Source: Prevotellaceae bacterium KH2P17 (GTDB lineage: Bacteria > Bacteroidota > Bacteroidia > Bacteroidales > Bacteroidaceae). Taken from it: 64,000 bases of DNA. This document shows positions 1 through 64,000 of this stretch, in pieces. Each line of letters opens with the position of its first letter. The stretch's first letter is position 1. Under the pieces are notes generated by a model. That model did not search any database, was not told where the DNA came from, and saw only the letters and a program-made list of their open reading frames with translations. The position numbers were made by a program, and so were the translations under genes. Location of the stretch: assembly GCA_900199655.1 (NCBI GenBank), contig FZRE01000003.1, positions 1-64,000 of the forward strand, read 5' to 3'.

Positions 1-189
1 CAGAAAACAGAAAATGATTAACTTTGCATCCGGAAGACAGCTGTCAACCCGAAGTGCACTTAACAGAAAAACCTGACAACTATATTTCCACATAAGAAAT
101 TTATTGTCAACCTAAAGAACATTTAACTACAAAAACTGTCAACTAAATCCAGGACAGGACGTGGACTGCGATGTTGCAGGCATGGAGCA
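1..189. other. Intergenic, nothing recognised
   Basis: This is the left edge of the window up to the first 72-bp repeat. It is AT-rich with stop codons in all frames, and I see no gene end, terminator or promoter pair that I can defend. The upstream gene must lie outside the window. Confidence 0.5.
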
Positions 190-261
190 GGAACTTTCGA
201 CAAGTGTCGCACAAGCGTTTCACAGTTGTCACACAATCGTGCGACACTTGTCAAAAGTTCC
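190..261 (+). repeat. 72-bp triple-dyad repeat, copy 1
   Basis: Arms GGAACTTT and AAAGTTCC enclose three 12-mers at 22-bp spacing: CGACAAGTGTCG, TCACAGTTGTCA and CGACACTTGTCA. The 10-bp spacers are CACAAGCGTT and CACAATCGTG. Orientation is assigned from the right flank CCGAAGCATAGC; the left flank is GAGCAG. It lies between the window edge and the rsmI promoter. The middle dyad is the most degenerate of all copies. Open frames crossing it are by-products of the palindrome. Confidence 0.9.
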
Positions 262-573
262 CGAAGCATAGCTTTCGGTTGTTGGAAGGAGGCGGGCAGG
301 GTGTTCCGTACATACATTCTGAAGTGCGGCATGAGGCGACTACAGCCTTTCTGCAACCCGTGCGGAAACGCTGTTTTCAGTCTCTGTTTTCCGTTCTCGG
401 TTTCTGTCGTCTTCCTGTTTCTTCCGCCTCGTGATGCTTACACACTCTTTAACAGAAAACGGTGATATGCACCCGGTTCCGCCCTGACAGTCAACAATAA
501 TTATACTAACAACGTGGTTTTGGACTAAAAAAACAAAGACGTTTTAAAAATTGCAAAGAAATAGGCCCTTTTT
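262..573. other. Intergenic, non-coding
   Basis: Between repeat copy 1 and the rsmI promoter. It begins with the outer arm of the repeat (GAAGCATAGC followed by TTTCGG). The rest is pyrimidine-rich and holds no plausible gene. Confidence 0.5.
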
Positions 574-603
574 TTGCATGAGCGGATTATTTAACTATAT
601 TTG
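574..603 (+). promoter_or_regulatory. rsmI promoter (TTG / TATATTTG)
   Basis: TTG at 574-576 and TATATTTG at 596-603 are 19 bases apart and match the Bacteroidota -33/-7 consensus. Transcription should start around 608-611 and the rsmI ATG is at 612, so the message would be nearly leaderless. Confidence 0.7.
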
Positions 604-611
604 CCGATAAT

Positions 612-1310
612 ATGGGCACGTTGTATATAGTACCTACACCGGTAGGAAACATGGAGGATATGACGCTACGCGCCGTGCGTGTACTGCGCGAGGCCGACCT
701 CATACTGGCTGAAGACACCCGCACGTCGGGCATTCTGCTCAAGCATTTCGGCATCCAGAACCACCTCATGTCGCACCATAAGTTCAACGAACATGGAACT
801 TCGGCCGGCATTGTAGAGCGGCTCAAGGGCGGGCAGACGATAGCTCTCATCAGCGACGCCGGCACCCCCGGCATCAGCGACCCGGGGTTCCTGCTGGCTC
901 GCGAGGCTGCCAAAGCGGGTGTAGAGGTACAATGCCTGCCGGGCGCCACGGCCTGTATACCGGCCATCGTGTCGTCAGGACTGCCGTGCGATCGCTTCTG
1001 CTTCGAGGGCTTTCTGCCCCAGAAGAAAGGGCGCCAGTCGTTCCTCGCCTCGCTGAAGGACGAACCGCGCACGATGGTGTTCTACGAGTCGCCCTACCGC
1101 CTGCTCAAGACGCTGCAGCAGTTTGCTGCTGTATTCGGCGACGACAGGCAGGTTAGCGTGGCCCGCGAAATCTCTAAAGTGCACGAGGAGCATGTGCGCG
1201 GCACGCTGGCTGAAGTCATTCAGCACTTCACGGAGACTGCACCCCGTGGTGAAATCGTAATCGTTTTGGCTGGAATAAAGCCCAAAGAAAATAAATCTAA
1301 AATGGAATAA
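612..1310 (+). CDS. rsmI: 16S rRNA (cytidine(1402)-2'-O)-methyltransferase
   Basis: RsmI 2'-O-methylates C1402 in the decoding centre of 16S rRNA using S-adenosylmethionine. The 232-residue protein starts with the tetrapyrrole-methylase-like strand LYIVPTPVGN, followed by the EDTRTS loop and the SAM-pocket motif LISDAGTPGISDPG near residues 78-91. The family segments LPGATACIPA and FYESPYRL also match. It is a little shorter than E. coli RsmI, mainly at the C terminus. The ATG lies 8 bases after the -7 box, so the leader is almost absent. The coiled-coil lipoprotein gene follows after 3 bases and is probably co-transcribed. Identification is firm. Confidence 0.95.
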   Translation: MGTLYIVPTPVGNMEDMTLRAVRVLREADLILAEDTRTSGILLKHFGIQNHLMSHHKFNEHGTSAGIVERLKGGQTIALISDAGTPGISDPGFLLAREAAKAGVEVQCLPGATACIPAIVSSGLPCDRFCFEGFLPQKKGRQSFLASLKDEPRTMVFYESPYRLLKTLQQFAAVFGDDRQVSVAREISKVHEEHVRGTLAEVIQHFTETAPRGEIVIVLAGIKPKENKSKME

Positions 1311-1313
1311 ATT

Positions 1314-2165
1314 ATGAAAAAGTTATTGTATTTCGCCTGCATCGCAGTTTTTGCGTTGACCGGCTGTTCAGACAAGAAATCATCGCCCGACATGGCTAAC
1401 ATGGCTGAGGCTGACTCGCTGCAGAAGGTAATCGCGCAGAGAGACAACGAAATTAATGATATGATGGGAACCCTGAACGACATCCAGGAGGGCTTCCGTG
1501 AAATCAACGAGGCCGAACAGCGCGTAAGCGTGGCCAAAGATGGTGAGGGCGTGAACAAGAATCAGCAGATTAAGGAGAACATGCAGTTCATAGCAGGAAC
1601 CATGAAGCGTAACCGCGAGCTCATCAAGAAACTGCAGCAGCAGCTGCGCGAGAGCAGTTTCAGCGGCGACCAGCTCAAGAAAACCATCGCCAACCTGACC
1701 AAGCAGCTGGACGAAAAGGACCAGCAGCTGCAGCAACTGCGTGCTGAACTCGATTCCAAGGACATTCACATTACCGAGTTGGACGAAACTATCAACAACC
1801 TGAACACGAATGTGAACACTCTTACTACCGACAACCAGGCCAAGAGCCAGACCATCAGCAACCAGGACAAGCAGCTTAACACGGCGTGGTTCGTATTCGG
1901 CACCAAGAAAGAACTTAAGGATCAGCACATCCTGGTGGACGGAAAAGTGCTGCAGTCTAACTTCAACAAGAGCTATTTTACGAAGATAGACATCCGTGTG
2001 GACAAGGAGATTAAGCTCTATTCCAAGTCTGCCCGCCTGCTTACCATGCACCCCTCGAGCAGCTATACGCTCACTCAAGACGCCAACAAGATGTACGTTC
2101 TGAACATCACCAACCCGCAGATATTCTGGAGTACCAGCAAGTATCTGGTCATCCTCGTGAAGTAG
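1314..2165 (+). CDS. Coiled-coil lipoprotein, function unknown
   Basis: A 283-residue protein with a lipoprotein signal peptide (MKKLLYFACIAVFALTGCSD, lipidated Cys at residue 18). A long, Gln- and Glu-rich heptad region runs from about residue 25 to 190, with segments such as LKKTIANLTKQLDEKDQQLQ. A compact C-terminal domain of about 90 residues follows (FGTKKELKDQHILVDGKVLQ onwards). This layout fits a periplasmic lipoprotein on a coiled-coil stalk. Homologues in Bacteroidota are usually annotated as hypothetical. It follows rsmI by 3 bases and is followed by a clear terminator. I do not assign a function. Confidence 0.85.
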   Translation: MKKLLYFACIAVFALTGCSDKKSSPDMANMAEADSLQKVIAQRDNEINDMMGTLNDIQEGFREINEAEQRVSVAKDGEGVNKNQQIKENMQFIAGTMKRNRELIKKLQQQLRESSFSGDQLKKTIANLTKQLDEKDQQLQQLRAELDSKDIHITELDETINNLNTNVNTLTTDNQAKSQTISNQDKQLNTAWFVFGTKKELKDQHILVDGKVLQSNFNKSYFTKIDIRVDKEIKLYSKSARLLTMHPSSSYTLTQDANKMYVLNITNPQIFWSTSKYLVILVK

Positions 2166-2186
2166 ACCGCAATGACTAAGAATATT

Positions 2187-2222
2187 AAAGGACTGTCGCT
2201 TTCATGTGGCAGTCCTTTTTTC
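2187..2222 (+). terminator. Intrinsic terminator after the coiled-coil lipoprotein gene
   Basis: Stem AAGGACTG (2188-2195) pairs with CAGTCCTT (2210-2217) and is followed by a T-run. It lies in the convergent space and may serve both sides. Confidence 0.8.
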
Positions 2223-2328
2223 TTGTCTTCGGGTCTCTCGGCTAACAGGACTTGTCCCTGTTTCACGGGCGGGAACGGTTAATGGATTATTACCATGTAA
2301 AGAGAGCTTCTTGTGTGGTTAATGGATT

Positions 2329-2910
2329 TCAAATGGCAATTTTCTTTGCAATTCTTATGCATTTCCTCCTCTCTACCTCCTTGAGGTCCGGGTGGTTCTT
2401 GGTTCCCCCCTTTTCCATAGTAGCTATGATGCGAAAGCCACTCCACTTTAATATTTCCTTCAAAGCTCTTACCACGCCTCTACTTTGGTGGAACAGTATG
2501 TTAAATGGCCAAACGGTAGTACAGGAAGAAATGATTACGGCCTGCTTACCCTTGTGCAATGCTACGGGAATGCCTCGCTTATCTTCGTCCATCATGCCGT
2601 AGACAATCCTGTCGAAAAGCAGTTTGAGTGTCCCCGGCATGTTGCCCCAATAGCATGGTGCGCCGATAACCAGCACATCAGAAGCCTTGATTTTTCCTAA
2701 CGTACTTTGTGCCCCGTCTTCCGGTAGTATACACGCGAGTTTCTTTCTGCATACCATGCACCCCGTGCAGGCGGCTATAGTCAGCTGGCTTATGCGTACG
2801 GTTTCCACGTCTGCGCCTAACGCCCTTGCCTCATCTTCTATAATCGTCAACATGCGATCGATGCCACCGCGCCGGCGTGGACTTGCGTTAATTATCAGTA
2901 TTCTTTTCAT
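2329..2910 (-). CDS. Flavodoxin-fold NAD(P)H-dependent reductase with a Cys cluster
   Basis: A 193-residue flavoprotein-type reductase. The FMN phosphate loop is ILIINASPRRRGG at the N terminus, and the ring-binding loop is GAPCYWGNMPGTLKLLFDR mid-protein. A compact Cys motif, C-x2-C-x2-C-x5-C (CTGCMVCRKKLAC), occurs where iron-sulfur flavoproteins carry theirs, so a 4Fe-4S cluster is possible but not shown. The chosen start (MKRILI) lies 4 bases after the tetR stop; an alternative ATG at 2922 overlaps tetR by 8 bases. It is co-transcribed with tetR and so probably under its control. The substrate is unknown; quinone, nitro-compound or disulfide reduction are family possibilities. Confidence 0.85.
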   Translation of the reverse strand: MKRILIINASPRRRGGIDRMLTIIEDEARALGADVETVRISQLTIAACTGCMVCRKKLACILPEDGAQSTLGKIKASDVLVIGAPCYWGNMPGTLKLLFDRIVYGMMDEDKRGIPVALHKGKQAVIISSCTTVWPFNILFHQSRGVVRALKEILKWSGFRIIATMEKGGTKNHPDLKEVERRKCIRIAKKIAI

Positions 2911-2914
2911 ATCT

Positions 2915-3511
2915 TCATTCATCTTCTGATTTTACAAGAGCGTCTATCAGCGTGTCAATCCCCCGTAAAATCTGTTCCCAGCCTTCGTTACTTTGTATGT
3001 CAATGCCATTGTAGAACTGGAATTTGTCTGCACACAATGCCAGATTGACAATGCCAGCATCCAAAAGTGTAGCGATAGCCTGAATATTATTCTTCTCAGT
3101 TGCGGCATAGCGCACCATTTCTTCCATGAACTGTCTGCCGTTTTCCTCCCTCCGCTCTCTGATTTCGTCGATGAGTTCATTCTCTGTCGTTAGTTCCCAG
3201 CACCTCAACTTGCGCAAGGCAACATTGGCTCTAAGCAGGGAAACCTCTTGTCTATAGAAGTTTTTTAAATGCTCTCTCGCATTCTTTCCATTGAAATTGG
3301 TGCTTTTGGGACTCGTCCAGAAGTCGTTCGCTTTCAGATAAGCAACGATAAGACCGTTCATGGAATTGAAGTATCTATAAATCAAAGTCTTGTTGGCATT
3401 TGCTTGCTCGGCTATTTTTCTAATGCCCAATGCTTCAAAACCATCCCGTGCTATGATTTCGCCGACTGCCTGAAGCAGTTTAGCCTCTGTCGTCGCCCTG
3501 TTCTTTTCCAT
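2915..3511 (-). CDS. TetR/AcrR-family transcriptional regulator
   Basis: A 198-residue protein. The N-terminal TetR DNA-binding domain (about residues 8-55) has a helix-turn-helix read as LGIRKIAEQANANKTLIYRYF. The rest is the helical ligand-binding and dimerisation domain, which is divergent, as is usual in this family. It is first in a two-gene unit with the downstream flavodoxin-type reductase. A 20-bp inverted repeat overlaps its -7 box, which suggests autorepression. Family assignment is secure; the ligand is unknown. Confidence 0.9.
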   Translation of the reverse strand: MEKNRATTEAKLLQAVGEIIARDGFEALGIRKIAEQANANKTLIYRYFNSMNGLIVAYLKANDFWTSPKSTNFNGKNAREHLKNFYRQEVSLLRANVALRKLRCWELTTENELIDEIRERREENGRQFMEEMVRYAATEKNNIQAIATLLDAGIVNLALCADKFQFYNGIDIQSNEGWEQILRGIDTLIDALVKSEDE

Positions 3512-3531
3512 ATTGCTTGTTGTATGTAATC

Positions 3532-3551
3532 GGCTACAAAATTATGTAACC
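3532..3551. promoter_or_regulatory. tetR promoter with overlapping candidate operator
   Basis: The -7 box TAATTTTG is on the minus strand at 3544-3537, 26 bases upstream of the tetR ATG. An inverted repeat with arms GGCTACA and TGTAACC (one mismatch, 6-bp centre) covers the same bases. A TetR dimer bound here would block initiation. The dyad is seen in the sequence; the operator role is inferred. Confidence 0.6.
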
Positions 3552-3659
3552 GCATGGACACAAACAAGCAATTTAACGACTTTAACACTATTCCAGCCTT
3601 GAGACTTGCCGTGGTCGGCTCTGCCGTTCTTTACCGGCTCTGCCTTTCATGGTCAGCTC

Positions 3660-3680
3660 TAAAAGCCTTCAAGGCTTATC
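3660..3680 (-). terminator. Weak terminator after tadA
   Basis: Read on the minus strand, AAGCC and GGCTT form a short stem with loop TTGAA, followed by TTTTAG, just after the tadA stop. The stem is only 5 bp. Confidence 0.4.
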
Positions 3681-3687
3681 GCATGAG

Positions 3688-4143
3688 CTATCGTTTGGCC
3701 TTGAAGAAATTCTGCATGAGTGCCCGGCACTCGTCTTCCAACACTCCCGATGTTACTGCAGCCTTAGGATGCAGGGCGTCGGGAGCGTGTTTTTGATAGC
3801 CCCTCTTCTCATCCGGCGCGCCGAAGACGATGCGGCTAAGCTGTGCCCAGCCCATGGCGCCAGCGCACATCACGCAGGGTTCCACCGTTACGTAGAGCGT
3901 GCAGTCCTGCAGATACTTGCCTCCCAGCTGGTTGGCAGCCGCCGTTATGGCCTGCATCTCGGCGTGCGCCGTCACGTCGTGCAGCGTTTCGGTCAGGTTG
4001 TGGGCCCTGCTGATAATCCTGCCCCGGCACACGACTACGGCGCCAACCGGTATCTCGCCCTCCTGCAGGGCCGCTTCGGCCTCCTTGAGCGCCATCTGCA
4101 TGAAGCGCTCGTCCTGCTTCTGCTGTTCTTCATCCTTACTCAT
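3688..4143 (-). CDS. tadA: tRNA-specific adenosine deaminase
   Basis: TadA converts A34 to inosine in the wobble position of tRNA-Arg(ACG). Zinc ligands and the catalytic Glu are visible as HAE (residues 60-62) and PCVMC (Cys90, Cys93), the CDA-superfamily signature. The length of 151 residues is normal. The start at 4143 is preferred over the upstream ATG at 4164. A minus-strand -7 box sits at 4169-4162, so the upstream ATG lies inside the promoter, and AGGAG precedes the chosen ATG by a normal distance. It is transcribed divergently from yraN. Identification is firm. Confidence 0.95.
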   Translation of the reverse strand: MSKDEEQQKQDERFMQMALKEAEAALQEGEIPVGAVVVCRGRIISRAHNLTETLHDVTAHAEMQAITAAANQLGGKYLQDCTLYVTVEPCVMCAGAMGWAQLSRIVFGAPDEKRGYQKHAPDALHPKAAVTSGVLEDECRALMQNFFKAKR

Positions 4144-4161
4144 AGCTTTCTCCTTTTTGTG

Positions 4162-4169
4162 CAAAAGTA
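4162..4169 (-). promoter_or_regulatory. tadA -7 box TACTTTTG
   Basis: This matches TAnnTTTG on the minus strand about 19 bases before the tadA ATG at 4143. No clear TTG is found at the usual distance. The box decides the tadA start. Confidence 0.6.
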
Positions 4170-4180
4170 AGACATTTTAT

Positions 4181-4210
4181 TTGAGTTGTAGAATAAAAGT
4201 CGTATTTTTG
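4181..4210 (+). promoter_or_regulatory. yraN-birA-pyrH promoter
   Basis: TTG at 4181-4183 and TATTTTTG at 4203-4210 are 19 bases apart. The ATG at 4234 leaves a leader of about 17 bases. Confidence 0.65.
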
Positions 4211-4233
4211 CAACATCTACACGCATTTCCTTG

Positions 4234-4608
4234 ATGGCAGAACACAACGATTTGGGCAAATGGGGTGAGGAAAAGGCTGCCGCTTATCTGCGCAGCCAAG
4301 GCTTCGCCATACGCGACAGAGACTGGCGTGACGGCCGCCGCGACCTCGACATTGTGGCCATTTCGCAAGACGAACGGCTGCTTGTCATCGCCGAAGTGAA
4401 GACCCGCAGCAGTGCCGACCTGGAGGAACCGGAGCAGGCGGTGGACCGAAAGAAGATACGGAACATCGGCATCGCCGCCGATACCTACATCCGCCAGTTC
4501 GCCATCGACTGCGAGGTGAGGTTCGACATCATTTCCGTTGTGGGCACCGACGATACCCACTGCCGCATCGAACACATTGAGAACGCCTTTAATCCGCTGC
4601 TCGCGTGA
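4234..4608 (+). CDS. yraN: YraN/UPF0102 family nuclease-fold protein
   Basis: A 124-residue member of UPF0102, a restriction-endonuclease-like fold family of uncertain role often found near rnhB or lep genes. The family core is present: LGKWGEEKAAAYLRSQGF, then RRDLDIVAI and LLVIAEVKTRSS, which carry the Asp and Glu-x-Lys residues of a PD-(D/E)xK-like site. The ATG at 4234 is preferred to the TTG codon directly before it. It heads a probable operon with birA (33-base gap) and pyrH. Confidence 0.9.
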   Translation: MAEHNDLGKWGEEKAAAYLRSQGFAIRDRDWRDGRRDLDIVAISQDERLLVIAEVKTRSSADLEEPEQAVDRKKIRNIGIAADTYIRQFAIDCEVRFDIISVVGTDDTHCRIEHIENAFNPLLA

Positions 4609-4641
4609 GGGCTGAAAGGCGGCAACCTACAAAGCAAAAGC

Positions 4642-5385
4642 ATGAATACCAAACTCATAGAACTGACCGAGACCGACAGCACCAACAGCTACCTGCGGGC
4701 CTACAAGCCTGCGGCGGACGAGGAGATGACCGTGGCCGTGGCAACTTACCAGCGCCGTGGACGCGGCCAGGGCACCAATACGTGGGAGAGCGAGCCGGGT
4801 AAGAACCTGCTCTTCTCTATCCTCGTGCATCCCCTGATGCTGCCTGTAGCCGGCCAGTTCGTTATCTCCGAGGCCGTTGCCCTGTCCGTTCGCGACGCGC
4901 TGAGTGCCTATACGGACTGCCTGACCATAAAGTGGCCCAACGATATCTACTGGAACGACCGCAAGATTTGCGGCATCCTCATCGAGAACAAGATAGCCGG
5001 CGGCCGCATACACGACTGCATCCTCGGCGTTGGCATAAACGTTAACCAGCGCCTCTTTACCAGTCCGGCGCCCAACCCCGTGTCCTTGGTGCAGATAACC
5101 GGCACGGAGGTGCCGCCCCGCGAGGTGCTGGACCGCGTGCTCCGGGCCTTCGGCAGCTACTACGACTGCATCGTAAACGGCGACTACATGGCCATTACCG
5201 CGCCTTATCACGAGGCACTCTACTGCCGCAGCGGCTTCCATCGGTTCTGCGATGAGGATGGAGAGTTCGAGGCGGCCATCGTAGAAGTGGAGGACGACGG
5301 GCACCTCATCCTGCGCGACCGCACCGGCCATGCGCGCTCCTACGCCTTCAAGGAGGTGGCGTTCTGCCTGCCCTCCAACCCCTGA
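4642..5385 (+). CDS. birA: Biotin--[acetyl-CoA-carboxylase] ligase
   Basis: Biotin protein ligase activates biotin with ATP and attaches it to the Lys of the biotin carboxyl carrier protein. The 247-residue protein starts directly with the catalytic domain (ELTETDSTNSYL). It has the biotinyl-AMP loop GRGRGQGTNTWES, the KWPNDIYW segment and GVGINVNQ. There is no N-terminal winged helix, so it is the monofunctional type and not a BirA repressor. A small C-terminal domain follows. It sits between yraN and pyrH on the same strand. Confidence 0.93.
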   Translation: MNTKLIELTETDSTNSYLRAYKPAADEEMTVAVATYQRRGRGQGTNTWESEPGKNLLFSILVHPLMLPVAGQFVISEAVALSVRDALSAYTDCLTIKWPNDIYWNDRKICGILIENKIAGGRIHDCILGVGINVNQRLFTSPAPNPVSLVQITGTEVPPREVLDRVLRAFGSYYDCIVNGDYMAITAPYHEALYCRSGFHRFCDEDGEFEAAIVEVEDDGHLILRDRTGHARSYAFKEVAFCLPSNP

Positions 5386-5424
5386 ACCCCGGCAACAGAC
5401 AAACCATTCAATAACAATACACTT

Positions 5425-6135
5425 ATGGCAAGATTTAAACGAATACTCCTGAAACTGTCGGGAGAGAGCCTGATGGGCACCCAGAACTACGGCATAGACC
5501 CCGAGCGGCTGGCAGACTACGCCCGTCAAATCAAGGAAGTACACGACATGGGCGTGCAGATAGGCATCGTGATAGGCGGCGGAAACATCTTCCGCGGACT
5601 CAGCGGGAGCCAGAAAGGCTTCGACCGCGTAAAGGGCGACCAGATGGGAATGTGCGCCACGGTCATCAACTCGTTGGCGTTGAGCTCGGCTCTTGGTGCG
5701 ATTGGCGTTGGAAATAAAGTCCTGACGGCCATTCGCATGGAGCCTATCGGCGAGTTCTATAACAAGTGGAAAGCCATTGAAGCTATGGAAGCCGGGCTCG
5801 TCTGCATCTTCTCGGCCGGCACCGGCAGCCCTTATTTCACCACGGATACAGGCTCGTCGCTGCGCGGCATAGAGATAGAGGCCGACGTGATGCTGAAGGG
5901 TACGCGCGTAGACGGTGTCTATACGGCCGACCCCGAGAAAGACCCAACGGCCGTGAAGTTCAGCGAGATAACCTACAAAGAGGTGCTGGAGCGCGGACTG
6001 AGGGTAATGGACCTTACCGCCATCTGCATGTGCCAGGACAACAACCTGCCCATCTACGTGTTCAACATGGACGTAGTGGGCAACCTGAAGCGCGTTATCG
6101 ACGGCGAAGACATAGGCACGCTGGTGCACAACTAA
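5425..6135 (+). CDS. pyrH: Uridylate (UMP) kinase
   Basis: PyrH phosphorylates UMP to UDP with ATP in pyrimidine nucleotide synthesis. The 236-residue sequence is a canonical bacterial hexameric UMP kinase of the amino-acid-kinase fold: LKLSGESLMG, IVIGGGNIFRG, AGTGSPYFTTDT and the ATP-side segment KGTRVDGVYTADP. It ends the yraN-birA-pyrH run and is followed by a strong hairpin. Identification is firm. Confidence 0.97.
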   Translation: MARFKRILLKLSGESLMGTQNYGIDPERLADYARQIKEVHDMGVQIGIVIGGGNIFRGLSGSQKGFDRVKGDQMGMCATVINSLALSSALGAIGVGNKVLTAIRMEPIGEFYNKWKAIEAMEAGLVCIFSAGTGSPYFTTDTGSSLRGIEIEADVMLKGTRVDGVYTADPEKDPTAVKFSEITYKEVLERGLRVMDLTAICMCQDNNLPIYVFNMDVVGNLKRVIDGEDIGTLVHN

Positions 6136-6142
6136 AGCAGTT

Positions 6143-6174
6143 GCGGGCGCGTTCAATATGCTGAACGCGCCTGC
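6143..6174 (+). terminator. Strong hairpin after pyrH
   Basis: GGCGCGTTCA (6146-6155) pairs perfectly with TGAACGCGCC (6162-6171) around a 6-base loop, and three more pairs extend it outward, one of them G-T. No T-run follows, so it may act as a transcript-end stabiliser or a weak terminator. Confidence 0.65.
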
Positions 6175-6695
6175 ACTGTTTACCGGCAGGACTTCAGGCT
6201 GTTAGCCCGCAGGCCATTGCAGCTTCCCCGTAGCAATGTTGCAGACGCCTTTCGGGATATGTTAAAACGCCGCATATCCCTTTACAATTTAACTTTTCAG
6301 TTTGTGCGAGTTTTCATTCGGCTAGCCTTGTGGATGAAAACAGCCTGATTGTTGCTCTTTCTTTAAATAACTGTAAATCAGCAGTTTGTTCCTTGCAGTC
6401 TGTGTTCGGAAAGGCTGAAGCTATGTTTCGGCCACGCCGAAAGATAGCTCCGGCGTTCTCAAAGCATAGCATCAAGCGGCTTGATGATGTCATTTTGCAA
6501 CGCTGATTGTATGCTTACAGCAACTGAAAGCATGCTTTTGATTGTTCCGGAGGCCAAAAAGGGGCTGCCGACAGGCTGTTTTCAGTCCCTGAACTGCACT
6601 TTTCTCATCTTTCTGACCGGCGCATGGTGTGTTAAAATCGGGCAAGTTTTCTGACAGGGCTGATGCAGTTTTGTGAGTCCCGTCGTGCCATGCCG
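6175..6695. other. Intergenic region between pyrH and the barrel-like gene
   Basis: More than 500 bases without a credible gene, in the convergent space of two operons. It contains a cluster of short inverted repeats (separate entry). The rest carries no recognised feature. Confidence 0.5.
6419..6538. repeat. Cluster of short inverted repeats
   Basis: Three palindromes lie in a row: AGCTAT/ATAGCT arms with inner TTTCGGC/GCCGAAA (about 6419-6449), CATCAAGC/GCTTGATG (6470-6486) and AAAGCATGCTTT (6527-6538). The last resembles the outer arm found beside the 72-bp repeats. A similar cluster lies at 27281-27365. Confidence 0.55.
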
Positions 6696-7388
6696 TCAGA
6701 GCGTTGCAGCTATGGAAACGAAGAAAGTGATGGTGTTTTCGCGTTCGGGCAGGTAATTGTTCAGCTGTTCTCCGTGTATCTGGATGTTGCGCAAGCCGCC
6801 ATAAACATCGAAGTCGGACACGCTGCAGCCGGCTGAAAAAACGGTCTCGTCAAGCCGGTAGGCTACGCTGAACTTGCCGCGCCCGTAGAACCAGCGGGCA
6901 TTATGGTTGGTTCGCGTCTCCGTGGAGTGGTTCAACTGGCCCGCTCCCTGCGGCGTCACGATGTTAAAAGTTACCTTTTGGTTGGGAAACAGCACCGTGT
7001 AGAGCCCTGCGTCGGCCTGCAGAAAGAGCCCGTCGGCGTGGTGCTTGCCCAGATGCAGCACGGGGGTGCGCAGGCTGAGTGCGGGTATCAGAGAGCATGC
7101 TATCAGCTTTTTCTCTTCCAGATTCCAGCTGACAGCTTTTTCGTTCGACGTGTGCATGATGTCTTCCCATGCCGAATCGCGTTGCCGGCTCACGTTAAAA
7201 CCCAGCGAAACGCCCACCCACTGCAGGGGGTAAACGGCCACGGCAGCTTCCATTTCATAGGCAGTATTGCTGTTGATTCCCAGCGCCAAGGAGAGTTCTG
7301 CCTCGGGGTCATAGAGCTTTACCTGTGCCTTGCTGCTGCCGGCGACGGCTAACAGGAGCGAGAAGAGTAAAAGAATGCGGTTTTGCAT
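6696..7388 (-). CDS. Putative outer-membrane beta-barrel protein, DUF3575-like
   Basis: A 230-residue protein with a type I signal peptide (MQNRILLLFSLLLAVAGSSK, cleavage near Ala-Gln). Repeated amphipathic beta-strand-like segments follow, such as ELSLALGINSNTAYEME and WVGVSLGFNVSRQ. The C terminus ends in an aromatic-rich strand typical of small barrels. The start at 7388 is chosen because the signal peptide begins there; an in-frame ATG at 7427 only adds a hydrophilic leader. It lies 89 bases downstream of the DUF4834 gene and may end the psd operon. The DUF3575 resemblance is a guess; the barrel call is moderate. Confidence 0.6.
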   Translation of the reverse strand: MQNRILLLFSLLLAVAGSSKAQVKLYDPEAELSLALGINSNTAYEMEAAVAVYPLQWVGVSLGFNVSRQRDSAWEDIMHTSNEKAVSWNLEEKKLIACSLIPALSLRTPVLHLGKHHADGLFLQADAGLYTVLFPNQKVTFNIVTPQGAGQLNHSTETRTNHNARWFYGRGKFSVAYRLDETVFSAGCSVSDFDVYGGLRNIQIHGEQLNNYLPERENTITFFVSIAATL

Positions 7389-7477
7389 GTGCTGACAGGT
7401 TTCAGAGTTGTTGGTATTCGGTGACATGAGATGTGGGGGCGAGGCTGCCCGGAAGCTTGGATTAGGGGCGCGAATGG

Positions 7478-7750
7478 CTATTCTTCTTCCTTGAAGTCTA
7501 CGTATTCGCCCTCGTCTTCGGTAAATATCTTCTGGTTTGCTACTTCCGGGTCGCGGTTGTCAACCACCGTTTCCTGGTCTCCGTAGGTACGGTTCTGCCG
7601 GCCTTGCTGCTGTTGTGCGGTTCCATCCATCTGGCTCTTGAACTGGCGGGCTGCATCGTGTATCTGCTTGTAGACACGGTAGATGAAGAGGCCAATGATG
7701 ACGAAGGCCGCCACGAACATGAGAAGCAGGAACTGGAAAAATGCTGCCAT
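7478..7750 (-). CDS. DUF4834 family small membrane protein
   Basis: A 90-residue protein with one N-terminal transmembrane helix (about residues 4-26). A cytoplasmic-type polar tail is rich in Gln, Asp and Glu and ends in VDFKEEE. The YVDFKEE-like ending and this layout are typical of DUF4834 proteins, which in Bacteroidota commonly sit beside psd and pssA, as here. The function is unknown. It lies 9 bases downstream of pssA. Confidence 0.75.
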   Translation of the reverse strand: MAAFFQFLLLMFVAAFVIIGLFIYRVYKQIHDAARQFKSQMDGTAQQQQGRQNRTYGDQETVVDNRDPEVANQKIFTEDEGEYVDFKEEE

Positions 7751-7759
7751 AGGCCGTAG

Positions 7760-8488
7760 TTATTTATCGTTGGCGGTGCCCCCGGAGTGCTCTTTGAGGT
7801 ACAGTACGAGCGAAATGAGGAAGTAGAGGGCGATGACAATCCACCAGCCCCGGAGGAATCCGAAGCCTGCGAGCACTAGGAGCGACAGCCCCATGAATGT
7901 ATATTTCACCTCGTTGCCCCTGAACGACCAGTGCTTGAACTTGAGTGCGAACATGGGAAGCTCGCATACCAGCAGCCAGCAGCTTAGGCATACCAGGGCC
8001 AGGAGTACGAACACCATGTACGGCAGCGATGCTATCCGGTCTTCGAGGGTTAGCACCAGTGCGCCCCAAAACAGGGCATTGGCCGGCGTGGGCAGTCCGA
8101 TGAAGGAGGTGGTCTGGCGCTCGTCGAGGTTGAACTTGGCCAGGCGGAGGGCAGAGAAGGCTGCCATCACGAAGGCAAAAAAGGGAAGAAAGGAGCGCAG
8201 GGGTTCGAGGAAGTCGGGATAGTCGATAATGGTGAGCGCATAGAAAACGATGGTAGAGGGCGCCACTCCGAAGGTTATGTCGTCTGCCAGCGAGTCAAGT
8301 TCTTTGCCAATGGGCGAAGACACCTTGAGCAGTCGGGCACTCATGCCGTCGAAAAAGTCGAATGCGGCGCCGATGATAATCCACAGCAGCGCCATGCGGA
8401 CGTCGCCCAGAAAGGCCATTGTGGTAGCTATGCAGCCCGAAATGAGGTTGCAGCAGGTAATGGCGTTAGGTATATTCTTCTTTATCAT
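7760..8488 (-). CDS. pssA: CDP-diacylglycerol--serine O-phosphatidyltransferase
   Basis: PssA makes phosphatidylserine from CDP-diacylglycerol and serine in the membrane. The CDP-alcohol phosphotransferase signature is complete: D47-G48-x2-A51-R52, then G61, D65 and D69. Several transmembrane helices follow in the 242-residue protein. The start MIKKNIPNAI at 8488 is chosen because the 39-codon upstream extension is Pro/Arg-rich and overlaps psd out of frame. It lies 56 bases downstream of psd, the enzyme that uses its product. Identification is firm. Confidence 0.95.
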   Translation of the reverse strand: MIKKNIPNAITCCNLISGCIATTMAFLGDVRMALLWIIIGAAFDFFDGMSARLLKVSSPIGKELDSLADDITFGVAPSTIVFYALTIIDYPDFLEPLRSFLPFFAFVMAAFSALRLAKFNLDERQTTSFIGLPTPANALFWGALVLTLEDRIASLPYMVFVLLALVCLSCWLLVCELPMFALKFKHWSFRGNEVKYTFMGLSLLVLAGFGFLRGWWIVIALYFLISLVLYLKEHSGGTANDK

Positions 8489-8544
8489 GTATGTGGCGAT
8501 AGGCAGGGAGCATTCTCCCGACGGGAGCGCCGGCCCTGATGTTG

Positions 8545-9234
8545 TTATGCGAGTTTGGCAATCACCGTCTGGTCTCCTGTGGTTGCCTGCCCCATCTTGA
8601 CACATACTTCGGTGCCCAGAGGCAGGAACACGTCTACGCGTGAGCCTAACTTGATGAAGCCCAGATGCTCGTCGATGTAGCAGTCTTCGCCCTCCTTGGC
8701 ATAGGTAACAATGCGGCGGGCCACTGCTCCGGCTATCTGACGGCAGAGAATGTCGGTACCCTCGGGCGTTGTTATCATGACATCGGCGTGTTCGTTCTCC
8801 TCACTGGCCTTGGGTAACCAGGCCTTGTGGTAGTTGCCGTCATAGTGGCGTACGAACTTGACCTGCCCGTCAACGGGAAACCAGTTGGCGTGCACGTTCC
8901 ACAGACTCATGAAGATGCTCACCATGAGGCGCTTGTCGTGAAAGTAATTGTTTTCTTCTACTTCTTCGATAACTACCACTTTGCCGTCGGCCGGGGCAAC
9001 AACCAGCTTCTCGGTATCATCTTTGAAATAGCGTATGGGGCAGCGGTAAAAGTTCAGGACGATTGCGTATGCAGTTCCAAAAATGGCGACAAAGCACCAG
9101 AACGGTATCTTCGAGTCGAACGAGCGCCAAAGAAGCAGGGCCACGGACGCGATGATGATGAAGCTCCACACCAGCGTATCGGTGCCTTCGCGATGTATGC
9201 GTATTTTCTTCAGTTTCTTGATTCTCTTACCCAT
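8545..9234 (-). CDS. psd: Phosphatidylserine decarboxylase proenzyme
   Basis: Psd decarboxylates phosphatidylserine to phosphatidylethanolamine and carries a pyruvoyl group made by self-cleavage. The 229-residue protein is the short type. It has an N-terminal hydrophobic pair of helices (about 22-62), [12 protein letters not shown], the [16 protein letters not shown] core and the cleavage site LGS with Ser198. It precedes pssA in a phosphatidylethanolamine pathway operon and has a well-formed promoter. Confidence 0.95.
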
Positions 9235-9260
9235 ATTATATTGGCAGTTTCATATTGTTG

Positions 9261-9291
9261 CAAAGGTAATCCTTTTTTATGATTGCCACAA
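9261..9291 (-). promoter_or_regulatory. psd operon promoter
   Basis: On the minus strand, TTG (9291-9289) and TACCTTTG (9268-9261) are 20 bases apart. The ATG at 9234 leaves a leader of about 20 bases. Confidence 0.75.
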
Positions 9292-9309
9292 ATTTTTCGC
9301 TTTATTCTT

Positions 9310-9340
9310 TTGGCTGTGTCGGTATTTAGCAGTAACTTTA
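9310..9340 (+). promoter_or_regulatory. Probable dnaE promoter
   Basis: TTG at 9310-9312 and TAACTTTA at 9333-9340 (last base off consensus) are 20 bases apart. The ATG is at 9374. It diverges from the psd promoter. Confidence 0.5.
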
Positions 9341-9373
9341 CAGCTCCTATTCAGCAAAGACAGAACTATAGAT

Positions 9374-12300
9374 ATGGAAGATTTCGTACACCTGCATGTC
9401 CACACCCATTACTCCATCCTCGACGGCTTGTCAAAGGTTCCGCGCCTGGTAGACAAGGCCATAGCCGACGGCATGAAGGGCATGGCCCTGACCGACCACG
9501 GCGTGATGTATGGCATCAAGGAACTGGCGGATTACTGCTCATCGGTAAACAAGCAGCGAGCCAAAGAGGGGCTGGAGCCTTTCAAACCCATCTTCGGTTG
9601 CGAGATGTATGTGGCCCGCCACAACAAGGAAGACAAGGTGAAGGAGAACGGAGACAACTCCGGCTACCATCTGGTGGTGCTGGCCAAGAACTATAATGGT
9701 TACAAGAATCTGATACGACTCGTGTCAAACGCGTGGATAGACGGCTACTACTACCGTCCGCGTACTGACCGCAAGGACTTGGAGAAGTATCATGAGGACC
9801 TCATCGTCTGCACCGCCTGCATAGCCGGCGAGGTGCCTTCAAAGATACTGCACGGCGACATCGCCGGGGCGCGCGAGGCCGTGGAATGGTACCATCGCGT
9901 GTTTGGCGACGACTATTATCTGGAACTCCAGCGCCACGAAGTAAAGGATCCGTCGCAGCGGGCCAACCGAGAAACCTTCCCGCTGCAGCAGAAGGCCAAC
10001 AAGGTTCTTATCGAGCTGGCCCACGAGTACGGCATTAAACTGGTGTGTACCAACGACTGCCACTTTGAAAACCAGGACGACGCAGAGGCCCACGACCATC
10101 TGCTTTGCCTCTCGACCGGCAAGGATCTGGACGACCCCACGCGCATGCTCTACTCTAAACAAGAGTGGTTTAAGACGCGCCAGGAGATGAACGACATCTT
10201 CTCTGACGTGCCGGAGGCCTTGGCCAACACGCTTGAGATACTGAATAAGGTGGAACTCTATTCCATCGACCACGGCCCCATCATGCCTTTCTTCCCCATA
10301 CCGGCGAGCTTCGGAACCGAAGATGACATCCGCCGGAAGTACTCCAAGGAAGACTTGCTCAAAGAGTTCTCGTCCGACGAGAATGGAGAAAACACGCTTC
10401 CACCCGAGGAGGGACAGAAGAAAATAGACGAACTGGGCGGCTACGACAAGGTGTACCGCATCAAGTTTGAGGCCGAATACCTGAAGCACCTGGCCTATGA
10501 AGGCGCGCGGCGGTGCTACGGCGACCCGCTGCCGGAACATGTGAAAGAGCACGTGAACTTTGAGTTGCATGTCATGAAGACGATGGGTTTCCCAGGCTAC
10601 TTCCTCATTGTGCAGGACTTCATCAATGCCGCAGAGTCGGAGCTGGGCGTTATGGTGGGACCCGGACGTGGTTCCGCAGCCGGCTCGGTGGTGGCTTACT
10701 GCTTGGGTATCACGAAGATTGACCCGCTGAAATACGACTTGCTGTTTGAGCGTTTCCTCAATCCTGACCGCGTGAACCTGCCCGATATTGACACTGATTT
10801 CGACGATGACGGCCGCGGCAGGGTGCTGCGTTGGGTGATGAACAAGTACGGCGTGGAGAACTGTGCCCACATCATAACCTACGGAAGCATGGCTACGAAG
10901 AACTCCATTGCCGACGTTGCCCGCGTGGAAAAGCTGCCCCTGGAGCGTTCCAACGCGCTGAAGAAAGCCATACCCGACCGTTTGCCCGACGGCATGAAGA
11001 TGAACCTGACCAACGCTATCAAGTGTACGTCGGAGCTGAGGGAGGCCGAGGCGTCCCTGGACCCAAAGGAGCGCAATACCATTAAATATGCCAAGAAGCT
11101 GGAGGGAACCATCCGCGGCACGGGCATACATGCCTGCGGCTTCATCATCTGCCGCGACCCCATCAGCAACTGGGTGCCTGTGAGCACGGCCGATGACCCC
11201 GATTTTCCCGAACTGAAGACTGCAGTAACGCAGTACGACGGCCATGTCATCGAGTCTACCGGCCTCATCAAGATGGACTTCCTGGGCCTAAAAACCCTCT
11301 CGGAGTTGAAGGAGGCCGTTAAGAACGTGAAGCTCACGACGGGCGAAGAGGTTGACTTGGACCACATACCCATTGACGATCCCAAGACGTACGAGCTCTA
11401 CCAGCAGGGCCGCACCATCGGAACATTCCAGTTCGAGTCGCCCGGCATGCAGAAATATCTGCGCGAGTTGCATCCTACGGTGTTTGAAGATCTCATCGCC
11501 ATGAACGCCCTCTATAGGCCCGGACCTATGGACTACATTCCCGACTTCATCAAACGCAAGCACGACCCCTCGCTCGTCAAGTACGATATTCCCTGCATGG
11601 AGAAGTATCTCAAGGATACTTACGGCATCACGGTGTACCAGGAGCAGGTGATGCTTCTCAGCCGTCAGCTGGCCAGCTTCACCCGGGGAGAGAGCGACGC
11701 ACTGCGTAAGGCCATGGGCAAAAAGAAGAAGGCAATCGTTGATGCCATGAAACCAAAGTTCCTGAAGCAGGGCGAAGCCAACGGCCACGACCCTAAGATA
11801 CTGGAGAAAATATGGTCCGACTGGGAGAAATTTGCCTCCTACGCCTTCAACAAGTCGCACGCCACGTGCTATAGTTGGGTAGCTTACCAGACGGCCTACC
11901 TCAAGGCCCACTATCCTGCAGAGTTCATGGCAGCCATCATGACGCGCCGTAAGGCCGACATCAAGGAAATAACCAAGCTGATGGATGAGTGCCGGTCGAT
12001 GAACATCCCCACGCTGGGGCCCGATGTGAACGAGAGCTACGAGAACTTCGGTGTGAACAGGAAAGGCGAAATCCGCTTTGGTCTGGCGGCCATCAAGGGC
12101 ATGGGCGTGGCAGCTGCAGAGGCCATTATCAAGGAGCGCGACGCCAATGGGCCGTTCAAGAACATCTTTGATTTCGCCGAACGAGTTGACTATCGCAACG
12201 TGAACCGCAAGGCTTTCGAGAGCCTGGCCAAGAGCGGCGGCTTCGACGGGTTCGGTCTGCAGCGCGAGCAGTACTTTGCCGTCAACGGCAAGGGCGACAT

Positions 12301-13090
12301 GTTCCTCGACTCGCTTGTGCGCTACGGACAGCGTTATCAGGACGAGAAGATGGAGGCCGAGCATTCACTCTTTGGCGAGAGCGATGTGGATATAGCCACG
12401 CCGCCCATACCGAAGGCCGAGAGTTGGAACACCATCGAGAAGCTCAACATGGAGCGCGAGCTGGTAGGCATCTATCTTTCAGCCCATCCGCTCGACGACT
12501 ACAGCATCGTGCTAACAGAGATGTGCAACACGCGAGTGTCTGAGTTGGGCCGCGACGCCGATATGCTGACGCTGGCCAAACGTGAGGACATAACCTTCGG
12601 CGGCATTGTGACCGACGTCAAGGAACGCTTCTCCTCGCGCACCAACAAGCCCTTCGGCATCATCACTCTCGAAGACTACGACGGCACGGGCGAGCTTACG
12701 CTCTTCGACGAAGAGTGGAGTCGCTGGAGCGGAATGCTCAAGCGGGAGTACACCATCTACGTTAATGCCAAGGTGGTGCAGCGGTGGAACAATCCCAACA
12801 ACCTGCGGCTGCAAATTCAGAACATCTCTTTTTTGAACGATGTAAAGGAAAACCGCATCGAGCGTTTTACCATAGTGATGGACAGCAGCATAGTAGACGA
12901 CACCAAGGTGAACGACCTCGCTACGCTGGTAAGTGAGAACCCTGGCCGCACGGAGCTCTATTTCCAGATTACGGACGTGGAGAACAAGGAGAGCGTTCTG
13001 CTCCGTTCGGCCGACAAGGCTATCAACCTGAAGCGCGACTTCATTACTTACATCGAGCAGCACGAGGGCATGTCCTATCATGTCAACTAA
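9374..13090 (+). CDS. dnaE: DNA polymerase III subunit alpha
   Basis: The catalytic subunit of the replicative polymerase, 1238 residues. In order, it has the PHP domain at the N terminus (FVHLHVHTHYSILDGL), the palm with GPGRGSAAGSVVAYCLG and the catalytic Asp motif PDIDTDFDDDGR (residues 470-481), the third-Asp region, fingers (YQEQVM, KSHATCYSWVAYQTAYLKAH), a helix-hairpin-helix-like segment and a C-terminal OB domain. The start MEDFVHLHVH at 9374 matches the family; the open frame upstream to 9083 crosses the psd promoter and is not coding. Identification is firm. Confidence 0.97.
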   Translation: MEDFVHLHVHTHYSILDGLSKVPRLVDKAIADGMKGMALTDHGVMYGIKELADYCSSVNKQRAKEGLEPFKPIFGCEMYVARHNKEDKVKENGDNSGYHLVVLAKNYNGYKNLIRLVSNAWIDGYYYRPRTDRKDLEKYHEDLIVCTACIAGEVPSKILHGDIAGAREAVEWYHRVFGDDYYLELQRHEVKDPSQRANRETFPLQQKANKVLIELAHEYGIKLVCTNDCHFENQDDAEAHDHLLCLSTGKDLDDPTRMLYSKQEWFKTRQEMNDIFSDVPEALANTLEILNKVELYSIDHGPIMPFFPIPASFGTEDDIRRKYSKEDLLKEFSSDENGENTLPPEEGQKKIDELGGYDKVYRIKFEAEYLKHLAYEGARRCYGDPLPEHVKEHVNFELHVMKTMGFPGYFLIVQDFINAAESELGVMVGPGRGSAAGSVVAYCLGITKIDPLKYDLLFERFLNPDRVNLPDIDTDFDDDGRGRVLRWVMNKYGVENCAHIITYGSMATKNSIADVARVEKLPLERSNALKKAIPDRLPDGMKMNLTNAIKCTSELREAEASLDPKERNTIKYAKKLEGTIRGTGIHACGFIICRDPISNWVPVSTADDPDFPELKTAVTQYDGHVIESTGLIKMDFLGLKTLSELKEAVKNVKLTTGEEVDLDHIPIDDPKTYELYQQGRTIGTFQFESPGMQKYLRELHPTVFEDLIAMNALYRPGPMDYIPDFIKRKHDPSLVKYDIPCMEKYLKDTYGITVYQEQVMLLSRQLASFTRGESDALRKAMGKKKKAIVDAMKPKFLKQGEANGHDPKILEKIWSDWEKFASYAFNKSHATCYSWVAYQTAYLKAHYPAEFMAAIMTRRKADIKEITKLMDECRSMNIPTLGPDVNESYENFGVNRKGEIRFGLAAIKGMGVAAAEAIIKERDANGPFKNIFDFAERVDYRNVNRKAFESLAKSGGFDGFGLQREQYFAVNGKGDMFLDSLVRYGQRYQDEKMEAEHSLFGESDVDIATPPIPKAESWNTIEKLNMERELVGIYLSAHPLDDYSIVLTEMCNTRVSELGRDADMLTLAKREDITFGGIVTDVKERFSSRTNKPFGIITLEDYDGTGELTLFDEEWSRWSGMLKREYTIYVNAKVVQRWNNPNNLRLQIQNISFLNDVKENRIERFTIVMDSSIVDDTKVNDLATLVSENPGRTELYFQITDVENKESVLLRSADKAINLKRDFITYIEQHEGMSYHVN

Positions 13091-13105
13091 AAGTTGGCAC
13101 AATGT

Positions 13106-13136
13106 TTGTAAGTATCCACATTATTGCTTAATTTTG
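13106..13136 (+). promoter_or_regulatory. trxA promoter
   Basis: TTG at 13106-13108 and TAATTTTG at 13129-13136 are 20 bases apart. The trxA ATG is at 13172. Confidence 0.75.
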
Positions 13137-13171
13137 CAAACAACATTATTGAATAAAAGAAAGTATCAGAA

Positions 13172-13486
13172 ATGGAAGTAGAAATCACAACCCAGAACTT
13201 CGAGAGTTATAAGAATGGCGACCTGCCATTGGTAGTAGACTTGTGGGCAACCTGGTGCGGGCCCTGCCGCATGGTTGGCCCCGTAGTGAGTGAGCTGGCC
13301 AATGACTACGAAGGAAAAATCGTGGTAGGAAAGTGCGACGTTGAGGAAAACGATGACATAGCCATGGAGTTCGGTGTACGCAACATCCCGACCATCCTCT
13401 TCTTCAAGGGCGGAAAGCTGGTCGATAAGTTCGTGGGCGCTGCCCCCAAGGCCGTACTCGACGAGAAATTCAAGGCTCTCCTATAA
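13172..13486 (+). CDS. trxA: Thioredoxin
   Basis: A 104-residue cytoplasmic thioredoxin, the disulfide reductant for ribonucleotide reductase and other proteins. The active site WCGPC is at residues 28-32 in the context VVDLWATWCGPCRMVGPVV. The cis-Pro loop NIPTILFF and the GGKLVDKFVGA turn are also present. There is no signal peptide. It has its own promoter after dnaE and a perfect terminator. Identification is firm. Confidence 0.97.
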   Translation: MEVEITTQNFESYKNGDLPLVVDLWATWCGPCRMVGPVVSELANDYEGKIVVGKCDVEENDDIAMEFGVRNIPTILFFKGGKLVDKFVGAAPKAVLDEKFKALL

Positions 13487-13507
13487 CAGTATTAATTTGT
13501 AAAGAAC

Positions 13508-13543
13508 AAAGGCGTGCGGACAAACCATCCGCACGCCTTTTTT
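13508..13543 (+). terminator. trxA terminator
   Basis: AAAGGCGTGCGGA (13508-13520) pairs perfectly with TCCGCACGCCTTT (13528-13540) around a 7-base loop. T residues overlap and follow the 3' arm. Confidence 0.92.
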
Positions 13544-13623
13544 GTTGCAGCCTGTCGTGCTGACGGCTGCAGCCGTTTGAGGTGTTTGATAACCTGCTTA
13601 GGAAGTGCAAAAGCTATGCTTCA

Positions 13624-13695
13624 GGAACTTTCGACACGTGTGGAATTCATGTGTGACACTTGTCAAACAATCGTGCGACAAGTGTCGAAAGTTCC
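13624..13695 (-). repeat. 72-bp triple-dyad repeat, copy 2
   Basis: Arms GGAACTTT and AAAGTTCC enclose dyads CGACACGTGTGG, TGACACTTGTCA and CGACAAGTGTCG at 22-bp period. The spacers are the variant AATTCATGTG and the near-standard AACAATCGTG. The inverted arms extend outward through TTCA/TGAA (13620-13699). The GAAGCATAGC outer arm is on the left, so the copy is inverted relative to copy 1. It lies downstream of the trxA terminator. Confidence 0.9.
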
Positions 13696-13801
13696 TGAAA
13701 GCCACATATTGATTTGAGAGTTTATGTTTTTAGGGCCGAATTTGCATGTTTGTTTGAGTGGTACTTTTATTAGTTCGTCAACTTCATTTTCACTGAAATT
13801 A

Positions 13802-14294
13802 TCATCCCCTCCTAACCTCCCCTTTCTAAGGGGAGGATACTCTGGCGCCTGCACGTTGCTTGTAATCATGATGTGCGGTGGCTATTGGTAGCAAGTCAAA
13901 CCAGTATCCTCCCCTTGGAAAGGGGAGGCGGAGGAGGGGATGACCTTTCGCAACTTATGCGTAAGAGTTGATAGACATCATCTTCTCTTAACTTTTCCTT
14001 TCCAAGAGGAGGATACTCTGGCGGCTGCGTGCAGCTACTTGTTTGCTTGTATTTAGAATGATAGCAGTAAGTCAAATTGGTATCCTCCCCTTGGAAAGGG
14101 GAGGCGGAGGAGGGGATGACCTTTCGCAACTTATGCGTAAGAGTTGATAGACATCATCTTCTTTTAACTTTTCCTTTCTAAGTGGAGGAACCTCTTATGC
14201 TTGGACGTTGCCTATAATCATGATACACGGCAGGTTTTAGTAGCAAGGCTAACTGGTATCCTCCACTTGGAAAAGGGAGGGTAGGAGGGGATGA
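13802..14294. repeat. Tandem array of three ~140-bp elements, period 176 bp
   Basis: Copies begin near 13802, 13977 and 14153. Corresponding sites repeat at exactly 176 bp, for example GGATACTCTGGCG at 13835 and 14011, and the inter-copy spacer starting CCTTTCGCAACTTATGCG at 13944 and 14120. Each end is a hairpin of CCTCCCCTT and AAGGGGAGG type, and the ends are inverted relative to each other. The left ends of copies 2 and 3 have decayed, mainly C to T. No protein is encoded; Pro/Gly/Lys-rich frames across the arms are artefacts. It resembles a non-autonomous inverted-repeat element, but no mobilising enzyme is in the window. Confidence 0.8.
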
Positions 14295-14365
14295 TGCACT
14301 GAAAGGCGGTGGAAAGGAATGGAGGAACTGCCAAAGTGGCTGCCTGTAGAAATGCAGACTGCCCA

Positions 14366-14785
14366 TTAGGCATCGAATTCTACGATGCGGGAGCCGTCTT
14401 CCTGTTCTGTTATCGTCACCTTCACGGCGTCGCCGGGCAGGATTTCCTCTATCAGTTCCGGCCACTCCAGGAAGCAGAGGGCACCGCTGTAGAAATAATC
14501 TTCGTAGCCCATGTCGTAGACTTCTTCGAGTTTCTTGATGCGGTAGAAGTCGAAATGGTATATCAGTTCGTCGGTTGTTGCAGAGCGGTACTCGTTTACA
14601 ATGGCGAAAGTGGGCGAGGTGATGACGTCTTCTACGCCCAGCTCCTCGCATACGGCCTTGATGAAAGTTGTCTTGCCGGCGCCCATCTTGCCGTAAAAGG
14701 CGAAGACGGTGCGCTCGCCCAGGTTCTCTGTAAACCGGCGGGCAGCCTCGCGGATGTTGTCTAATGACTGAATCTTGATTTGCAT
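14366..14785 (-). CDS. tsaE: tRNA threonylcarbamoyladenosine biosynthesis ATPase
   Basis: TsaE is the ATPase that works with TsaB and TsaD to form t6A37 on ANN-decoding tRNAs. The 139-residue protein has the P-loop [11 protein letters not shown] (residues 31-41), [10 protein letters not shown] and [13 protein letters not shown], followed by the LEWPE motif. It is last in the long minus-strand operon, 11 bases after the porX-like gene. Identification is firm. Confidence 0.95.
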
Positions 14786-14796
14786 GTTGCTTATAT

Positions 14797-16350
14797 TTAT
14801 CGTTTTCTTGGGTTCAGGGTTATGAGCGGTATGAGCATCTCTTCCATCGAGATGCCGCCGTGCTGGAAGGTGTCCTTGTAGTAGGATACGTAGTAGTTGT
14901 AGTTGTTGGGATAGGCAAAGAAGGCGTTGCCGGTGGCAAACACGTAGGTGGTGCTGATGTTGGGCGAGGGCAGCAGCGCCTTGGCCGGGTCGTGGACGGT
15001 AAAGACGTCCTTGGAATTGTAGTTGAGGTTCTTGCCCAACTTGTAGCGCAGGTTGGTGTTGGTGTTGCGGTCGCCGATGATTTTAACGGGCTTCGAGGCG
15101 CGTATGCTGCCGTGGTCGGTGGTCAGGATGACGGTGTAGTCGCTCTGGGCGAGCTTCTTCAACAGTTCGGCAATGACCGAATGGCGGAACCAGCTCAGCG
15201 TGATGCTGCGGTAGGCCGACTCGTTGTTGGCCAGCTCGCGTACCATCTTGGACTCCGTACGGGCATGAGAGAGCATGTCGATGAAGTTAACCACCATTAC
15301 GTTGAGGTCGTAGTTACGCAGTTCGTTGAACTTTTCGAGGAACTTTTCGGCCCCTGCGGAGTCGTTTATCTTGTTGTAGGAGAAGGTGTCGTGACGGCGG
15401 TAGCGCTCTATCTGGGTTTGTATGAGCGGCTCTTCGTTCAGGTTCTTGCCCTCCTCTTCGTCCTCATCGACCCATAAATCGGGGAACATCTTGGCAATCT
15501 TGTCGGGCATGAGCCCGCTGAAGATGGCGTTGCGCGCATACTGCGTGGCGGTGGGCAGGATGCTCATGTACATGTCCTCGTCGATATCGAACATGTCGCC
15601 AATTTCCTGTGAGAGCACGCGCCACTGGTCGAAGCGGAAGTTGTCGATGACGATGAGGAACACTTTCTTCTTGCGGTCGAGCAGGGGGAAGACTTTTGTC
15701 TTGAAGATGTCGGGGCTCATCAGCGGGCGGTCGGCACCCTGTCCGGCAATCCATTGCAGGTAGTTGTTCTTGATGTGCTTGGCAAAACCGATGTTGGCTT
15801 CCTCTTTCTGCATGGCCAGCATCTCCGTCATGCTGCTGTCGGTAGAGCTCAGCTCCAGCTCCCAGTGCACCAGCCTTTTATAGACTTCCATCCAGTCTGA
15901 CGTGCTTCGGCAGTCGGAAATCTGCATGGCAATGTCGCCGTAGTTCTGTCGGTAGCCGCTTTGTGTTACCTCGGTAACTATCTCCCTGCGGTGTATGTTC
16001 TTCTTGAGTGCCAGCAGTATCTGGCTGGGGTTTACGGGCTTGATGAGGTAGTCGGCAATCTTGGAGCCAATGGCCTGGTCCATGATGTTCTCTTCTTCGC
16101 TGCGGGTAACCATCACCACGGGTGTGGCGGGCGTTATTTTCTTGATTTTCTGCAAGGTCTCCAGCCCCGTAAGGCCGGGCATCATCTCGTCCAGCAGCAC
16201 GAGGTCGAAGGTGCGCTGGCGGCATTGTTCTATGGCATCGGAGCCGTTACTCACGGTAACGACCTCGTAGCCTTTCTTTTCCAGGAAGAGAATGTGGGCC
16301 TTGAGGAGTTCTATCTCGTCGTCTACCCAAAGTAGTAATCCGTTTGTCAT
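14797..16350 (-). CDS. porX: PorX-like response regulator with PglZ phosphatase domain
   Basis: A 517-residue two-domain protein. Residues 1-120 are a CheY-like receiver with Asp10/Asp11, phosphoacceptor Asp54 (VLLDEMMPG), Thr82 and Lys104. A linker leads to an alkaline-phosphatase-superfamily PglZ domain: metal-site [10 protein letters not shown] near 234, nucleophile-loop [14 protein letters not shown] near 266 and VILTTDHGS near the end. This is the PorX layout, known from Porphyromonas as a type IX secretion regulator that acts with PorY and SigP. Homologues also occur in Bacteroidota that may lack the full system, so the target here is unproven. It starts 3 bases after the porW-like gene. 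Confidence 0.9.
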
Positions 16351-16353
16351 GTT

Positions 16354-19300
16354 CTAAAATCCTTCTAATTCGTAATATTCATCCTCAAGGTCGAAGGTCT
16401 GTTTCTTCTTCGGCTCTTGCTTTTTTGCAGCCGACTTGTCGGCCGGCTTGCTGCCGGGCTTGCCCTTGGTGTTTCTGACGGCGGTGGAATCTGACCTGTC
16501 ATAACCGAACCCGTCGTCGAAGTAGATGCCCGTATAGTCCTTTTGCCGCAACGGCCTTGCAGGCTTTGCGGGCTTGGGTTGTGCCGGTTTGGCAGTCGGA
16601 GTCTTGGCAGCCGGCTTGGCAGGTGGTGCGGGTGTGGCTGGCCGCTTGACGGGTCCTACGGTCTCCGGCTGCCTTCGGGGCGTGGTGACAGGTTTCAGGG
16701 CGGGCTTTTCTGCGGTCTTCTGCTCGGGTACCACGATGGTGGTGCCCTGTCCGGAAGTTTGCGGCAGGTTGTTTTCCGGCTCTATGATGGTGCCCGTGCG
16801 GGGCTTGGCAACCGGCTCCTCTTCGGGTATCACGTAGGTGCCTGTGTTGATGTCGGGCTGTTCGAGGCCGTTGTCGATAATGGTGCCGTCGTCTAATACG
16901 TTGTCTATCTCTTGCTGGGTAGGCTCCGGTTGCTGCCCGATAGTGATTTCGGCAGGTTCCGTAAGCAGTCTGTAGGTGCTCACCTTGAGCGGAGCAAAGT
17001 GCTTGGAATAGAATTTGTCGTAATCGTCGTAGCTGAACGGAGCGCCCAAGAGTTCGAGGTTGGGCTCGCTGATGATGATGGTGCGGCTGTTGCCCAACCG
17101 CTTCACAATGCCGGCTTGGCGGTGGAACTGGCGTGCGTACTGCAGGGCTTCGTCGTAACTGCGGAAGCCTGTTACCTGCATGCGGTGGAGGCCGTCGACA
17201 TCTTCGATGCTGATACCGAAGTTCCGCACGAGGAAGTTCGTGAAGTTGTATTTGGCCAATTCGAACAGTAACTGGTTCTCGTTGACGGAATCCGGCTTGT
17301 AAACAACCATGAAGACAAAGTTTGCCTGGCGGTCGTTGTTGAAGGTGCGTGCGGCTATGGAGTCGCTGTCGTTGAGCACTTCGCTCCGCCGGCTCCACAC
17401 GTCGCCTATGTCGAAGCGTCCTCCGCGCAGCCTTCGTCCTGCGTTCACACCGTTCACTATCATGCCCGCCATCTCGCTGAGTTCGCTCTGCGGATAGTCG
17501 CGCACAAGGGTCTGCATGTCTGCCAGACAGCCTGCGGCATCGCCGCCGTTGAGCTTGCTCAGTCCTCCGATGAAGATAAACTTGTCGCGGTTGGCACCAA
17601 GCGGGAAGCGGGAGGCCGAGAGGCGTGCGTTGGCAGCTACCTCGCCGTAGCGTCCGACCTTAAAGGCGTTGTAGGTGGAAGCATAGAGCGAGTCTTCCAA
17701 GTGTACGCCGAAGCGAGCGTTGTCGCGGTAGTGCGGGTCGGTGAGTATGCGGGTCCACTGGCTGTGGGGATAGGCGGCTGACAGCTTGTTCAGGTAGACG
17801 TTGGCTATGCTGGGCATGTTGAGCCGTGAATAAAGCAGGAAGAGGTGGTAATAGGCATCGTCCATGTGCTCGTAATCGGGATAATTGTCGACCAGTCTGC
17901 GCAAGTTCCGCTCGCTGAGTTTCAGGTTGTTGAGCTCGTCCTTGAAGATGACGCCGGAGTTATAAAGCCCGTCTTCGAGTATCAGGTTGCTGGCTGCAAG
18001 CTGCTCGGGAGTAAAAGGTATCTGTGCCAGATAGTATTCGCGCCGGTGCGGGTCGCTCTGAATACTGTCTGAATACTGCTGGAGAGAGTCGGCAGAAGCT
18101 GGCTGGATGTCGAGCGAATCGCCCTCGGCGCTGCCTTGGAATTCACCTTGACCCATGCCGGCAACCACAGTTTTGTTCACGCGCTGCCAGTTGTCTATGT
18201 TCTCGCGCTTACCCCAAAGCCGCTGGAAAGTGGCTTTGCCTTGGCTCACAGCTATCGGATTGTAGAAATACCACACGCCTCTCTCCTGCTGGGTGGGGGC
18301 AACTGGCGTCAGCGGACCGTCCATCTGGTCCATTCCTCCGCTCTCTTGCTGCATGCGTTGAGCTTCTTCGTCGGCCTGTGCGTTGCGTTCTTTCTTCTCT
18401 TTCTGCTTGAAGGCGTCTATTACCCGGTCGATGGCAGCGTTGCGATCGGTTTCGTTCATCTTTGCCAGAGCTTGGAGCGAGTCCTGTAACTGTACGGCCT
18501 CGGTGTAGGGAACCAGCTTTTCGAGGATGCGGGAGCGCTCGGACAGCTGCTTATAGTCGGGCCGATCCTGATCAAGCAGGCCAATAGCTTCCCCGTAACA
18601 TCTGTTGGCTTCGCTGAATTTCTCACGTTGCCAGTACAGGTCACCCAGCCGAAGCAGCAGCACACCTTTCTCTATTCCGCTGCGCGTAGCTTTCTCGTTG
18701 CCTTTTTCGTAGGCGTAGATAGCGTGGGTGGTATCGCGGTCGGCCAGGTAGATATTGCCGATGGCATAGTATATCTGGTCCTGATAGTCCTTGTTGTTAT
18801 CCGATGCCGCCATGCGTTGCAGCCGCCTGATCATCTGCTTGGACTGCCCTGCAGCCATCACTTCCGACATGGCGATGCGGGCGTTGAACTCCAACTCGTA
18901 GGGCGGATTCATCCGCACCACGCGCCTGAAGGCCCGGTAGGCTTCCTGTTTCCGACCCAAGGCAGCCTGCAACTGCCCCATGATATACCACTCACGGGCC
19001 TTCTGCTTGCGGCGCATTTCGTGCTTGATAACCTTTTGCAGGTAAGGAATGGCCTTTTCGTATTCGCCCGTATGGATATAATAATCGGTGTAGGTATAGT
19101 CCCATTCTTTAACGGCACGCCAGTGGATGGAGTCGCGCTGCATGTTGCGAATTACGTCTTCGGCATCGTACATCCATCCTTGCTCAATGTAGCTTTTGGC
19201 CAGCCAGGCCCTGGCCCGGCCGTAGATGGCGGGCTGCGTGGCATACAGGCGGCTCATATAAGAAAAGGTGGAGGCTGCTTCTTCGAACGAACCCATGTGG

Positions 19301-19740
19301 AACTGGGCACGTCCCATGAGGAGCCACGCCTTCCACAGGAAAGGATTGTATTCCCTGCGATTGAGCCACTCGATGTCTTTGGCAGTCTTGCGGCGCTGTT
19401 TGTCCCATACCGGGCGGCGCCTGATGCTGTGCTGATGGATGGCTTTCTCACTCTTCTCCACAGCCCGTTCAAAGTTGCCTTTGCCCAAGTCGCGGCTGTT
19501 CTTGTTGCCTACGGTGTAGAGGGGTAGCAGTTCCGTGTAGTTGTCACGGTTGCCGTTCTCCTTTTCCAGAGAACCGTCAATGTAGGCTTGTGAGCCGTTG
19601 AAGTAGGTGTTATAGCGTGCATGGAACGAATGCCACCATCTTGACGCAGAGGTGTTCTTCTGTGTCGAGCAGGCTGTCAGCAACGTCAGGCAGAGCGTAA
19701 GGACAACCGGAGCAATATGTGTGGCGTTATGCGGTTTCAC
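16354..19740 (-). CDS. porW: PorW/SprE-like TPR lipoprotein
   Basis: A 1128-residue protein with a lipoprotein signal (lipobox LTAC, Cys24) followed by the conserved start STQKNTSASRWWHSFHARYN. Many TPR-like helical pairs follow up to about residue 900. A low-complexity Pro/Lys/Ala-rich tail (about 950-1075) precedes a short conserved acidic-aromatic end (DLEDEYYELEGF). This matches PorW/SprE, an outer-membrane-associated lipoprotein needed for type IX secretion in studied species. The PorX-like gene directly downstream supports the call. The Pro-rich tail is unusually long and probably varies between strains. The symbol is by resemblance. Confidence 0.75.
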   Translation of the reverse strand: MKPHNATHIAPVVLTLCLTLLTACSTQKNTSASRWWHSFHARYNTYFNGSQAYIDGSLEKENGNRDNYTELLPLYTVGNKNSRDLGKGNFERAVEKSEKAIHQHSIRRRPVWDKQRRKTAKDIEWLNRREYNPFLWKAWLLMGRAQFHMGSFEEAASTFSYMSRLYATQPAIYGRARAWLAKSYIEQGWMYDAEDVIRNMQRDSIHWRAVKEWDYTYTDYYIHTGEYEKAIPYLQKVIKHEMRRKQKAREWYIMGQLQAALGRKQEAYRAFRRVVRMNPPYELEFNARIAMSEVMAAGQSKQMIRRLQRMAASDNNKDYQDQIYYAIGNIYLADRDTTHAIYAYEKGNEKATRSGIEKGVLLLRLGDLYWQREKFSEANRCYGEAIGLLDQDRPDYKQLSERSRILEKLVPYTEAVQLQDSLQALAKMNETDRNAAIDRVIDAFKQKEKKERNAQADEEAQRMQQESGGMDQMDGPLTPVAPTQQERGVWYFYNPIAVSQGKATFQRLWGKRENIDNWQRVNKTVVAGMGQGEFQGSAEGDSLDIQPASADSLQQYSDSIQSDPHRREYYLAQIPFTPEQLAASNLILEDGLYNSGVIFKDELNNLKLSERNLRRLVDNYPDYEHMDDAYYHLFLLYSRLNMPSIANVYLNKLSAAYPHSQWTRILTDPHYRDNARFGVHLEDSLYASTYNAFKVGRYGEVAANARLSASRFPLGANRDKFIFIGGLSKLNGGDAAGCLADMQTLVRDYPQSELSEMAGMIVNGVNAGRRLRGGRFDIGDVWSRRSEVLNDSDSIAARTFNNDRQANFVFMVVYKPDSVNENQLLFELAKYNFTNFLVRNFGISIEDVDGLHRMQVTGFRSYDEALQYARQFHRQAGIVKRLGNSRTIIISEPNLELLGAPFSYDDYDKFYSKHFAPLKVSTYRLLTEPAEITIGQQPEPTQQEIDNVLDDGTIIDNGLEQPDINTGTYVIPEEEPVAKPRTGTIIEPENNLPQTSGQGTTIVVPEQKTAEKPALKPVTTPRRQPETVGPVKRPATPAPPAKPAAKTPTAKPAQPKPAKPARPLRQKDYTGIYFDDGFGYDRSDSTAVRNTKGKPGSKPADKSAAKKQEPKKKQTFDLEDEYYELEGF

Positions 19741-20554
19741 GGTTGCCGTTTGTTTTCTGACTGATGGCCTTGATGCAGCGCATGAGCAGATAGAGAATGA
19801 TGCTTACAAAGATGATGGAAGCGCCCGAAGGCACGTTGAGCCAATAGGAAATAGCCAATCCGCAGAGGCAGTCTACCCAGCCTATGAGGATGCTGTAGAC
19901 TATCATTTGCCTGAAATCGGAAGTGAGTAGGTTGGCTGCCATCTGTGGGATGGTGAGCAGACTGATGGCCAGCACGATGCCCACCATGCGCAAGGTAGAG
20001 ACTATGGTCATGGCAATGAGTGCCATCATCATGTACTCTATGAAGGTAACGGGCAGCTGTTGGGAGCGTGCGAACACGGTGTCAAAGGCCACGTAGAGTA
20101 TCTGCCGGTAGAACAAAGTGAACAGAATAACCACCGTGAGGGTGAGAATTCCGAGCAACCAGAGGTCGGCCGGCTCGATGGTCAGGATGCTGCCAAAGAG
20201 AAAGGAGGGAAGATCGGGCATGAAACCCGGCGTGAGGAAGCAGCAGATAATGCCCACGCTCATGCCTAAAGTCCAAAAAACAGCGATGGCCGAATCCTCT
20301 CTTACGTCGCCACGCCGCGACAGCCACTGCACGCCAAAGGCGCTGAGTACGGCGAAAATCATGGCCGACAGCACCGGATTGATGCCTGCGAACACGCCTA
20401 TTCCTATGCCCCCAAAGGACGCATGGGTAATACCGCCGCTGATGAAAACCAGCCGCCGCGTCACGATGTAGGTTCCGATAAACCCGCACAGGATGCTTGC
20501 CAGCAGGGCGCCGAGCAGCGCATGGCGGAAGAAAGCGTATTCGAGTATCTCCAT
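19727..20554 (-). CDS. Metal ABC transporter permease (ZnuB/MntB family)
   Basis: A 275-residue integral membrane protein with about eight hydrophobic helices. It is of the ABC-3 type that imports zinc or manganese across the inner membrane. Family segments are RRLVFISGGITHASFGGIGIG near residue 33 and the coupling region MMMALIAMTIVSTLRMVGIVL. No ATPase or solute-binding protein is next to it, so its partners must be elsewhere. It abuts the upstream gene (TAAATG) and overlaps the start of the porW-like gene by 14 bases, which points to translational coupling. Confidence 0.9.
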   Translation of the reverse strand: MEILEYAFFRHALLGALLASILCGFIGTYIVTRRLVFISGGITHASFGGIGIGVFAGINPVLSAMIFAVLSAFGVQWLSRRGDVREDSAIAVFWTLGMSVGIICCFLTPGFMPDLPSFLFGSILTIEPADLWLLGILTLTVVILFTLFYRQILYVAFDTVFARSQQLPVTFIEYMMMALIAMTIVSTLRMVGIVLAISLLTIPQMAANLLTSDFRQMIVYSILIGWVDCLCGLAISYWLNVPSGASIIFVSIILYLLMRCIKAISQKTNGNRETA

Positions 20555-20968
20555 TTAGTCGTCTTGTATCATCATGATAACCTCGTCCTTGAGCTGATTG
20601 GGCAGGTTGATACCTCGCAGGATGAGGCTGCGGTTCCAGCCCTTCACCTCTTCAGGCCGCATGGTATGCAGCACGTAGGCAAACTGCTCTGCCTCCTCGT
20701 CGGTGTAATCGTCGGCCTCCCTGCCTTTGAAGGCATCCAGTTCCTCGTCGTCGTAATATTCTATGTCTTTGGTGGCTGCCTCCATCATGCACTCTTGTTC
20801 GCACTTCGGGTCCACTCCGTCGCACGTTGCGCAGGTGGGGATGATGCGGATAACGTCGTCGTCCTCATTGTCCCCATCGCCCTCTTGGGAGTTTCGGTTG
20901 TGTCGGGCCAACCAGACAAAAGCGACCACGACGAGCAGAAAGAGCAGCAGATAAAACAGATAAATCAT
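20555..20968 (-). CDS. Small membrane-anchored acidic protein, unknown function
   Basis: A 137-residue protein with one N-terminal transmembrane helix (residues 2-20). An acidic linker follows, then a cysteine cluster (CATCDGVDPKCEQEC, four Cys) and an acidic helical domain ending in IMMIQDD. The four Cys could bind metal, but nothing proves this. It overlaps aroA by the ATGA junction and abuts the permease gene, so it is within the operon. I do not recognise a characterised homologue. Confidence 0.75.
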   Translation of the reverse strand: MIYLFYLLLFLLVVVAFVWLARHNRNSQEGDGDNEDDDVIRIIPTCATCDGVDPKCEQECMMEAATKDIEYYDDEELDAFKGREADDYTDEEAEQFAYVLHTMRPEEVKGWNRSLILRGINLPNQLKDEVIMMIQDD

Positions 20969-22215
20969 AGACTTTCGGTAATTGTGAAGCCGGCTTGGCG
21001 CAAGTCGTCCCAGTAACGGGGATAAGACTTTGTCACGACTTCGGGGTTACGGATGCTTAATCCGTGAAACTTGAGGGCTGCGGGGGCAAAGGCAAGCGCC
21101 ATGCGATGGTCCTCGTAGGTGTCTATAGGCTCCAAGGTGGGCTCGCATCGAGCTCCGTCCCAGAGCAGTTCGGTGTCGTTGCGCTCGTAGATAAGGTAGC
21201 CTAACTTGCGCAGTTCGTTCTTCAGAGCCTGAATGCGGTCGGTCTCCTTGATGCGCAGACTGCCCAACCCGGTAAAGTGGAAAGGCTTGTCCATCAGGGC
21301 ACACGTTACGACAAACGTCTGTGCCAGGTCGGGAGAGTTCACGAAGTCGTAGTCCAACCGCGTCAGCATGCTCTCATGTCGGGTTAGCGTAACGGTGGTC
21401 GGCGTGCCTTGTGCCTTGTTTTCAAAGGCTGTACGGATGCCGAGAAGACTGAAGATGTACTTCACCACCGAGTCACCTTGTTTGGAGCCGTCCATCAGAC
21501 CGGTGAACCTGACTTCCGAATCCATGCCGTTACAGAGTGCCAACATCTCGTACCAGTAGGACGAGGCGCTCCAGTCGTTCTCAATGAGGTATTCCTGTTG
21601 CCGATATGGTCCGGGCTTTACGGTAATGGTATCCACGTCGGTCCAGTCGGCATTGGCTCCGAACTCCCTCATAATCCACAGCGTAAGGTCAATGTAGGGG
21701 CGCGAGATGATGTCGTCGGTGAGCTGCAGTTCCAGTCCGTTCTCGAGCTTGGGGCCTATCATGAGCAGTGCCGAGATGTACTGCGAGCTGATGTTTCCGG
21801 GTATTGCTATCTTGCCCCCTTGCAGCGGTTTGCCCTTGATGAGGAGCGGCGGATAGCCTTCTTCGTCCACGTAGGCAATGTCGGCATCCAGATATCTCAG
21901 TGCATCGACGAGGGCGCCGATGGGCCGCCGCTTCATGCGGTCGGTGCCCGTGATGACATGCTCACCCTCCGTTACGCTCAGATAGGCCGTGAGGAAGCGC
22001 ATGGCAGTGCCCGCTGCCTTGATGTCTATTTCGTAAGGCATCTTGCTAAGCGCCTGGATGATGACTCCCGTATCGTCGCAGTCGGACAGGTTGTGGGGCA
22101 GAATGTCGCCTCCGGAGAGGGCATGGATGATGAGTGCCCGGTTGCTTACGCTCTTTGAGGCGGGCAGCTCAATGGTGGTGTCTATATGACTGGGTGGTGT
22201 TATCTTGTAGGTCAT
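20965..22215 (-). CDS. aroA: 3-phosphoshikimate 1-carboxyvinyltransferase (EPSP synthase)
   Basis: AroA joins phosphoenolpyruvate to shikimate-3-phosphate in aromatic amino acid synthesis. The 416-residue protein has the substrate segment LPASKSVSNRALII, AAGTAMRFLTAYLS, DRMKRRPIGALVDALR, ISSQYISALLMIGP and LRIKETDRIQALKNEL. It is a compact version with the usual catalytic Lys and Asp/Glu regions present. It lies 11 bases after the metalloprotease gene and overlaps the next gene by 4 bases. Confidence 0.95.
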   Translation of the reverse strand: MTYKITPPSHIDTTIELPASKSVSNRALIIHALSGGDILPHNLSDCDDTGVIIQALSKMPYEIDIKAAGTAMRFLTAYLSVTEGEHVITGTDRMKRRPIGALVDALRYLDADIAYVDEEGYPPLLIKGKPLQGGKIAIPGNISSQYISALLMIGPKLENGLELQLTDDIISRPYIDLTLWIMREFGANADWTDVDTITVKPGPYRQQEYLIENDWSASSYWYEMLALCNGMDSEVRFTGLMDGSKQGDSVVKYIFSLLGIRTAFENKAQGTPTTVTLTRHESMLTRLDYDFVNSPDLAQTFVVTCALMDKPFHFTGLGSLRIKETDRIQALKNELRKLGYLIYERNDTELLWDGARCEPTLEPIDTYEDHRMALAFAPAALKFHGLSIRNPEVVTKSYPRYWDDLRQAGFTITESL

Positions 22216-22226
22216 GGTGGGTTGCT

Positions 22227-23417
22227 TTATTTTACAATACGTATGGGCAGGTCTATAATGCCCTTAACCACGGCCCGCGTTTTGACGGCAGCATCCTTCT
22301 TCGGCCCCGGGATGAGCGGCGAGTAGTAGAGCACGTGGCGCACTCTGTCGCGCTGCTCCTTGGTGAACCGGAAGCCGTACGTATAGGCATAATCCATGAT
22401 GTTGGCGGCAAAGAAGTCGTCGCCTGCGCAGTTCGAGCGTGCCATCAGCATCCTTGAGCTTACGGTTTCGTTCTCAGAAAGCGAGTTGAGATAGTCCTCT
22501 ATTTGCTCGTTGTAAACTATCCGGTTGTACGAAGGCGTGTCATTGCAGAAGTCGGTGTCGCCGCAAGAGTCCACGGCCTCTGCCGACGAGTCGCTCAACC
22601 GTTCCGTGAACGTGTGGTGCAGGCCCAGATAGTGGCCCAGCTCGTGGGCAACGGTCACGTTCACATCCCTTGAAACCTGGCCGAGTGTGGTCTCTTCTAT
22701 CTCGTGGCTGCCGTTTGTGTAGCGGTCGCTCTGGTACAGCTGTCCCCTTTCATCTTTCCATGCGTAGAGGCTGTTGATGGAAGAGCAGTAGGCAAAGCCC
22801 AGGTTCGATTTCTCTATACCGGCCTGGCGGGCTTCCAGTTCATTGAGTCCTTCGAGCCTGTGGTCGCCCTTTACGGTGTAGGGCATGTGGCTGATGCCCA
22901 GCGTTACGCTGCCCGAGGCATCATCGTTCGCGAAGTTGTACAGCATGACGTTGATGTATTCGTTCGGCTTCCAGATGTATTTGGCGTATTCCCTCTTGGT
23001 CATCAGGTCGGCAGGGTCAATGGGGTAAGTGCCTGTCCACTTGATGTATTCCACGCCGGGTATGTCGAGCTTGCGCCCATTCTCGTCCCGTTCGGCCAGT
23101 ACGAACTCCACTCCTAAGTTCTCGCTTCCGCCATCCGCCATGCCGTAAACGCCGCCGGAGTAGAGTTGGTTCACGTATTTAAGGATGTCGTGAATACGAC
23201 TGGCCGGCGTGTATTGCTCCGGATTGCCTTTATCCTGATACAGAACATGGAAGATAACGGGAAGTTTGTAGATGTAGTTATCGGTGATGGTGGCGTCGTC
23301 CTCGTCCTGGTCGGCCGTCACTTCTGGCTTGCTGCCGTCTTCTTCGGCGCTTTCGCTGCTGGAGCAGGAAGCGATGATAACCGACAGGAGTATCACTAAA
23401 AAGAGGTTCTTCTTCAT
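22227..23417 (-). CDS. Zinc metalloproteinase lipoprotein (M43 pappalysin-like)
   Basis: A 396-residue secreted lipoprotein (MKKNLFLVILLSVIIASCSS, lipidated Cys). The metzincin zinc site is HELGHYLGLHH with ligands His258, His262 and His268 and catalytic Glu259. The downstream segment NIMDYAYTYGFRFTKEQRDR carries the Met-turn of M43 (pappalysin) enzymes. An acidic linker follows the lipid anchor. The substrate is unknown. The ATG at 23417 fits the signal peptide; the upstream in-frame ATG lies in the promoter. It heads the operon that includes the porW-like and porX-like genes. Confidence 0.88.
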   Translation of the reverse strand: MKKNLFLVILLSVIIASCSSSESAEEDGSKPEVTADQDEDDATITDNYIYKLPVIFHVLYQDKGNPEQYTPASRIHDILKYVNQLYSGGVYGMADGGSENLGVEFVLAERDENGRKLDIPGVEYIKWTGTYPIDPADLMTKREYAKYIWKPNEYINVMLYNFANDDASGSVTLGISHMPYTVKGDHRLEGLNELEARQAGIEKSNLGFAYCSSINSLYAWKDERGQLYQSDRYTNGSHEIEETTLGQVSRDVNVTVAHELGHYLGLHHTFTERLSDSSAEAVDSCGDTDFCNDTPSYNRIVYNEQIEDYLNSLSENETVSSRMLMARSNCAGDDFFAANIMDYAYTYGFRFTKEQRDRVRHVLYYSPLIPGPKKDAAVKTRAVVKGIIDLPIRIVK

Positions 23418-23436
23418 TCCTTGTTGTTTGAAAGTA

Positions 23437-23467
23437 CAAAAATACAAAATATAATGTATCTACCCAA
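23437..23467 (-). promoter_or_regulatory. Promoter of the metalloprotease-to-tsaE operon
   Basis: On the minus strand, TTG (23467-23465) and TATTTTTG (23444-23437) are 20 bases apart, 20 bases before the ATG. No other strong promoter is seen down to tsaE. Confidence 0.7.
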
Positions 23468-23527
23468 GTTCTTTTTCATGTAATATGATTAAATAAAACT
23501 TTTTAAATGAAAAAGTGATGCGGATAT

Positions 23528-23558
23528 TTGCAGATGTCATTTTTAATATTTACCTTTG
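23528..23558 (+). promoter_or_regulatory. tRNA-Pro promoter
   Basis: TTG at 23528-23530 and TACCTTTG at 23551-23558 are 20 bases apart. The mature tRNA begins at 23569. Confidence 0.75.
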
Positions 23559-23568
23559 CACTTGAATT

Positions 23569-23641
23569 CGGGATTTGGCGCAGTAGGTAGCGCACACGTC
23601 TGGGGGGCGCGAGGTCGCTGGTTCGAGTCCAGTAATCCCGA
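23569..23641 (+). tRNA. tRNA-Pro (anticodon GGG)
   Basis: A 73-base cloverleaf. Acceptor arms are CGGGATT and AATCCCG with discriminator A. The D arm is GCGC-AGTAGGTA-GCGC, the anticodon loop is CTGGGGG (anticodon GGG) and the T arm is GCTGG-TTCGAGT-CCAGT. The anticodon stem CACGT/GCGCG contains an A-C mismatch at the second pair and a T-G closing pair, which is unusual. CCA is not encoded. GGG reads CCC and CCU proline codons. Confidence 0.93.
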
Positions 23642-23671
23642 CATTCTTATTAGAAGGGAGTATAACCCCTG

Positions 23672-23704
23672 AAAGCCCGAGGTCTTTTGGCCTCGGGCTT
23701 TTTC
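23672..23704 (+). terminator. Terminator after tRNA-Pro
   Basis: AAAGCCCGAGG (23672-23682) pairs with CCTCGGGCTTT (23691-23701), followed by T residues. It is also usable by the convergent lipoprotein gene. Confidence 0.85.
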
Positions 23705-23842
23705 TTTGCTTTTTGTCCGGTTCCTTCACGCTGTCTTGTGGCTGCCTTCGCTCCTTTGTTTCTTGACGACAGAGCGTATTGTAAGGTACCGATGGGGCAA
23801 GAAACCAATAAAGGTACTGCCGTTGTTAAATGAGGAAAGCAA

Positions 23843-24415
23843 TTACAAATACACGGTTTTGCCACCAATATTTACAGGAACTCTGTCAGCGGGCATTCCC
23901 ATCTCGTGGCATTTCCCAATTAGTTTACCATTCAGAAAAGTAAGATGTATCAGTGGAGGCTCATATATTACTTCCGGATTTCTGTAATTTTGCAGTCCAT
24001 ACTTCTTGTATATTTTCGGAAAATACTTCTTAACCACATTGCTGTAACGCGTGCTATCCAAGGTAAAAAACGGCTTTTCAAATCCTCTGTCGGTCTCTTG
24101 TCCCGCTAACATAACAAACAAGATGTCCTTGCCACCGACCTTACTTTTAAAGTGATAAGGGCAATGATACCAGATGTCATAGTCTATTTCCGTGCTAACC
24201 GTGAACCTTCTTATCGAGTCGTTGATGTTCTGGCAGTACACTCTTATCGCATAATCCTGCCCTTGGTGAATGGAATTAAGCGAATCTACACAAAATTTCA
24301 GTTCTTCTTTTAAATCCGTGTTGGCTATCTCCATATACAAATCATCATCTTTGTTATTGCATGAGAAACACAAAAATGATGCAGATAAAGTAAGTATTAA
24401 AGTCTTAAGTGTCAT
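23843..24415 (-). CDS. Hypothetical lipoprotein
   Basis: A 190-residue protein with a lipoprotein signal (lipobox FSC, Cys19) followed by the Asp-rich NNKDDD that often marks exported lipoproteins in this phylum. The remainder is soluble, with several aromatic and Cys residues. I do not recognise the family. Its codons are visibly AT-richer than those of its neighbours, and it lies between a tRNA gene and an unrelated operon, so recent acquisition is possible. It has its own -7 box. Confidence 0.75.
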   Translation of the reverse strand: MTLKTLILTLSASFLCFSCNNKDDDLYMEIANTDLKEELKFCVDSLNSIHQGQDYAIRVYCQNINDSIRRFTVSTEIDYDIWYHCPYHFKSKVGGKDILFVMLAGQETDRGFEKPFFTLDSTRYSNVVKKYFPKIYKKYGLQNYRNPEVIYEPPLIHLTFLNGKLIGKCHEMGMPADRVPVNIGGKTVYL

Positions 24416-24475
24416 GGCCTGTCTATAGATTTAAAATAAAACCAAGAGTCTGCCATTCTTTAAATGGCAATGTTG

Positions 24476-24507
24476 CAAAGGTAAGCAATTAAAATATAAA
24501 ATACCAA
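24476..24507 (-). promoter_or_regulatory. Promoter of the 23843-24415 lipoprotein gene
   Basis: On the minus strand, TTG (24507-24505) and TACCTTTG (24483-24476) are 21 bases apart, about 60 bases before the ATG. Confidence 0.65.
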
Positions 24508-24659
24508 AATAATATAGGAAATGTTTGACAATGATTGCATTCCCGTCCCCCTCCGGCAGCAGTTTTTAGCCTCTCTGCATGCTCCGAGGCGAAAAAATGT
24601 GGTGAAAACATGGCGAAATCACCAAAAAGTGCTATCTTAGCAGAAAAATAACAACAGGC

Positions 24660-25163
24660 ATGAAGAAATTGTTTTTATACGCATTGGCGGCTTTGCTGCT
24701 TGCTGCCTGTGCCACCTCGCGGCTCACTCCGCAGGAGCGGGCGGCCAAAGCGGCCGAGCAAGCCGACAGAGTGGCCGAAGCTATAGCCAACCGCCACTTT
24801 ACGATAGCGATGGATTACGTGATGCCGCAGCGCGGAGCATCGCGCCGGATAAGCTACGGCTACGAACTTACGGTGCACGGCGACAGTGTTGACTCCTACC
24901 TGCCGTACTTCGGCCGCGCCTATCGCGTGCCCTACGGCGGCGGCAAGGCGCTTAACTTCAAGGCAGTGGCCAACAGCTACCGCAGCACTCGCGTGAAGCG
25001 CGACCTCACGCGCATTGAAATTACGATACGCAACGAGGAGGACGACTACCTTTATATGATTGATGTGTTCGACAACGGCAAGGCTACACTCGAGGTGCAG
25101 GCACGCGAAAGGGAGCGGATAGGCTTCTCGGGAGAGATGGTTTTCAACAAGGAGAGGAAGTAG
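24660..25163 (+). CDS. DUF4251 family lipoprotein
   Basis: A 167-residue protein with signal peptide and lipobox (LLLAACATS, Cys17). A helical linker rich in Ala and Glu leads to a beta domain carrying the DUF4251 pattern: MPQRGASRRISYGYEL, VDSYLPYFGRAYRVPYGGG and YLYMIDVFDNGKATLEV. The family is frequent in Bacteroidota, usually as an exported single-domain protein, and its function is not known. It is first of a three-gene unit, 3 bases before the TonB-C gene. Confidence 0.85.
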   Translation: MKKLFLYALAALLLAACATSRLTPQERAAKAAEQADRVAEAIANRHFTIAMDYVMPQRGASRRISYGYELTVHGDSVDSYLPYFGRAYRVPYGGGKALNFKAVANSYRSTRVKRDLTRIEITIRNEEDDYLYMIDVFDNGKATLEVQARERERIGFSGEMVFNKERK

Positions 25164-25166
25164 AAG

Positions 25167-26294
25167 ATGAAGAAATACTTGCTTGCCGTCCTGTTCCTGG
25201 CCGCCGTCTGCACGGTTACGGCGCAGCCGGCCCCGCAGTACAGCAGCGTGAGATACGTGCTCCGGCACCTGCTCTACCAGCGTGGGGCGGAGACCAACGT
25301 GATAGATATCAACGTGGAGTGGCCCGAACGGCTGGCTTTCTCGGAGCTGAGAGGCCTGCAGAACTATCTGGCCAAGCAGCTCTTCCAGGCCGATTCGGCC
25401 AGCTTCAACGCAGCCTGCCGGCAGTTCCTGCAGCGCTTCGGCCAGCCCGTAACGCAGCAGTTCGGGCAGCTGCCCGATGATAACAAGTTCTGTTACGTAA
25501 CGTGCAGTCTGCAGCAGGTGGGTTACATGCCCGGCCGGTTCGTCTCATTCCGGATGGCGCGCGTGGTGAGTCCGGCCAAGGCTTCGGCCCAGCAGGGCGA
25601 CACCTTGCAGTCGCTCTTCACCTACGACATCGTGAACGACCGCGTGATGGAGATGGCCGACCTACTGCGCGTGGGGCGTATAGAGAGCGGGATGTACGAT
25701 GCCAACTTTGTTTACAGCCTCGCCGCGGGCGCCACCTCGCCACTGCCGGAGGAGGTGTATTCCATCCAGTTCCAGGGCGCAGCCATGCAGCAGGACGGGC
25801 TGCTCATAGACCTCATTTACGCATCGGATGCAGAGATAGGGCAGTGCGCTACCCGGGTGAGCTACGACCGCGTTGGTTCGCTCTTGGCAAAGGAGGCCCG
25901 CGAGCTGCTTAAAGGCAAGCCGGCAAGCGTACCTGCGCCCCAATATCTGCCTGAAGACACCGTGTCACTCGACGGATGGCGCGTGTACAAGACGGTAGAA
26001 GAGTACCCCGAATATCCCGGCGGGCAGCAGGCCATGGTGCAGTTCCTTTCCGGTAACCTCAATCTCTCGCCCGCCGTGGTGTGTGGAAACACCGTTGGCA
26101 GGATGATGGTGGCGATGGATGTGGAGGCTGACGGCAGCATCGGCGATGTGCGGATACTGCAGCCGAACTCGCCCGAGATAGACCGCGAGCTGGTGAAAAC
26201 ATTGCGCCTGATGCCCCGCTGGAAGCCGGGCAAGTTGGACGGAAAGGCCGTCAGCACGCGCGTAACGCTGCCCATAAACATCCATTTGCAATAA
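25167..26294 (+). CDS. Exported protein with C-terminal TonB domain
   Basis: A 375-residue protein with a type I signal peptide (MKKYLLAVLFLAAVCTVTAQ). Residues about 25-250 resemble the RsiV/DUF3298-like periplasmic domain (YDIVNDRVMEMADLL is the typical segment). Residues about 285-375 form a TonB C-terminal domain: EYPGGQQAMVQFLSGNL, VEADGSIGDVRILQP, MPRWKPGKLDGKAVSTRVTLPI. There is no N-terminal transmembrane anchor, so it is not a standard energy transducer and may be fully periplasmic. It lies between a DUF4251 lipoprotein gene and a lysozyme gene. Confidence 0.8.
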   Translation: MKKYLLAVLFLAAVCTVTAQPAPQYSSVRYVLRHLLYQRGAETNVIDINVEWPERLAFSELRGLQNYLAKQLFQADSASFNAACRQFLQRFGQPVTQQFGQLPDDNKFCYVTCSLQQVGYMPGRFVSFRMARVVSPAKASAQQGDTLQSLFTYDIVNDRVMEMADLLRVGRIESGMYDANFVYSLAAGATSPLPEEVYSIQFQGAAMQQDGLLIDLIYASDAEIGQCATRVSYDRVGSLLAKEARELLKGKPASVPAPQYLPEDTVSLDGWRVYKTVEEYPEYPGGQQAMVQFLSGNLNLSPAVVCGNTVGRMMVAMDVEADGSIGDVRILQPNSPEIDRELVKTLRLMPRWKPGKLDGKAVSTRVTLPINIHLQ

Positions 26295-26302
26295 CCTGAG
26301 CC

Positions 26303-27130
26303 ATGAGCTACGATACCCGTCATTCCCACTCGCATCATCACCATCACCGCCATCACCGCCACCGCAGCGACAAAGTGCGCAAGCTGTTCAGCTTTTTGCT
26401 GGGGGCAGCGGGCGTGTTGTTCGCCGTCTTCGTGGTCTTTGCCGTCTTTTCGCCCGCTACGCTGCATCTGGTAACCGACCGGCTCAACCTCTTTGCGTCC
26501 GAACCCCAGAACCGCCATCTCGCTCTCGACTATGATGGCATCGACGTGTCACACCACCAGGGCGACATCGACTGGGACAAGGTGGCCGTCGACCCGCGTG
26601 TCCGCTTTGTCTACATCAAGGCCACCGAAGGCTACACCTATCTCGATTCGCTATACCTTATTAATATAGATGAGGCCCGGCGGGCCGGTGTCAAGGTGGG
26701 TTCTTACCACTACCTTACGTCGTCCAGCCCCGTAACGCTGCAGTTCCGGAGCTTTGCACACTTTGCCGCCAAGGAGAAGCAGGACCTCATACCCATGGTT
26801 GACGTGGAGCAGGAGGGCGTGAGCGGCTGGACGCACCAGCAGCTGCGCGACAGCCTGAGCAGGTTTGCCGCGCTGGTGAAAGCCCACTATGGCAAGGCTC
26901 CCCTTATCTACAGCTACGCCAAGTTCTACAATTCGCACCTGGCGCCGCACTTCAATGAGTACCAACTCTTCCTTGCCAGGTACAGTCCGGAGTCGCCTGT
27001 GGTGCGCGGGGCGGGGCGCCACAACATCTGGCAGCATACCGACCAGGGTACTGTCGACGGCATTTCTACGGCCGTAGACCTGGATGTGTTCGCCGAAGGC
27101 ACAACGCTCAAAGACTTGATACTCAAATAG
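26303..27130 (+). CDS. GH25 family lysozyme, membrane-anchored, His-rich N terminus
   Basis: A 275-residue glycoside hydrolase family 25 muramidase that cleaves peptidoglycan. The catalytic barrel begins at about residue 77 with YDGIDVSHHQGDIDWDKV. The catalytic Asp-x-Glu is in PMVDVEQEG, and the end motif IWQHTDQGTVDGI is typical. A single transmembrane helix (about 27-50) suggests the enzyme is tethered facing the periplasm. The extreme N terminus is a His/Arg run, 11 His and 4 Arg within residues 6-21, which could bind metal or simply be a charged cytoplasmic tail. It is last in its three-gene unit. Confidence 0.9.
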   Translation: MSYDTRHSHSHHHHHRHHRHRSDKVRKLFSFLLGAAGVLFAVFVVFAVFSPATLHLVTDRLNLFASEPQNRHLALDYDGIDVSHHQGDIDWDKVAVDPRVRFVYIKATEGYTYLDSLYLINIDEARRAGVKVGSYHYLTSSSPVTLQFRSFAHFAAKEKQDLIPMVDVEQEGVSGWTHQQLRDSLSRFAALVKAHYGKAPLIYSYAKFYNSHLAPHFNEYQLFLARYSPESPVVRGAGRHNIWQHTDQGTVDGISTAVDLDVFAEGTTLKDLILK

Positions 27131-27174
27131 CGCCCGAGCCGGTCGGTGCCGTGGCGGGCTGAATTGTTTTCTGC

Positions 27175-27199
27175 GGGCTGACTGTCAGTCAGCCCTTTT
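27175..27199 (+). terminator. Terminator after the GH25 gene
   Basis: GGGCTGACT (27175-27183) pairs perfectly with AGTCAGCCC (27187-27195), loop GTC, followed by TTTT. Confidence 0.8.
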
Positions 27200-27743
27200 C
27201 CGTCTTTTTTCTTTCCTTCTGCCAGCTTGCTGCACAGCCCCTGCAGCAGGGCCTCTGCGGGCCTGTTGGACAGGAGCATACGTTCAAGGCTCTTGAACGA
27301 TGCCTTCAGCGGCCTTGAAGATGCCCATCAAGAGGCTTGAAGCTATGCTCTTGATTTGGCTCAAGTCAGCTTGCGCTGTGAAAGGTGTCGTTTGGTGGCT
27401 TTTTGCTGTTGGTAGGGTAGGGCGCGATGGCTTTTTGTCAGCCTTACCGGTTGTTGCTTTCGCAAGATGTAAATGTGGTAATATATCATTACAAAACAAT
27501 CTGTAAGCATCCCGTATGGTCTTTTGTGGTAAATGATATGATTACAGGCTATAATGGCGTATATATCTTTCATAATGTCAGAATATACCCCTGTGAGAAG
27601 GGTGCAGATATCAAATTATAGCAAAGTGACACCATTTTATGAAGTTTTAGAATGAAAGCACGTCTTTAATTTACAATCGTTTTAGCGCTGAAAATAAATT
27701 AAAAATTATCGTTAAAACATTAGGCAGTCTCATATTAATTGCA
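27200..27743. other. Intergenic, with palindrome cluster
   Basis: No credible gene. Positions 27281-27365 hold a row of inverted repeats (separate entry). The right half is AT-rich and leads into the promoter of the next gene. Confidence 0.5.
27281..27365. repeat. Four consecutive short inverted repeats (CTTGA/TCAAG)
   Basis: CGTTCAAG/CTTGAACG (27281-27299, perfect), CTTCA/TGAAG (27304-27320), TCAAG/CTTGA (27328-27340) and CTTGA/TCAAG (27350-27365). The stretch GAAGCTATGCTCTTGA (27339-27354) matches the outer arm seen beside the 72-bp repeats. The cluster at 6419-6538 is similar. Confidence 0.55.
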
Positions 27744-27751
27744 TATCTTTG
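27744..27751 (+). promoter_or_regulatory. -7 box TATCTTTG for the YwqK-like gene
   Basis: Consensus -7 box about 40 bases before the ATG at 27793; no clear TTG partner at 19-21 bases. Confidence 0.5.
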
Positions 27752-27792
27752 CAGGCGAAAACAACAAGCAACCTAAACAATTACAAATAGCA

Positions 27793-28302
27793 ATGAAGAA
27801 GATTATTCTTTTTACAGTGATGGCTTTGATGACCGTGGCTTCTTACGGCCGCAAGCATGTGAGTGAAAATGCAGTAGTAGTGGCCGACACCATCTACTAC
27901 GCCAAGGACATGAGCAACGTGTCGGACCGCAGCGATGCAAGTTATTACCGCCTGCTGCTTACCAAGGGCGCCGGTATGAACAAGCAGGAACTCTTCCGGG
28001 ACTTCTACATGAACGGCAAGCTGAAGGCCGAAGGCGGCTACAGCTTCATCGACTTGGGCAATGACAGGAATACGGTGCTGGACGGTGAGGTTACAACCTA
28101 CTATCCCAACGGCAAGCAGAAGGCACACGGTACTTACAAGAACGGCAAGCGCGAGGGCTATTTCACGGTTCAGATGCACGACGGCAGCATTGCCGTAATG
28201 CAGTTCGAGGAAGGCGTTTCAAAGCACAACTACTTTACGGTAACGACTCCCAACGGCGACATGCAGCGCCGGCCGCTCTCTGAAATACAATCTCTCTTAT
28301 AA
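27793..28302 (+). CDS. Secreted YwqK/MORN-like repeat protein
   Basis: A 169-residue protein with a short signal peptide (MKKIILFTVMALMTVASYG). After about 70 residues without recognised homology comes a repeat of the type written as GEVTTYYPNGKQKAHGTYKNG, which matches the YwqK / MORN-like module. A related unit lies earlier (DFYMNGKLKAEGGY). Such modules are found in exported Bacteroidota proteins and, in firmicutes, in an antitoxin-named family; no toxin gene is adjacent here, so that name should not be taken literally. It is monocistronic, between its own -7 box and a terminator. Confidence 0.7.
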   Translation: MKKIILFTVMALMTVASYGRKHVSENAVVVADTIYYAKDMSNVSDRSDASYYRLLLTKGAGMNKQELFRDFYMNGKLKAEGGYSFIDLGNDRNTVLDGEVTTYYPNGKQKAHGTYKNGKREGYFTVQMHDGSIAVMQFEEGVSKHNYFTVTTPNGDMQRRPLSEIQSLL

Positions 28303-28325
28303 TATCATACAATTATCGGAACATG

Positions 28326-28357
28326 AAAAAAGGCGACTCGGGAGAGTCGCCTTTTTC
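28326..28357. terminator. Bidirectional terminator between the YwqK-like gene and exoA
   Basis: AGGCGACTC (28331-28339) pairs with GAGTCGCCT (28344-28352) around GGGA. An A-run lies before it and a T-run after it, so it can serve both convergent genes. Confidence 0.9.
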
Positions 28358-28375
28358 TGTTGGTGGGCCTGCAGG

Positions 28376-29122
28376 TCAGAGGTCGAGCTCTACAGGGCAG
28401 TGGTCGGAACCGAAGATTTCGGTGTGTATCTTGGCATCTTTCACTTGGCTGCGCAGCCGCTCGGAAGCCAGGAAATAGTCGATGCGCCACCCCGTGTTCT
28501 TCTCCCGGGCGTGGAAACGGTACGACCACCAGCTGTACGTTACCTGTTCTGGGTACAGCGTGCGGAATGTATCAATGAAGCCATCGGCCAGCAGCAGAGT
28601 CATCTTCTCGCGTTCCTCGTCCGTAAAGCCGGCGTTACGCCTGTTGGTCTTGGGGTTCTTGATGTCGATTTCCTCGTGGGCCACGTTCATGTCGCCGCAT
28701 ACAACGACGGGTTTCTTGGCGTCCAGCTGCTTGAGATAGGCACGGAAGTCGTCCTCCCACTTCATGCGGTAGTCCAGTCGGCGCAGTTCGTCCTGCGAGT
28801 TGGGGGTGTAGACTGTTACGAGGTAGAAGTCTGCCGTTTCGAGGGTGATGACCCGGCCTTCGTGGTCGTGCTCGTCGATGCCCATGCCGTAGCTCACGCT
28901 GAGCGGCCGGTGGCGGGTGTAGATGGCCGTACCGGAGTAGCCTTTCTTGTCGGCATAGTTCCAGAAAGACTCGTAGCCGTCGAACTGCAGGTCGAGTTGA
29001 CCGGCCTGCATCTTGGTTTCCTGCAGGCAGAAGAAGTCAGCATCAAGGGCTTTGAAGTTGTCTTCAAAGCCCTTGTTCACGCAGGCACGTAGTCCGTTTA
29101 CGTTCCAGGAAATAAGTTTCAT
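28376..29122 (-). CDS. xth: Exodeoxyribonuclease III / AP endonuclease
   Basis: A 248-residue enzyme of the ExoIII family that incises DNA at abasic sites and degrades 3' ends. The catalytic motifs are all present: [17 protein letters not shown] (metal Glu), the VYTPNS strand, [25 protein letters not shown] and [10 protein letters not shown] (general base His). Length is normal. It follows the lipoprotein gene by 2 bases and ends at a bidirectional terminator. Confidence 0.95.
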
Positions 29123-29124
29123 GC

Positions 29125-29745
29125 TTAGATCTTCATTTTTGATGTGAGCAGAATCTGGGGACTGGTAGGCAGACTTACGGGCACATCGTCGATGGTCAGC
29201 TCGGCTACTGTCAGCAGAATGAGCGTCTTGTTCTCTGCCTTGCGGAAGATACCGTAGGTGTAGTCAATGCGCTGATAGGGTACAAAAGTAACCTTAACCT
29301 TAACGGTTTTGCCGCCTGATACAACGCTCAGTTCCAATGGCCGTCCCTCTGTATAGAGGCTGATGGCCGTCTCGTTCATGCCGTAGTAGCCGTAACTAAT
29401 CTTGAGCTTGGTGCTTCCGAGGGCCTTGAGCGCCTCTCCAACGGCCTTGACATTGCTGTCGGTGCTCTTGTTTAAGAAGAAGGCAATGTTGCTCAGGGGG
29501 AAGTTACTGACGGTGATAATGGAATCGGCCGACCAATTTACGTTGTTGATGGAGTCGTGCTCGGTAAGAGAAACTGCTGCAACGGAAGCACCCGTGTAGT
29601 TACCCTGCATGCTCAGCATGGCTTGCTGTATCTGTTCGTTGGTGTAACCGTTGTCGTCATCGTCGCTGTCAAGACACGACGAAAGTGTGAAGGCTGCCGT
29701 AATGAGGCAGGCCAACATCAGGATTTGATTGCTTAGTCTTTTCAT
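29125..29745 (-). CDS. Lipoprotein, DUF4840-like
   Basis: A 206-residue protein with a lipoprotein signal ([20 protein letters not shown], lipobox SSC) followed by LDSDDDDN, the acidic stretch typical of surface-exposed lipoproteins in this phylum. The body, with an N-terminal MQGNYTG motif and a run of beta strands, resembles DUF4840 proteins, but I cannot verify the family. An ATG two codons upstream (29751) is an equal alternative start. It is in a unit with exoA, 55 bases after folE. Confidence 0.65.
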
Positions 29746-29806
29746 AATCATCTTCTTTAAATAATATGTAAACGTAAAAGATGCCGGAATCTTGCATCCT
29801 TTTAAG

Positions 29807-30400
29807 TTAAATTCGCTTGGATTCTCCGCGCAGGAGGTTCATGAACTCCTCGCGGGTCTTGGCCTGGTTGAAGGCTCCGCAGAAGTCGCTCGTGGTGGTG
29901 ATGGCGTTCTGCTTCTCTACACCGCGCATCTGCATGCACATGTGCTTGGCCTCTATGACTACCATCACGCCCTGTGGTTTCAGTGTCTCGTTGATGCAGT
30001 CCTTTATCTGTTGGGTGAGCCTTTCCTGTACCTGGAGGCGGTGACTGAAGATGTCGACCACGCGGGCAATCTTGCTCAGCCCGGTTATATATCCGTTGGG
30101 GATGTAGGCCACGTGTGCCTTGCCGTAGAAAGGGAGCATGTGGTGCTCGCACAAAGAGAAGAAGTCGATGTCTTTGACGATAACCATCTGGTTGTATTTC
30201 TCTTCGAACAGTGCGTCGGTAAGTACCTTGTGCGCGTCCTGTGTGTATCCTCTCGTGAGTATCTGCATGGCCTTTGCCACCCGCACGGGCGTTTTCTGCA
30301 GGCCGTCGCGGGTTGGGTCTTCGCCCAAAAGTTCCAGTACGGCCCTGTAGTGGGATGCGAGTTCGTCGAGTCCCTCACGTAATTCAGTTTCCGGATTCAT
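29807..30400 (-). CDS. folE: GTP cyclohydrolase I
   Basis: FolE opens GTP to 7,8-dihydroneopterin triphosphate, the first step of folate synthesis. The 197-residue protein shows the family core: [20 protein letters not shown], the zinc and active-site segment [40 protein letters not shown] and the second zinc-site HMCMQMRGV. It follows the SPOR protein gene by 1 base. The folK gene of the same pathway lies at 55561. Confidence 0.97.
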
Positions 30401-30401
30401 A

Positions 30402-31097
30402 TCAATATTGTACGGTTATTTTGCCCTTCACGATGGTTGCTGCACGGTAGCCCATGGCCCGAACCTGCCGGAGCATGTTCTGGGCTTCCTCATAGCTGCG
30501 GTAGTTTCCTACGCGGCAAATCCATCGGGGAGAGTAGAAGTGCACGTAGACGGGCTGGTCCGGGTATTTTACCTTGATGCTGTTGCCTATCTGCTCGGCA
30601 CGTTGCCTGTCGGCTCTGGAGTTTCCTCCGGCGTATGCTTGTACGCGATAGCCGGTTACCTTGTAGCTCTTGCGCATCACCTTCTTGCGCAAGTCCACGG
30701 TAGGTATGTCCATTTCGCTATCTTCGTTCTTTTCGTTCTTCTTTGTGGTTGGCACGTTGAGCCTGGCAGCCTCGCCTCTCTTGTCGGCATTTTCCTTGAG
30801 AACGGGCTGCTCCTTCTTGGCCGAATCCTTGGCTGCCTTGTGCGTGCCGAGCGGATAGGGCTGCGTTTCTTTTTCGCTGGTTTTCTGCTGGTAAGTCTTT
30901 GTATCCTTGAGTGGCTTCTCGTCCTTTTGCGGTGTTGTATTGCTGCCGTTGACCAAATCGTCGATTTCTTTGCTCTGCTTGACGGTTACCGAAGCCTGTC
31001 CCTGCTTCTTCTGTTGCAGGTGTTCGAGGTAAGTCTGTGCGCTGGCAGCTGACACAGAGCAAAGGGTGATAAACAGGAAAATGACGAATCTCTTCAT
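30402..31097 (-). CDS. SPOR domain protein, exported
   Basis: A 231-residue protein with a signal peptide ([20 protein letters not shown]), a long charged Lys/Gln/Glu-rich linker (about 25-150) and a C-terminal SPOR domain (about 152-231). The SPOR domain has [36 protein letters not shown] and [13 protein letters not shown] domains bind denuded peptidoglycan at division sites. It has no transmembrane anchor, so it is probably soluble in the periplasm. It lies between tpiA and folE on the same strand. Confidence 0.88.
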
Positions 31098-31177
31098 GTG
31101 ATTGTTGATTTTAGTTGATGGTGAATGGCCGGCAGTGGCCGTATTGCCGTGCTGCCAGCCATGTACCTTGGGCCTGA

Positions 31178-31939
31178 TTACTTCTTCCAGGCGTCGATGA
31201 TGCCCTTGAAGTCGGCTGCTTTGAGCGAAGCGCCGCCAATGAGGCCACCGTCGATGTTGGGTTTTGAGAAGAGCTCGGGTGCGTTGGAAGCCTTGCAGCT
31301 GCCACCATAGAGGATGGAAGTTTCCTCTGCCACGGCCTCTCCATACTTCTGGGCAACGATAGAGCGGATGTAAGCAAGCATCTCCTCGGCCTGGTCGGAG
31401 GTTGCGGTTTTGCCCGTTCCGATGGCCCAGATGGGTTCATAAGCCAGGATGATGTTCTTCCACTCGTCGGCAGTCAGGTTGAATACCGAGCCTTCCAGCT
31501 CTGCCTTTACAACCTCGTTCTGCCTGTTGGCTTCACGCTCTTCTAAAGTCTCGCCGCAGCAGAAGATAACTTTCAGGCCGTTCTGCAGTGCCAGGAGAAC
31601 CTTTTCCTTGAGGATTTCGGGTGTCTCTGCGTAGTATTGGCGACGCTCGGAGTGGCCGAGGATAACGTACTGAGCACCGGTAGACTTCACCATCTCGGCC
31701 GAAACCTCGCCCGTGTAGGCACCTTTAGCCTTGTCGGCGCAGTTCTCGGCGCCCAGTCCTACTACGCTTGCATCCAATACCTGGGCAACACTTGCCAGGT
31801 GGATGAATGGCGTGCAGACTACTACATCGCAGTTGGGCTTCTCTGCCTTCAGTGACTCGTTAATCTCCTTGGCCAGAGTCACGCCGTCCTGCAGGTTCAT
31901 GTTCATTTTCCAGTTGCCTGCAACAATTTTCTTTCTCAT
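31178..31939 (-). CDS. tpiA: Triosephosphate isomerase
   Basis: TpiA interconverts dihydroxyacetone phosphate and glyceraldehyde-3-phosphate. The 253-residue barrel shows AGNWKMN (catalytic Lys), [12 protein letters not shown] (catalytic His), [14 protein letters not shown] (catalytic Glu) and the phosphate loop [10 protein letters not shown] and GGLIGGASL. Its first 80 bases are also read in another frame as the end of the upstream DoxX/MauE-like gene. Identification is firm. Confidence 0.97.
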
Positions 31940-33251
31940 TTTCTTTTTCTTTTTTAAAAGTTGGTATATCTCTTTTTATTCTTTGTTCCTTGGCCCTTAC
32001 CCACTTGCTCCAAGACCACAACCGGTCAGCGAGAGTGAGCAGAATAAGCGGCAGGATGAACCAGAGGAATATCTTGGTAATCTTGCCTGCCATGCTGTTG
32101 GCCGGCATCCGGCCGATACTGAGCTCGGCGAGCGGGGCTGTGAGTTCCTCCGTCTGCGGCAGTTCGTTGTGGCTCCATTTGTTGATGACGGTCCCGTTCT
32201 TCAGCAACACCAGCCCCGGATTGCTCCTGACGATGGTCTTGAGCGTTGTTTCGTCGGTGGTGCAGAAAGGATATTCGGCCCCGGTAATGTCTTCCCAGTG
32301 GCTGATAGCCTGCTCGTTGCTGGCCGTGAGACAGTAGAACGGCACGTTGTAGGCCTGCGCGTACTCGTAAATCTGGTCTATATCGCCGAAGTTAGTCTCG
32401 TTGGCAAGCTCCAGATGAGGCGCTATGAGCAGGAAGGTGTAGCCCTTGTCGGTGAGCACCTGCTGCGTGATGTCCTCTCCGCCGGCCGTCTGTATGGAGA
32501 AGTCGTGTATGGGCGGAACGTATCCGTCGCGTGTCTGCACCGTCTTGCTGTCCACGAATTGCCAGGTAGAGTCGGGATAATTGTCGAGCGAGAATTCCTT
32601 TTTCACGCCGTTCTTCTGCAGGATGAAGGTCGTTTCAAACTGCGGTGCCTGTGCTCCCGGCGGCATTTCCATGCCCTTGAGAATGTTGGCGCCGACGTGA
32701 TAGGGCCTGAAGTCGAACCACGGCAGCCTGTAAATGCTCACGGCGCTGGTAGCCAGAATGTAGACAATCGTGAAGTTTATCACTATCCACTGGTTGGATT
32801 TGGAGATGAACCTCACCATCCGCAGCGGATAGATGGCCACTACCACGGCGCACGCCAGCAGCACAATGTTCTTGCCGAAGGTTTCGGCATTGGTGAGCTT
32901 GACGGCATCTCCGAAGCATCCACAGTCCTCTATAGGGTTGGCAACCACGAGCCAGAGGCTGATGAGCGTCATGACCAGCATGAATATCAGCACCAGCCGG
33001 GAATTGCGCCGGCGACAGATGGCGAACAGCATGAAGATGCCCAGCGAGAATTCCAGTGCCGAGAGGCCTACCGATGTGCCGAGAGTAACCCAGTCGGGCA
33101 CATATCCTTGCAGCGACAGTGCTTCGAGATAGTCCTGTATCTTGTACTGGGTGCCCAGCGGGTCAACGGCCTTGACATAGCCCGAGAAGATGAAGGTGAC
33201 CGCCAGAATCAGCCTGCACAGGTTGGTGAAGAATTTCTTGATGCTGTCCAC
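31860..33251 (-). CDS. DoxX/MauE-like membrane protein with thioredoxin-like C-terminal domain
   Basis: A 463-residue protein. Residues about 1-170 form a four-helix DoxX/MauE-type membrane domain with a conserved Cys pair in [13 protein letters not shown] fifth helix leads to a periplasmic region of which about 255-385 looks like a thioredoxin fold ([38 protein letters not shown]) without the CxxC. A final transmembrane helix is near 400-420. In Bacteroidota this matches the family often named after BT_3928, commonly next to tpiA and a DUF1599 gene, as here. The last 26 residues overlap tpiA out of frame and look non-homologous, perhaps from a one-base change in an A-run. Function is unknown; a disulfide-related role is a guess. 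Confidence 0.8.
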
Positions 33252-33256
33252 AAGTC

Positions 33257-33814
33257 TTATTTTGTCTGGCTCTCCTCATCCAGTTTGATGACGCCGAACA
33301 CTGCATAGTTGATGATATCCATGTAGTTGGCGTCGATGCCTTCGGAGACCAGCGTCTGTCCCTGCAGGTCCTCTATCTCTTTGATGCGCTGTATTTTGGT
33401 CAGAATGAAGTCCGTATAGCTGCTCACCCGCATCGAGCGCCACGCCTCGTCGTAGTCGTGGTTCTTGCGGAGCATCAGCTCCAGCGCCTCCGTGGCATGC
33501 CTGTCGTACAGCTTCATGGCTTCGGCAGGCGTCATGTCTACAGTGTCAACATAGCCGTTCTCCGTCTGGATGAGCCCCACGATGCCGTAGTTAATGAGCC
33601 CCACGAACTCCGGACGGATGCCTTCGCCCACCAGCGACTCCTTTTTTATTTCCAGAGAGCGTATGCGCTTGGCCTTGATAAAAAGCTGGTCGGTGAGCGA
33701 CGACGGGCGCATTATGCGCCACGAAGCTCCGTAGTCGTGCAGTTTCTGCTCGAAGAGCGTGCGGCATTCGTGCATCACATCCCTGAACTGCTGTTCTGTA
33801 TTGTCCTTTGCCAT
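33257..33814 (-). CDS. DUF1599 family protein
   Basis: A 185-residue cytoplasmic protein made of two similar halves, each with a pattern like LFEQKLHDYGASWRIMRPSS and LMLRKNHDYDEAWRSMRVSS. This duplicated DYxxxWR motif defines DUF1599, a family linked by annotation to nucleotide-modification-associated domains but without a proven role. The ATG at 33814 is preferred over 33826 because the latter lies inside the -7 box. It heads the operon leading to tpiA, with a predicted leader of only a few bases. Confidence 0.88.
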   Translation of the reverse strand: MAKDNTEQQFRDVMHECRTLFEQKLHDYGASWRIMRPSSLTDQLFIKAKRIRSLEIKKESLVGEGIRPEFVGLINYGIVGLIQTENGYVDTVDMTPAEAMKLYDRHATEALELMLRKNHDYDEAWRSMRVSSYTDFILTKIQRIKEIEDLQGQTLVSEGIDANYMDIINYAVFGVIKLDEESQTK

Positions 33815-33823
33815 AACTGGGTG

Positions 33824-33854
33824 CAAATTTACAGATTAATCGCGAGATAGCCAA
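33824..33854 (-). promoter_or_regulatory. DUF1599-tpiA operon promoter
   Basis: On the minus strand, TTG (33854-33852) and TAAATTTG (33831-33824) are 20 bases apart. The ATG at 33814 is 10 bases from the -7 box, so the leader is very short. Confidence 0.75.
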
Positions 33855-33896
33855 AAAGTAGTGCGATTAGGCCTCCGGCTTTATGGTTTTTTTATA

Positions 33897-34304
33897 TTAG
33901 TCTTCCTGCTGCCGTTTATGGATAACCCTTACGGTGCCGCAGAGGGCATCGTACCGGATTTGGAGCGAGTCGCGCCTGATGCCGATGAAATTGCGTTCCC
34001 TGATGGTTCGCGCTTCGTTAAACTGCCGGATGGCAACCTGCAGGGCCGAGTCGGTGCGGGCGATGTCGGCCTGCGTCAGTTTAAGCGATGCCTCCTGCCA
34101 CAGCGTGAGTGCCCTTTTGCGGGCCTTGACGGCCTGCGGAAACTGCCGGCGCAGCGAGGTGATGGAGTCCAGGACAAGCTGATACTGCCCCTGCTCGTAC
34201 AGTGTTTCTATCTCCGCCATCAGCGGTTCGGCCTTTTCATCGGCCGTCTGCTCGCAGGCGGTAAGCGTTACGAGCAGCAACAGAAGTAACAAACAATTCT
34301 TCAT
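33897..34304 (-). CDS. Small helical lipoprotein
   Basis: A 135-residue protein with a strong lipoprotein signal (MKNCLLLLLLLVTLTACEQT, Cys17). A helical body has a TPR-like first pair (AEIETLYEQGQYQLVLDSIT) and a second basic helical half. No characterised family is recognised. The start at 34304 is set by the signal peptide and by the -7 box at 34320-34313, which excludes the ATG at 34337. Confidence 0.7.
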   Translation of the reverse strand: MKNCLLLLLLLVTLTACEQTADEKAEPLMAEIETLYEQGQYQLVLDSITSLRRQFPQAVKARKRALTLWQEASLKLTQADIARTDSALQVAIRQFNEARTIRERNFIGIRRDSLQIRYDALCGTVRVIHKRQQED

Positions 34305-34312
34305 ACTGCGCA

Positions 34313-34320
34313 CAAATTTA
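34313..34320 (-). promoter_or_regulatory. -7 box TAAATTTG for the small lipoprotein gene
   Basis: Minus-strand consensus -7 box 9 bases before the ATG at 34304, again implying a very short leader. No clear TTG partner. Confidence 0.5.
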
Positions 34321-34362
34321 ATAAAAAATCGGGTCATAAAGCGTTATCTGAGGTTAAATTTG

Positions 34363-34370
34363 TATCTTTG
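34363..34370 (+). promoter_or_regulatory. -7 box TATCTTTG for the CCA-enzyme gene
   Basis: Consensus -7 box 20 bases before the ATG at 34390; no clear TTG partner. Confidence 0.55.
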
Positions 34371-34389
34371 CACCCTAAAAGCATAACAG

Positions 34390-35826
34390 ATGAGACATCT
34401 CTCCAATGCCGATTTGGCACAACTACTTGATAAAGACATCTTCCATAAAATCTCTTTGGCAGCCGACAGTCTCCACCTTGAATGTTACGTGGTGGGCGGC
34501 TATGTGCGCGATTTGTTTCTCGAACGCCCGTCCAACGACATCGACGTTGTGGTCGTTGGAAGCGGCATCCAGGTAGCCGACGCGCTGAAGAAGCTGCTCG
34601 GCCGCAAGGCCCATATCTCCGTTTTTCGCAGCTTCGGCACTGCCCAGGTGAAGTACAAGGATACCGAGGTGGAGTTTGTGGGGGCCCGTAAGGAGAGCTA
34701 CGACCACGACTCACGCAAGCCGCACGTGGAAGACGGCACGCTGGAAGACGACCAGAACCGCCGCGACTTCACCATCAACGCCATGGCGGTGTGCCTCAAT
34801 GCCGACCGCTTTGGCGAACTCGTAGACCCTTTCGACGGCCTCTACGACTTGGAAGACGGCATTATCCGCACGCCGCTCGACCCCGACATCACTTTTTCCG
34901 ACGACCCTTTGCGCATGTTGCGGTGCGTAAGATTTGCCGCGCAGTTGAATTTTTTCATCGATGATGAGACCTTCGAAGCGCTCTCTCGCAATGCCTCGCG
35001 AATCGAGATTATCAGTGGCGAGCGAATAGCTGATGAACTGAACAAAATCATGATGACTCGCACGCCCAGCAAGGGCTTTGTAGATTTGCACCGCTGTGGG
35101 CTCCTTCAGCTGCTCATCCCCGAACTTTCAGCACTCGATATCGTGGAGACCAAGAACGGCCGGGCACATAAAAATAATTTCTACCACACGCTCGAAGTGC
35201 TCGACAACGTATGCCGCAGCACCGATAACCTGTGGCTGCGGTGGGCTGCCTTGCTGCATGACGTGGGCAAAACCCGTACCAAACGCTGGGAACCGGGCGT
35301 GGGCTGGACTTTCCACAACCACAACTACGTGGGCTGCAAGATGGTTCCGGAGATTTTCCGACGGCTCAAACAGCCCATGGATGGCAAGATGAAGTATGTC
35401 CAGAAGATGGTAGACCTGCACATGCGACCCATAGCAATAGCCGACGAGGAGGTGACCGACAGTGCCGTGCGCCGGCTGATGAACGACGCGGGCGACGATA
35501 TAGGCGACTTGATGACGCTCTGCGAGGCCGACATTACGAGCAAGAACCAGCAGCGCAAGCAGCGTTTCCTGGACAACTTCCGCGTGGTTCGCGAGAAACT
35601 GAAGGACCTGGAGGAGCGCGACTACAAGCGATTGTTGCAGCCATGTATCAACGGCAACGAGATTATGGAGCTGTTCCACCTCAAGCCCAGTCGCGAGGTG
35701 GGCGAGTTGAAAAAATGCCTCAAGGAGGCCGTACTCGACAACCGCGTGCCCAACGAGCGCGAACCGCTCATGCAGCTGCTCATGGAGCAGGCCCGCAAAA
35801 TGGGCCTGGAGCCGGCTGGCCGATAG
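34390..35826 (+). CDS. CCA tRNA nucleotidyltransferase with HD domain
   Basis: A 478-residue class II nucleotidyltransferase. The N-terminal head has YVVGGYVRDLFL and the catalytic NDIDVVVVG (Asp-x-Asp), then QNRRDFTINAMAV and the neck motif DPLRMLRCVRFAAQL. From about residue 250 there is an HD phosphohydrolase-type domain (ALLHDVGKTRTKR). It adds or repairs the 3' CCA of tRNAs, which fits the tRNA-Pro gene in this window lacking encoded CCA. Poly(A) polymerase is a close relative, but the HD-containing layout is usual for the CCA enzyme in this phylum. Monocistronic. Confidence 0.92.
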   Translation: MRHLSNADLAQLLDKDIFHKISLAADSLHLECYVVGGYVRDLFLERPSNDIDVVVVGSGIQVADALKKLLGRKAHISVFRSFGTAQVKYKDTEVEFVGARKESYDHDSRKPHVEDGTLEDDQNRRDFTINAMAVCLNADRFGELVDPFDGLYDLEDGIIRTPLDPDITFSDDPLRMLRCVRFAAQLNFFIDDETFEALSRNASRIEIISGERIADELNKIMMTRTPSKGFVDLHRCGLLQLLIPELSALDIVETKNGRAHKNNFYHTLEVLDNVCRSTDNLWLRWAALLHDVGKTRTKRWEPGVGWTFHNHNYVGCKMVPEIFRRLKQPMDGKMKYVQKMVDLHMRPIAIADEEVTDSAVRRLMNDAGDDIGDLMTLCEADITSKNQQRKQRFLDNFRVVREKLKDLEERDYKRLLQPCINGNEIMELFHLKPSREVGELKKCLKEAVLDNRVPNEREPLMQLLMEQARKMGLEPAGR

Positions 35827-36053
35827 CTTCTGTTGCTTCTCTTTTTCCTCTTTCTTCCTTTTAATAGCTTCTCCCGACTGTAGTGGTTGGGGGAGTAGGT
35901 CTTCTTGTATCTTCTTTTGCGTTACCTCTTATATAATATGTAAAGCAACGGTTAGCAATGAGCAGTCGCGCGCGTTGCTGCGTTTCTTTCCCTTGGACCG
36001 GCGAGAGTAGGGGATATGACACCTTCAGCAGTTCTGTTATAGGCTGCTAATTA
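35827..36053. other. Intergenic, nothing recognised
   Basis: Pyrimidine-rich stretch after the CCA-enzyme gene, with a loose CTCCC/GGGAG hairpin near 35871-35897 that might terminate transcription. No gene. Confidence 0.4.
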
Positions 36054-36196
36054 ATCATCCCCTCCTCCGCCTCCCCTTTCCAAGGGAAGGTTACCGGTTT
36101 GACTTGTTGCAATACTCTAACTGACTGTATTTTGCCATCAATAGCCGTGCAGCAATGTTTCCTCCCCTTGGAAAGGGGAGGTTAGGAGGGGATGAT
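36054..36196 (-). repeat. Solitary ~143-bp G/C-hairpin-ended element
   Basis: Same family as the array at 13802-14294 but inverted. Left end ATCATCCCCTCCTCCGCCTC and right end GAGGTTAGGAGGGGATGAT; each end folds on CCTCCCCTT and AAGGGGAGG. The interior on the minus strand shares GGCTATTG and CAAGTCAAACC with array copy 1. No coding content. Confidence 0.8.
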
Positions 36197-36294
36197 CTGT
36201 CAGCAGGTTTATGAAACGATAAGTACAAGGAGAGGGAAACTAAAGTTATTGAGTGGCGGAGAGCGCGATTTTATAGTCTTGGTGGTGCCGTTCG

Positions 36295-36366
36295 TGAACT
36301 TTCGACACTTGTCGCACGATCGTGCGACACCTGTCAAATAATCGTGCGACAAGTGTCGAAAGTTCA
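36295..36366 (+). repeat. 72-bp triple-dyad repeat, copy 3 (most symmetric)
   Basis: Arms TGAACTTT and AAAGTTCA enclose dyads CGACACTTGTCG, CGACACCTGTCA and CGACAAGTGTCG. Spacers are the perfect palindrome CACGATCGTG and the variant AATAATCGTG. Folded about its centre, nearly all positions pair, and the arms extend through TTCG/CGAA (36291-36370). The right flank CGAAGCTATGC sets the orientation. It lies between the CCA-enzyme gene and the efflux operon. Confidence 0.92.
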
Positions 36367-36606
36367 CGAAGCTATGCTTTGAGCCTTCAAATTCATTGTT
36401 CCGGCACCTCGGAATGCGCACGGCCGGAATGACGTTTCGGCCTGCATCGCGTAGTTGAAACGGTATTTGAAACCTCTCCCCCTTGCCAATCGGGAAGCAG
36501 GCCGAAAATGATATAAATGCCGTTCCTTCCTACCTGTTTTTAGGTATGTGCATCTAATAATTGTTAAAAACAAGCTCCCGTGCGTTCGCTATTATCAGAT
36601 AATTTG
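36367..36606. other. Intergenic upstream of the efflux operon
   Basis: No gene. It begins with the outer arm of repeat copy 3 and ends at the efflux promoter. No operator-like dyad stands out. Confidence 0.4.
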
Positions 36607-36614
36607 TAATTTTG
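36607..36614 (+). promoter_or_regulatory. -7 box TAATTTTG of the efflux operon
   Basis: Consensus -7 box about 95 bases before the adaptor ATG at 36709, giving a leader near 88 bases. No TTG at the usual distance. Confidence 0.5.
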
Positions 36615-36708
36615 TGGCTTGAAAACTGTTTGAAGCATTTGAGTTTTTATATTGATATCATTTAAGGATGACGAAATTCGTAAACATTAATATTAAATAA
36701 GTATAGGT

Positions 36709-37905
36709 ATGAAAAGTAAGAGTTATTTGTTCGTGGCGGCCCTTTCTGCATTGCTTGTCGCTTGCGGAGGCAACGACCAGATGAAGATGGGTGACAACGA
36801 GTTTGCCGTTCGTACGGTGAGTTCCGCCAGTACTGCATTGCAGACAACCTATCCTGCTACCATCAAGGGCATTCAGGATGTGGAGGTGCGCCCCAAGGTG
36901 TCGGGATTCATCACCAAAGTGTATGTACACGAGGGCCAGACGGTAAGCGCCGGCCAGGTGTTGTTTACTATTGACAGCGAGACCTACCGTGCATCAGTGC
37001 GCCAGGCCCAGGCCGCCCTCAACACTGCTCGGGTGCAGATGAACACTGCCCGGATGACTTACGAGAACAATAAGAAACTTTTTGAGAAGAACGTCATAGG
37101 CCAGTACGAGCTCAGTACGGCCCAGAACTCCTACGCCTCGGCACAGGCAGCTGTGTCGCAGGCACGGGCAGCGCTGGCTTCGGCTAACGAGACGCTGAGC
37201 TGGTGCACCGTCAAGAGCCCGGCATCGGGCGTGGTAGGCAGTCTGCCTTTCAAGGAGGGCGCACTGGTGAGCGCATCGAGCATGGAGCCGCTCACCACCG
37301 TTTCAAATATCAGTACAGTGGAGGCGTTCTTCTCCATGTCAGAGAGCGAGATACTGGAGCTTACCAAATCGGCCGGTAACGTGAGCTCCGCTATCAACTC
37401 CATTCCCGCAGTAAAGCTGCAGCTGGCCGACGGCACGGTGTACAACCATCCCGGAAAGGTAGTCAAGATGAGCGGCGTGATAGATGCAGCCACCGGCTCC
37501 GTGTCGCTCATAGCCCATTTTGCTAACCCCGAGAAGCTGCTCAAGAGCGGCGGCGCAGGGCAGATTATCATCCCCAGAGCCAACAACAACGCCATCCTGG
37601 TACCGCAGGAGGCAACCTCGGAGGTGCAGGATAAGATTTTCGTTTACGTGGTGGGCAAGGACAACAAGGTGAAATATACCGAGATAACCGTGAACCCGCA
37701 GAACGACGGAAAGAACTACATCGTGACCAGCGGACTGAAAGTTGGCGACCGATATGTGAGCAAGGGCATTACCAAACTTACCGACGGCATGGAAATAAAG
37801 CCCATAACGGAGGCGCAGTACCAGCAGAAGATAGACAACGCTGCCAAGCTCTCCGAGCAGCAAGGCACCGCCAAGGGATTCATAGATGCAATGAAGAGCA
37901 AATAA
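36709..37905 (+). CDS. RND efflux periplasmic adaptor (AcrA/MexA family)
   Basis: A 398-residue membrane fusion protein with a lipoprotein signal (LLVACGGND, Cys16). In order come the barrel-sandwich half-motif VEVRPKVSGFITKVYVHEGQ, an alpha-hairpin (about 100-175, RQAQAALNTARVQMNTARMT), the second lipoyl half (VKSPASGVVGSLPFKEGALV) and the beta-barrel and membrane-proximal domains. It links the RND pump to the TolC-like channel. It is first of three genes that together form a complete drug or solute efflux system. The substrate is unknown. Confidence 0.95.
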   Translation: MKSKSYLFVAALSALLVACGGNDQMKMGDNEFAVRTVSSASTALQTTYPATIKGIQDVEVRPKVSGFITKVYVHEGQTVSAGQVLFTIDSETYRASVRQAQAALNTARVQMNTARMTYENNKKLFEKNVIGQYELSTAQNSYASAQAAVSQARAALASANETLSWCTVKSPASGVVGSLPFKEGALVSASSMEPLTTVSNISTVEAFFSMSESEILELTKSAGNVSSAINSIPAVKLQLADGTVYNHPGKVVKMSGVIDAATGSVSLIAHFANPEKLLKSGGAGQIIIPRANNNAILVPQEATSEVQDKIFVYVVGKDNKVKYTEITVNPQNDGKNYIVTSGLKVGDRYVSKGITKLTDGMEIKPITEAQYQQKIDNAAKLSEQQGTAKGFIDAMKSK

Positions 37906-37998
37906 GGATGCGGCATCAAGGTGCCCGGAAACGGCCTTCGGGCTGTTTGACGGGCACAGCGAATGATGCCGGCTACCAGGATACATAAAACCAGAAAT

Positions 37999-40900
37999 AT
38001 GTCATTTACAAACTTTATCAAACGTCCGGTACTCTCGACGGTGGTGTCCATCTTCTTCGTCCTGCTGGGTACAATCGGACTGATATCACTGCCTATCGAG
38101 CAGTACCCGGATATCGCGCCGCCTACTATCGTGGTTTTCACCTCCTATCAGGGCGCTGATGCCAACACGGTGTTGAACTCCGTCATCACTCCTCTTGAGG
38201 AGAGCATCAACGGAGTGGAGAATATGACCTACATGACCTCGCAGGCTACCAACGACGGTTCGGCCTCCATTACGGTCTACTTTAAGCAAGGTTCCGATGC
38301 CGACATGGCTGCCGTGAACGTGCAGAACCGCGTTTCGCAGGCCCAGGCACTGCTGCCGGCCGAAGTAACTCGTGTGGGCGTAACGGTGATGAAGCGCCAG
38401 ACGTCGAACGTTATCATGTACTCGCTTACGACCGAGGACGGCCGTTACAACAACGAGTTTGTGACCAACTACAACAATATCAACATTGTACCGCTGCTCA
38501 AGCGTATCAACGGCGTGGGCGACGTGCAGAGCCCGTCTACCGCCAGCTACTCCATGCGCATCTGGCTCAAGCCCGACAAGATGAAGCAGTACGGCCTCGT
38601 GCCTACCGACATCAGCGGAGCGCTGGCCGAGCAGAACATAGAGGCTGCGCCGGGTAAGTTCGGCGAGCAGAGCGACATGGCCTATGAGTACGTGCTGCGT
38701 TATAAAGGCAGGCTCAAGACTGCAACGGAGTACGAGAACATTATACTGACAAGTTCCACCACGGGGCAGACCCTCAAGCTGAAGGATGTGGCCAAGGTAG
38801 AGCTCGGTGTGCTGCAGTACAACGTGAACCTGATTAACAACGGCCAGCCTGCCGTAATGGGTATGGTGCAGCAGATAGCCGGCTCAAACGCCACGCAGAT
38901 TGCCACCGACGTGAAGGCAGCCCTGAAGGAAGCGTCAAAGAACTTCCCGCCTGGACTGGAATATACCATCGAGCAGGATACTACCGAGTTCCTCTTCGCC
39001 TCTATCGAAGAAGTAGTAATGACGCTGTTCATCACCCTGCTGCTGGTGTTCATTGTGGTTTACATCTTCCTGCAGGACTTCCGCAGCACGCTCATTCCTA
39101 TGATTGCCGTGCCAGTAGCTTTGATAGGTACGTTCTTCTTCTTGTGGGTATTCGGCTTCTCCATCAACTTGCTCACGCTTTCGGCATTGCTGCTGGCCAT
39201 CGCCATTGTAGTAGATGACGCCATCGTGGTGGTTGAGGCCGTGCACGCCAAGCTCGACCAGGGCTACCAGAGCTCGCTTACGGCATCTATCGATGCCATG
39301 AACGAAATCAGTTCCGCTATCATTTCCATTACGCTGGTGATGTCGGCCGTGTTCGTGCCGGTATCGTTCATCGGCGGTACTTCGGGTACTTTCTACCGTG
39401 AGTTCGGTGTAACGATGGCCGTGTCTATCGTTATCTCGGCCATCAACGCCTTGACCTTGTCGCCTGCCCTCTGTGCTATCTTCCTGAAACCGCACAAAGA
39501 GGAGGAGACCGAAAAGAACAAGACGTTCATCGGCCGCTTCCATGAGAACTTCAACAAGGTATTCGAGAAGACGACCACTAAATATAAGAAAGGTGTAGAA
39601 CACGTTATCAACCACCGCATCATCACCGCTGCCATCGTGGCCGTAGGCATCATCGCGCTGGTTATAACCATGGGAACAACCAAGACCGGACTGGTTCCCG
39701 ACGAGGATACCGGTACGCTCTTTGTAACCATCTCGGCCGCTCCCGGTACCAGCCAGGCACGTACGTCGGAAATAGTGAAGGAGGTTGACAGGATGCTTGC
39801 AGGCAACCCGGCCATTCAACGGCGTGAGGCTGTGATGGGTTATAACTTCATCGCCGGCCAGGGTTCTGACCAGGCAACCTTCATTATCAAGCTAAAGCCG
39901 TTCGAGGAGCGCGGAGGCGGTTTCTTTACCCGCATCAAGAACGCCATCACCGAGGCCGACCCTATGGCCCTGTTCGTGAACCCCAAGGAGGCAAACTCCG
40001 TGCTGGGCATGATTTACAAGCAAACAGCAAGCATCAAGGACGCACAGATTCTGGCCTTTGGTCCGCCAATGATACCGGGCTTCTCGGCACAGAGCGGTCT
40101 GACGCTCTCGCTGCAGGACAAGACTGGTGGCGACCTGAACAAATTCTTCCAGGTAACACAAAGCTTCCTGAAGGAACTCAACAAGCGTGAAGAAGTGCAG
40201 ACCGCCATGACTTCCTACAACCCAAGTTACCCGCAGTATATGGTCGACGTGGATGTTTCCAAGACCAAGCAGGCCGGCATCTCGCCGTCAACTGTACTGG
40301 CAACGCTGCAGGGCTACTACGGCGGACTGTACGCTTCGAACTTCAATGCCTATGGTAAGCTCTTCCGTGTGATGATACAAGGCGACGTGGCCAGCCGCAT
40401 GCGCCCCGACGGATTGAGCAATATCTATGTGCGTACGGCATCGGGACAGATGTCTCCTGTAAGTGAGTTCGTGAGCTTGCGGCGTGTATATGGCCCGTCA
40501 AACGTGACACGTTTCAACCTCTTTACTTCCATCAGCGTGAGCGTTACGCCTGCAACGGGCGTCTCGTCCGGCCAGGCCATGGAAGCTGTCAAGGAAGTTG
40601 CAGCCCAGTCGTTGCCCGATGGCTACGGCTACGAGTATTCAGGTTTGAGCCGTTCAGAGGCCGAGAGCAGCAACTCAACGGCACTTATATTCGTGCTGTG
40701 TCTGGTCTTCGTGTACCTGATACTGTCGGCCCAGTACGAGAGTTATATCCTCCCGCTGGCTGTAATACTCTCAATACCGTTCGGACTTGCCGGCGCTTTC
40801 ATCTTTACTCAGCTGTTCGGCCATTCCAATGACATCTACATGCAGATTTCGCTCATTATGCTTATCGGTCTGCTTGCCAAGAACGCCATCCTTATTGTGC

Positions 40901-41286
40901 AGTTCGCACTGGAGCGCAGGCAAACAGGTATGGCCATCCGCTATTCAGCCATCTTGGGAGCAGGCGCCCGTCTGCGTCCTATTCTGATGACTTCTCTGGC
41001 CATGATTATCGGTCTGTTGCCGCTGATGTTCGCATCCGGCGTAGGCAAGAACGGTAACCAGACCCTCGGCGCAGCCGCAGTAGGCGGTATGCTCATCGGT
41101 ACTTTGTGCCAGATATTTGTGGTTCCGGCCCTGTTCGCCGTCTTCCAGTGGCTGCAGGAGCGCATCAAGCCCATCGTATTCGAGGACGAAGTAAACGAAG
41201 AGGCGGCCATAGAGCTCCAGCAGTATGCACACACCAAGAAGCCATCTACTTACGTAAATCAATTCGACGAAGATGAAAATAAATAA
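37999..41286 (+). CDS. RND efflux permease (AcrB/MexB, HAE1 family)
   Basis: A 1095-residue proton-driven inner-membrane pump with the usual duplicated layout: 12 transmembrane helices and two large periplasmic loops. The start MSFTNFIKRPVLSTVVSIFF and the line SLPIEQYPDIAPPTIVV are characteristic. The proton-relay pair is in helix 4 (AIAIVVDDAIVVVEAV, Asp-Asp), and the second half has GLLAKNAILIVQFAL. The ATG at 37999 is chosen; the 12-codon upstream extension is unlike the family. It overlaps the channel gene by 14 bases. Confidence 0.96.
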   Translation: MSFTNFIKRPVLSTVVSIFFVLLGTIGLISLPIEQYPDIAPPTIVVFTSYQGADANTVLNSVITPLEESINGVENMTYMTSQATNDGSASITVYFKQGSDADMAAVNVQNRVSQAQALLPAEVTRVGVTVMKRQTSNVIMYSLTTEDGRYNNEFVTNYNNINIVPLLKRINGVGDVQSPSTASYSMRIWLKPDKMKQYGLVPTDISGALAEQNIEAAPGKFGEQSDMAYEYVLRYKGRLKTATEYENIILTSSTTGQTLKLKDVAKVELGVLQYNVNLINNGQPAVMGMVQQIAGSNATQIATDVKAALKEASKNFPPGLEYTIEQDTTEFLFASIEEVVMTLFITLLLVFIVVYIFLQDFRSTLIPMIAVPVALIGTFFFLWVFGFSINLLTLSALLLAIAIVVDDAIVVVEAVHAKLDQGYQSSLTASIDAMNEISSAIISITLVMSAVFVPVSFIGGTSGTFYREFGVTMAVSIVISAINALTLSPALCAIFLKPHKEEETEKNKTFIGRFHENFNKVFEKTTTKYKKGVEHVINHRIITAAIVAVGIIALVITMGTTKTGLVPDEDTGTLFVTISAAPGTSQARTSEIVKEVDRMLAGNPAIQRREAVMGYNFIAGQGSDQATFIIKLKPFEERGGGFFTRIKNAITEADPMALFVNPKEANSVLGMIYKQTASIKDAQILAFGPPMIPGFSAQSGLTLSLQDKTGGDLNKFFQVTQSFLKELNKREEVQTAMTSYNPSYPQYMVDVDVSKTKQAGISPSTVLATLQGYYGGLYASNFNAYGKLFRVMIQGDVASRMRPDGLSNIYVRTASGQMSPVSEFVSLRRVYGPSNVTRFNLFTSISVSVTPATGVSSGQAMEAVKEVAAQSLPDGYGYEYSGLSRSEAESSNSTALIFVLCLVFVYLILSAQYESYILPLAVILSIPFGLAGAFIFTQLFGHSNDIYMQISLIMLIGLLAKNAILIVQFALERRQTGMAIRYSAILGAGARLRPILMTSLAMIIGLLPLMFASGVGKNGNQTLGAAAVGGMLIGTLCQIFVVPALFAVFQWLQERIKPIVFEDEVNEEAAIELQQYAHTKKPSTYVNQFDEDENK

Positions 41287-42667
41287 ATCAATCCTGTTCC
41301 TGGGCCTTGCAGCGACGGTGTTCACCAGCTGCAAGAGCCTGTACGGAAAGTACGAACGCCCTGCTGTGAACACGGCGGGACTGGTGCGCGACTCGGCCTC
41401 TGTTACCGATACGCTTGCCGTTACCGATACTACGAGCTTTGCGAACATACCCTGGCGCAGCGTGTTTACCGACCCGCAGCTGCAGCAAATCATACAGAAA
41501 GGGCTCGACAACAATAAAGATTTGCTCAACGCAGCGCTCAACGTGAAGATGGCCGAAGCCCAGCTCAAGGCCGCCAAGCTCTCGTTCCTGCCCTCGTTTA
41601 CCTTCACTCCGCAGGGCACCATCGCCTCTTGGGACGGCAACAAGGCCACCAAGACCTACAGCCTGCCCATCAACGCGAGCTGGAGTGTTGACCTCTTCGG
41701 CAACCTGTTGAGCCAGAAGCGTGCCGCGCAGATGGCCCTGCTGCAGAGCAAAGACTACCAGGTGGCCGTACAGACCAATGTAGTAGCCAACGTGGCCAAC
41801 CTCTACTACACGCTCCTGATGCTCGACAAGCAGCTGGAACTGGTAACTGACATGGAGAAACTGACCAAGGACACCTGGGACATCATGAAGCTGCAGAAGG
41901 ATGCAGTCATCGGAGTACGCTCCACGGCCGTGCAGGGCGCCGAGTCAAACTACTACTCGGTACTCACCCAGAAGACCGACATCAAGCGCCAGATACGCGA
42001 AAGCGAGAACGCGCTCAGCCTGCTCGTTGGACAGCAGGCACAGACCATAGCCCGCGGCAGGATAGAAGACCAGAACCTGCCCACCAGCTTCTCCACCGGC
42101 GTAGGCCTCCAGCTGCTCAAGAACCGGGCCGACGTGCACGCTGCCGAGATGGCTCTTGCCGAGTGCTTCTACGGTGTCGAGACGGCTCGCAGCCGCTTCT
42201 ATCCCTCCATCACCATCAGTGGCAGCGGCGCTTTCACCAACAGTGGCGGCGGCATGATTACCAATCCGGGCAAGTGGTTGCTCAGTGCAGTGGGCGCGCT
42301 CACGCAGCCCATCTTCATGCGGGGGCAGCTCATAGCCGGCCTGCGCGTAGCCGAAGCCCAGTATCAGCAGGCTTACAACACGTGGCAGAACACCATTCTG
42401 TCGGCCGGAAACGAAGTGAGCAACGCCCTCGTGCTGTACAACTCCTCGGCCGAGAAGAGTGCCATAGAGGCCAAGCAGATAGAAGTGCTCAGGCAGAACG
42501 TGGAGGACACCAAGCTCCTCATGGCCAGTGCAGGCAGCACCTACCTTGAAGTAATCACGGCGCAGAGCAGCCTGCTGAACACAGAACTGTCCAAGGTGGC
42601 CGACGACTTCAGCAAGATGCAGGCCGTGGTCAACCTGTATTATGCCCTCGGAGGCGGTGCAAAGTAG
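41273..42667 (+). CDS. TolC/OprM-family outer membrane efflux lipoprotein
   Basis: A 464-residue protein with a lipoprotein signal (LAATVFTSCKS, Cys20). Two OEP repeats follow, with the family segments FANIPWRSVFTDPQLQQII and LLNAALNVKMAEAQLKAAK. It forms the trimeric outer-membrane channel of the tripartite efflux system. It overlaps the pump gene by 14 bases and is followed by lpxA after 23 bases. Confidence 0.94.
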   Translation: MKINKSILFLGLAATVFTSCKSLYGKYERPAVNTAGLVRDSASVTDTLAVTDTTSFANIPWRSVFTDPQLQQIIQKGLDNNKDLLNAALNVKMAEAQLKAAKLSFLPSFTFTPQGTIASWDGNKATKTYSLPINASWSVDLFGNLLSQKRAAQMALLQSKDYQVAVQTNVVANVANLYYTLLMLDKQLELVTDMEKLTKDTWDIMKLQKDAVIGVRSTAVQGAESNYYSVLTQKTDIKRQIRESENALSLLVGQQAQTIARGRIEDQNLPTSFSTGVGLQLLKNRADVHAAEMALAECFYGVETARSRFYPSITISGSGAFTNSGGGMITNPGKWLLSAVGALTQPIFMRGQLIAGLRVAEAQYQQAYNTWQNTILSAGNEVSNALVLYNSSAEKSAIEAKQIEVLRQNVEDTKLLMASAGSTYLEVITAQSSLLNTELSKVADDFSKMQAVVNLYYALGGGAK

Positions 42668-42690
42668 TGTTGAACTTAAACAATAGAATT

Positions 42691-43473
42691 ATGGCAAGCC
42701 AAATAAGTGACAAGGCAGTGGTATCTCCTAACGCCAAGATAGGCAACAACTGCAAGATATTCCCCTTCGTGTATATCGAAGACGAGGTAGAGATAGGCGA
42801 CAACTGCATCATCTTTCCCTTCGTGAGCATCCTCAACGGAACCCGCATGGGCAGCGATAACAAGGTGCACCAGGGCACCGTTCTCGGCGCTCTTCCGCAG
42901 GACTTCAACTTTACGGGCGAAAAGTCGGAGCTCGTCATCGGCAACAACAACATCATTCGTGAGAACGTGGTGGTGAACCGCGCCACGCATGCAGGCGGGC
43001 AGACCGTTATCGGCAACGACAACTTCCTGATGGAGGGAGTCCACATCTCGCACGATACAAAGGTGGGCGACAACTGCGTTTTCGGCTACGGAACAAAGAT
43101 AGCAGGCGACTGCGAGATAGGCCACGGCGTCATCTTCAGTTCCTCCGTCATCGAGAATGCCAAGACCCGGGTGGGCAAAGGCGCAATGATACAGGCCGGA
43201 ACAACCTTCTCCAAGGATGTTCCTCCATACATTGTAGCCGGTGGAAAGCCCGTGGCCTACGCCGGTCCTAACAACACCATTATGACCACTATGGGTATAG
43301 AGGACAAGGTGCAGAAGCACGTTGCCAACGCCTACAGGCTGGTGTTCCACGGCCAGAACAGTGTTTTCGACGCCGTGCTGCAAATCAACGCCCAGGTGCC
43401 CGACAGTCCTGAAATTCGCGAAATAGTGAATTTCATCAAAGCAACCAAACTTGGAATTATCAGTAAAATGTAA
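42691..43473 (+). CDS. lpxA: Acyl-ACP--UDP-N-acetylglucosamine O-acyltransferase
   Basis: LpxA transfers a hydroxyacyl chain from ACP to UDP-GlcNAc, the first step of lipid A synthesis. The 260-residue protein is a left-handed beta helix of hexapeptide repeats (ISDKAVVSPNAKIGNNCKIF, then VEIGDNCIIFPFVSI). It has the catalytic-His region (HDTKVGDNCVFGYGTKIAGD) and a helical C-terminal domain (KVQKHVANAYRLVF). The ATG at 42691 matches the family start. It lies close behind the efflux operon and may share its transcript. Confidence 0.95.
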   Translation: MASQISDKAVVSPNAKIGNNCKIFPFVYIEDEVEIGDNCIIFPFVSILNGTRMGSDNKVHQGTVLGALPQDFNFTGEKSELVIGNNNIIRENVVVNRATHAGGQTVIGNDNFLMEGVHISHDTKVGDNCVFGYGTKIAGDCEIGHGVIFSSSVIENAKTRVGKGAMIQAGTTFSKDVPPYIVAGGKPVAYAGPNNTIMTTMGIEDKVQKHVANAYRLVFHGQNSVFDAVLQINAQVPDSPEIREIVNFIKATKLGIISKM

Positions 43474-43502
43474 TTCATACCTATACATTTTTACTTGTAC
43501 GA

Positions 43503-43538
43503 AGACAGGCTGGCCGAGAGGTCAGCCTGTCTTTTTGT
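43503..43538 (+). terminator. Terminator after lpxA
   Basis: AGACAGGCTG (43503-43512) pairs perfectly with CAGCCTGTCT (43523-43532), followed by TTTT. Confidence 0.9.
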
Positions 43539-43610
43539 TTTCCGCCGGGCCGGCGGGAGCCCGGACGGCTTCCCGGAAGCCATCACCCAACACCCCACAC
43601 CCCACCTTCG

Positions 43611-43682
43611 GGAACTTTTGACAGGTGTCGCACAATCGTGCGACAAGTGTCGAATTCATGTGCGACACTTGTCGAAAGTTCC
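43611..43682 (-). repeat. 72-bp triple-dyad repeat, copy 4
   Basis: Arms GGAACTTT and AAAGTTCC enclose dyads TGACAGGTGTCG, CGACAAGTGTCG and CGACACTTGTCG. Spacers are CACAATCGTG and the variant AATTCATGTG, here in the second position (first in copy 2). The left flank CTTCG and right flank TGCTTG are the reverse of the flanks of copies 1 and 6, so the copy is inverted. It lies between the lpxA terminator and the GH36 promoter. Confidence 0.9.
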
Positions 43683-43826
43683 TGCTTGTGCCTTTCAACA
43701 CCTTTTTGCCGCAACTTTTGCAACCCGAGAGCATGCCGGCCGGCATCGTTCTGCACAGTTTGCGCAGAGGCTTTGATACGTTTCTGCCCTTTCATGATAC
43801 AATTTTACACAATTAGCTGCTGCGAG

Positions 43827-43857
43827 TTGCGCGAACTGATAATTTTTTGTAGCTTTG
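43827..43857 (+). promoter_or_regulatory. GH36-GH31 operon promoter
   Basis: TTG at 43827-43829 and TAGCTTTG at 43850-43857 are 20 bases apart. The ATG is at 43884. Confidence 0.75.
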
Positions 43858-43883
43858 CAAGTAAATCCAACTACCACCTTGAA

Positions 43884-46070
43884 ATGAAAAAAAACCTCTT
43901 CTTATTGTTTGTATTGCTCTCTGCTGCCGTCGGTGTGCGGGCGGAGAAAGTGACCATTGCCGCCAAGAACATCGCCATTGTTCTGGATGTTGAAAATGGC
44001 CGTCAGCCCCAGTATCTCTACTTCGGCACCCGGCTGAGTGCTGCCGACGAGGCTGCCCTGCAGCTGCCCCAGGGCGGCCGCATGGATGCTTACCCGGCCT
44101 ATGGGCTCAACACGCCGGCCGAAGCAGCACTCGCCATGCGCCATGCCGACGGCAACCTGTCTACTGCCTTGGTGGCAACGGGCGTATCTCGGCAGGGCAA
44201 TGTTACCACCATTCACCTCGAGGACCCCGTCTATGCCACGCAGGTTGACCTGAAATACAAGGCCTACGCAGATGTTGACATGATTGAGATGTGGACCGAG
44301 ATAACCAACCGCGAGAAGTCTGCCGTTACGCTCACCCAGTTTGCCAGCGCCATGCTGCCCATCCGCCGGGGCAACGTGTGGCTCTCGCACCTCTACGGCT
44401 CGTGGGCCAACGAGGGCCGGCTGGCCGAAGAGGAGCTGCTGCCGGGACAGAAAATCATCAAGAACAAGGACGGCGTGCGCAACAGTCATACCGACCATGC
44501 CGAAGTAATGTTCTCCCTGGATGGTAAAGGTCGCGAGAATGCAGGTGACGTAATAGGCGCCGCCCTGTGCTACAGCGGCAACTACAAGCTTAAGGTCGAG
44601 ACCGATGATACGGACTATCATTACTTCTTTGCAGGCATAAATGAGGAGAATTCCGAGTATCATCTCAAGCGCGGAGAGACCTTCCGCACGCCCGTTCTGG
44701 CACTAACATTCAGCCGTGAAGGCCTGAGCGGGGCCAGCCGAAACTTCCACAAGTGGGGCCGCACTTATCAACTGGCCCACGGCAACAAGCCTCGCAAGAT
44801 ACTGCTCAACAGCTGGGAGGGTGTTTACTTTGACATCAACGAGGCCGGCATGGACCAGATGATGGCCGACATAGCCGGCATGGGCGGCGAACTCTTTGTG
44901 ATGGACGACGGCTGGTTCGGCGAGAAATACCCGCGAAAGAACGACCACACCTCGCTCGGCGACTGGCAGGTGGACCGCCAGAAGCTGCCTCACGGCATTG
45001 AGGGGCTCATAGCCGACGCGGGAAAACACGGCATCAGCTTCGGCATCTGGATAGAACCCGAAATGACGAACCGCATCAGCGAACTCTACGAAAAACATCC
45101 CGACTGGATTATCAAGGCGCCCCGGCGCGACGCGGTGCAGGGTAGGGGAGGCACGCAGCTGGTGCTCGACCTGAGCAATCCTAAGGTGCAGGACTTCGCC
45201 TTCGGCATAGTCGACGGGCTGATGACCAGGTATCCGGGCATCGACTACATCAAGTGGGATGCCAACATGGCCGTCATGAACCACGGTTCGCAGTATCTGC
45301 CCATGCAGGACCAGAGCCATCTCTACATTGCCTACCACGAGGGCTTCCGCAAACTGTGCGACCGCATCCGCTCGAAGTATCCCGACCTCACCATTCAGGC
45401 ATGTGCCAGCGGCGGCGGAAGGGCCAACTGGGGCGTGCTGCCTTGGTTCGACGAGTTCTGGGTCAGCGACAACACAGACGCCCTACAGCGTGTGTACATG
45501 CAGTGGGGCACCAGCTATTTCTTCCCCGCCATTGCCATGGCGAGCCACATCAGCGCCGTACCAAACCACACGGTGTTCCGCACCACGTCGCTCAAGTACC
45601 GTATCGACGTGGCCATGAGCGGCCGGCTGGGCATGGAAATCCAGCCCAAGAACATGACCGATGCCGAGAAGGCGCTCTGCCGGCAGGCCATTACGGAGTA
45701 CAAGCAGATACGCCCCGTGGTCCAGTTTGGCAACATCTACCGCCTGCAGAGCCCATACGACAGGCAGGGAGTGGCCTCGCTCATGTACGTTGATGATGCC
45801 CGGAGCAAGGCCGTGTTCTACTGGTGGAAGACCGATAACTTTGCCAACCAACACCTGCCGCGCATCAAGATGGCGGGCCTGCAGGCCAACAGGAACTATC
45901 GCGTACACGAGCTGAACCGCATCGACAACAAACCTCTCGACTTCGAGAGAAAGAGCTTCAGCGGCGCGTACCTGATGGAGCATGGCCTCGAAATACCCTA
46001 CACGCACTCCGTAGACCATGCCGAAAGGAACGAATGGTCGAGCCGTGTGCTCTTTCTGGAAGCACAATAA
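43884..46070 (+). CDS. Alpha-galactosidase, glycoside hydrolase family 36
   Basis: A 728-residue exported enzyme (signal MKKNLFLLFVLLSAAVGVRA). An N-terminal beta-sandwich precedes the barrel, which carries NSWEGVYFD, the substrate loop VMDDGWFGE, the nucleophile motif YIKWDANMAVM and the acid/base motif VSDNTD. These are the GH36 signatures for releasing terminal alpha-linked galactose from raffinose-type or galactomannan oligosaccharides. The start at 43884 is set by the signal peptide and promoter; the longer in-frame extension crosses repeat copy 4 and is not real. It is co-transcribed with the GH31 gene 15 bases downstream. Confidence 0.93.
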   Translation: MKKNLFLLFVLLSAAVGVRAEKVTIAAKNIAIVLDVENGRQPQYLYFGTRLSAADEAALQLPQGGRMDAYPAYGLNTPAEAALAMRHADGNLSTALVATGVSRQGNVTTIHLEDPVYATQVDLKYKAYADVDMIEMWTEITNREKSAVTLTQFASAMLPIRRGNVWLSHLYGSWANEGRLAEEELLPGQKIIKNKDGVRNSHTDHAEVMFSLDGKGRENAGDVIGAALCYSGNYKLKVETDDTDYHYFFAGINEENSEYHLKRGETFRTPVLALTFSREGLSGASRNFHKWGRTYQLAHGNKPRKILLNSWEGVYFDINEAGMDQMMADIAGMGGELFVMDDGWFGEKYPRKNDHTSLGDWQVDRQKLPHGIEGLIADAGKHGISFGIWIEPEMTNRISELYEKHPDWIIKAPRRDAVQGRGGTQLVLDLSNPKVQDFAFGIVDGLMTRYPGIDYIKWDANMAVMNHGSQYLPMQDQSHLYIAYHEGFRKLCDRIRSKYPDLTIQACASGGGRANWGVLPWFDEFWVSDNTDALQRVYMQWGTSYFFPAIAMASHISAVPNHTVFRTTSLKYRIDVAMSGRLGMEIQPKNMTDAEKALCRQAITEYKQIRPVVQFGNIYRLQSPYDRQGVASLMYVDDARSKAVFYWWKTDNFANQHLPRIKMAGLQANRNYRVHELNRIDNKPLDFERKSFSGAYLMEHGLEIPYTHSVDHAERNEWSSRVLFLEAQ

Positions 46071-46085
46071 CCAATCCCGAAGGCT

Positions 46086-48971
46086 ATGAAAAAGCTAACG
46101 ATATTTCTCCTCTCAGCGCTCTGTATGGTGTCCATGCAGCTTTGGGCACAGCGTTTCGTCGACGTGCCGCTGCTCAGTCCGGTAGCCGGAGGGCCGCAGC
46201 TGGTGCGCCTGCAGGTTGTGAGCGACAAAATCATACGTGTGGAGGCAACGCCCGAACGGGCCTTCCCTGCTAAGCAGAGTCTCATCATCGTGCCGCAGAA
46301 ACCTTTCTCCGACTATCAGGTAAAGCAATCGGCAACGGCCGTAACCGTAAGCACCCGCAGCCTGCGGGCTGTGGTCGACCGCAGTAACGGGCACGTCCGC
46401 TTCTTCTCGTCCGGCGGCCGCGAACTGCTTGCCGGCGACGGGGCAGGGGGCATGAAGTTTACTCCGTTCACCGTGCCGGAGCGAGAGATTGGCGCCGACA
46501 GCAAGCTCACCGAGGCCCAAAAGCATGGCTGGACGTGGCAGGCTACGTTCGCTTCGCCTGCCGATGAAGCCTTCTACGGGCTCGGGCAGCATCAGTCGGA
46601 GGAGCTGAACATGAAAGGACGGAACGAAGATTTGTTCCAGTACAATACCAAAATCAGCGTTCCGTTCGTGTTGAGCAACAAGGGCTACGGCCTCCTGTGG
46701 GACAGTTACAGCTATTGCCGCTTTGGAAATCCGGCCGAATACCTGCAGTTGAACGGCGCTTTCAGCCTCTACGACCGCGACGGAAAGCCCGGAGGACTGA
46801 CCGGAACTTATGTTGGCAAGAACGGCGAGCAGCTCGTCAGGACAGAAGACTCCATTTACTTTGAGAACTCGGAGACCATCGTCAACCTGCCCCGGGGCTT
46901 CAAGTTGAATGGTTCACACGTAACTTACGAGGGCTTCATCGAGGCTCCCGTCGACAATCTCTACCGTTTCATACTCTATTATGCGGGCTATGTAAGGGTG
47001 TTCATAGACGGTACCGAGGTGGTGCCCGAGCGTTGGCGCACGGCCTGGAACCCCAATGCGTACAAGTTCAACTATGCCTTGAAGCGCGGCAAGCGTGCCC
47101 GCCTGAAGATTGACTGGAAGCCTGATGGCGACGTGAGTTACTGCGGTTTGCGTGCTGCCGCGCCCCGTCCGGAAGCCGAGCAGGCCAAGTTGAGCATCTG
47201 GAGCGAGATGTCGCGCGACATGGATTACTACTTCATAGCCGGCAACAGCATGGATGAAGTGATTTCGGGTTACCGCACCTTGACTGGCCGGGCACAGGTA
47301 ATGCCCCGCTGGGTCATGGGTTTCTGGCAGAGCAGGGAGCGTTACAAGACCTCCGGAGAAATCGAACGGACGCTGGCTGAGTTCCGTCAGCGCCACATAC
47401 CCATTGATAACATCGTGCAGGACTGGAACTATTGGCGCCTGGATGATTGGGGCAGCCATGCGTTTGAGGCTGACCGGTATCCCAATCCGCAAGCTATGCT
47501 CGACAGCGTGCATGCCATGCACGGCCGGTTCATGATTAGCGTGTGGCCCAAATTCTATGTCACGACCAACCACTACAGGCAGTTGGACGCCCGCGGATGG
47601 ATGTATCACCAGGCTGTTCGCGACTCCATATACGACTGGTTGGGCTTCATGGGCTCGTTCTACGATGCCTACGACGCCGGCGCACGCAAGCTGTTCTGGA
47701 AGCAGATGAATGAAGAACTCTACTCGAAATACCGCTATGGCATCGATGCCTGGTGGATGGATGCCTCGGAACCCAATGTACGCGATTGCACGCCGATGTG
47801 GTATCGCAAGGCACTTTGCGGCCCCACGGCCCTCGGCTCGGCAACAGAATACTTCAACGCCTACAGCATCGTGAATGCCGATGCCATCTACAACGGGCAG
47901 CGCTCGGTAAATCCCGGCCGCCGGGTGTTCCTGCTTACGCGCAGCGGATTTGCCGGCGAGCAGCGCTACAGCACTGCTTCGTGGAGCGGAGACATAGGCA
48001 CCCGTTGGGAAGACATGCGTGCCCAGATGACTGCGGGCATGAATTTCTCCATGAGCGGCATACCCTTCTGGGGGATGGATCAGGGCGGTTTCTGTGTCGA
48101 GAACAGGTATATGGCAGCCCAGACTGCCTTTGACCAGACCGGAGAAGAGAACGCCGACCTGCAGGAATGGCGCGAGCTGCAAGCCCGCTGGAACCAGTTC
48201 GGTTGCTTCATCCCGTTGTATCGCACGCACGGACAGTGGCCTTTGCGCGAGGTTTGGAACATAGCACCCGAGTCGCATCCGGCCTACAAGAGCATCGTAT
48301 GGTACCACCGGCTGCGCTACAGGCTCATGCCGTACCTGTATTCGATGGCCGGCGCCGTCCACTTCAGCGACTACACGATGATGCGGGCACTGGTGATGGA
48401 CTTCACGGACGACGCCCGCGTCAACAACATCAAGGACCAGTGGATGTTCGGCCCCTCGCTCATGGCGTGCCCGGTGGGTTATTACAAGGCCCGCTCCCGC
48501 GAGGTTTACCTGCCGCGGCAGCGTGGTTGGTTCGACTTCTATACGGGCAAGCACTATGCCGGTGGCCAGACCATAACGGCCAGTGCGCCGTATGAACGCA
48601 TTCCGGTGTTCGTTCCCGAAGGTTCCATCATTCCCATTGGACCGGCTATGGAGTGGAGTGACGAGAAGCCGGCGGAGCTCATCAACCTCTATGTTTACGG
48701 CGGGCGCGATGCTGAATTCACGCTTTACGAAGATGAGAATACCAACTATGACTATGAGAAAGGGCAGTATTCGACAATCAAATTCAGCTATCATTCAGCT
48801 TCGCAGACGCTCACCATCAGTCGCCGTAACGGCCGGTTTGACGGTATGTTGCAGCAGCGCAGGTTCAACATCGTGCTGATAGACGCTGCCCATGGGCGCC
48901 CCCTCGACCTTGACAAGCCACAGGGGCGGATGGTGAAGTACAGCGGCAAGGCGGTGAAAGTAAAGCTCTGA
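46086..48971 (+). CDS. Glycoside hydrolase family 31 (alpha-xylosidase/glucosidase type) with PA14 insert
   Basis: A 961-residue exported enzyme (signal MKKLTIFLLSALCMVSMQLW, cleavage near Ala-Gln). An N-terminal sandwich contains a PA14-like insertion (about residues 235-365, GGLTGTYVGKNGE to CGLRAAA). A GH31 barrel follows with nucleophile Asp559 in WWMDASEPN and acid/base Asp636 in SWSGDIGTRW. A PA14 insert at this position is known from xyloglucan-degrading alpha-xylosidases of gut Bacteroides, which makes alpha-xylosidase the leading guess. The neighbouring GH36 suggests removal of galactose and xylose side chains. No SusC/D pair is adjacent. Confidence 0.9.
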   Translation: MKKLTIFLLSALCMVSMQLWAQRFVDVPLLSPVAGGPQLVRLQVVSDKIIRVEATPERAFPAKQSLIIVPQKPFSDYQVKQSATAVTVSTRSLRAVVDRSNGHVRFFSSGGRELLAGDGAGGMKFTPFTVPEREIGADSKLTEAQKHGWTWQATFASPADEAFYGLGQHQSEELNMKGRNEDLFQYNTKISVPFVLSNKGYGLLWDSYSYCRFGNPAEYLQLNGAFSLYDRDGKPGGLTGTYVGKNGEQLVRTEDSIYFENSETIVNLPRGFKLNGSHVTYEGFIEAPVDNLYRFILYYAGYVRVFIDGTEVVPERWRTAWNPNAYKFNYALKRGKRARLKIDWKPDGDVSYCGLRAAAPRPEAEQAKLSIWSEMSRDMDYYFIAGNSMDEVISGYRTLTGRAQVMPRWVMGFWQSRERYKTSGEIERTLAEFRQRHIPIDNIVQDWNYWRLDDWGSHAFEADRYPNPQAMLDSVHAMHGRFMISVWPKFYVTTNHYRQLDARGWMYHQAVRDSIYDWLGFMGSFYDAYDAGARKLFWKQMNEELYSKYRYGIDAWWMDASEPNVRDCTPMWYRKALCGPTALGSATEYFNAYSIVNADAIYNGQRSVNPGRRVFLLTRSGFAGEQRYSTASWSGDIGTRWEDMRAQMTAGMNFSMSGIPFWGMDQGGFCVENRYMAAQTAFDQTGEENADLQEWRELQARWNQFGCFIPLYRTHGQWPLREVWNIAPESHPAYKSIVWYHRLRYRLMPYLYSMAGAVHFSDYTMMRALVMDFTDDARVNNIKDQWMFGPSLMACPVGYYKARSREVYLPRQRGWFDFYTGKHYAGGQTITASAPYERIPVFVPEGSIIPIGPAMEWSDEKPAELINLYVYGGRDAEFTLYEDENTNYDYEKGQYSTIKFSYHSASQTLTISRRNGRFDGMLQQRRFNIVLIDAAHGRPLDLDKPQGRMVKYSGKAVKVKL

Positions 48972-49062
48972 CCAGCGCCCGAACGGCATCGGCAGCCGTT
49001 ATTGCAGTAAGAATGGTAACTTCTCCAGCAATTCGGATAGCGCGAATTTGCCTGTTTTTCCT

Positions 49063-49070
49063 TACCTTTG
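49063..49070 (+). promoter_or_regulatory. -7 box TACCTTTG for the alpha/beta hydrolase gene
   Basis: Consensus -7 box 24 bases before the ATG at 49094; no TTG at 19-21 bases. It excludes the upstream in-frame ATG at 49013. Confidence 0.5.
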
Positions 49071-49093
49071 CATGCAACAAACAAAGTGTATGT

Positions 49094-50146
49094 ATGAAAG
49101 CAGTAAGTTTAATAACCTGCCTCCTGATGCTGACAACAGGTGTGGGGGCGCAGAATACAGGAAAGGAAAAGAGTATGGAGCAAATGAATTTGACGCAGGA
49201 ATGGGACAAGGTGTTCCCGCAGAGTGACAAGGTAGACCACTGCAAGGTTACCTTCCACAACCGTTACGGCATCACGCTGGCGGCCGACCTCTACAAACCC
49301 AAGGGCGCAACGGGGCGACTGGCTGCCTTGGCCGTGAGCGGTCCTTTCGGCGCAGTGAAGGAGCAGAGCTCCGGACTCTATGCGCAGACCATGGCCGAGC
49401 GTGGCTTTCTGGCGCTGGCTTTTGACCCCTCGTTTACCGGCGAGAGTGGAGGAGAGCCGCGGGGCATGAACTCGCTCGACATTAACAGCGACGATTTCAG
49501 CGCTGCCGTCGACTATCTGAGCAACCGTAACGACGTAGACGCCGAGCGCATAGGTATCATCGGCGTGTGCGGATGGGGTGGCATTGCCCTCAACGCAGCC
49601 AGCATCGACACCCGCATCAAGGCCACCGTGGCCTCTACCATGTACGATATGCCGCGTGTGGGTGCCTACGGTTACTTTGACAAAACTACCGCCCAGGAGC
49701 GTTACGAGATGAAACAGCAGCTCAACAAGCAGCGTACTGCCGACTATCGCAACGGCACCTACGCCAAAGCAGGTGGCGTAGTTGACCCGCTGCCGGCAGA
49801 TGCACCGCAGTTCGTTAAGGAGTATTACGCCTACTACAAGCAGCCGCGCGGCTACCATAAGCGGTCGGTAAACTCGAACGAAGGCTGGAATCTGACGGCC
49901 AACCTGAACTATATGAACGACAAAATACTCGTTCACCCGGAGGATTTAAGGAGTGCCGTGCTCGTTATTCATGGCGAGAAGGCCCACAGTCGCTATATGG
50001 GAGAGGATGCGTTCAAGCTGTTGCAGGGTGACAACAAGCAGTTGCTGATTGTTCCCGGAGCCACACATACAGACCTGTATGACCAGACGGACAAGATTCC
50101 CTTTGACAGAATGGAGCAGTTCTTCAGGCAGTATCTCGGCCAGTAA
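49094..50146 (+). CDS. Exported alpha/beta hydrolase
   Basis: A 350-residue protein with a type I signal peptide (MKAVSLITCLLMLTTGVGAQ). The alpha/beta-hydrolase core shows LAALAVSGPFGAVKEQSSGL, an atypical nucleophile elbow in IGIIGVCGWGG where Cys replaces the usual Ser, and a late PGATHTDLYD with the catalytic His. The Gly-x-Cys-x-Gly elbow suggests dienelactone-hydrolase-like chemistry. This family is often annotated as a secreted hydrolase. It has its own -7 box and a strong terminator. The substrate is unknown. Confidence 0.85.
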   Translation: MKAVSLITCLLMLTTGVGAQNTGKEKSMEQMNLTQEWDKVFPQSDKVDHCKVTFHNRYGITLAADLYKPKGATGRLAALAVSGPFGAVKEQSSGLYAQTMAERGFLALAFDPSFTGESGGEPRGMNSLDINSDDFSAAVDYLSNRNDVDAERIGIIGVCGWGGIALNAASIDTRIKATVASTMYDMPRVGAYGYFDKTTAQERYEMKQQLNKQRTADYRNGTYAKAGGVVDPLPADAPQFVKEYYAYYKQPRGYHKRSVNSNEGWNLTANLNYMNDKILVHPEDLRSAVLVIHGEKAHSRYMGEDAFKLLQGDNKQLLIVPGATHTDLYDQTDKIPFDRMEQFFRQYLGQ

Positions 50147-50177
50147 GCCTGCCCCGGTCTGCAGACCAGCAATTTTC

Positions 50178-50224
50178 AAAGGGCGAAAAGCACCGCAACG
50201 CCGCTGCTTTTCGCCCTTTTCTTG
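50178..50224 (+). terminator. Terminator after the alpha/beta hydrolase gene
   Basis: AAAGGGCGAAAAGCA (50178-50192) pairs perfectly with TGCTTTTCGCCCTTT (50205-50219), followed by T residues. Confidence 0.92.
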
Positions 50225-50354
50225 TTTTTGTCCTGCTAACTTTGTCATTTGCGAATATAGTATATTTCCATAATACAATATATTATTCGCATTCCAGGAG
50301 AATATAAAATAAGAGCTTGAAGTGCCGCTTTCGGAGTACGATAGTGATGCTTCA

Positions 50355-50426
50355 CGAACTTTCGACACTTGTCGCACAATCGTTTGACAGGTGTCACACA
50401 ATCGTGCGACAAGTGTCGAAAGTTCC
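50355..50426 (-). repeat. 72-bp triple-dyad repeat, copy 5
   Basis: Arms CGAACTTT and AAAGTTCC enclose dyads CGACACTTGTCG, TGACAGGTGTCA and CGACAAGTGTCG. Spacers are CACAATCGTT and CACAATCGTG. The outer arm (GATGCTTC) is on the left, so the copy is inverted. It lies between two convergent genes, well after the upstream terminator. Confidence 0.9.
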
Positions 50427-50523
50427 CGAATGTGGTCTTTTGAACTGAAAAAGCTATAAAAAAGGGTGGCAATTGGTTTAATGATTGTTGATTGTTTGCG
50501 TCAAGCAGGCATTATCCACCAAT

Positions 50524-50611
50524 CAAATCATAATTATCAATTGTCCATTTTCAATTCTCAATTATCACAAATCATAATTATCAATTGTCAATTCTCCATT
50601 CTCAATTACCA
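50524..50611. repeat. AT-rich 44-bp tandem duplication
   Basis: The 20-mer CAAATCATAATTATCAATTG starts at 50524 and again at 50568, with further similar CAATT-rich units to about 50611. It lies directly downstream of the radical SAM gene. Confidence 0.7.
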
Positions 50612-50615
50612 CCGG

Positions 50616-51395
50616 TCAGTACGATGCCGTACATGGAATTCCGGCTGCAACCACCCGGTCGCGTATGGCATCAAGCTCCTGCGGGGTGGCTTTCAGCAAG
50701 CCGTGGTCGGGCGTTTCGCGGTCGATGGTGTAAATCATCACCTCGCTCGGGGCGATGTCTTTAACGGCTGCAAGCCACGGGGTGACGTATTCGTCGCCCG
50801 TGTTGTCAACACTTTTGCCGCCGCTTGTTCCCTTCATGAACAGCGTCTGGATGATGACGTGGCCACCAAACGATTTGAGGCCGGCAATGATTTGCCGCAC
50901 GTCGTAGTGCGGACTCACGGGTCGGTCGACCCTACGGATGTAGTCCGCGTTGACGGTATCTAACTTGAGGATGTTGTTGTCGACCTTCATCAGCGCGCTG
51001 TGTACATCCTGCCGGTGAATGAAAGTAGCGTTGCTGAGCACCGAAATCTTGGCTTCGGGGCAGTAGCTGTTGCGCAGTCGCACGGTATCGTCGATGATTC
51101 CGGCAAACTCCGGATGGCTGGTAGGCTCGCCGTTGCCGGCAAAGGTGAGCACGTCGGGGTGCTGTCCTTGCTCGTGCATCAGCCTTAGCTGGGCCTCCAA
51201 GGCCGCGGCCACCTCGCTTCGGGAGGGCCTTTTCAGCTTGGGCAGGCGGTCTTTGTTAAAGCCACATTCGCAGTACACGCAGTCGAAAGTGCAGCTCTTG
51301 CCGTCTGGCGGCAGCAGGTTGATGCCCAGTGAAAGCCCCAGCCGGCGGCTGTGAACGGGCCCGTAGATGGGTGCGGGGTATATTCTTGTACTCAT
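50616..51395 (-). CDS. Radical SAM protein
   Basis: A 259-residue radical S-adenosylmethionine enzyme. The 4Fe-4S motif is CTFDCVYCECG (Cys35, Cys39, Cys42), and the SAM-binding GNGEPTSHPEF motif is the usual GGEP counterpart. The N-terminal YGPVHSRRLGLSLGINLLPP block resembles a widespread family of stand-alone radical SAM proteins with no assigned reaction. It is monocistronic with its own -7 box, convergent to the hydrolase gene. Confidence 0.88.
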   Translation of the reverse strand: MSTRIYPAPIYGPVHSRRLGLSLGINLLPPDGKSCTFDCVYCECGFNKDRLPKLKRPSRSEVAAALEAQLRLMHEQGQHPDVLTFAGNGEPTSHPEFAGIIDDTVRLRNSYCPEAKISVLSNATFIHRQDVHSALMKVDNNILKLDTVNADYIRRVDRPVSPHYDVRQIIAGLKSFGGHVIIQTLFMKGTSGGKSVDNTGDEYVTPWLAAVKDIAPSEVMIYTIDRETPDHGLLKATPQELDAIRDRVVAAGIPCTASY

Positions 51396-51421
51396 GCTCT
51401 TTTGGTTTGGTTGTCGGGAAG

Positions 51422-51429
51422 CAAAGGTA
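51422..51429 (-). promoter_or_regulatory. -7 box TACCTTTG for the radical SAM gene
   Basis: Minus-strand consensus -7 box 26 bases before the ATG at 51395; no TTG at 19-21 bases. Confidence 0.5.
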
Positions 51430-51524
51430 CAACTAAATCGGGAGAAAGCAGTGGCAATCTTCAGTTTTTCGTATTCTGCGTAGTTAATGGTCGTTAAACA
51501 GTCGCTTAATCGTAATTTTTTTTG

Positions 51525-51532
51525 TTACTTTG
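51525..51532 (+). promoter_or_regulatory. Probable -7 box TTACTTTG for the ftsX operon
   Basis: One mismatch to TAnnTTTG. It would give a leader of about 90 bases containing a small GCAGG/CCTGC hairpin. No known riboswitch was recognised. Confidence 0.4.
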
Positions 51533-51630
51533 CACCGAAATTAGACGAAGTCCGTCCCCTGCGCAGGCCGTACCTGCAAGCGGATGGCTTTCTGCTTTTG
51601 ATAACTTAGGTATAATATTGCTTTCAGCTA

Positions 51631-52512
51631 ATGGGAAAAAACCGAAATAGAGCCCGCAGCCGGCAGGGGTTGCAGGTCGTTACTTTATGTATCAGTACGG
51701 CACTGGTGTTGATTTTGTTGGGAATGGTGGTGTTCTCCGTGCTTACGGCACGTAATCTCTCGTCGTACGTGAAGGAAAATCTCGTGGTGACGATGATGCT
51801 TGAACAGGACATGACTAACTCCGAGGCACAACAGCTGTGCACCAAGCTGAAAGCCCGTCCGTACATCAACCAGCTCTCGTTTATCAGTAAGGAGCAGGCG
51901 CTCAAGGAGCAAACTGCCGCCATGGGTACCGACCCTACGGAGTTTACCGGGGGCGACAATCCCTTCCTGGCATCGGTAGAGCTGACGCTGAAGGCCGACT
52001 ATGCCAACACCGACTCGCTGAAATGGATATCCAAAGAGCTGAAACGCTATCCCAAAGTGAGCGACATCACGTACCAGAAAGACCTCGTCGACAGCGTGAA
52101 CACTACGCTCACCAAGATCAGCATCGGCCTGCTTGTGCTGGCGGTGCTGCTTACCTTCGTTTCGTTCTCGCTCATTAACAACACCGTGAGGCTTGGTATT
52201 TACGCCCGCCGGTTCTCCATCCACACCATGAAACTTGTGGGTGCGTCGTGGAGTTTCATCCGTGGGCCGTTCATCCGCCGCGCCATCGGCATCGGCATCG
52301 TGGCCGCGCTGATAGCCTGCCTCGTGCTGGGCGGCTGCATCTATGCCCTCTATCGCTACGAGCCCGATACGCTTACGGTGGTTACGTGGCAGGTGATGGC
52401 CGTCACGGGCGGCGCCGTGCTGCTCTTCGGCATCATCATTACGGCCATCTGCGCAAGCATATCGGTTAACAAGTTCCTGCGTATGAAGGCTGGCGAACTG
52501 TACAAAATTTAG
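51631..52512 (+). CDS. ftsX: Cell division protein FtsX-like permease
   Basis: A 293-residue protein with four transmembrane helices: one near residue 20-40, then a periplasmic domain (about 45-165), then three C-terminal helices. This is the FtsX layout. FtsX works with the ATPase FtsE to activate peptidoglycan hydrolases at the septum. Family segments are MMLEQDMTNSEAQQLC and RLGIYARRFSIHTMKLVGAS. ftsE is not adjacent. It heads the operon ftsX-DUF3098-uppP-truB-queA-folK, a common arrangement in this phylum. Confidence 0.9.
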   Translation: MGKNRNRARSRQGLQVVTLCISTALVLILLGMVVFSVLTARNLSSYVKENLVVTMMLEQDMTNSEAQQLCTKLKARPYINQLSFISKEQALKEQTAAMGTDPTEFTGGDNPFLASVELTLKADYANTDSLKWISKELKRYPKVSDITYQKDLVDSVNTTLTKISIGLLVLAVLLTFVSFSLINNTVRLGIYARRFSIHTMKLVGASWSFIRGPFIRRAIGIGIVAALIACLVLGGCIYALYRYEPDTLTVVTWQVMAVTGGAVLLFGIIITAICASISVNKFLRMKAGELYKI

Positions 52513-52586
52513 CACCATCTGCGGCCGCTGCCCTGTGGAGAGCAGGCCGTCGGAGAAACAGAAACAAGAATATAGAGAGAAAAAGA

Positions 52587-52829
52587 ATGGACAGAAAGAA
52601 TTTTGCATTTGATAAGGTCAACTTCATTTTGCTGGCTGTCGGCATGTTGGTTGTCATCATCGGTTTCGTCCTGATGAGCGGTGGAGGCTCTTCCGAGAAT
52701 GCTTACGACCCCGCGATTTTCAGCCCCATGCGCATCAAAGTGGCACCCGTAGTGTGCTTTGTGGGCTTTGTTTCCATTATCTACGCGATTATCCGCAAAC
52801 CCAAGGACAACGATCAAAGCCAGGACTAA
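52587..52829 (+). CDS. DUF3098 family membrane protein
   Basis: An 80-residue protein with two transmembrane helices (about 12-31 and 51-70). The conserved start KNFAFDKVNFILLAVG and the middle PAIFSPMRIKVAPVVC match DUF3098, a Bacteroidota family usually found between ftsX and uppP as here. Function unknown. It abuts uppP directly (stop then ATG). Confidence 0.9.
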   Translation: MDRKNFAFDKVNFILLAVGMLVVIIGFVLMSGGGSSENAYDPAIFSPMRIKVAPVVCFVGFVSIIYAIIRKPKDNDQSQD

Positions 52830-53687
52830 ATGACACTGATACAGACTATCATCATTGCCATTGTGGAAGGACTGACGGAGTTTCTGCCCGTTTCGTCCAC
52901 AGGGCACATGATAATTGCCCAGAACCTGCTGGGTGTTCAGCAGGGCGACCCCTTCGTGCACGCGTTTACATTCATCATACAGTTTGGCGCCATCCTCTCG
53001 GTAGTGTGCCTGTACTGGAACCGTTTCTTCCGGCTTGACTACACGCCGGCACCCGAAGGAAGTACCGGATGGCAGAAGCTGAAACACAAGTGGTACTTCT
53101 ACTGGCTGCTGTTGGTGGCCTTCATTCCGGCTGCCATCGTGGGGCTGATAGCCAAGAAATCGGGGCTGCTCGACTGGTTGCTCGACAGCGTTGAGGTAGT
53201 GGCCGTGATGCTCGTCGTGGGAGGTGTCTTCATGCTCTTCTGCGACAGGCTGTTCAACAAGGGGAGCGAGGCAAACGAGGTTAACGAAAAGCGGGCCTGG
53301 AAGATTGGATGGTTTCAGTGCCTGGCCGTGATACCGGGTGTTTCGCGTTCTATGGCTACCATCGTGGGCGGCATGCAGCAGCGGCTTACCCGCAAGCGGG
53401 CTGCAGAGTTCTCGTTCTTTCTGGCTGTTCCCACTATGGCTGCAGCCACTTTGCTGGACTTGCTCGACCTGTTGCAGGAGGGAGGAGGCTGGGCAACGGG
53501 TCATAACATCATGATGCTGCTCGTTGGCAGCGTGGTGGCATTCGTTGTGGCACTGCTGGCAATGAAGTGGTTTGTGGCTTTCTTGACCAAATACGGCTTC
53601 AAGGCATTTGGCATTTACCGCATTCTCGTTGGCGGATTCATCCTGATATGGCTGCTGATGGGGCATAATCTCACAATGGTAGACTGA
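52830..53687 (+). CDS. uppP: Undecaprenyl-diphosphate phosphatase
   Basis: UppP (BacA) dephosphorylates undecaprenyl diphosphate so the lipid carrier can be reused in cell-wall synthesis. The 285-residue membrane protein has both catalytic motifs: EGLTEFLPVSSTGHMII near residue 12 and PGVSRSMATIVGG mid-protein. It overlaps truB by one base. Confidence 0.96.
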   Translation: MTLIQTIIIAIVEGLTEFLPVSSTGHMIIAQNLLGVQQGDPFVHAFTFIIQFGAILSVVCLYWNRFFRLDYTPAPEGSTGWQKLKHKWYFYWLLLVAFIPAAIVGLIAKKSGLLDWLLDSVEVVAVMLVVGGVFMLFCDRLFNKGSEANEVNEKRAWKIGWFQCLAVIPGVSRSMATIVGGMQQRLTRKRAAEFSFFLAVPTMAAATLLDLLDLLQEGGGWATGHNIMMLLVGSVVAFVVALLAMKWFVAFLTKYGFKAFGIYRILVGGFILIWLLMGHNLTMVD

Positions 53688-54391
53688 TGAATTTCCGCAA
53701 AGGAGAAATCTTCGCCATCGACAAGCCGTACAAGATGACGAGCTTCGGGGCACTGGCACACGTGAGATATCTGCTCAGCCACACGCTGGGTTACAAGGTC
53801 AAGATAGGCCATGCAGGCACTCTGGACCCCTTGGCAACAGGAGTCCTGGTGCTTTGTACGGGCAAGGCGACCAAACAGATAGAGCAGTTGCAGGCTCACA
53901 CCAAAGAGTACACGGCCACGCTTCAGCTTGGTGCGACCACTGCCAGCTACGATATGGAGCACGAGGTGAATGCCCACTATCCCACGGAGCAGATTACCCG
54001 CGAGCGCATAGAGAGTGTGCTGGGCAGCTTTGTGGGTGATATCCAGCAGGTGCCTCCTACCTATTCGGCCTGTAAGGTCGACGGTGAGCGGGCCTACAAC
54101 TTGCGTCGCAGCGGCGAAAACGTGGAGCTCAAGCCCAAGAATATACACGTAGACAGCATTGAGCTGACGGCTTTTGACCCCGCGAAGATGCAGATGAGCA
54201 TCCGTGTGGTGTGCGGAAAAGGAACCTATATCAGGGCCCTGGCACGCGACATCGGCCGCGCCCTGGACAGCGGAGCTTATCTCACGGCACTGCGGCGCAC
54301 GCGGACAGGCGACTTCTCCGTAGCTGATTGCATTGACTTTGACCATTTCCAGGAGTGGCTCGACAAACAAGAAATAGATAAGGAAATATAA
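53687..54391 (+). CDS. truB: tRNA pseudouridine(55) synthase
   Basis: TruB converts U55 in the T loop of tRNAs to pseudouridine. The 234-residue protein carries the catalytic Asp in KIGHAGTLDPLATGVL, the KEYTATLQLGATTASYD block, QVPPTYSACKVDGERAYNL and VVCGKGTYIRALARDIG. It lacks a C-terminal PUA domain, giving a short form that is common in this phylum. It starts at the last base of the uppP stop codon. Confidence 0.95.
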   Translation: MNFRKGEIFAIDKPYKMTSFGALAHVRYLLSHTLGYKVKIGHAGTLDPLATGVLVLCTGKATKQIEQLQAHTKEYTATLQLGATTASYDMEHEVNAHYPTEQITRERIESVLGSFVGDIQQVPPTYSACKVDGERAYNLRRSGENVELKPKNIHVDSIELTAFDPAKMQMSIRVVCGKGTYIRALARDIGRALDSGAYLTALRRTRTGDFSVADCIDFDHFQEWLDKQEIDKEI

Positions 54392-54394
54392 TAT

Positions 54395-55561
54395 ATGAAG
54401 TTATCACAGTTTAAGTTTAAGTTACCGGAGGAGCAGATTGCACTGTATCCGCACAGCTTCGTGCGTGAGTTCACTAACGACGACGGGAGCAAAGGCTCCT
54501 TTCGGGTGACGCGCAGAGACGAGTCCAGGCTGATGGTACTGCACCGGAAATCGGAGAAAATAGACTTGTTCAGGAACGACGAGCATGGCAATCCCATCGA
54601 GGGAGAATACCTCGATTTCCGCAATATCATAGATTATTTTGACGAAGGCGATACCTTCATCTTCAACGATACAAAGGTTTTTCCGGCCCGTCTCTATGGA
54701 ACAAAGGAGAAAACGGATGCCAAGATAGAGGTGTTCCTGCTGCGCGAGCTCAACGAAGAGATGCGCCTGTGGGACGTTTTGGTAGAACCGGCGCGCAAGA
54801 TACGCATCGGCAACAAGCTCTTCTTTGACGAGAGCGGCACCATGGTGGCAGAAGTCATAGACAACACCACGAGCCGCGGCCGCACGCTCAGGTTCCTCTA
54901 CGACTGTCCGCACGATGAGTTCAAGCGCGAACTGTTTGCCCTCGGCGAAGCTCCATTGCCTCATTACATCCTCGACCGCAGGGATAATCCGCATGCAACG
55001 GCCGAAGACATGGACGATTTTCAGTGCATCTATGCTAAAAACGAGGGTGCTGTAACGGCGCCGGCAACGGGACTTCACTTCAGCCGGGAGCTGATGAAGC
55101 GCATGGAAATACATGGACTGAATGCCGCCTACATCACGTTGCACTGCGGCTTGGGCAACTTCCATGCCATTGAAGTGGAAGATCTCACGAAGCACAAGAT
55201 GGACTCCGAGTCGATGGTTATTGGCAAGGAGGCCTGCAACATTGTGAACCGAGCCAAGCAGGAAGGCCACCACGTGTGCGCCGTAGGCACCAGCGTGGTG
55301 AAAGCAACGGAAACAGCAGTGGGCACGGACGGCCTGCTCAAGGAGTATGCCGGGTGGACTAACAAGTTCATCTTCCCGCCTTACGACTTCGGACTGGCCG
55401 ACTGCATGGTGGCCAACTTCTACCATCCGCTATCCACGCTCCTCATGTCAACGGCCGCTTTCGGAGGCTACGACCTCGTGATGGAGGCCTACGAACTGGC
55501 TGTCAAGCATGGTTATAAGTTCGGATGTTTCGGCGATTCACTGCTTATTCTCGACGACTGA
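54395..55561 (+). CDS. queA: S-adenosylmethionine:tRNA ribosyltransferase-isomerase
   Basis: QueA transfers the ribosyl part of SAM to preQ1 at position 34 of tRNA, the penultimate step of queuosine synthesis. The 388-residue protein has [32 protein letters not shown], the [13 protein letters not shown] motif and the TLHCGLGNF and DSES blocks. A long insert after residue 25 makes it longer than E. coli QueA. It overlaps folK by one base. Confidence 0.95.
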
Positions 55562-55995
55562 TGCACCACGTATATCTGAGTCTGGGCTCCAACATGGGCA
55601 ACCGGAAGTGGAACATCCGTCATGCCGTAGAGCGGATAGGGCAGCTCATCGGGCCGGTTGGCTGCCAGTCGTCACTCTACGAGACCAAACCGTGGGGCTT
55701 CGAGTCGCCCAACGACTTCATCAACGCCTGCGTGAGCTGCTCCACCAAGCTGTCTCCGCGCCAGACACTGAAGGCTACGCAGCAGATAGAACGCGAGCTC
55801 GGCAGAGTGCGTAAGACAAAAGACGGCATGTATGAGGACAGGATTATTGACGTGGACATTCTGCTCTACGATGACTTGAGCGTGAATGAGCCCGACCTGA
55901 AGATACCCCATCCGCTCATGGAAGAGCGCGACTTCGTGATGAAACCGTTGCAAGAAGTCCTGAAGAAGGAGAGAGACGGCGCCCCTACAGCCTAA
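55561..55995 (+). CDS. folK: 2-amino-4-hydroxy-6-hydroxymethyldihydropteridine pyrophosphokinase
   Basis: FolK transfers pyrophosphate from ATP to hydroxymethyl-dihydropterin in folate synthesis. The 144-residue protein shows the start VYLSLGSNMGNRKWNI, SLYETKPWGF, the RTKDGMYEDRIIDVDILLY-type ATP/metal loop with Asp-x-Asp, and the IPHPLMEERDFVMKPL end. It shares the TGATG junction with queA and ends the operon. folE lies at 29807. Confidence 0.95.
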   Translation: MHHVYLSLGSNMGNRKWNIRHAVERIGQLIGPVGCQSSLYETKPWGFESPNDFINACVSCSTKLSPRQTLKATQQIERELGRVRKTKDGMYEDRIIDVDILLYDDLSVNEPDLKIPHPLMEERDFVMKPLQEVLKKERDGAPTA

Positions 55996-56067
55996 AACTC
56001 TGTTATTAAATAAGGAGAAGAAACTGCGCGGCCAAGCACCTTTCCCGTTGCGCTAAACCCAAAATAA

Positions 56068-56102
56068 AAGCCCGGTGTTCACTGAACACCGGGCTTGTTT
56101 TG
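56068..56102. terminator. Bidirectional terminator between folK and rpsO
   Basis: AAGCCCGGTGTTC (56068-56080) pairs perfectly with GAACACCGGGCTT (56084-56096) around ACT. A-rich sequence lies on the left and T-rich on the right. Confidence 0.9.
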
Positions 56103-56127
56103 TTGCCTTGGCAAACCTTGTAGCCGC

Positions 56128-56397
56128 TTATTTACGCAGGCCGAGTGCCTTGATGATGGCACGGTAACGGTTCACGTCACGGTTGTAGAGATAGTTCAGC
56201 AGTGCGCGACGCTTGCCTACGAGCTGTGTCAGCGAGCGAGTAGTCACGAAGTCCTTGTGGTTCTTCTTGACGTGCTCGGTCAGGTGGGCAATACGATAGG
56301 TAAAAAGCGCAATCTGGCTTTCGGCAGAACCCGTGTCTGTAGCAGACTTTCCGTACTGGCCAAAGAGCTCTTCCTTCTTAGCTTTGTCTAAATACAT
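56128..56397 (-). CDS. rpsO: 30S ribosomal protein S15
   Basis: An 89-residue 16S rRNA-binding protein of the small-subunit platform. Family signatures are visible: TGSAESQIALFTYRIAHLTEHV, the DFVTTRSLTQLVGKRRALLNYL block and the end YRAIIKALGLRK. Length is exactly standard. It is monocistronic, with a minus-strand -7 box about 107 bases upstream, leaving a leader of about 100 bases in which S15 autoregulation might act, though I see no proven site. Confidence 0.98.
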   Translation of the reverse strand: MYLDKAKKEELFGQYGKSATDTGSAESQIALFTYRIAHLTEHVKKNHKDFVTTRSLTQLVGKRRALLNYLYNRDVNRYRAIIKALGLRK

Positions 56398-56503
56398 GAT
56401 TGTAAAATGATTAATAATTTGCCATTACATCCTTCGAGCGCCCTTCTGCCTTAATCACAACAGAAACGCTGTCGAATGCATCGGATTTTCCGAAAATGCG
56501 GTG

Positions 56504-56511
56504 CAAAGGTA
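56504..56511 (-). promoter_or_regulatory. -7 box TACCTTTG for rpsO
   Basis: Minus-strand consensus -7 box; the nearest TTG (56537-56535) is 23 bases away, longer than usual. Confidence 0.5.
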
Positions 56512-56630
56512 CTACTTTTTGCCGAGAGAGCCTGCAATAGCAGCCTGCTAATGTCGAATATTTAACAAAAATTACATCCTGCTCTCCGCAATATATGCCG
56601 GCGCAGGCCCCTTGTGTCTTATTTTTTTCG

Positions 56631-56638
56631 TACCTTTG
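56631..56638 (+). promoter_or_regulatory. -7 box TACCTTTG for typA
   Basis: Consensus -7 box 35 bases before the typA ATG; no TTG at 19-21 bases. Confidence 0.5.
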
Positions 56639-56673
56639 CAGCCGTTAAGTAAATAGCTTTTTAAGGTAAACAA

Positions 56674-58476
56674 ATGCAAGACATTAGAAACATTGCAGTT
56701 ATTGCGCACGTCGACCATGGAAAAACCACGCTGGTCGATAAGATGATGCTCGCCGGAAAACTCTTCCGTGAAGGACAGGATAACAGTGGTGAGGTTCTCG
56801 ACTCCAACGACTTGGAGCGCGAACGCGGTATAACCATTCTCTCGAAGAATGTGTCTATTAATTGGAAAGGTGTAAAAATCAATATTCTCGATACTCCAGG
56901 ACACTCCGATTTCGGTGGCGAGGTGGAGCGCGTTCTCAACATGGCAGACGGCTGCCTGCTGCTTGTCGACGCCTTTGAAGGCCCCATGCCGCAGACGCGT
57001 TTCGTGCTCCAGAAGGCCCTCCAGATAGGCTTGAAGCCCATCGTGGTGGTGAACAAGGTAGACAAGCCCAACTGCCGGCCCGAGGAAGTGTACGAGATGG
57101 TGTTCGACCTCATGTGCGATCTCAACGCCACAGAGGAGCAACTCGACTTCCCGGTGGTATATGGCTCGGCCAAGAACGGCTGGATGGCCGCCGACTGGAA
57201 GACCCCGACGGACAACATTGAGTACCTGCTCGACAAGATACTGGAGACCATTCCCGCCCCCAAGCAGCTGGAGGGAACCCCGCAAATGCTCATTACATCG
57301 CTCGACTACAGCAACTACACCGGCCGCATAGCTGTGGGCCGCGTTCACCGTGGCGTGCTCAAAGACGGCATGAACATAACCATCTGCCACCGCGACGGCA
57401 GTCAGGAGAAAACAAAAATCAAGGAGTTGCACACCTTCGAGGGCATGGGTCACAAGAAGACCGATGCCGTAGAGAGCGGCGACATCTGTGCCGTGATAGG
57501 CCTGGAGCGCTTCGAGATAGGCGATACCATTGCCGATTTCGACACTCCCGAGCCCCTGCCGCCCATCGCCATCGACGAACCAACCATGAGCATGCTGTTC
57601 ACCATCAACGACTCTCCGTTCTTCGGGCGCGAGGGGAAGTTCTGTACAAGCCGCCACATCAACGACCGTTTGCAGAAAGAACTTGAGAAGAACCTGGCCT
57701 TGCGCGTAGAACCGTTCGAGGGAACGACCGACAAGTGGATTGTCAGCGGCCGTGGCGTACTCCACCTCTCGGTGCTTATCGAGACCATGAGGCGCGAAGG
57801 CTACGAGCTGCAAGTAGGCCAGCCGCAGGTTATCTACAAAGAAATTGACGGCCAGAAGTGCGAACCCGTAGAGGAACTCACCATCAACGTGCCCGAGGAA
57901 TTTGCCAGCAAGATGATTGATATGGTAACCCGGCGCAAGGGGGACTTGGTGGGCATGGAGACCGAAGGTGAGCGCGTGAACATCCAGTTCGAGATTCCGT
58001 CGCGCGGAATCATCGGCTTACGCACCAATGTACTTACCGCTTCGCAGGGCGAAGCCATCATGGCGCACCGCTTCAAGGAGTACCAACCCTTCAAGGGTGA
58101 AATCATTCGCCGCACCAACGGCTCCATGATAGCCCTGGAAACGGGAACGTCCTACGCCTATTCCATCGACAAGCTGCAGGACCGCGGCAAGTTCTTTATC
58201 GACCCGGGAGAGGAAGTTTACGCCGGCGAAGTGGTGGGAGAACACGTGCACGACAACGACCTGGTCATCAACGTAACCAAGGCCAAGCAGCTTACCAACG
58301 TGCGCGCAAGCGGTTCAGACGACAAGGCGCGCGTGATACCCAAAACAGTCATGAGCCTGGAGGAATGCCTCGAGTACATCAAGGGCGACGAGTACGTGGA
58401 AGTAACGCCCAAGAACATGCGCATGCGCAAGATAATTCTCGACCATCTGGAGCGCAAGCGTTCCAACAAGGAATAA
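56674..58476 (+). CDS. typA: Ribosome-associated GTPase TypA/BipA
   Basis: A 600-residue translational GTPase needed for ribosome assembly and stress growth. The G domain has the P-loop AHVDHGKTTLVD (residues 11-22), switch II DTPGHSDFGGEVERV and NKVDKPN. EF-G-like domains II, III and V follow, with the BipA-specific C-terminal region containing RRTNGSMIALETG and DPGEEVYAGEVVGEHV. Monocistronic, with -7 box and terminator. Confidence 0.97.
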   Translation: MQDIRNIAVIAHVDHGKTTLVDKMMLAGKLFREGQDNSGEVLDSNDLERERGITILSKNVSINWKGVKINILDTPGHSDFGGEVERVLNMADGCLLLVDAFEGPMPQTRFVLQKALQIGLKPIVVVNKVDKPNCRPEEVYEMVFDLMCDLNATEEQLDFPVVYGSAKNGWMAADWKTPTDNIEYLLDKILETIPAPKQLEGTPQMLITSLDYSNYTGRIAVGRVHRGVLKDGMNITICHRDGSQEKTKIKELHTFEGMGHKKTDAVESGDICAVIGLERFEIGDTIADFDTPEPLPPIAIDEPTMSMLFTINDSPFFGREGKFCTSRHINDRLQKELEKNLALRVEPFEGTTDKWIVSGRGVLHLSVLIETMRREGYELQVGQPQVIYKEIDGQKCEPVEELTINVPEEFASKMIDMVTRRKGDLVGMETEGERVNIQFEIPSRGIIGLRTNVLTASQGEAIMAHRFKEYQPFKGEIIRRTNGSMIALETGTSYAYSIDKLQDRGKFFIDPGEEVYAGEVVGEHVHDNDLVINVTKAKQLTNVRASGSDDKARVIPKTVMSLEECLEYIKGDEYVEVTPKNMRMRKIILDHLERKRSNKE

Positions 58477-58499
58477 CAACCCGTATATATAATAAGGTG

Positions 58500-58533
58500 G
58501 CCCTGCCTGCTCGGTGAGCAAGCAGGGCTTTTT
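58500..58533 (+). terminator. Terminator after typA
   Basis: GCCCTGC (58500-58506) pairs with GCAGGGC (58522-58528), with an inner TGCTC/GAGCA stem and one C-A mismatch, followed by a T-run. Confidence 0.85.
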
Positions 58534-58636
58534 GCGTTTGGCGGTTTGCCGGTGGCGGGTCTGTACCCGGACTGTGCCAAAGGCCGCCGCCGAGGGTGCC
58601 GCCGGGCCGCTCCGGTGGTGCCGGATGTGGTGAGCA

Positions 58637-58708
58637 GGAACTTTCGACAAGTGTCGCACGATTGTTCGACACTTGTCACACCATCGTGCGACACTTGTCG
58701 AAAGGTCA
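58637..58708 (+). repeat. 72-bp triple-dyad repeat, copy 6
   Basis: Arms GGAACTTT and AAAGGTCA (slightly decayed) enclose dyads CGACAAGTGTCG, CGACACTTGTCA and CGACACTTGTCG. Spacers are CACGATTGTT and CACCATCGTG. The left flank GAGCAG and right flank CGAAGCATGCC match copy 1. It lies between the typA terminator and the SusC promoter. Confidence 0.9.
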
Positions 58709-58938
58709 CGAAGCATGCCTTTTGTACCCTTTTCGGTTCTTGTTGGAACCCAGGCTGACGGACTGCGGACCGTAGCCGTACAGTGGGCGGCCATCGTACC
58801 AGCCTACCGGCATCGCCATGCTGTCCGAAATCCAGTTTTATCCTCCGTACCGACAGAAAAACCACTCTCTATGGGCGGCATTTAAATCTTGTTAACCAAA
58901 AATGCCGGGAAATGTGTTTTAGTTTTAAAATATTGTCT

Positions 58939-58946
58939 TACCTTTG
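58939..58946 (+). promoter_or_regulatory. -7 box TACCTTTG for the SusC-SusD operon
   Basis: Consensus -7 box 90 bases before the SusC ATG at 59037, giving a leader near 85 bases. No TTG at the usual distance. No sigma/anti-sigma or hybrid sensor gene is adjacent. Confidence 0.5.
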
Positions 58947-59036
58947 TAACAGATTAAAGCCTAACGTAGCCCTGAGGGGGCGATATAGCCTGATTTTTAA
59001 GTATTAATTATCATTGAATCCTAAATCATCAAAACA

Positions 59037-62000
59037 ATGAAGAAAGTAAATGTCTTATGGTACTCCATGCGAGTCTGTTTGACACTTATGCTCATGTTGT
59101 TTGCACTTCAGGTGAGTGCACAGAGCATAACGGTCAAAGGAAATGTAAAGGACAATACCGGCGAGCCCGTTATCGGTGCCACGGTAAAGGTTCTTGGTTC
59201 TACGACAGGTGTTATAACCGACGTCGACGGTAACTATACCATCGAGTGTCAGGGTAACTCCAAACTTGAGTTTTCCTACATCGGAAGCAAGACCCAGGTT
59301 GTTGAAGTAGGCAACCGGCAGACGGTTGACGTGACGCTGACGGAAGAAAGCACTGCCATTGACGAGGTGGTGGTTACCGCGCTGGGCATCAAGCGGCAGT
59401 CGCGGTCGCTCGGCTACTCCACTACAAAGGTGGGAGGCGATGAGTTCCAGCTCGTTCGCGACCCCAACCTGGGCAATGCCCTCTCGGGTAAAGTGGCCGG
59501 TGTGAGCGTTGCAGGCAACGCCACAGGCTCAATGGGAACCTCGCGCGTGGTTATTCGCGGTAACTCGTCCATGACGGGCAACAACATGCCGCTGTACGTT
59601 GTAGACGGCGTTCCCTTTGACAATGCCAACCAAGGTTCGGCAGGCCAGTGGGGCGGAGCCGACATGGGCGACGGTCTGAGCAACCTCAACGCCGACGATA
59701 TCGAGAGCATCCAGGTGCTCAAGGGTGCTGCCGCATCGGCCCTCTACGGCTTCCGCGGCGGTAACGGTGCCATCCTGATTACCACCAAGAGCGGCAAGAA
59801 GAACCAGCCCACGAGCGTAGAGGTGAACGAGAACCTAACCTTCAACACCATTTACGACTATCGCGACTGGCAGAAAAACTTCGGTCTTGGCCTCGAAGGC
59901 AACAAGCCTACTTCCGTGAATGCAGCCATCGAAGGCGAAAGCAACAGCTGGGGTGGGGCGCTGGACGGCTCGGAGGCCGTTAACTTCCTGGGCAACAAGT
60001 ATGCCTACTCCTATGTAGACAACTGGAAGAACTTCTACCGCACGGGCATCACCACCAATACCTCTGCCTCTATCAGCGGCTCTTCCGACAAGGTGGTGTA
60101 TCGCTTCGGCGCTTCTTATAATAAGGAGAAGAGCATCCTGCCCAATGCAGGCAACCGCCAGGTGGGCCTGAACATGAACACCACTTACCAGATATTCAAG
60201 AACCTCTCGGCCATCGTAACGGCCAACTACGTGTTCGACAAGTCGAACGGACGTTCCAACCTTTCCGACGGTAACGGCAATACAAATGCCTCGCTCATCT
60301 ACCGCGGCAACTCTTTTGATGTGCGCTGGCTCGAAGGAACCTCACGCGGCTGGGGCACAAAGCTCGACGGCGGCGAGATGATAGGCGGCAACAACGTGTA
60401 CTTCAACAACCCTTACTGGCTGCAGTACCGCAAGACCAACGACATGGACCGTAATCGCCTGACGGGCTCCGTAACCCTGAAGTGGGACATTACCGACTGG
60501 CTCTACCTGCAGGGAGCCGTGCAGCGCGACGGCTACAACATCGAGTTCAAGCAGGTGCAGCCCATAGGCGCAGCTGCCGACCCGAACGGATGGCTCACTG
60601 AATACGAAAAGAACTTCCACGAAACCAACTACAACTTCCTGCTTGGTTTCAGCAAGCAGTTCGGCGACTGGAACGTTTCGGCAACCTTCGGCGGCAACAA
60701 GCTCAACAATATCTATAAGATTTACTACACTTCCAACGGTGGTCGCCCGTTCACGGTTGATGGCCTCTGGTCAGTCAACAACATCACCGCAGCAGGCCAG
60801 TCGCCGCAGAAAGTGGTTTCCCGCTTCCAGGTCAACTCGCTTTACGGCACCTTCGACCTCGGCTGGAAGAACCAACTCTTCCTCAATCTCACGGGCCGCA
60901 ACGACTGGTTCTCTACCTTGGCAGATGACAGCAACAGCTACTTCTACCCCTCGGCAACCCTCTCCTGGGTGTTTACTGATACCTTCCGCGAGCAGCTGCC
61001 CAAGTGGTTCGACTTCGGTAAAGTACGCTTAGGCTACGCTTTCGCATCAAATGGAACGGAGGCATACCAGAACTTGCTGCGCTACAAACTGCGCAACTAC
61101 ACGGTCAACGGGCAGCAAACGGCAACGCAGAACAATGACGACCGCTTCCCCAACCCGGCCCTGAAGCCTGTTCACATCTCGGAGTTTGAGGTTGGTCTGA
61201 ACCTCTCTTTCCTGAACAGCAGGCTGAACTTCGACCTCGCCTACTATGTTAAGAACACGAAGGACGATATCGTTTACGTTTCCACATCATCGGCTTCGGG
61301 CTTCGGTTCGTCCGTTGAAAACATCGGCGAGCTGCGGAACAGCGGCTTCGAGTTCATGGTCGACGCCTATCCTGTACGCAACCAGGACTTCTCCTGGAAC
61401 ACAACGCTGAACTTTGCCTACAACAACAGTGAGGTGAAAAACCTCGGTGCCGGCACCAAACGCATATCAGTTGTGGGCGGGCAGTCGCGTAACGGCAACG
61501 TTGGTATCTATCAGGTAGTGGGCGAACCCTATGCAGAAATCATCGGTGCACGCTACAAACGCAACGAAGCCGGCCAGCTCCTGCTCAAGAAAGGACTGCC
61601 ACAGGCCGGCGACCAGGAAGTCTTGGGCAATGCCGTTTATAAGTGGACGAGCGGCTGGAAGAACACTTTCACGTACAAGAACTTCATGCTCTCCTTCATG
61701 CTCGATGCCAAGTTCGGCGCTAAGTTGTTCTCCGGAACCAACTACCAGCTGTACTACTACGGCATGCACAAGAACACCCTGGAGGGCCGTACGGCCCAGA
61801 ACCCGGCCGGTTCCATCGTTGCCGTGGGCATTGACGAGGCTACCAAGCAGGCCAACACCACTGCTGTGAGCGCCCAGTCCTACTACCGCGCCATCTGCGA
61901 TGCCAACATTGCAGAGGAGTTTGTGTACAGTGCCGACTTCATCAAGCTGCGTGAACTCTCGCTTGGTTACACCTTCCCCAAGGCCATGCTGGAACCACTG

Positions 62001-62177
62001 AAGGTGGTAAAGGGATTGAGCGTATCCGTGGTTGCACGTAACCTGTGGACCATCATGAAGCATACACCGAACATCGACCCCGAATCTGCTATCAACGCTA
62101 CCAATGCCCAGGGCTTGGAGTTGAATGGTTATCCGGCCACGCGCAACATCGGTTTCAATGTGAATGTGAAGTTCTAA
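59037..62177 (+). CDS. SusC/RagA-family TonB-dependent outer membrane transporter
   Basis: A 1046-residue outer-membrane porin that imports oligosaccharides or peptides with its SusD partner. A signal peptide ends near VSAQS. A carboxypeptidase-regulatory-like domain follows (ITVKGNVKDNTGEPVIGATV), then the linker AIDEVVVTALGIKRQSRSLG. The plug has VVIRGNSSMTGNNMPLYVVD and IQVLKGAAASALYG, and a beta barrel runs to the terminal aromatic strand NIGFNVNVKF. There is no N-terminal FecR-interaction extension. The substrate cannot be deduced; no glycosidase or peptidase gene is adjacent in the window. Confidence 0.95.
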   Translation: MKKVNVLWYSMRVCLTLMLMLFALQVSAQSITVKGNVKDNTGEPVIGATVKVLGSTTGVITDVDGNYTIECQGNSKLEFSYIGSKTQVVEVGNRQTVDVTLTEESTAIDEVVVTALGIKRQSRSLGYSTTKVGGDEFQLVRDPNLGNALSGKVAGVSVAGNATGSMGTSRVVIRGNSSMTGNNMPLYVVDGVPFDNANQGSAGQWGGADMGDGLSNLNADDIESIQVLKGAAASALYGFRGGNGAILITTKSGKKNQPTSVEVNENLTFNTIYDYRDWQKNFGLGLEGNKPTSVNAAIEGESNSWGGALDGSEAVNFLGNKYAYSYVDNWKNFYRTGITTNTSASISGSSDKVVYRFGASYNKEKSILPNAGNRQVGLNMNTTYQIFKNLSAIVTANYVFDKSNGRSNLSDGNGNTNASLIYRGNSFDVRWLEGTSRGWGTKLDGGEMIGGNNVYFNNPYWLQYRKTNDMDRNRLTGSVTLKWDITDWLYLQGAVQRDGYNIEFKQVQPIGAAADPNGWLTEYEKNFHETNYNFLLGFSKQFGDWNVSATFGGNKLNNIYKIYYTSNGGRPFTVDGLWSVNNITAAGQSPQKVVSRFQVNSLYGTFDLGWKNQLFLNLTGRNDWFSTLADDSNSYFYPSATLSWVFTDTFREQLPKWFDFGKVRLGYAFASNGTEAYQNLLRYKLRNYTVNGQQTATQNNDDRFPNPALKPVHISEFEVGLNLSFLNSRLNFDLAYYVKNTKDDIVYVSTSSASGFGSSVENIGELRNSGFEFMVDAYPVRNQDFSWNTTLNFAYNNSEVKNLGAGTKRISVVGGQSRNGNVGIYQVVGEPYAEIIGARYKRNEAGQLLLKKGLPQAGDQEVLGNAVYKWTSGWKNTFTYKNFMLSFMLDAKFGAKLFSGTNYQLYYYGMHKNTLEGRTAQNPAGSIVAVGIDEATKQANTTAVSAQSYYRAICDANIAEEFVYSADFIKLRELSLGYTFPKAMLEPLKVVKGLSVSVVARNLWTIMKHTPNIDPESAINATNAQGLELNGYPATRNIGFNVNVKF

Positions 62178-62197
62178 ACTTTTAAAAGGCTACAACA

Positions 62198-63877
62198 ATG
62201 AAAAAGATAAAATATATATTACTGGCTTCCGTGGTTGCACTTGGTATGACAAGCTGTAACGATTTCGGCGATATCAATATCGACCCGGAGAATTTGAACG
62301 AAACAAATGTACCCTACGCGATGGTGTTCTCCAACGCACAACACCAGGCTCTGGGGTCTGACTGGGATATGTGGCGCACCGGATGTATCTACTCTGCCGA
62401 GTGGACTCAGCAGCTTTCGTCCATCGACTGGTGGCACTATTACGCCCGCTACGAGTGGAGCGACGGCTATTCCGGCTCTTTCTGGGACACTTTCAACGGC
62501 GATCGCGGAGCCGTGCGCGACGTAACCACCTGCTACGACCTGTGGAAGGAAGACCCCGAAAGGCAAGCGGACTACAACATGGCCCGCGTGATGCGCATCT
62601 ATATGATGGCCAAGATGTCCGACCTCTACGGCGACATTCCCTACTCGGAGGCAGGCCGTCCGAAGCTCACAAACTATCCCAAGTACGACAAGCAGGAAGA
62701 TATTTACACCTCGATGCTGGCCGAACTGCAGGAAGCCCAGGCCAATCTGGCCTCCGGGCAGTCAGCACTTGGCGCTCACGACCTGTACTACCAGGGCGAT
62801 GTAGCCAAGTGGAAGAAGTTTGCCAACTCGCTTATGCTGCGCCTCGCCATGCGACTGGTGAAGGTTAACCCAACGCTGGCCAAGCAGTATGCGGCGCAGG
62901 CAGTGGCTAACGGCGTGATGACTTCCAATGCCGATAACTGCAAACTGGACCACGTGGGAGGCAAGACAACCAACGATTCGTCGGAACCTTTCGCCAAGAT
63001 TAACGCCCACGAGGACCGCGAGTTCTACCTTGCCAAGACCTTTGTAGACATGTTGAAGTCTACGAAAGATGCCCGTCTGTGCCTCATAGGCACCGTGGCA
63101 CCCACACAGGACGGCAAGCAGTACACCGACGTACAGAAGAACAGCGACGGCCTCTGGACAACTGCCGACTACGGCAACATGAGCTACGCGGCGCAAGATG
63201 GCATGCCCGTGGGCGGATACAGCAACACCGGCAGCAGCCAGTACTTCGTGGGCAAGGTTGACAATCGCTTCAACAACGCCGACTTCCTGGCCAAATACGG
63301 CGCCTACTTCTCGTCGCCCAACCGCTGCACCTATGCCGACCCCGAGGCTCCCACCTTCGTGGTAACCTACGCCCAGACCTGCTTCCTGATGGCTGAAGCT
63401 GCCCAGCGCGGCTACATCTCGGGCGATGCAGCCACCTACTACAACAACGGTGTGAAGGCTGCCTTTGAGCAGTATGCCCAGTTCCCCGACTATGCAGCTG
63501 CGCTCTCGGCCCTCAATGCCGACGCTACAGTTGGCCTCGGCTCGGGTGCTACGCTGGCCCAGTACGCCGATGCCTATCTGAAGGCCAACCCGTTCAACGC
63601 CGCCAAGGCGCTGGAGCAGATAAACACGCAGTATTACATCAATACCTTCGGCGACCCGCACGAGGTGTTTGCCAACTGGCGCCGCTCCGGTTTCCCGGCT
63701 CTGCAGCCTGCTGCCATGGCCAAGCTCGACGGCCAGTGCGCTACCGATGGCTCCATCCCACGCCGTTTCCGCTACCCCACAAGGGAGTCGCAGGTAAACA
63801 AGGAGCATTATGATGCTGCCGTTGCCAACATGGGAGGCGACACCTTCAGCACCCGCGTGTGGTGGGACAAGCAATAA
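62198..63877 (+). CDS. SusD/RagB-family nutrient-binding lipoprotein
   Basis: A 559-residue surface lipoprotein (signal with lipobox MTSC, Cys20) that forms the lid of the SusC channel. The body is TPR-like and helical with the SusD-like-2 features NDFGDINIDPENLNETNV at the start, ARVMRIYMMAKMSDLYGDIP and the late THGDP-equivalent INTFGDPHEVFANWRRSGFP. It follows the SusC gene by 20 bases and ends at a strong terminator, so the operon has just two genes here. Confidence 0.94.
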   Translation: MKKIKYILLASVVALGMTSCNDFGDINIDPENLNETNVPYAMVFSNAQHQALGSDWDMWRTGCIYSAEWTQQLSSIDWWHYYARYEWSDGYSGSFWDTFNGDRGAVRDVTTCYDLWKEDPERQADYNMARVMRIYMMAKMSDLYGDIPYSEAGRPKLTNYPKYDKQEDIYTSMLAELQEAQANLASGQSALGAHDLYYQGDVAKWKKFANSLMLRLAMRLVKVNPTLAKQYAAQAVANGVMTSNADNCKLDHVGGKTTNDSSEPFAKINAHEDREFYLAKTFVDMLKSTKDARLCLIGTVAPTQDGKQYTDVQKNSDGLWTTADYGNMSYAAQDGMPVGGYSNTGSSQYFVGKVDNRFNNADFLAKYGAYFSSPNRCTYADPEAPTFVVTYAQTCFLMAEAAQRGYISGDAATYYNNGVKAAFEQYAQFPDYAAALSALNADATVGLGSGATLAQYADAYLKANPFNAAKALEQINTQYYINTFGDPHEVFANWRRSGFPALQPAAMAKLDGQCATDGSIPRRFRYPTRESQVNKEHYDAAVANMGGDTFSTRVWWDKQ

Positions 63878-63920
63878 CTGAACCGCCGATGCAGCTGCAT
63901 CGCAGGTTTCCATAAAAGCC

Positions 63921-63957
63921 AAGGGCTCCACGCACAGACAGCGTGGAGCCCTTGTTG
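63921..63957 (+). terminator. Terminator after the SusD gene
   Basis: AAGGGCTCCACGC (63921-63933) pairs perfectly with GCGTGGAGCCCTT (63941-63953) around a 7-base loop. Few Ts follow. Confidence 0.85.
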
Positions 63958-64000
63958 CGTTGATGGGTGGTTGATACGGGAGGCTTGCTTGTTGTTACCC

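Follow-up and report, generated by a model that had tools for sequence, protein, structure and literature searches.

A Dispersed Three-Dyad Cassette Centred on a Kilobase-Coherent 11-bp Composition Wave: A Possible Register Mark of DNA Wrapping in a Prevotellaceae Genome

Results

The Locus and the Cassette Family

The window is the whole stretch of 64,000 nucleotides that was analysed. It contains a long palindrome (copy 3 in Table 1), whose neighbours are a poly(A)-polymerase/tRNA-nucleotidyltransferase-type gene that ends at 35826 and a membrane-fusion efflux gene that starts at 36709. A sequence-only reading of the window had described the element as one near-perfect palindrome from end to end, and this description is borne out: 35 of 39 pairs match. 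The inverted-repeat search (I1) gives two arms of 39 nt, 36291-36329 and 36332-36370, which are 90% complementary and separated by 2 nt, with the four mismatched pairs all lying in the inner portion. For 36280-36380, the RNA fold has an energy of -61.2 kcal/mol, compared with a mean of -26.9 for shuffled sequences (z = -11.3), and none of 200 shuffles folds as well. The additional claim that the middle of each half is itself palindromic is true of the left half but not of the right, where AAATAATCGTGC (36336-36347) is non-palindromic; CACGATCGTG is located at 36315-36324. The core of copy 3 consists of ACTTTC, three dyads at 22-bp pitch, and GAAAGT. Its left flank matches the flank consensus TCCCGAAGCATAGCTTCAGCACC poorly. 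The Rfam matches in the window amount to one tRNA, with nothing at the element.

Table 1. Positions of the cassette copies, the parts of copy 3, and the composition wave in the window
Feature	Position	Strand	Basis
Dyad-symmetric composition wave, period 10.984 bp, genes and gaps	1..64000		Single sharp line
Copy 1 core	193..258		Fuzzy parse; centre 0.0 bp off wave axis
Copy 2 core	13627..13692		Fuzzy parse; centre -0.1 bp off wave axis
Copy 3, whole palindrome (element of the sequence-only reading)	36291..36370		Inverted repeat, 90% complementary; RNA fold z -11.3
Copy 3, 66-bp core cassette	36298..36363		Fuzzy three-dyad parse and strict genome pattern
Copy 3, left dyad GACACTTGTC	36304..36313		Sequence; little or no variation in the GACA/TGTC columns of 102 copies
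Copy 3, middle dyad GACACCTGTC	36326..36335		Sequence; column conservation in 102 copies
Copy 3, right dyad GACAAGTGTC	36348..36357		Sequence; column conservation in 102 copies
Copy 3, right outer 22-bp unit	36364..36386		Partial match to flank consensus TCCCGAAGCATAGCTTCAGCACC (199 ends)
Copy 4 core	43614..43679		Fuzzy parse; centre 1.2 bp off wave axis
Copy 5 core	50358..50423		Fuzzy parse; centre -0.8 bp off wave axis
Copy 6 core	58640..58705		Fuzzy parse; centre -0.7 bp off wave axis

Six related copies occur in the window, and the core of copy 4 is present in identical form at another locus. The strict family pattern, defined as CTTTYGACANNTGTC-N12-GACANNTGTC-N12-GACANNTGTC, is found 156 times in forward and 146 times in reverse orientation in the 3.3-Mb source genome, while the reversed control gives 0 matches. 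From the six related copies in the window and these 156 strict matches against none in the control, it follows that copy 3 is far beyond chance. The strict pattern is absent from 397 other sampled genomes of the same genus, and without CTTTY the pattern occurs at 159 places in the source genome.

From stretches around listed places, 102 copies were parsed, out of roughly 160-190 in the genome; the parse requires exact dyad spacing, so that copies with insertions or deletions are missed. Their common scaffold has a length of 66 bp and consists of ACTTTY, three GACANNTGTC dyads at 22-bp pitch, and RAAAGT. There is little or no variation in the GACA and TGTC columns, while the NN pairs differ between copies, as do parts of the spacers. 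Outside the scaffold, conservation declines outward by steps of 22 bp (199 ends); the first outer unit resembles TCCCGAAGCATAGCTTCAGCACC, and weaker echoes occur a further 22 and 44 bp out. Among the earlier proposals, separate use of the three dyads by a protein is the one that fits these data best, since the 22-bp spacing is exact in copies that differ at the NN pairs and in parts of their spacers, with the reservation that the parse itself imposes this spacing on the 102 copies.

The central bases of the dyads (columns 11-12, 33-34, and 55-56) are nearly always CY or RG in the source genome. Self-complementary centres are almost absent there (0 of 101 distinct cores at columns 33-34), and are preferred in other array-bearing genomes, e.g., CG, GC, AT, or TA. 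Two cassettes are adjoined by a second, inverted repeat family, CCTCCCCTT...AAGGGGAGG, at 13801-14295 and 36044-36206, of which the first includes a 176-bp tandem.

The Composition Wave

A dyad-symmetric wave in base composition with a period of about 10.985 bp crosses the sampled genome; it is coherent over kilobases and carried mostly by synonymous positions. This is the period of underwound DNA. In the window, the line at 10.984 bp has a summed power of 154.7, compared with a median of 3.4 and a 99th percentile of 13.5 in the scan, and of 32 bins of 2 kb, 29 have a phase within 60 degrees. In 26 of 26 other stretches over 6 kb from the same genome, all chosen around copies, the strongest line between 9.5 and 12.5 bp falls at 10.975-10.995 bp, with powers of 27-113. 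The phase coherence declines slowly, from 2.96 between neighbouring 550-bp segments to 1.66 at 2.2-3.3 kb, then to 0.85 at 4.4-6.6 kb and 0.22 at 8.8-13.2 kb.

The amplitude per base is largest at third codon positions (.046), followed by DNA outside long ORFs (.033), first codon positions (.020), and second codon positions (.014). Synonymous shuffling reduces the line in the window from 154.7 to a mean of 35.0, and codon shuffling reduces it to a mean of 14.8 (12 shuffles each).

When flanks are aligned on the elements (197 ends), the 11-bp wave keeps its phase relative to the element as far as 500 bp away, with a normalised power of 68 (GC) at 200-330 bp and 52 at 330-500 bp, where chance gives about 1. 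GC steps peak at the element axis and AA, TT, and TA steps half a period away from it, in both cases by about 20%; such antiphase is known from wrapped DNA. The element-locked amplitude per base drops from.0295 at 150-330 bp to.0114 at 4.5-6.5 kb, and then to about.001 at 9-13 kb, whereas the local power of the wave does not decrease with distance from the cassette. Since the locked part falls and the local power does not, the wave is genome-wide and slips out of phase with distance. That cassettes are the source of the wave is ruled out by this distance-independent power together with a masking control, in which the elements and 150 bp on each side were randomised and the line in the window was still 141.8.

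The Register of the Cassettes

The cassettes are centred on the axis about which the wave is symmetric, with a precision of about 1 bp. Here, the axis was estimated from the flanks alone, 150 to 1500 bp from each element. For 92 elements with enough flank, the centre lies within 1.0 bp of the predicted axis in 75 cases, within 1.5 bp in 86, and within 2 bp in 89. The mean offset is 0.04 bp and the Rayleigh R is 0.90, compared with 0.09 for random centres; Rayleigh probabilities treat the elements as independent. The offset of copy 3 is -0.1 bp, and those of the other five window copies are given in Table 1. The length of the cassette corresponds to 66/10.985 = 6.008 periods of the wave, which means that a copy keeps the register intact on both sides.

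For elements 3-8 kb apart, the spacings are in phase, with a mean cosine of 0.52 (n = 20); at larger distances this is no longer clear. When all pairs closer than 30 kb are included, the spacing test gives 0.221, which does not beat jittered positions (mean 0.202, largest 0.306).

Arrays, Wave, and Register in Other Genomes

In a scan of 84,980 species, with one genome per species, three GACANNTGTC dyads at 22-bp pitch were found in at least 49 stretches. The listed matches all come from records with Bacteroidota names, and consist of three to six dyads with genome-specific spacers. In an order-wide sample, GACANNTGTC arrays occur in the source genome only (1 of 392). One Pedobacter stretch (L142, 5649 and 6520) has two three-dyad arrays GACAATTGTC on either side of a small membrane-protein-like gene, and these arrays are operator-like rather than a dispersed repeat.

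To find arrays of any sequence, 48 stretches, mostly 20 kb long, were scanned for self-similarity over 44 bp; they come from 35 other genomes, of which 32 belong to the genus and three to the family. Lag 22 has 36 loci, lag 44 has 27, and lag 66 has 17, compared with at most 8 at all other lags from 11 to 70 and at most 4 when the lag is not divisible by 3. The lag-22 loci stem from 16 of the 35 related genomes; many are visibly palindromic with unrelated sequences, as in genomes G323 and G883, and some may be plain tandem repeats. In genomes G026 (L210, L211, L212) and G003 (L215), 22-bp arrays of TACA..CGTGTATAA-type palindromes are shared, the half-site again being TACA/TGTA-like, and in G273 (L203, 15619) the array AACTTTCGACCTAGGTCGCACG-ATCGTTTGACCTAGGTCGAAAG resembles the scaffold of the source genome, with GACCTAGGTC replacing GACANNTGTC.

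Within the genus, wave and register have a patchy distribution, and they occur without GACANNTGTC. In 20-kb pieces of Escherichia coli, lines reach 22.6, and at most 14.5 between 10.93 and 11.07 bp; because of the former value, a wave was counted as positive only above 25. One of the first 18 relatives sampled passes, G026, with 46.2 at 11.04 bp. Among 20 stretches of closer relatives, six pass (G316, two from G323, G883, G254, and G160), with powers up to 111.5. Among 30 loci of 6.2-6.3 kb around one gene, G323, G328, G170, G016, and G160 gave 50-102, followed by G316 with 19.5, the source genome with 19.0, and the other 23 at or below 15.4. Genome G016 has a strong line in its 6.3-kb locus and none in a separate 20-kb stretch.

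Two other species share the register with unrelated palindromes: in G323 and G883, 5 of 5 array centres lie within 0.7 bp of the axis. In G316, one weak palindrome lies 2.2 bp off the axis. Outside the group, the highest line between 10.93 and 11.07 bp was 17.2 in nine stretches from seven genomes with GACANNTGTC arrays, and in 40 loci of such genomes lines between 10.9 and 11.05 bp reached 20.6 at most; no clear register of the array centres was found there, with 8 of 37 centres within 1.5 bp and R = 0.28.

Two possible determinants of the wave could be rejected by these comparisons. In one orthologous gene, G323, G328, G170, and G016 agree with each other in phase, but their phase differs from that in the source genome and shifts along the gene, which refutes the idea that the phase is fixed by the protein sequence. 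Expansion of HU or HU-HIG genes as the cause is also rejected, since HU gene counts overlap between genomes with the wave (5-13) and without it (5-12), and HU-HIG counts do not separate the two groups either.

Discussion

A Possible Wrapping Code with Register Marks

Bacterial chromosomes are, to our knowledge, usually thought to be without regular, sequence-positioned chromatin. Our main reading, to which we give a probability of roughly 45%, is that the 66-bp three-dyad cassette is a register mark of a chromosome-wide DNA-wrapping code. In favour of it we count the sharp line in the window and in all 26 other stretches, its coherence over kilobases, the bias toward third codon positions and the weakening on synonymous shuffling, the centring of 86 of 92 elements, the 5 of 5 centres in G323 and G883, the antiphase of dinucleotide steps, the fading of the flanks by 22 bp, and the arrays in 16 of 35 relatives. 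Against it we count that the HU and HU-HIG gene counts are uninformative, that the power of the wave is independent of the distance to a cassette, that GACANNTGTC array-bearing genomes outside the group have neither a comparable wave nor a clear register, that G016 is inconsistent, that the palindrome in G316 is 2.2 bp off, and the outcome of the all-pairs spacing test.

The reader of the code is probably a nucleoid protein that would bind a dyad every two turns. To exemplify how this could work, consider an abundant protein that wraps or coats the DNA continuously and takes up one dyad for each 22 bp, or two helical turns. The wave would then be the weak genome-wide preference of this putative protein, and the cassettes would be its strongest sites, which may anchor the register or reset it against drift by insertions and deletions. 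The length of six turns points to a loss of those cassettes that broke the register. The most economical reading of the data is a wrapped or coated chromosome whose repeat is two turns.

This may be made more specific. It is quite conceivable, though short of an even chance, that in some members of this Bacteroidales genus the chromosome is a continuous wrapped lattice with inherited register, in which one protein dimer would occupy two turns (21.97 bp) and the cassettes would reset the phase. Such a lattice would carry its phase for kilobases through genes and impose it on codon choice, with cassettes an integer number of turns long, and these parts we hold just as tentatively. If true, it would be bacterial chromatin with sequence-encoded register.

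Alternative Readings

The alternative that survives best is that the cassette is a selfish palindromic satellite, i.e., a small MITE- or REP-like mobile repeat without function, whose enzyme favours one helical face of DNA that is already wrapped by something else, so that the register is a target preference. Cassette cores are indeed copied between loci. An identity of at least 95% is reached by 87 of the 5151 pairs of cores, where column shuffling gives 0.7 on average and 2 at most, and three pairs are identical; the 60-bp flanks of near-identical cores have a similarity of 0.369, compared with a background of 0.368. Near-identical cores at unrelated loci imply that cores move or are converted between loci, and this overturned a purely in-situ origin of the cassettes, which had formerly been favoured. 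Both orientations occur (52 of 102 copies are flipped), the family is restricted to the source genome among the 398 sampled in the genus, and the 102 parsed copies have inverted ends, ACTTTY/RAAAGT, as expected for a MITE and as dictated by the pattern. A satellite does, however, call for an extra assumption to account for the length of six periods and the centre exactly on the axis. The conservation of the flanks tapers in steps of 22 bp rather than ending at a sharp border. At boundaries 0-44, 100 elements gave no target duplication of at least 8 bp, and duplications shorter than that, by which such an element could still have moved, show only small excesses there. The search for a linked enzyme, which covered the Y1 family, found none. 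We therefore regard the satellite as unlikely, but as an alternative to be taken seriously. The earlier suggestion of a transposition-related role has accordingly fared unevenly: near-identical cores at unrelated loci speak for it, the lack of duplications of at least 8 bp and of a linked RAYT against it. A viral origin of the cassettes was dropped, since neither a search of viral contigs with the three-dyad pattern nor a search of phages for the element gave a match.

According to a second alternative, which we consider improbable, the wave is a passive record: a regular arrangement of the DNA biases mutation by helical face, and the cassettes are binding sites that happen to set this arrangement. 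It accounts for the wave being strongest where constraint is least, i.e., at third codon positions and in gaps, and for an amplitude that is constant along the DNA. The wave at first and second codon positions and the near-invariant GACA/TGTC scaffold in 102 copies point to constraint instead, and a regular arrangement is still required for the record to be made.

A third alternative, to which we give very little weight, is that the palindrome acts as a hairpin, cruciform, or RNA element, i.e., as a terminator, an mRNA end, or the structural switch that the sequence-only reading had in mind. What invites it is the strong RNA fold, together with the gene context, in which convergent gaps outnumber divergent ones: 35 elements lie in convergent, 31 in tandem, and 14 in divergent gaps with one ORF cut-off and 23, 19, and five with another, contexts that depend on a simple ORF caller. 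Eight copies lie wholly within ORFs of at least 180 amino acids, and 39 of 86 overlap ORFs of at least 90 amino acids, many of which are probably spurious. Compensatory change, proposed as a check of the hairpin, gave a modest surplus, with 54 double changes compared with 41.9 (SD 4.9) in shuffles. As RNA, the oriented strand has a slight folding advantage over its complement in 73 of 102 copies. Before the copies are oriented, pairing exceeds that of shuffles at column pairs 11-56 and 12-55 (z = 6.6 and 4.1), while central column pairs fall below shuffles, down to z = -8.4. This strong anti-pairing suggested selection against hairpins, but orienting the copies showed that much of it is explained by an asymmetric ancestor present in both orientations. 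In the oriented consensus, five central pairs are unpaired, and the orientation of the cassettes ignores the gene strand (18 same, 13 opposite); the long hairpin or cruciform with switch-like role, as a selected feature, is not supported. The terminator search gave no terminator-like match at the element, which together with the orientation speaks against an intrinsic terminator, and Rfam is likewise without a match. The weak compensatory change and the strand-independent orientation make a selected hairpin, switch, or terminator unlikely, and the hairpin as a selected object is supported weakly at best.

That the cassette is a REP/REPIN element mobilised by a RAYT (Y1 transposase) is the least plausible alternative, and it was rejected. 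The short palindromes in high copy number and the one gene with a Y1_Tnp match in the genome, with a cassette about 4.2 kb away, speak for it. Against it, the 2.2 kb examined around that gene, where a nearby contig end shortens one side, contain no copy, and of 13 other array-bearing genomes 11 gave no Y1_Tnp match and two gave one. This sole Y1 transposase-like gene encodes 153 amino acids and lies near the end of its contig (C23; L031, L051).

If the cassettes are register marks and a protein reads the wave, this would be a new chromatin system with its own code, in which codon choice is tied to the packaging of DNA, and a wrapping code would explain why 22-bp palindrome arrays of unrelated sequence recur in the group. 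Even if the wave is a mutational footprint only, it would be a base-resolution record of how the DNA lies in the living cell. In either case, the centre of a palindrome can be predicted to about one base from sequence that is hundreds of bases away.

Comparison with Known Systems

In the nucleosome positioning code of eukaryotes and archaea, AA/TT/TA and GC steps alternate in antiphase at the helical pitch. The same step antiphase is found here, but the register is kilobases long and marked by palindromes. CopY/BlaI-type TACANNTGTA operators and partition boxes have a 10-bp dyad with a 2-bp centre, helical spacing, and dimeric binding proteins. Unlike such arrays, the cassettes occur at about 160 sites per genome and are without a known cognate protein.

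REP, BIME, and REPIN elements with RAYTs are, in the accessible parts of the sources, likewise short intergenic palindromes with more than 100 copies that are often composite (PMC2817692, PMC3116915), and REPIN/RAYT repeat ends are there described as carrying a GTAG- or CGTC-type tag (PMC3733652). The cassettes differ from them by the absence of a RAYT link, by three dyads at a fixed 22-bp pitch, and by a centre that is locked to the wave. The BrickBuilt MITE of Porphyromonas gingivalis is also found in Bacteroidales, is intergenic, and has short repeat units and predicted long stem-loops; in the accessible text it has 23-nt tandem units, a leader, a tail, and IS5-like ends at 19 loci, and, unlike for the cassettes, palindromic dyads and register go unmentioned there (PMC4596501). 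As far as that text describes them, its unit and ends differ from those of the cassette, and identity with BrickBuilt was rejected.

Closest to the wave is the curvature periodicity of prokaryotic DNA at about 10-11 bp. Its preference for third codon positions is known (PMC3431218, PMC4132750), in some chromosomes the periodicity covers most of the length (PMC3431218), and the known signals extend over about 100 bp (PMC4132750), according to the accessible parts of these papers. The likeness lies in a period near 11 bp and in its strength at third codon positions. Set against the signals so described, the phase here holds over kilobases instead of about 100 bp and palindromes mark the axis, while PMC3431218, in its accessible parts, gives the prevalence of periodicity along the chromosome without a measure of phase. 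A text search of the literature for GACANNTGTC returned no paper, and in a literature search that covered few subscription journals, no description of the combination of wave and register was recognised. The single parts have known kin, and what we rate as new in kind is their combination, with palindromes placed on the axis of a wave that is coherent over kilobases.
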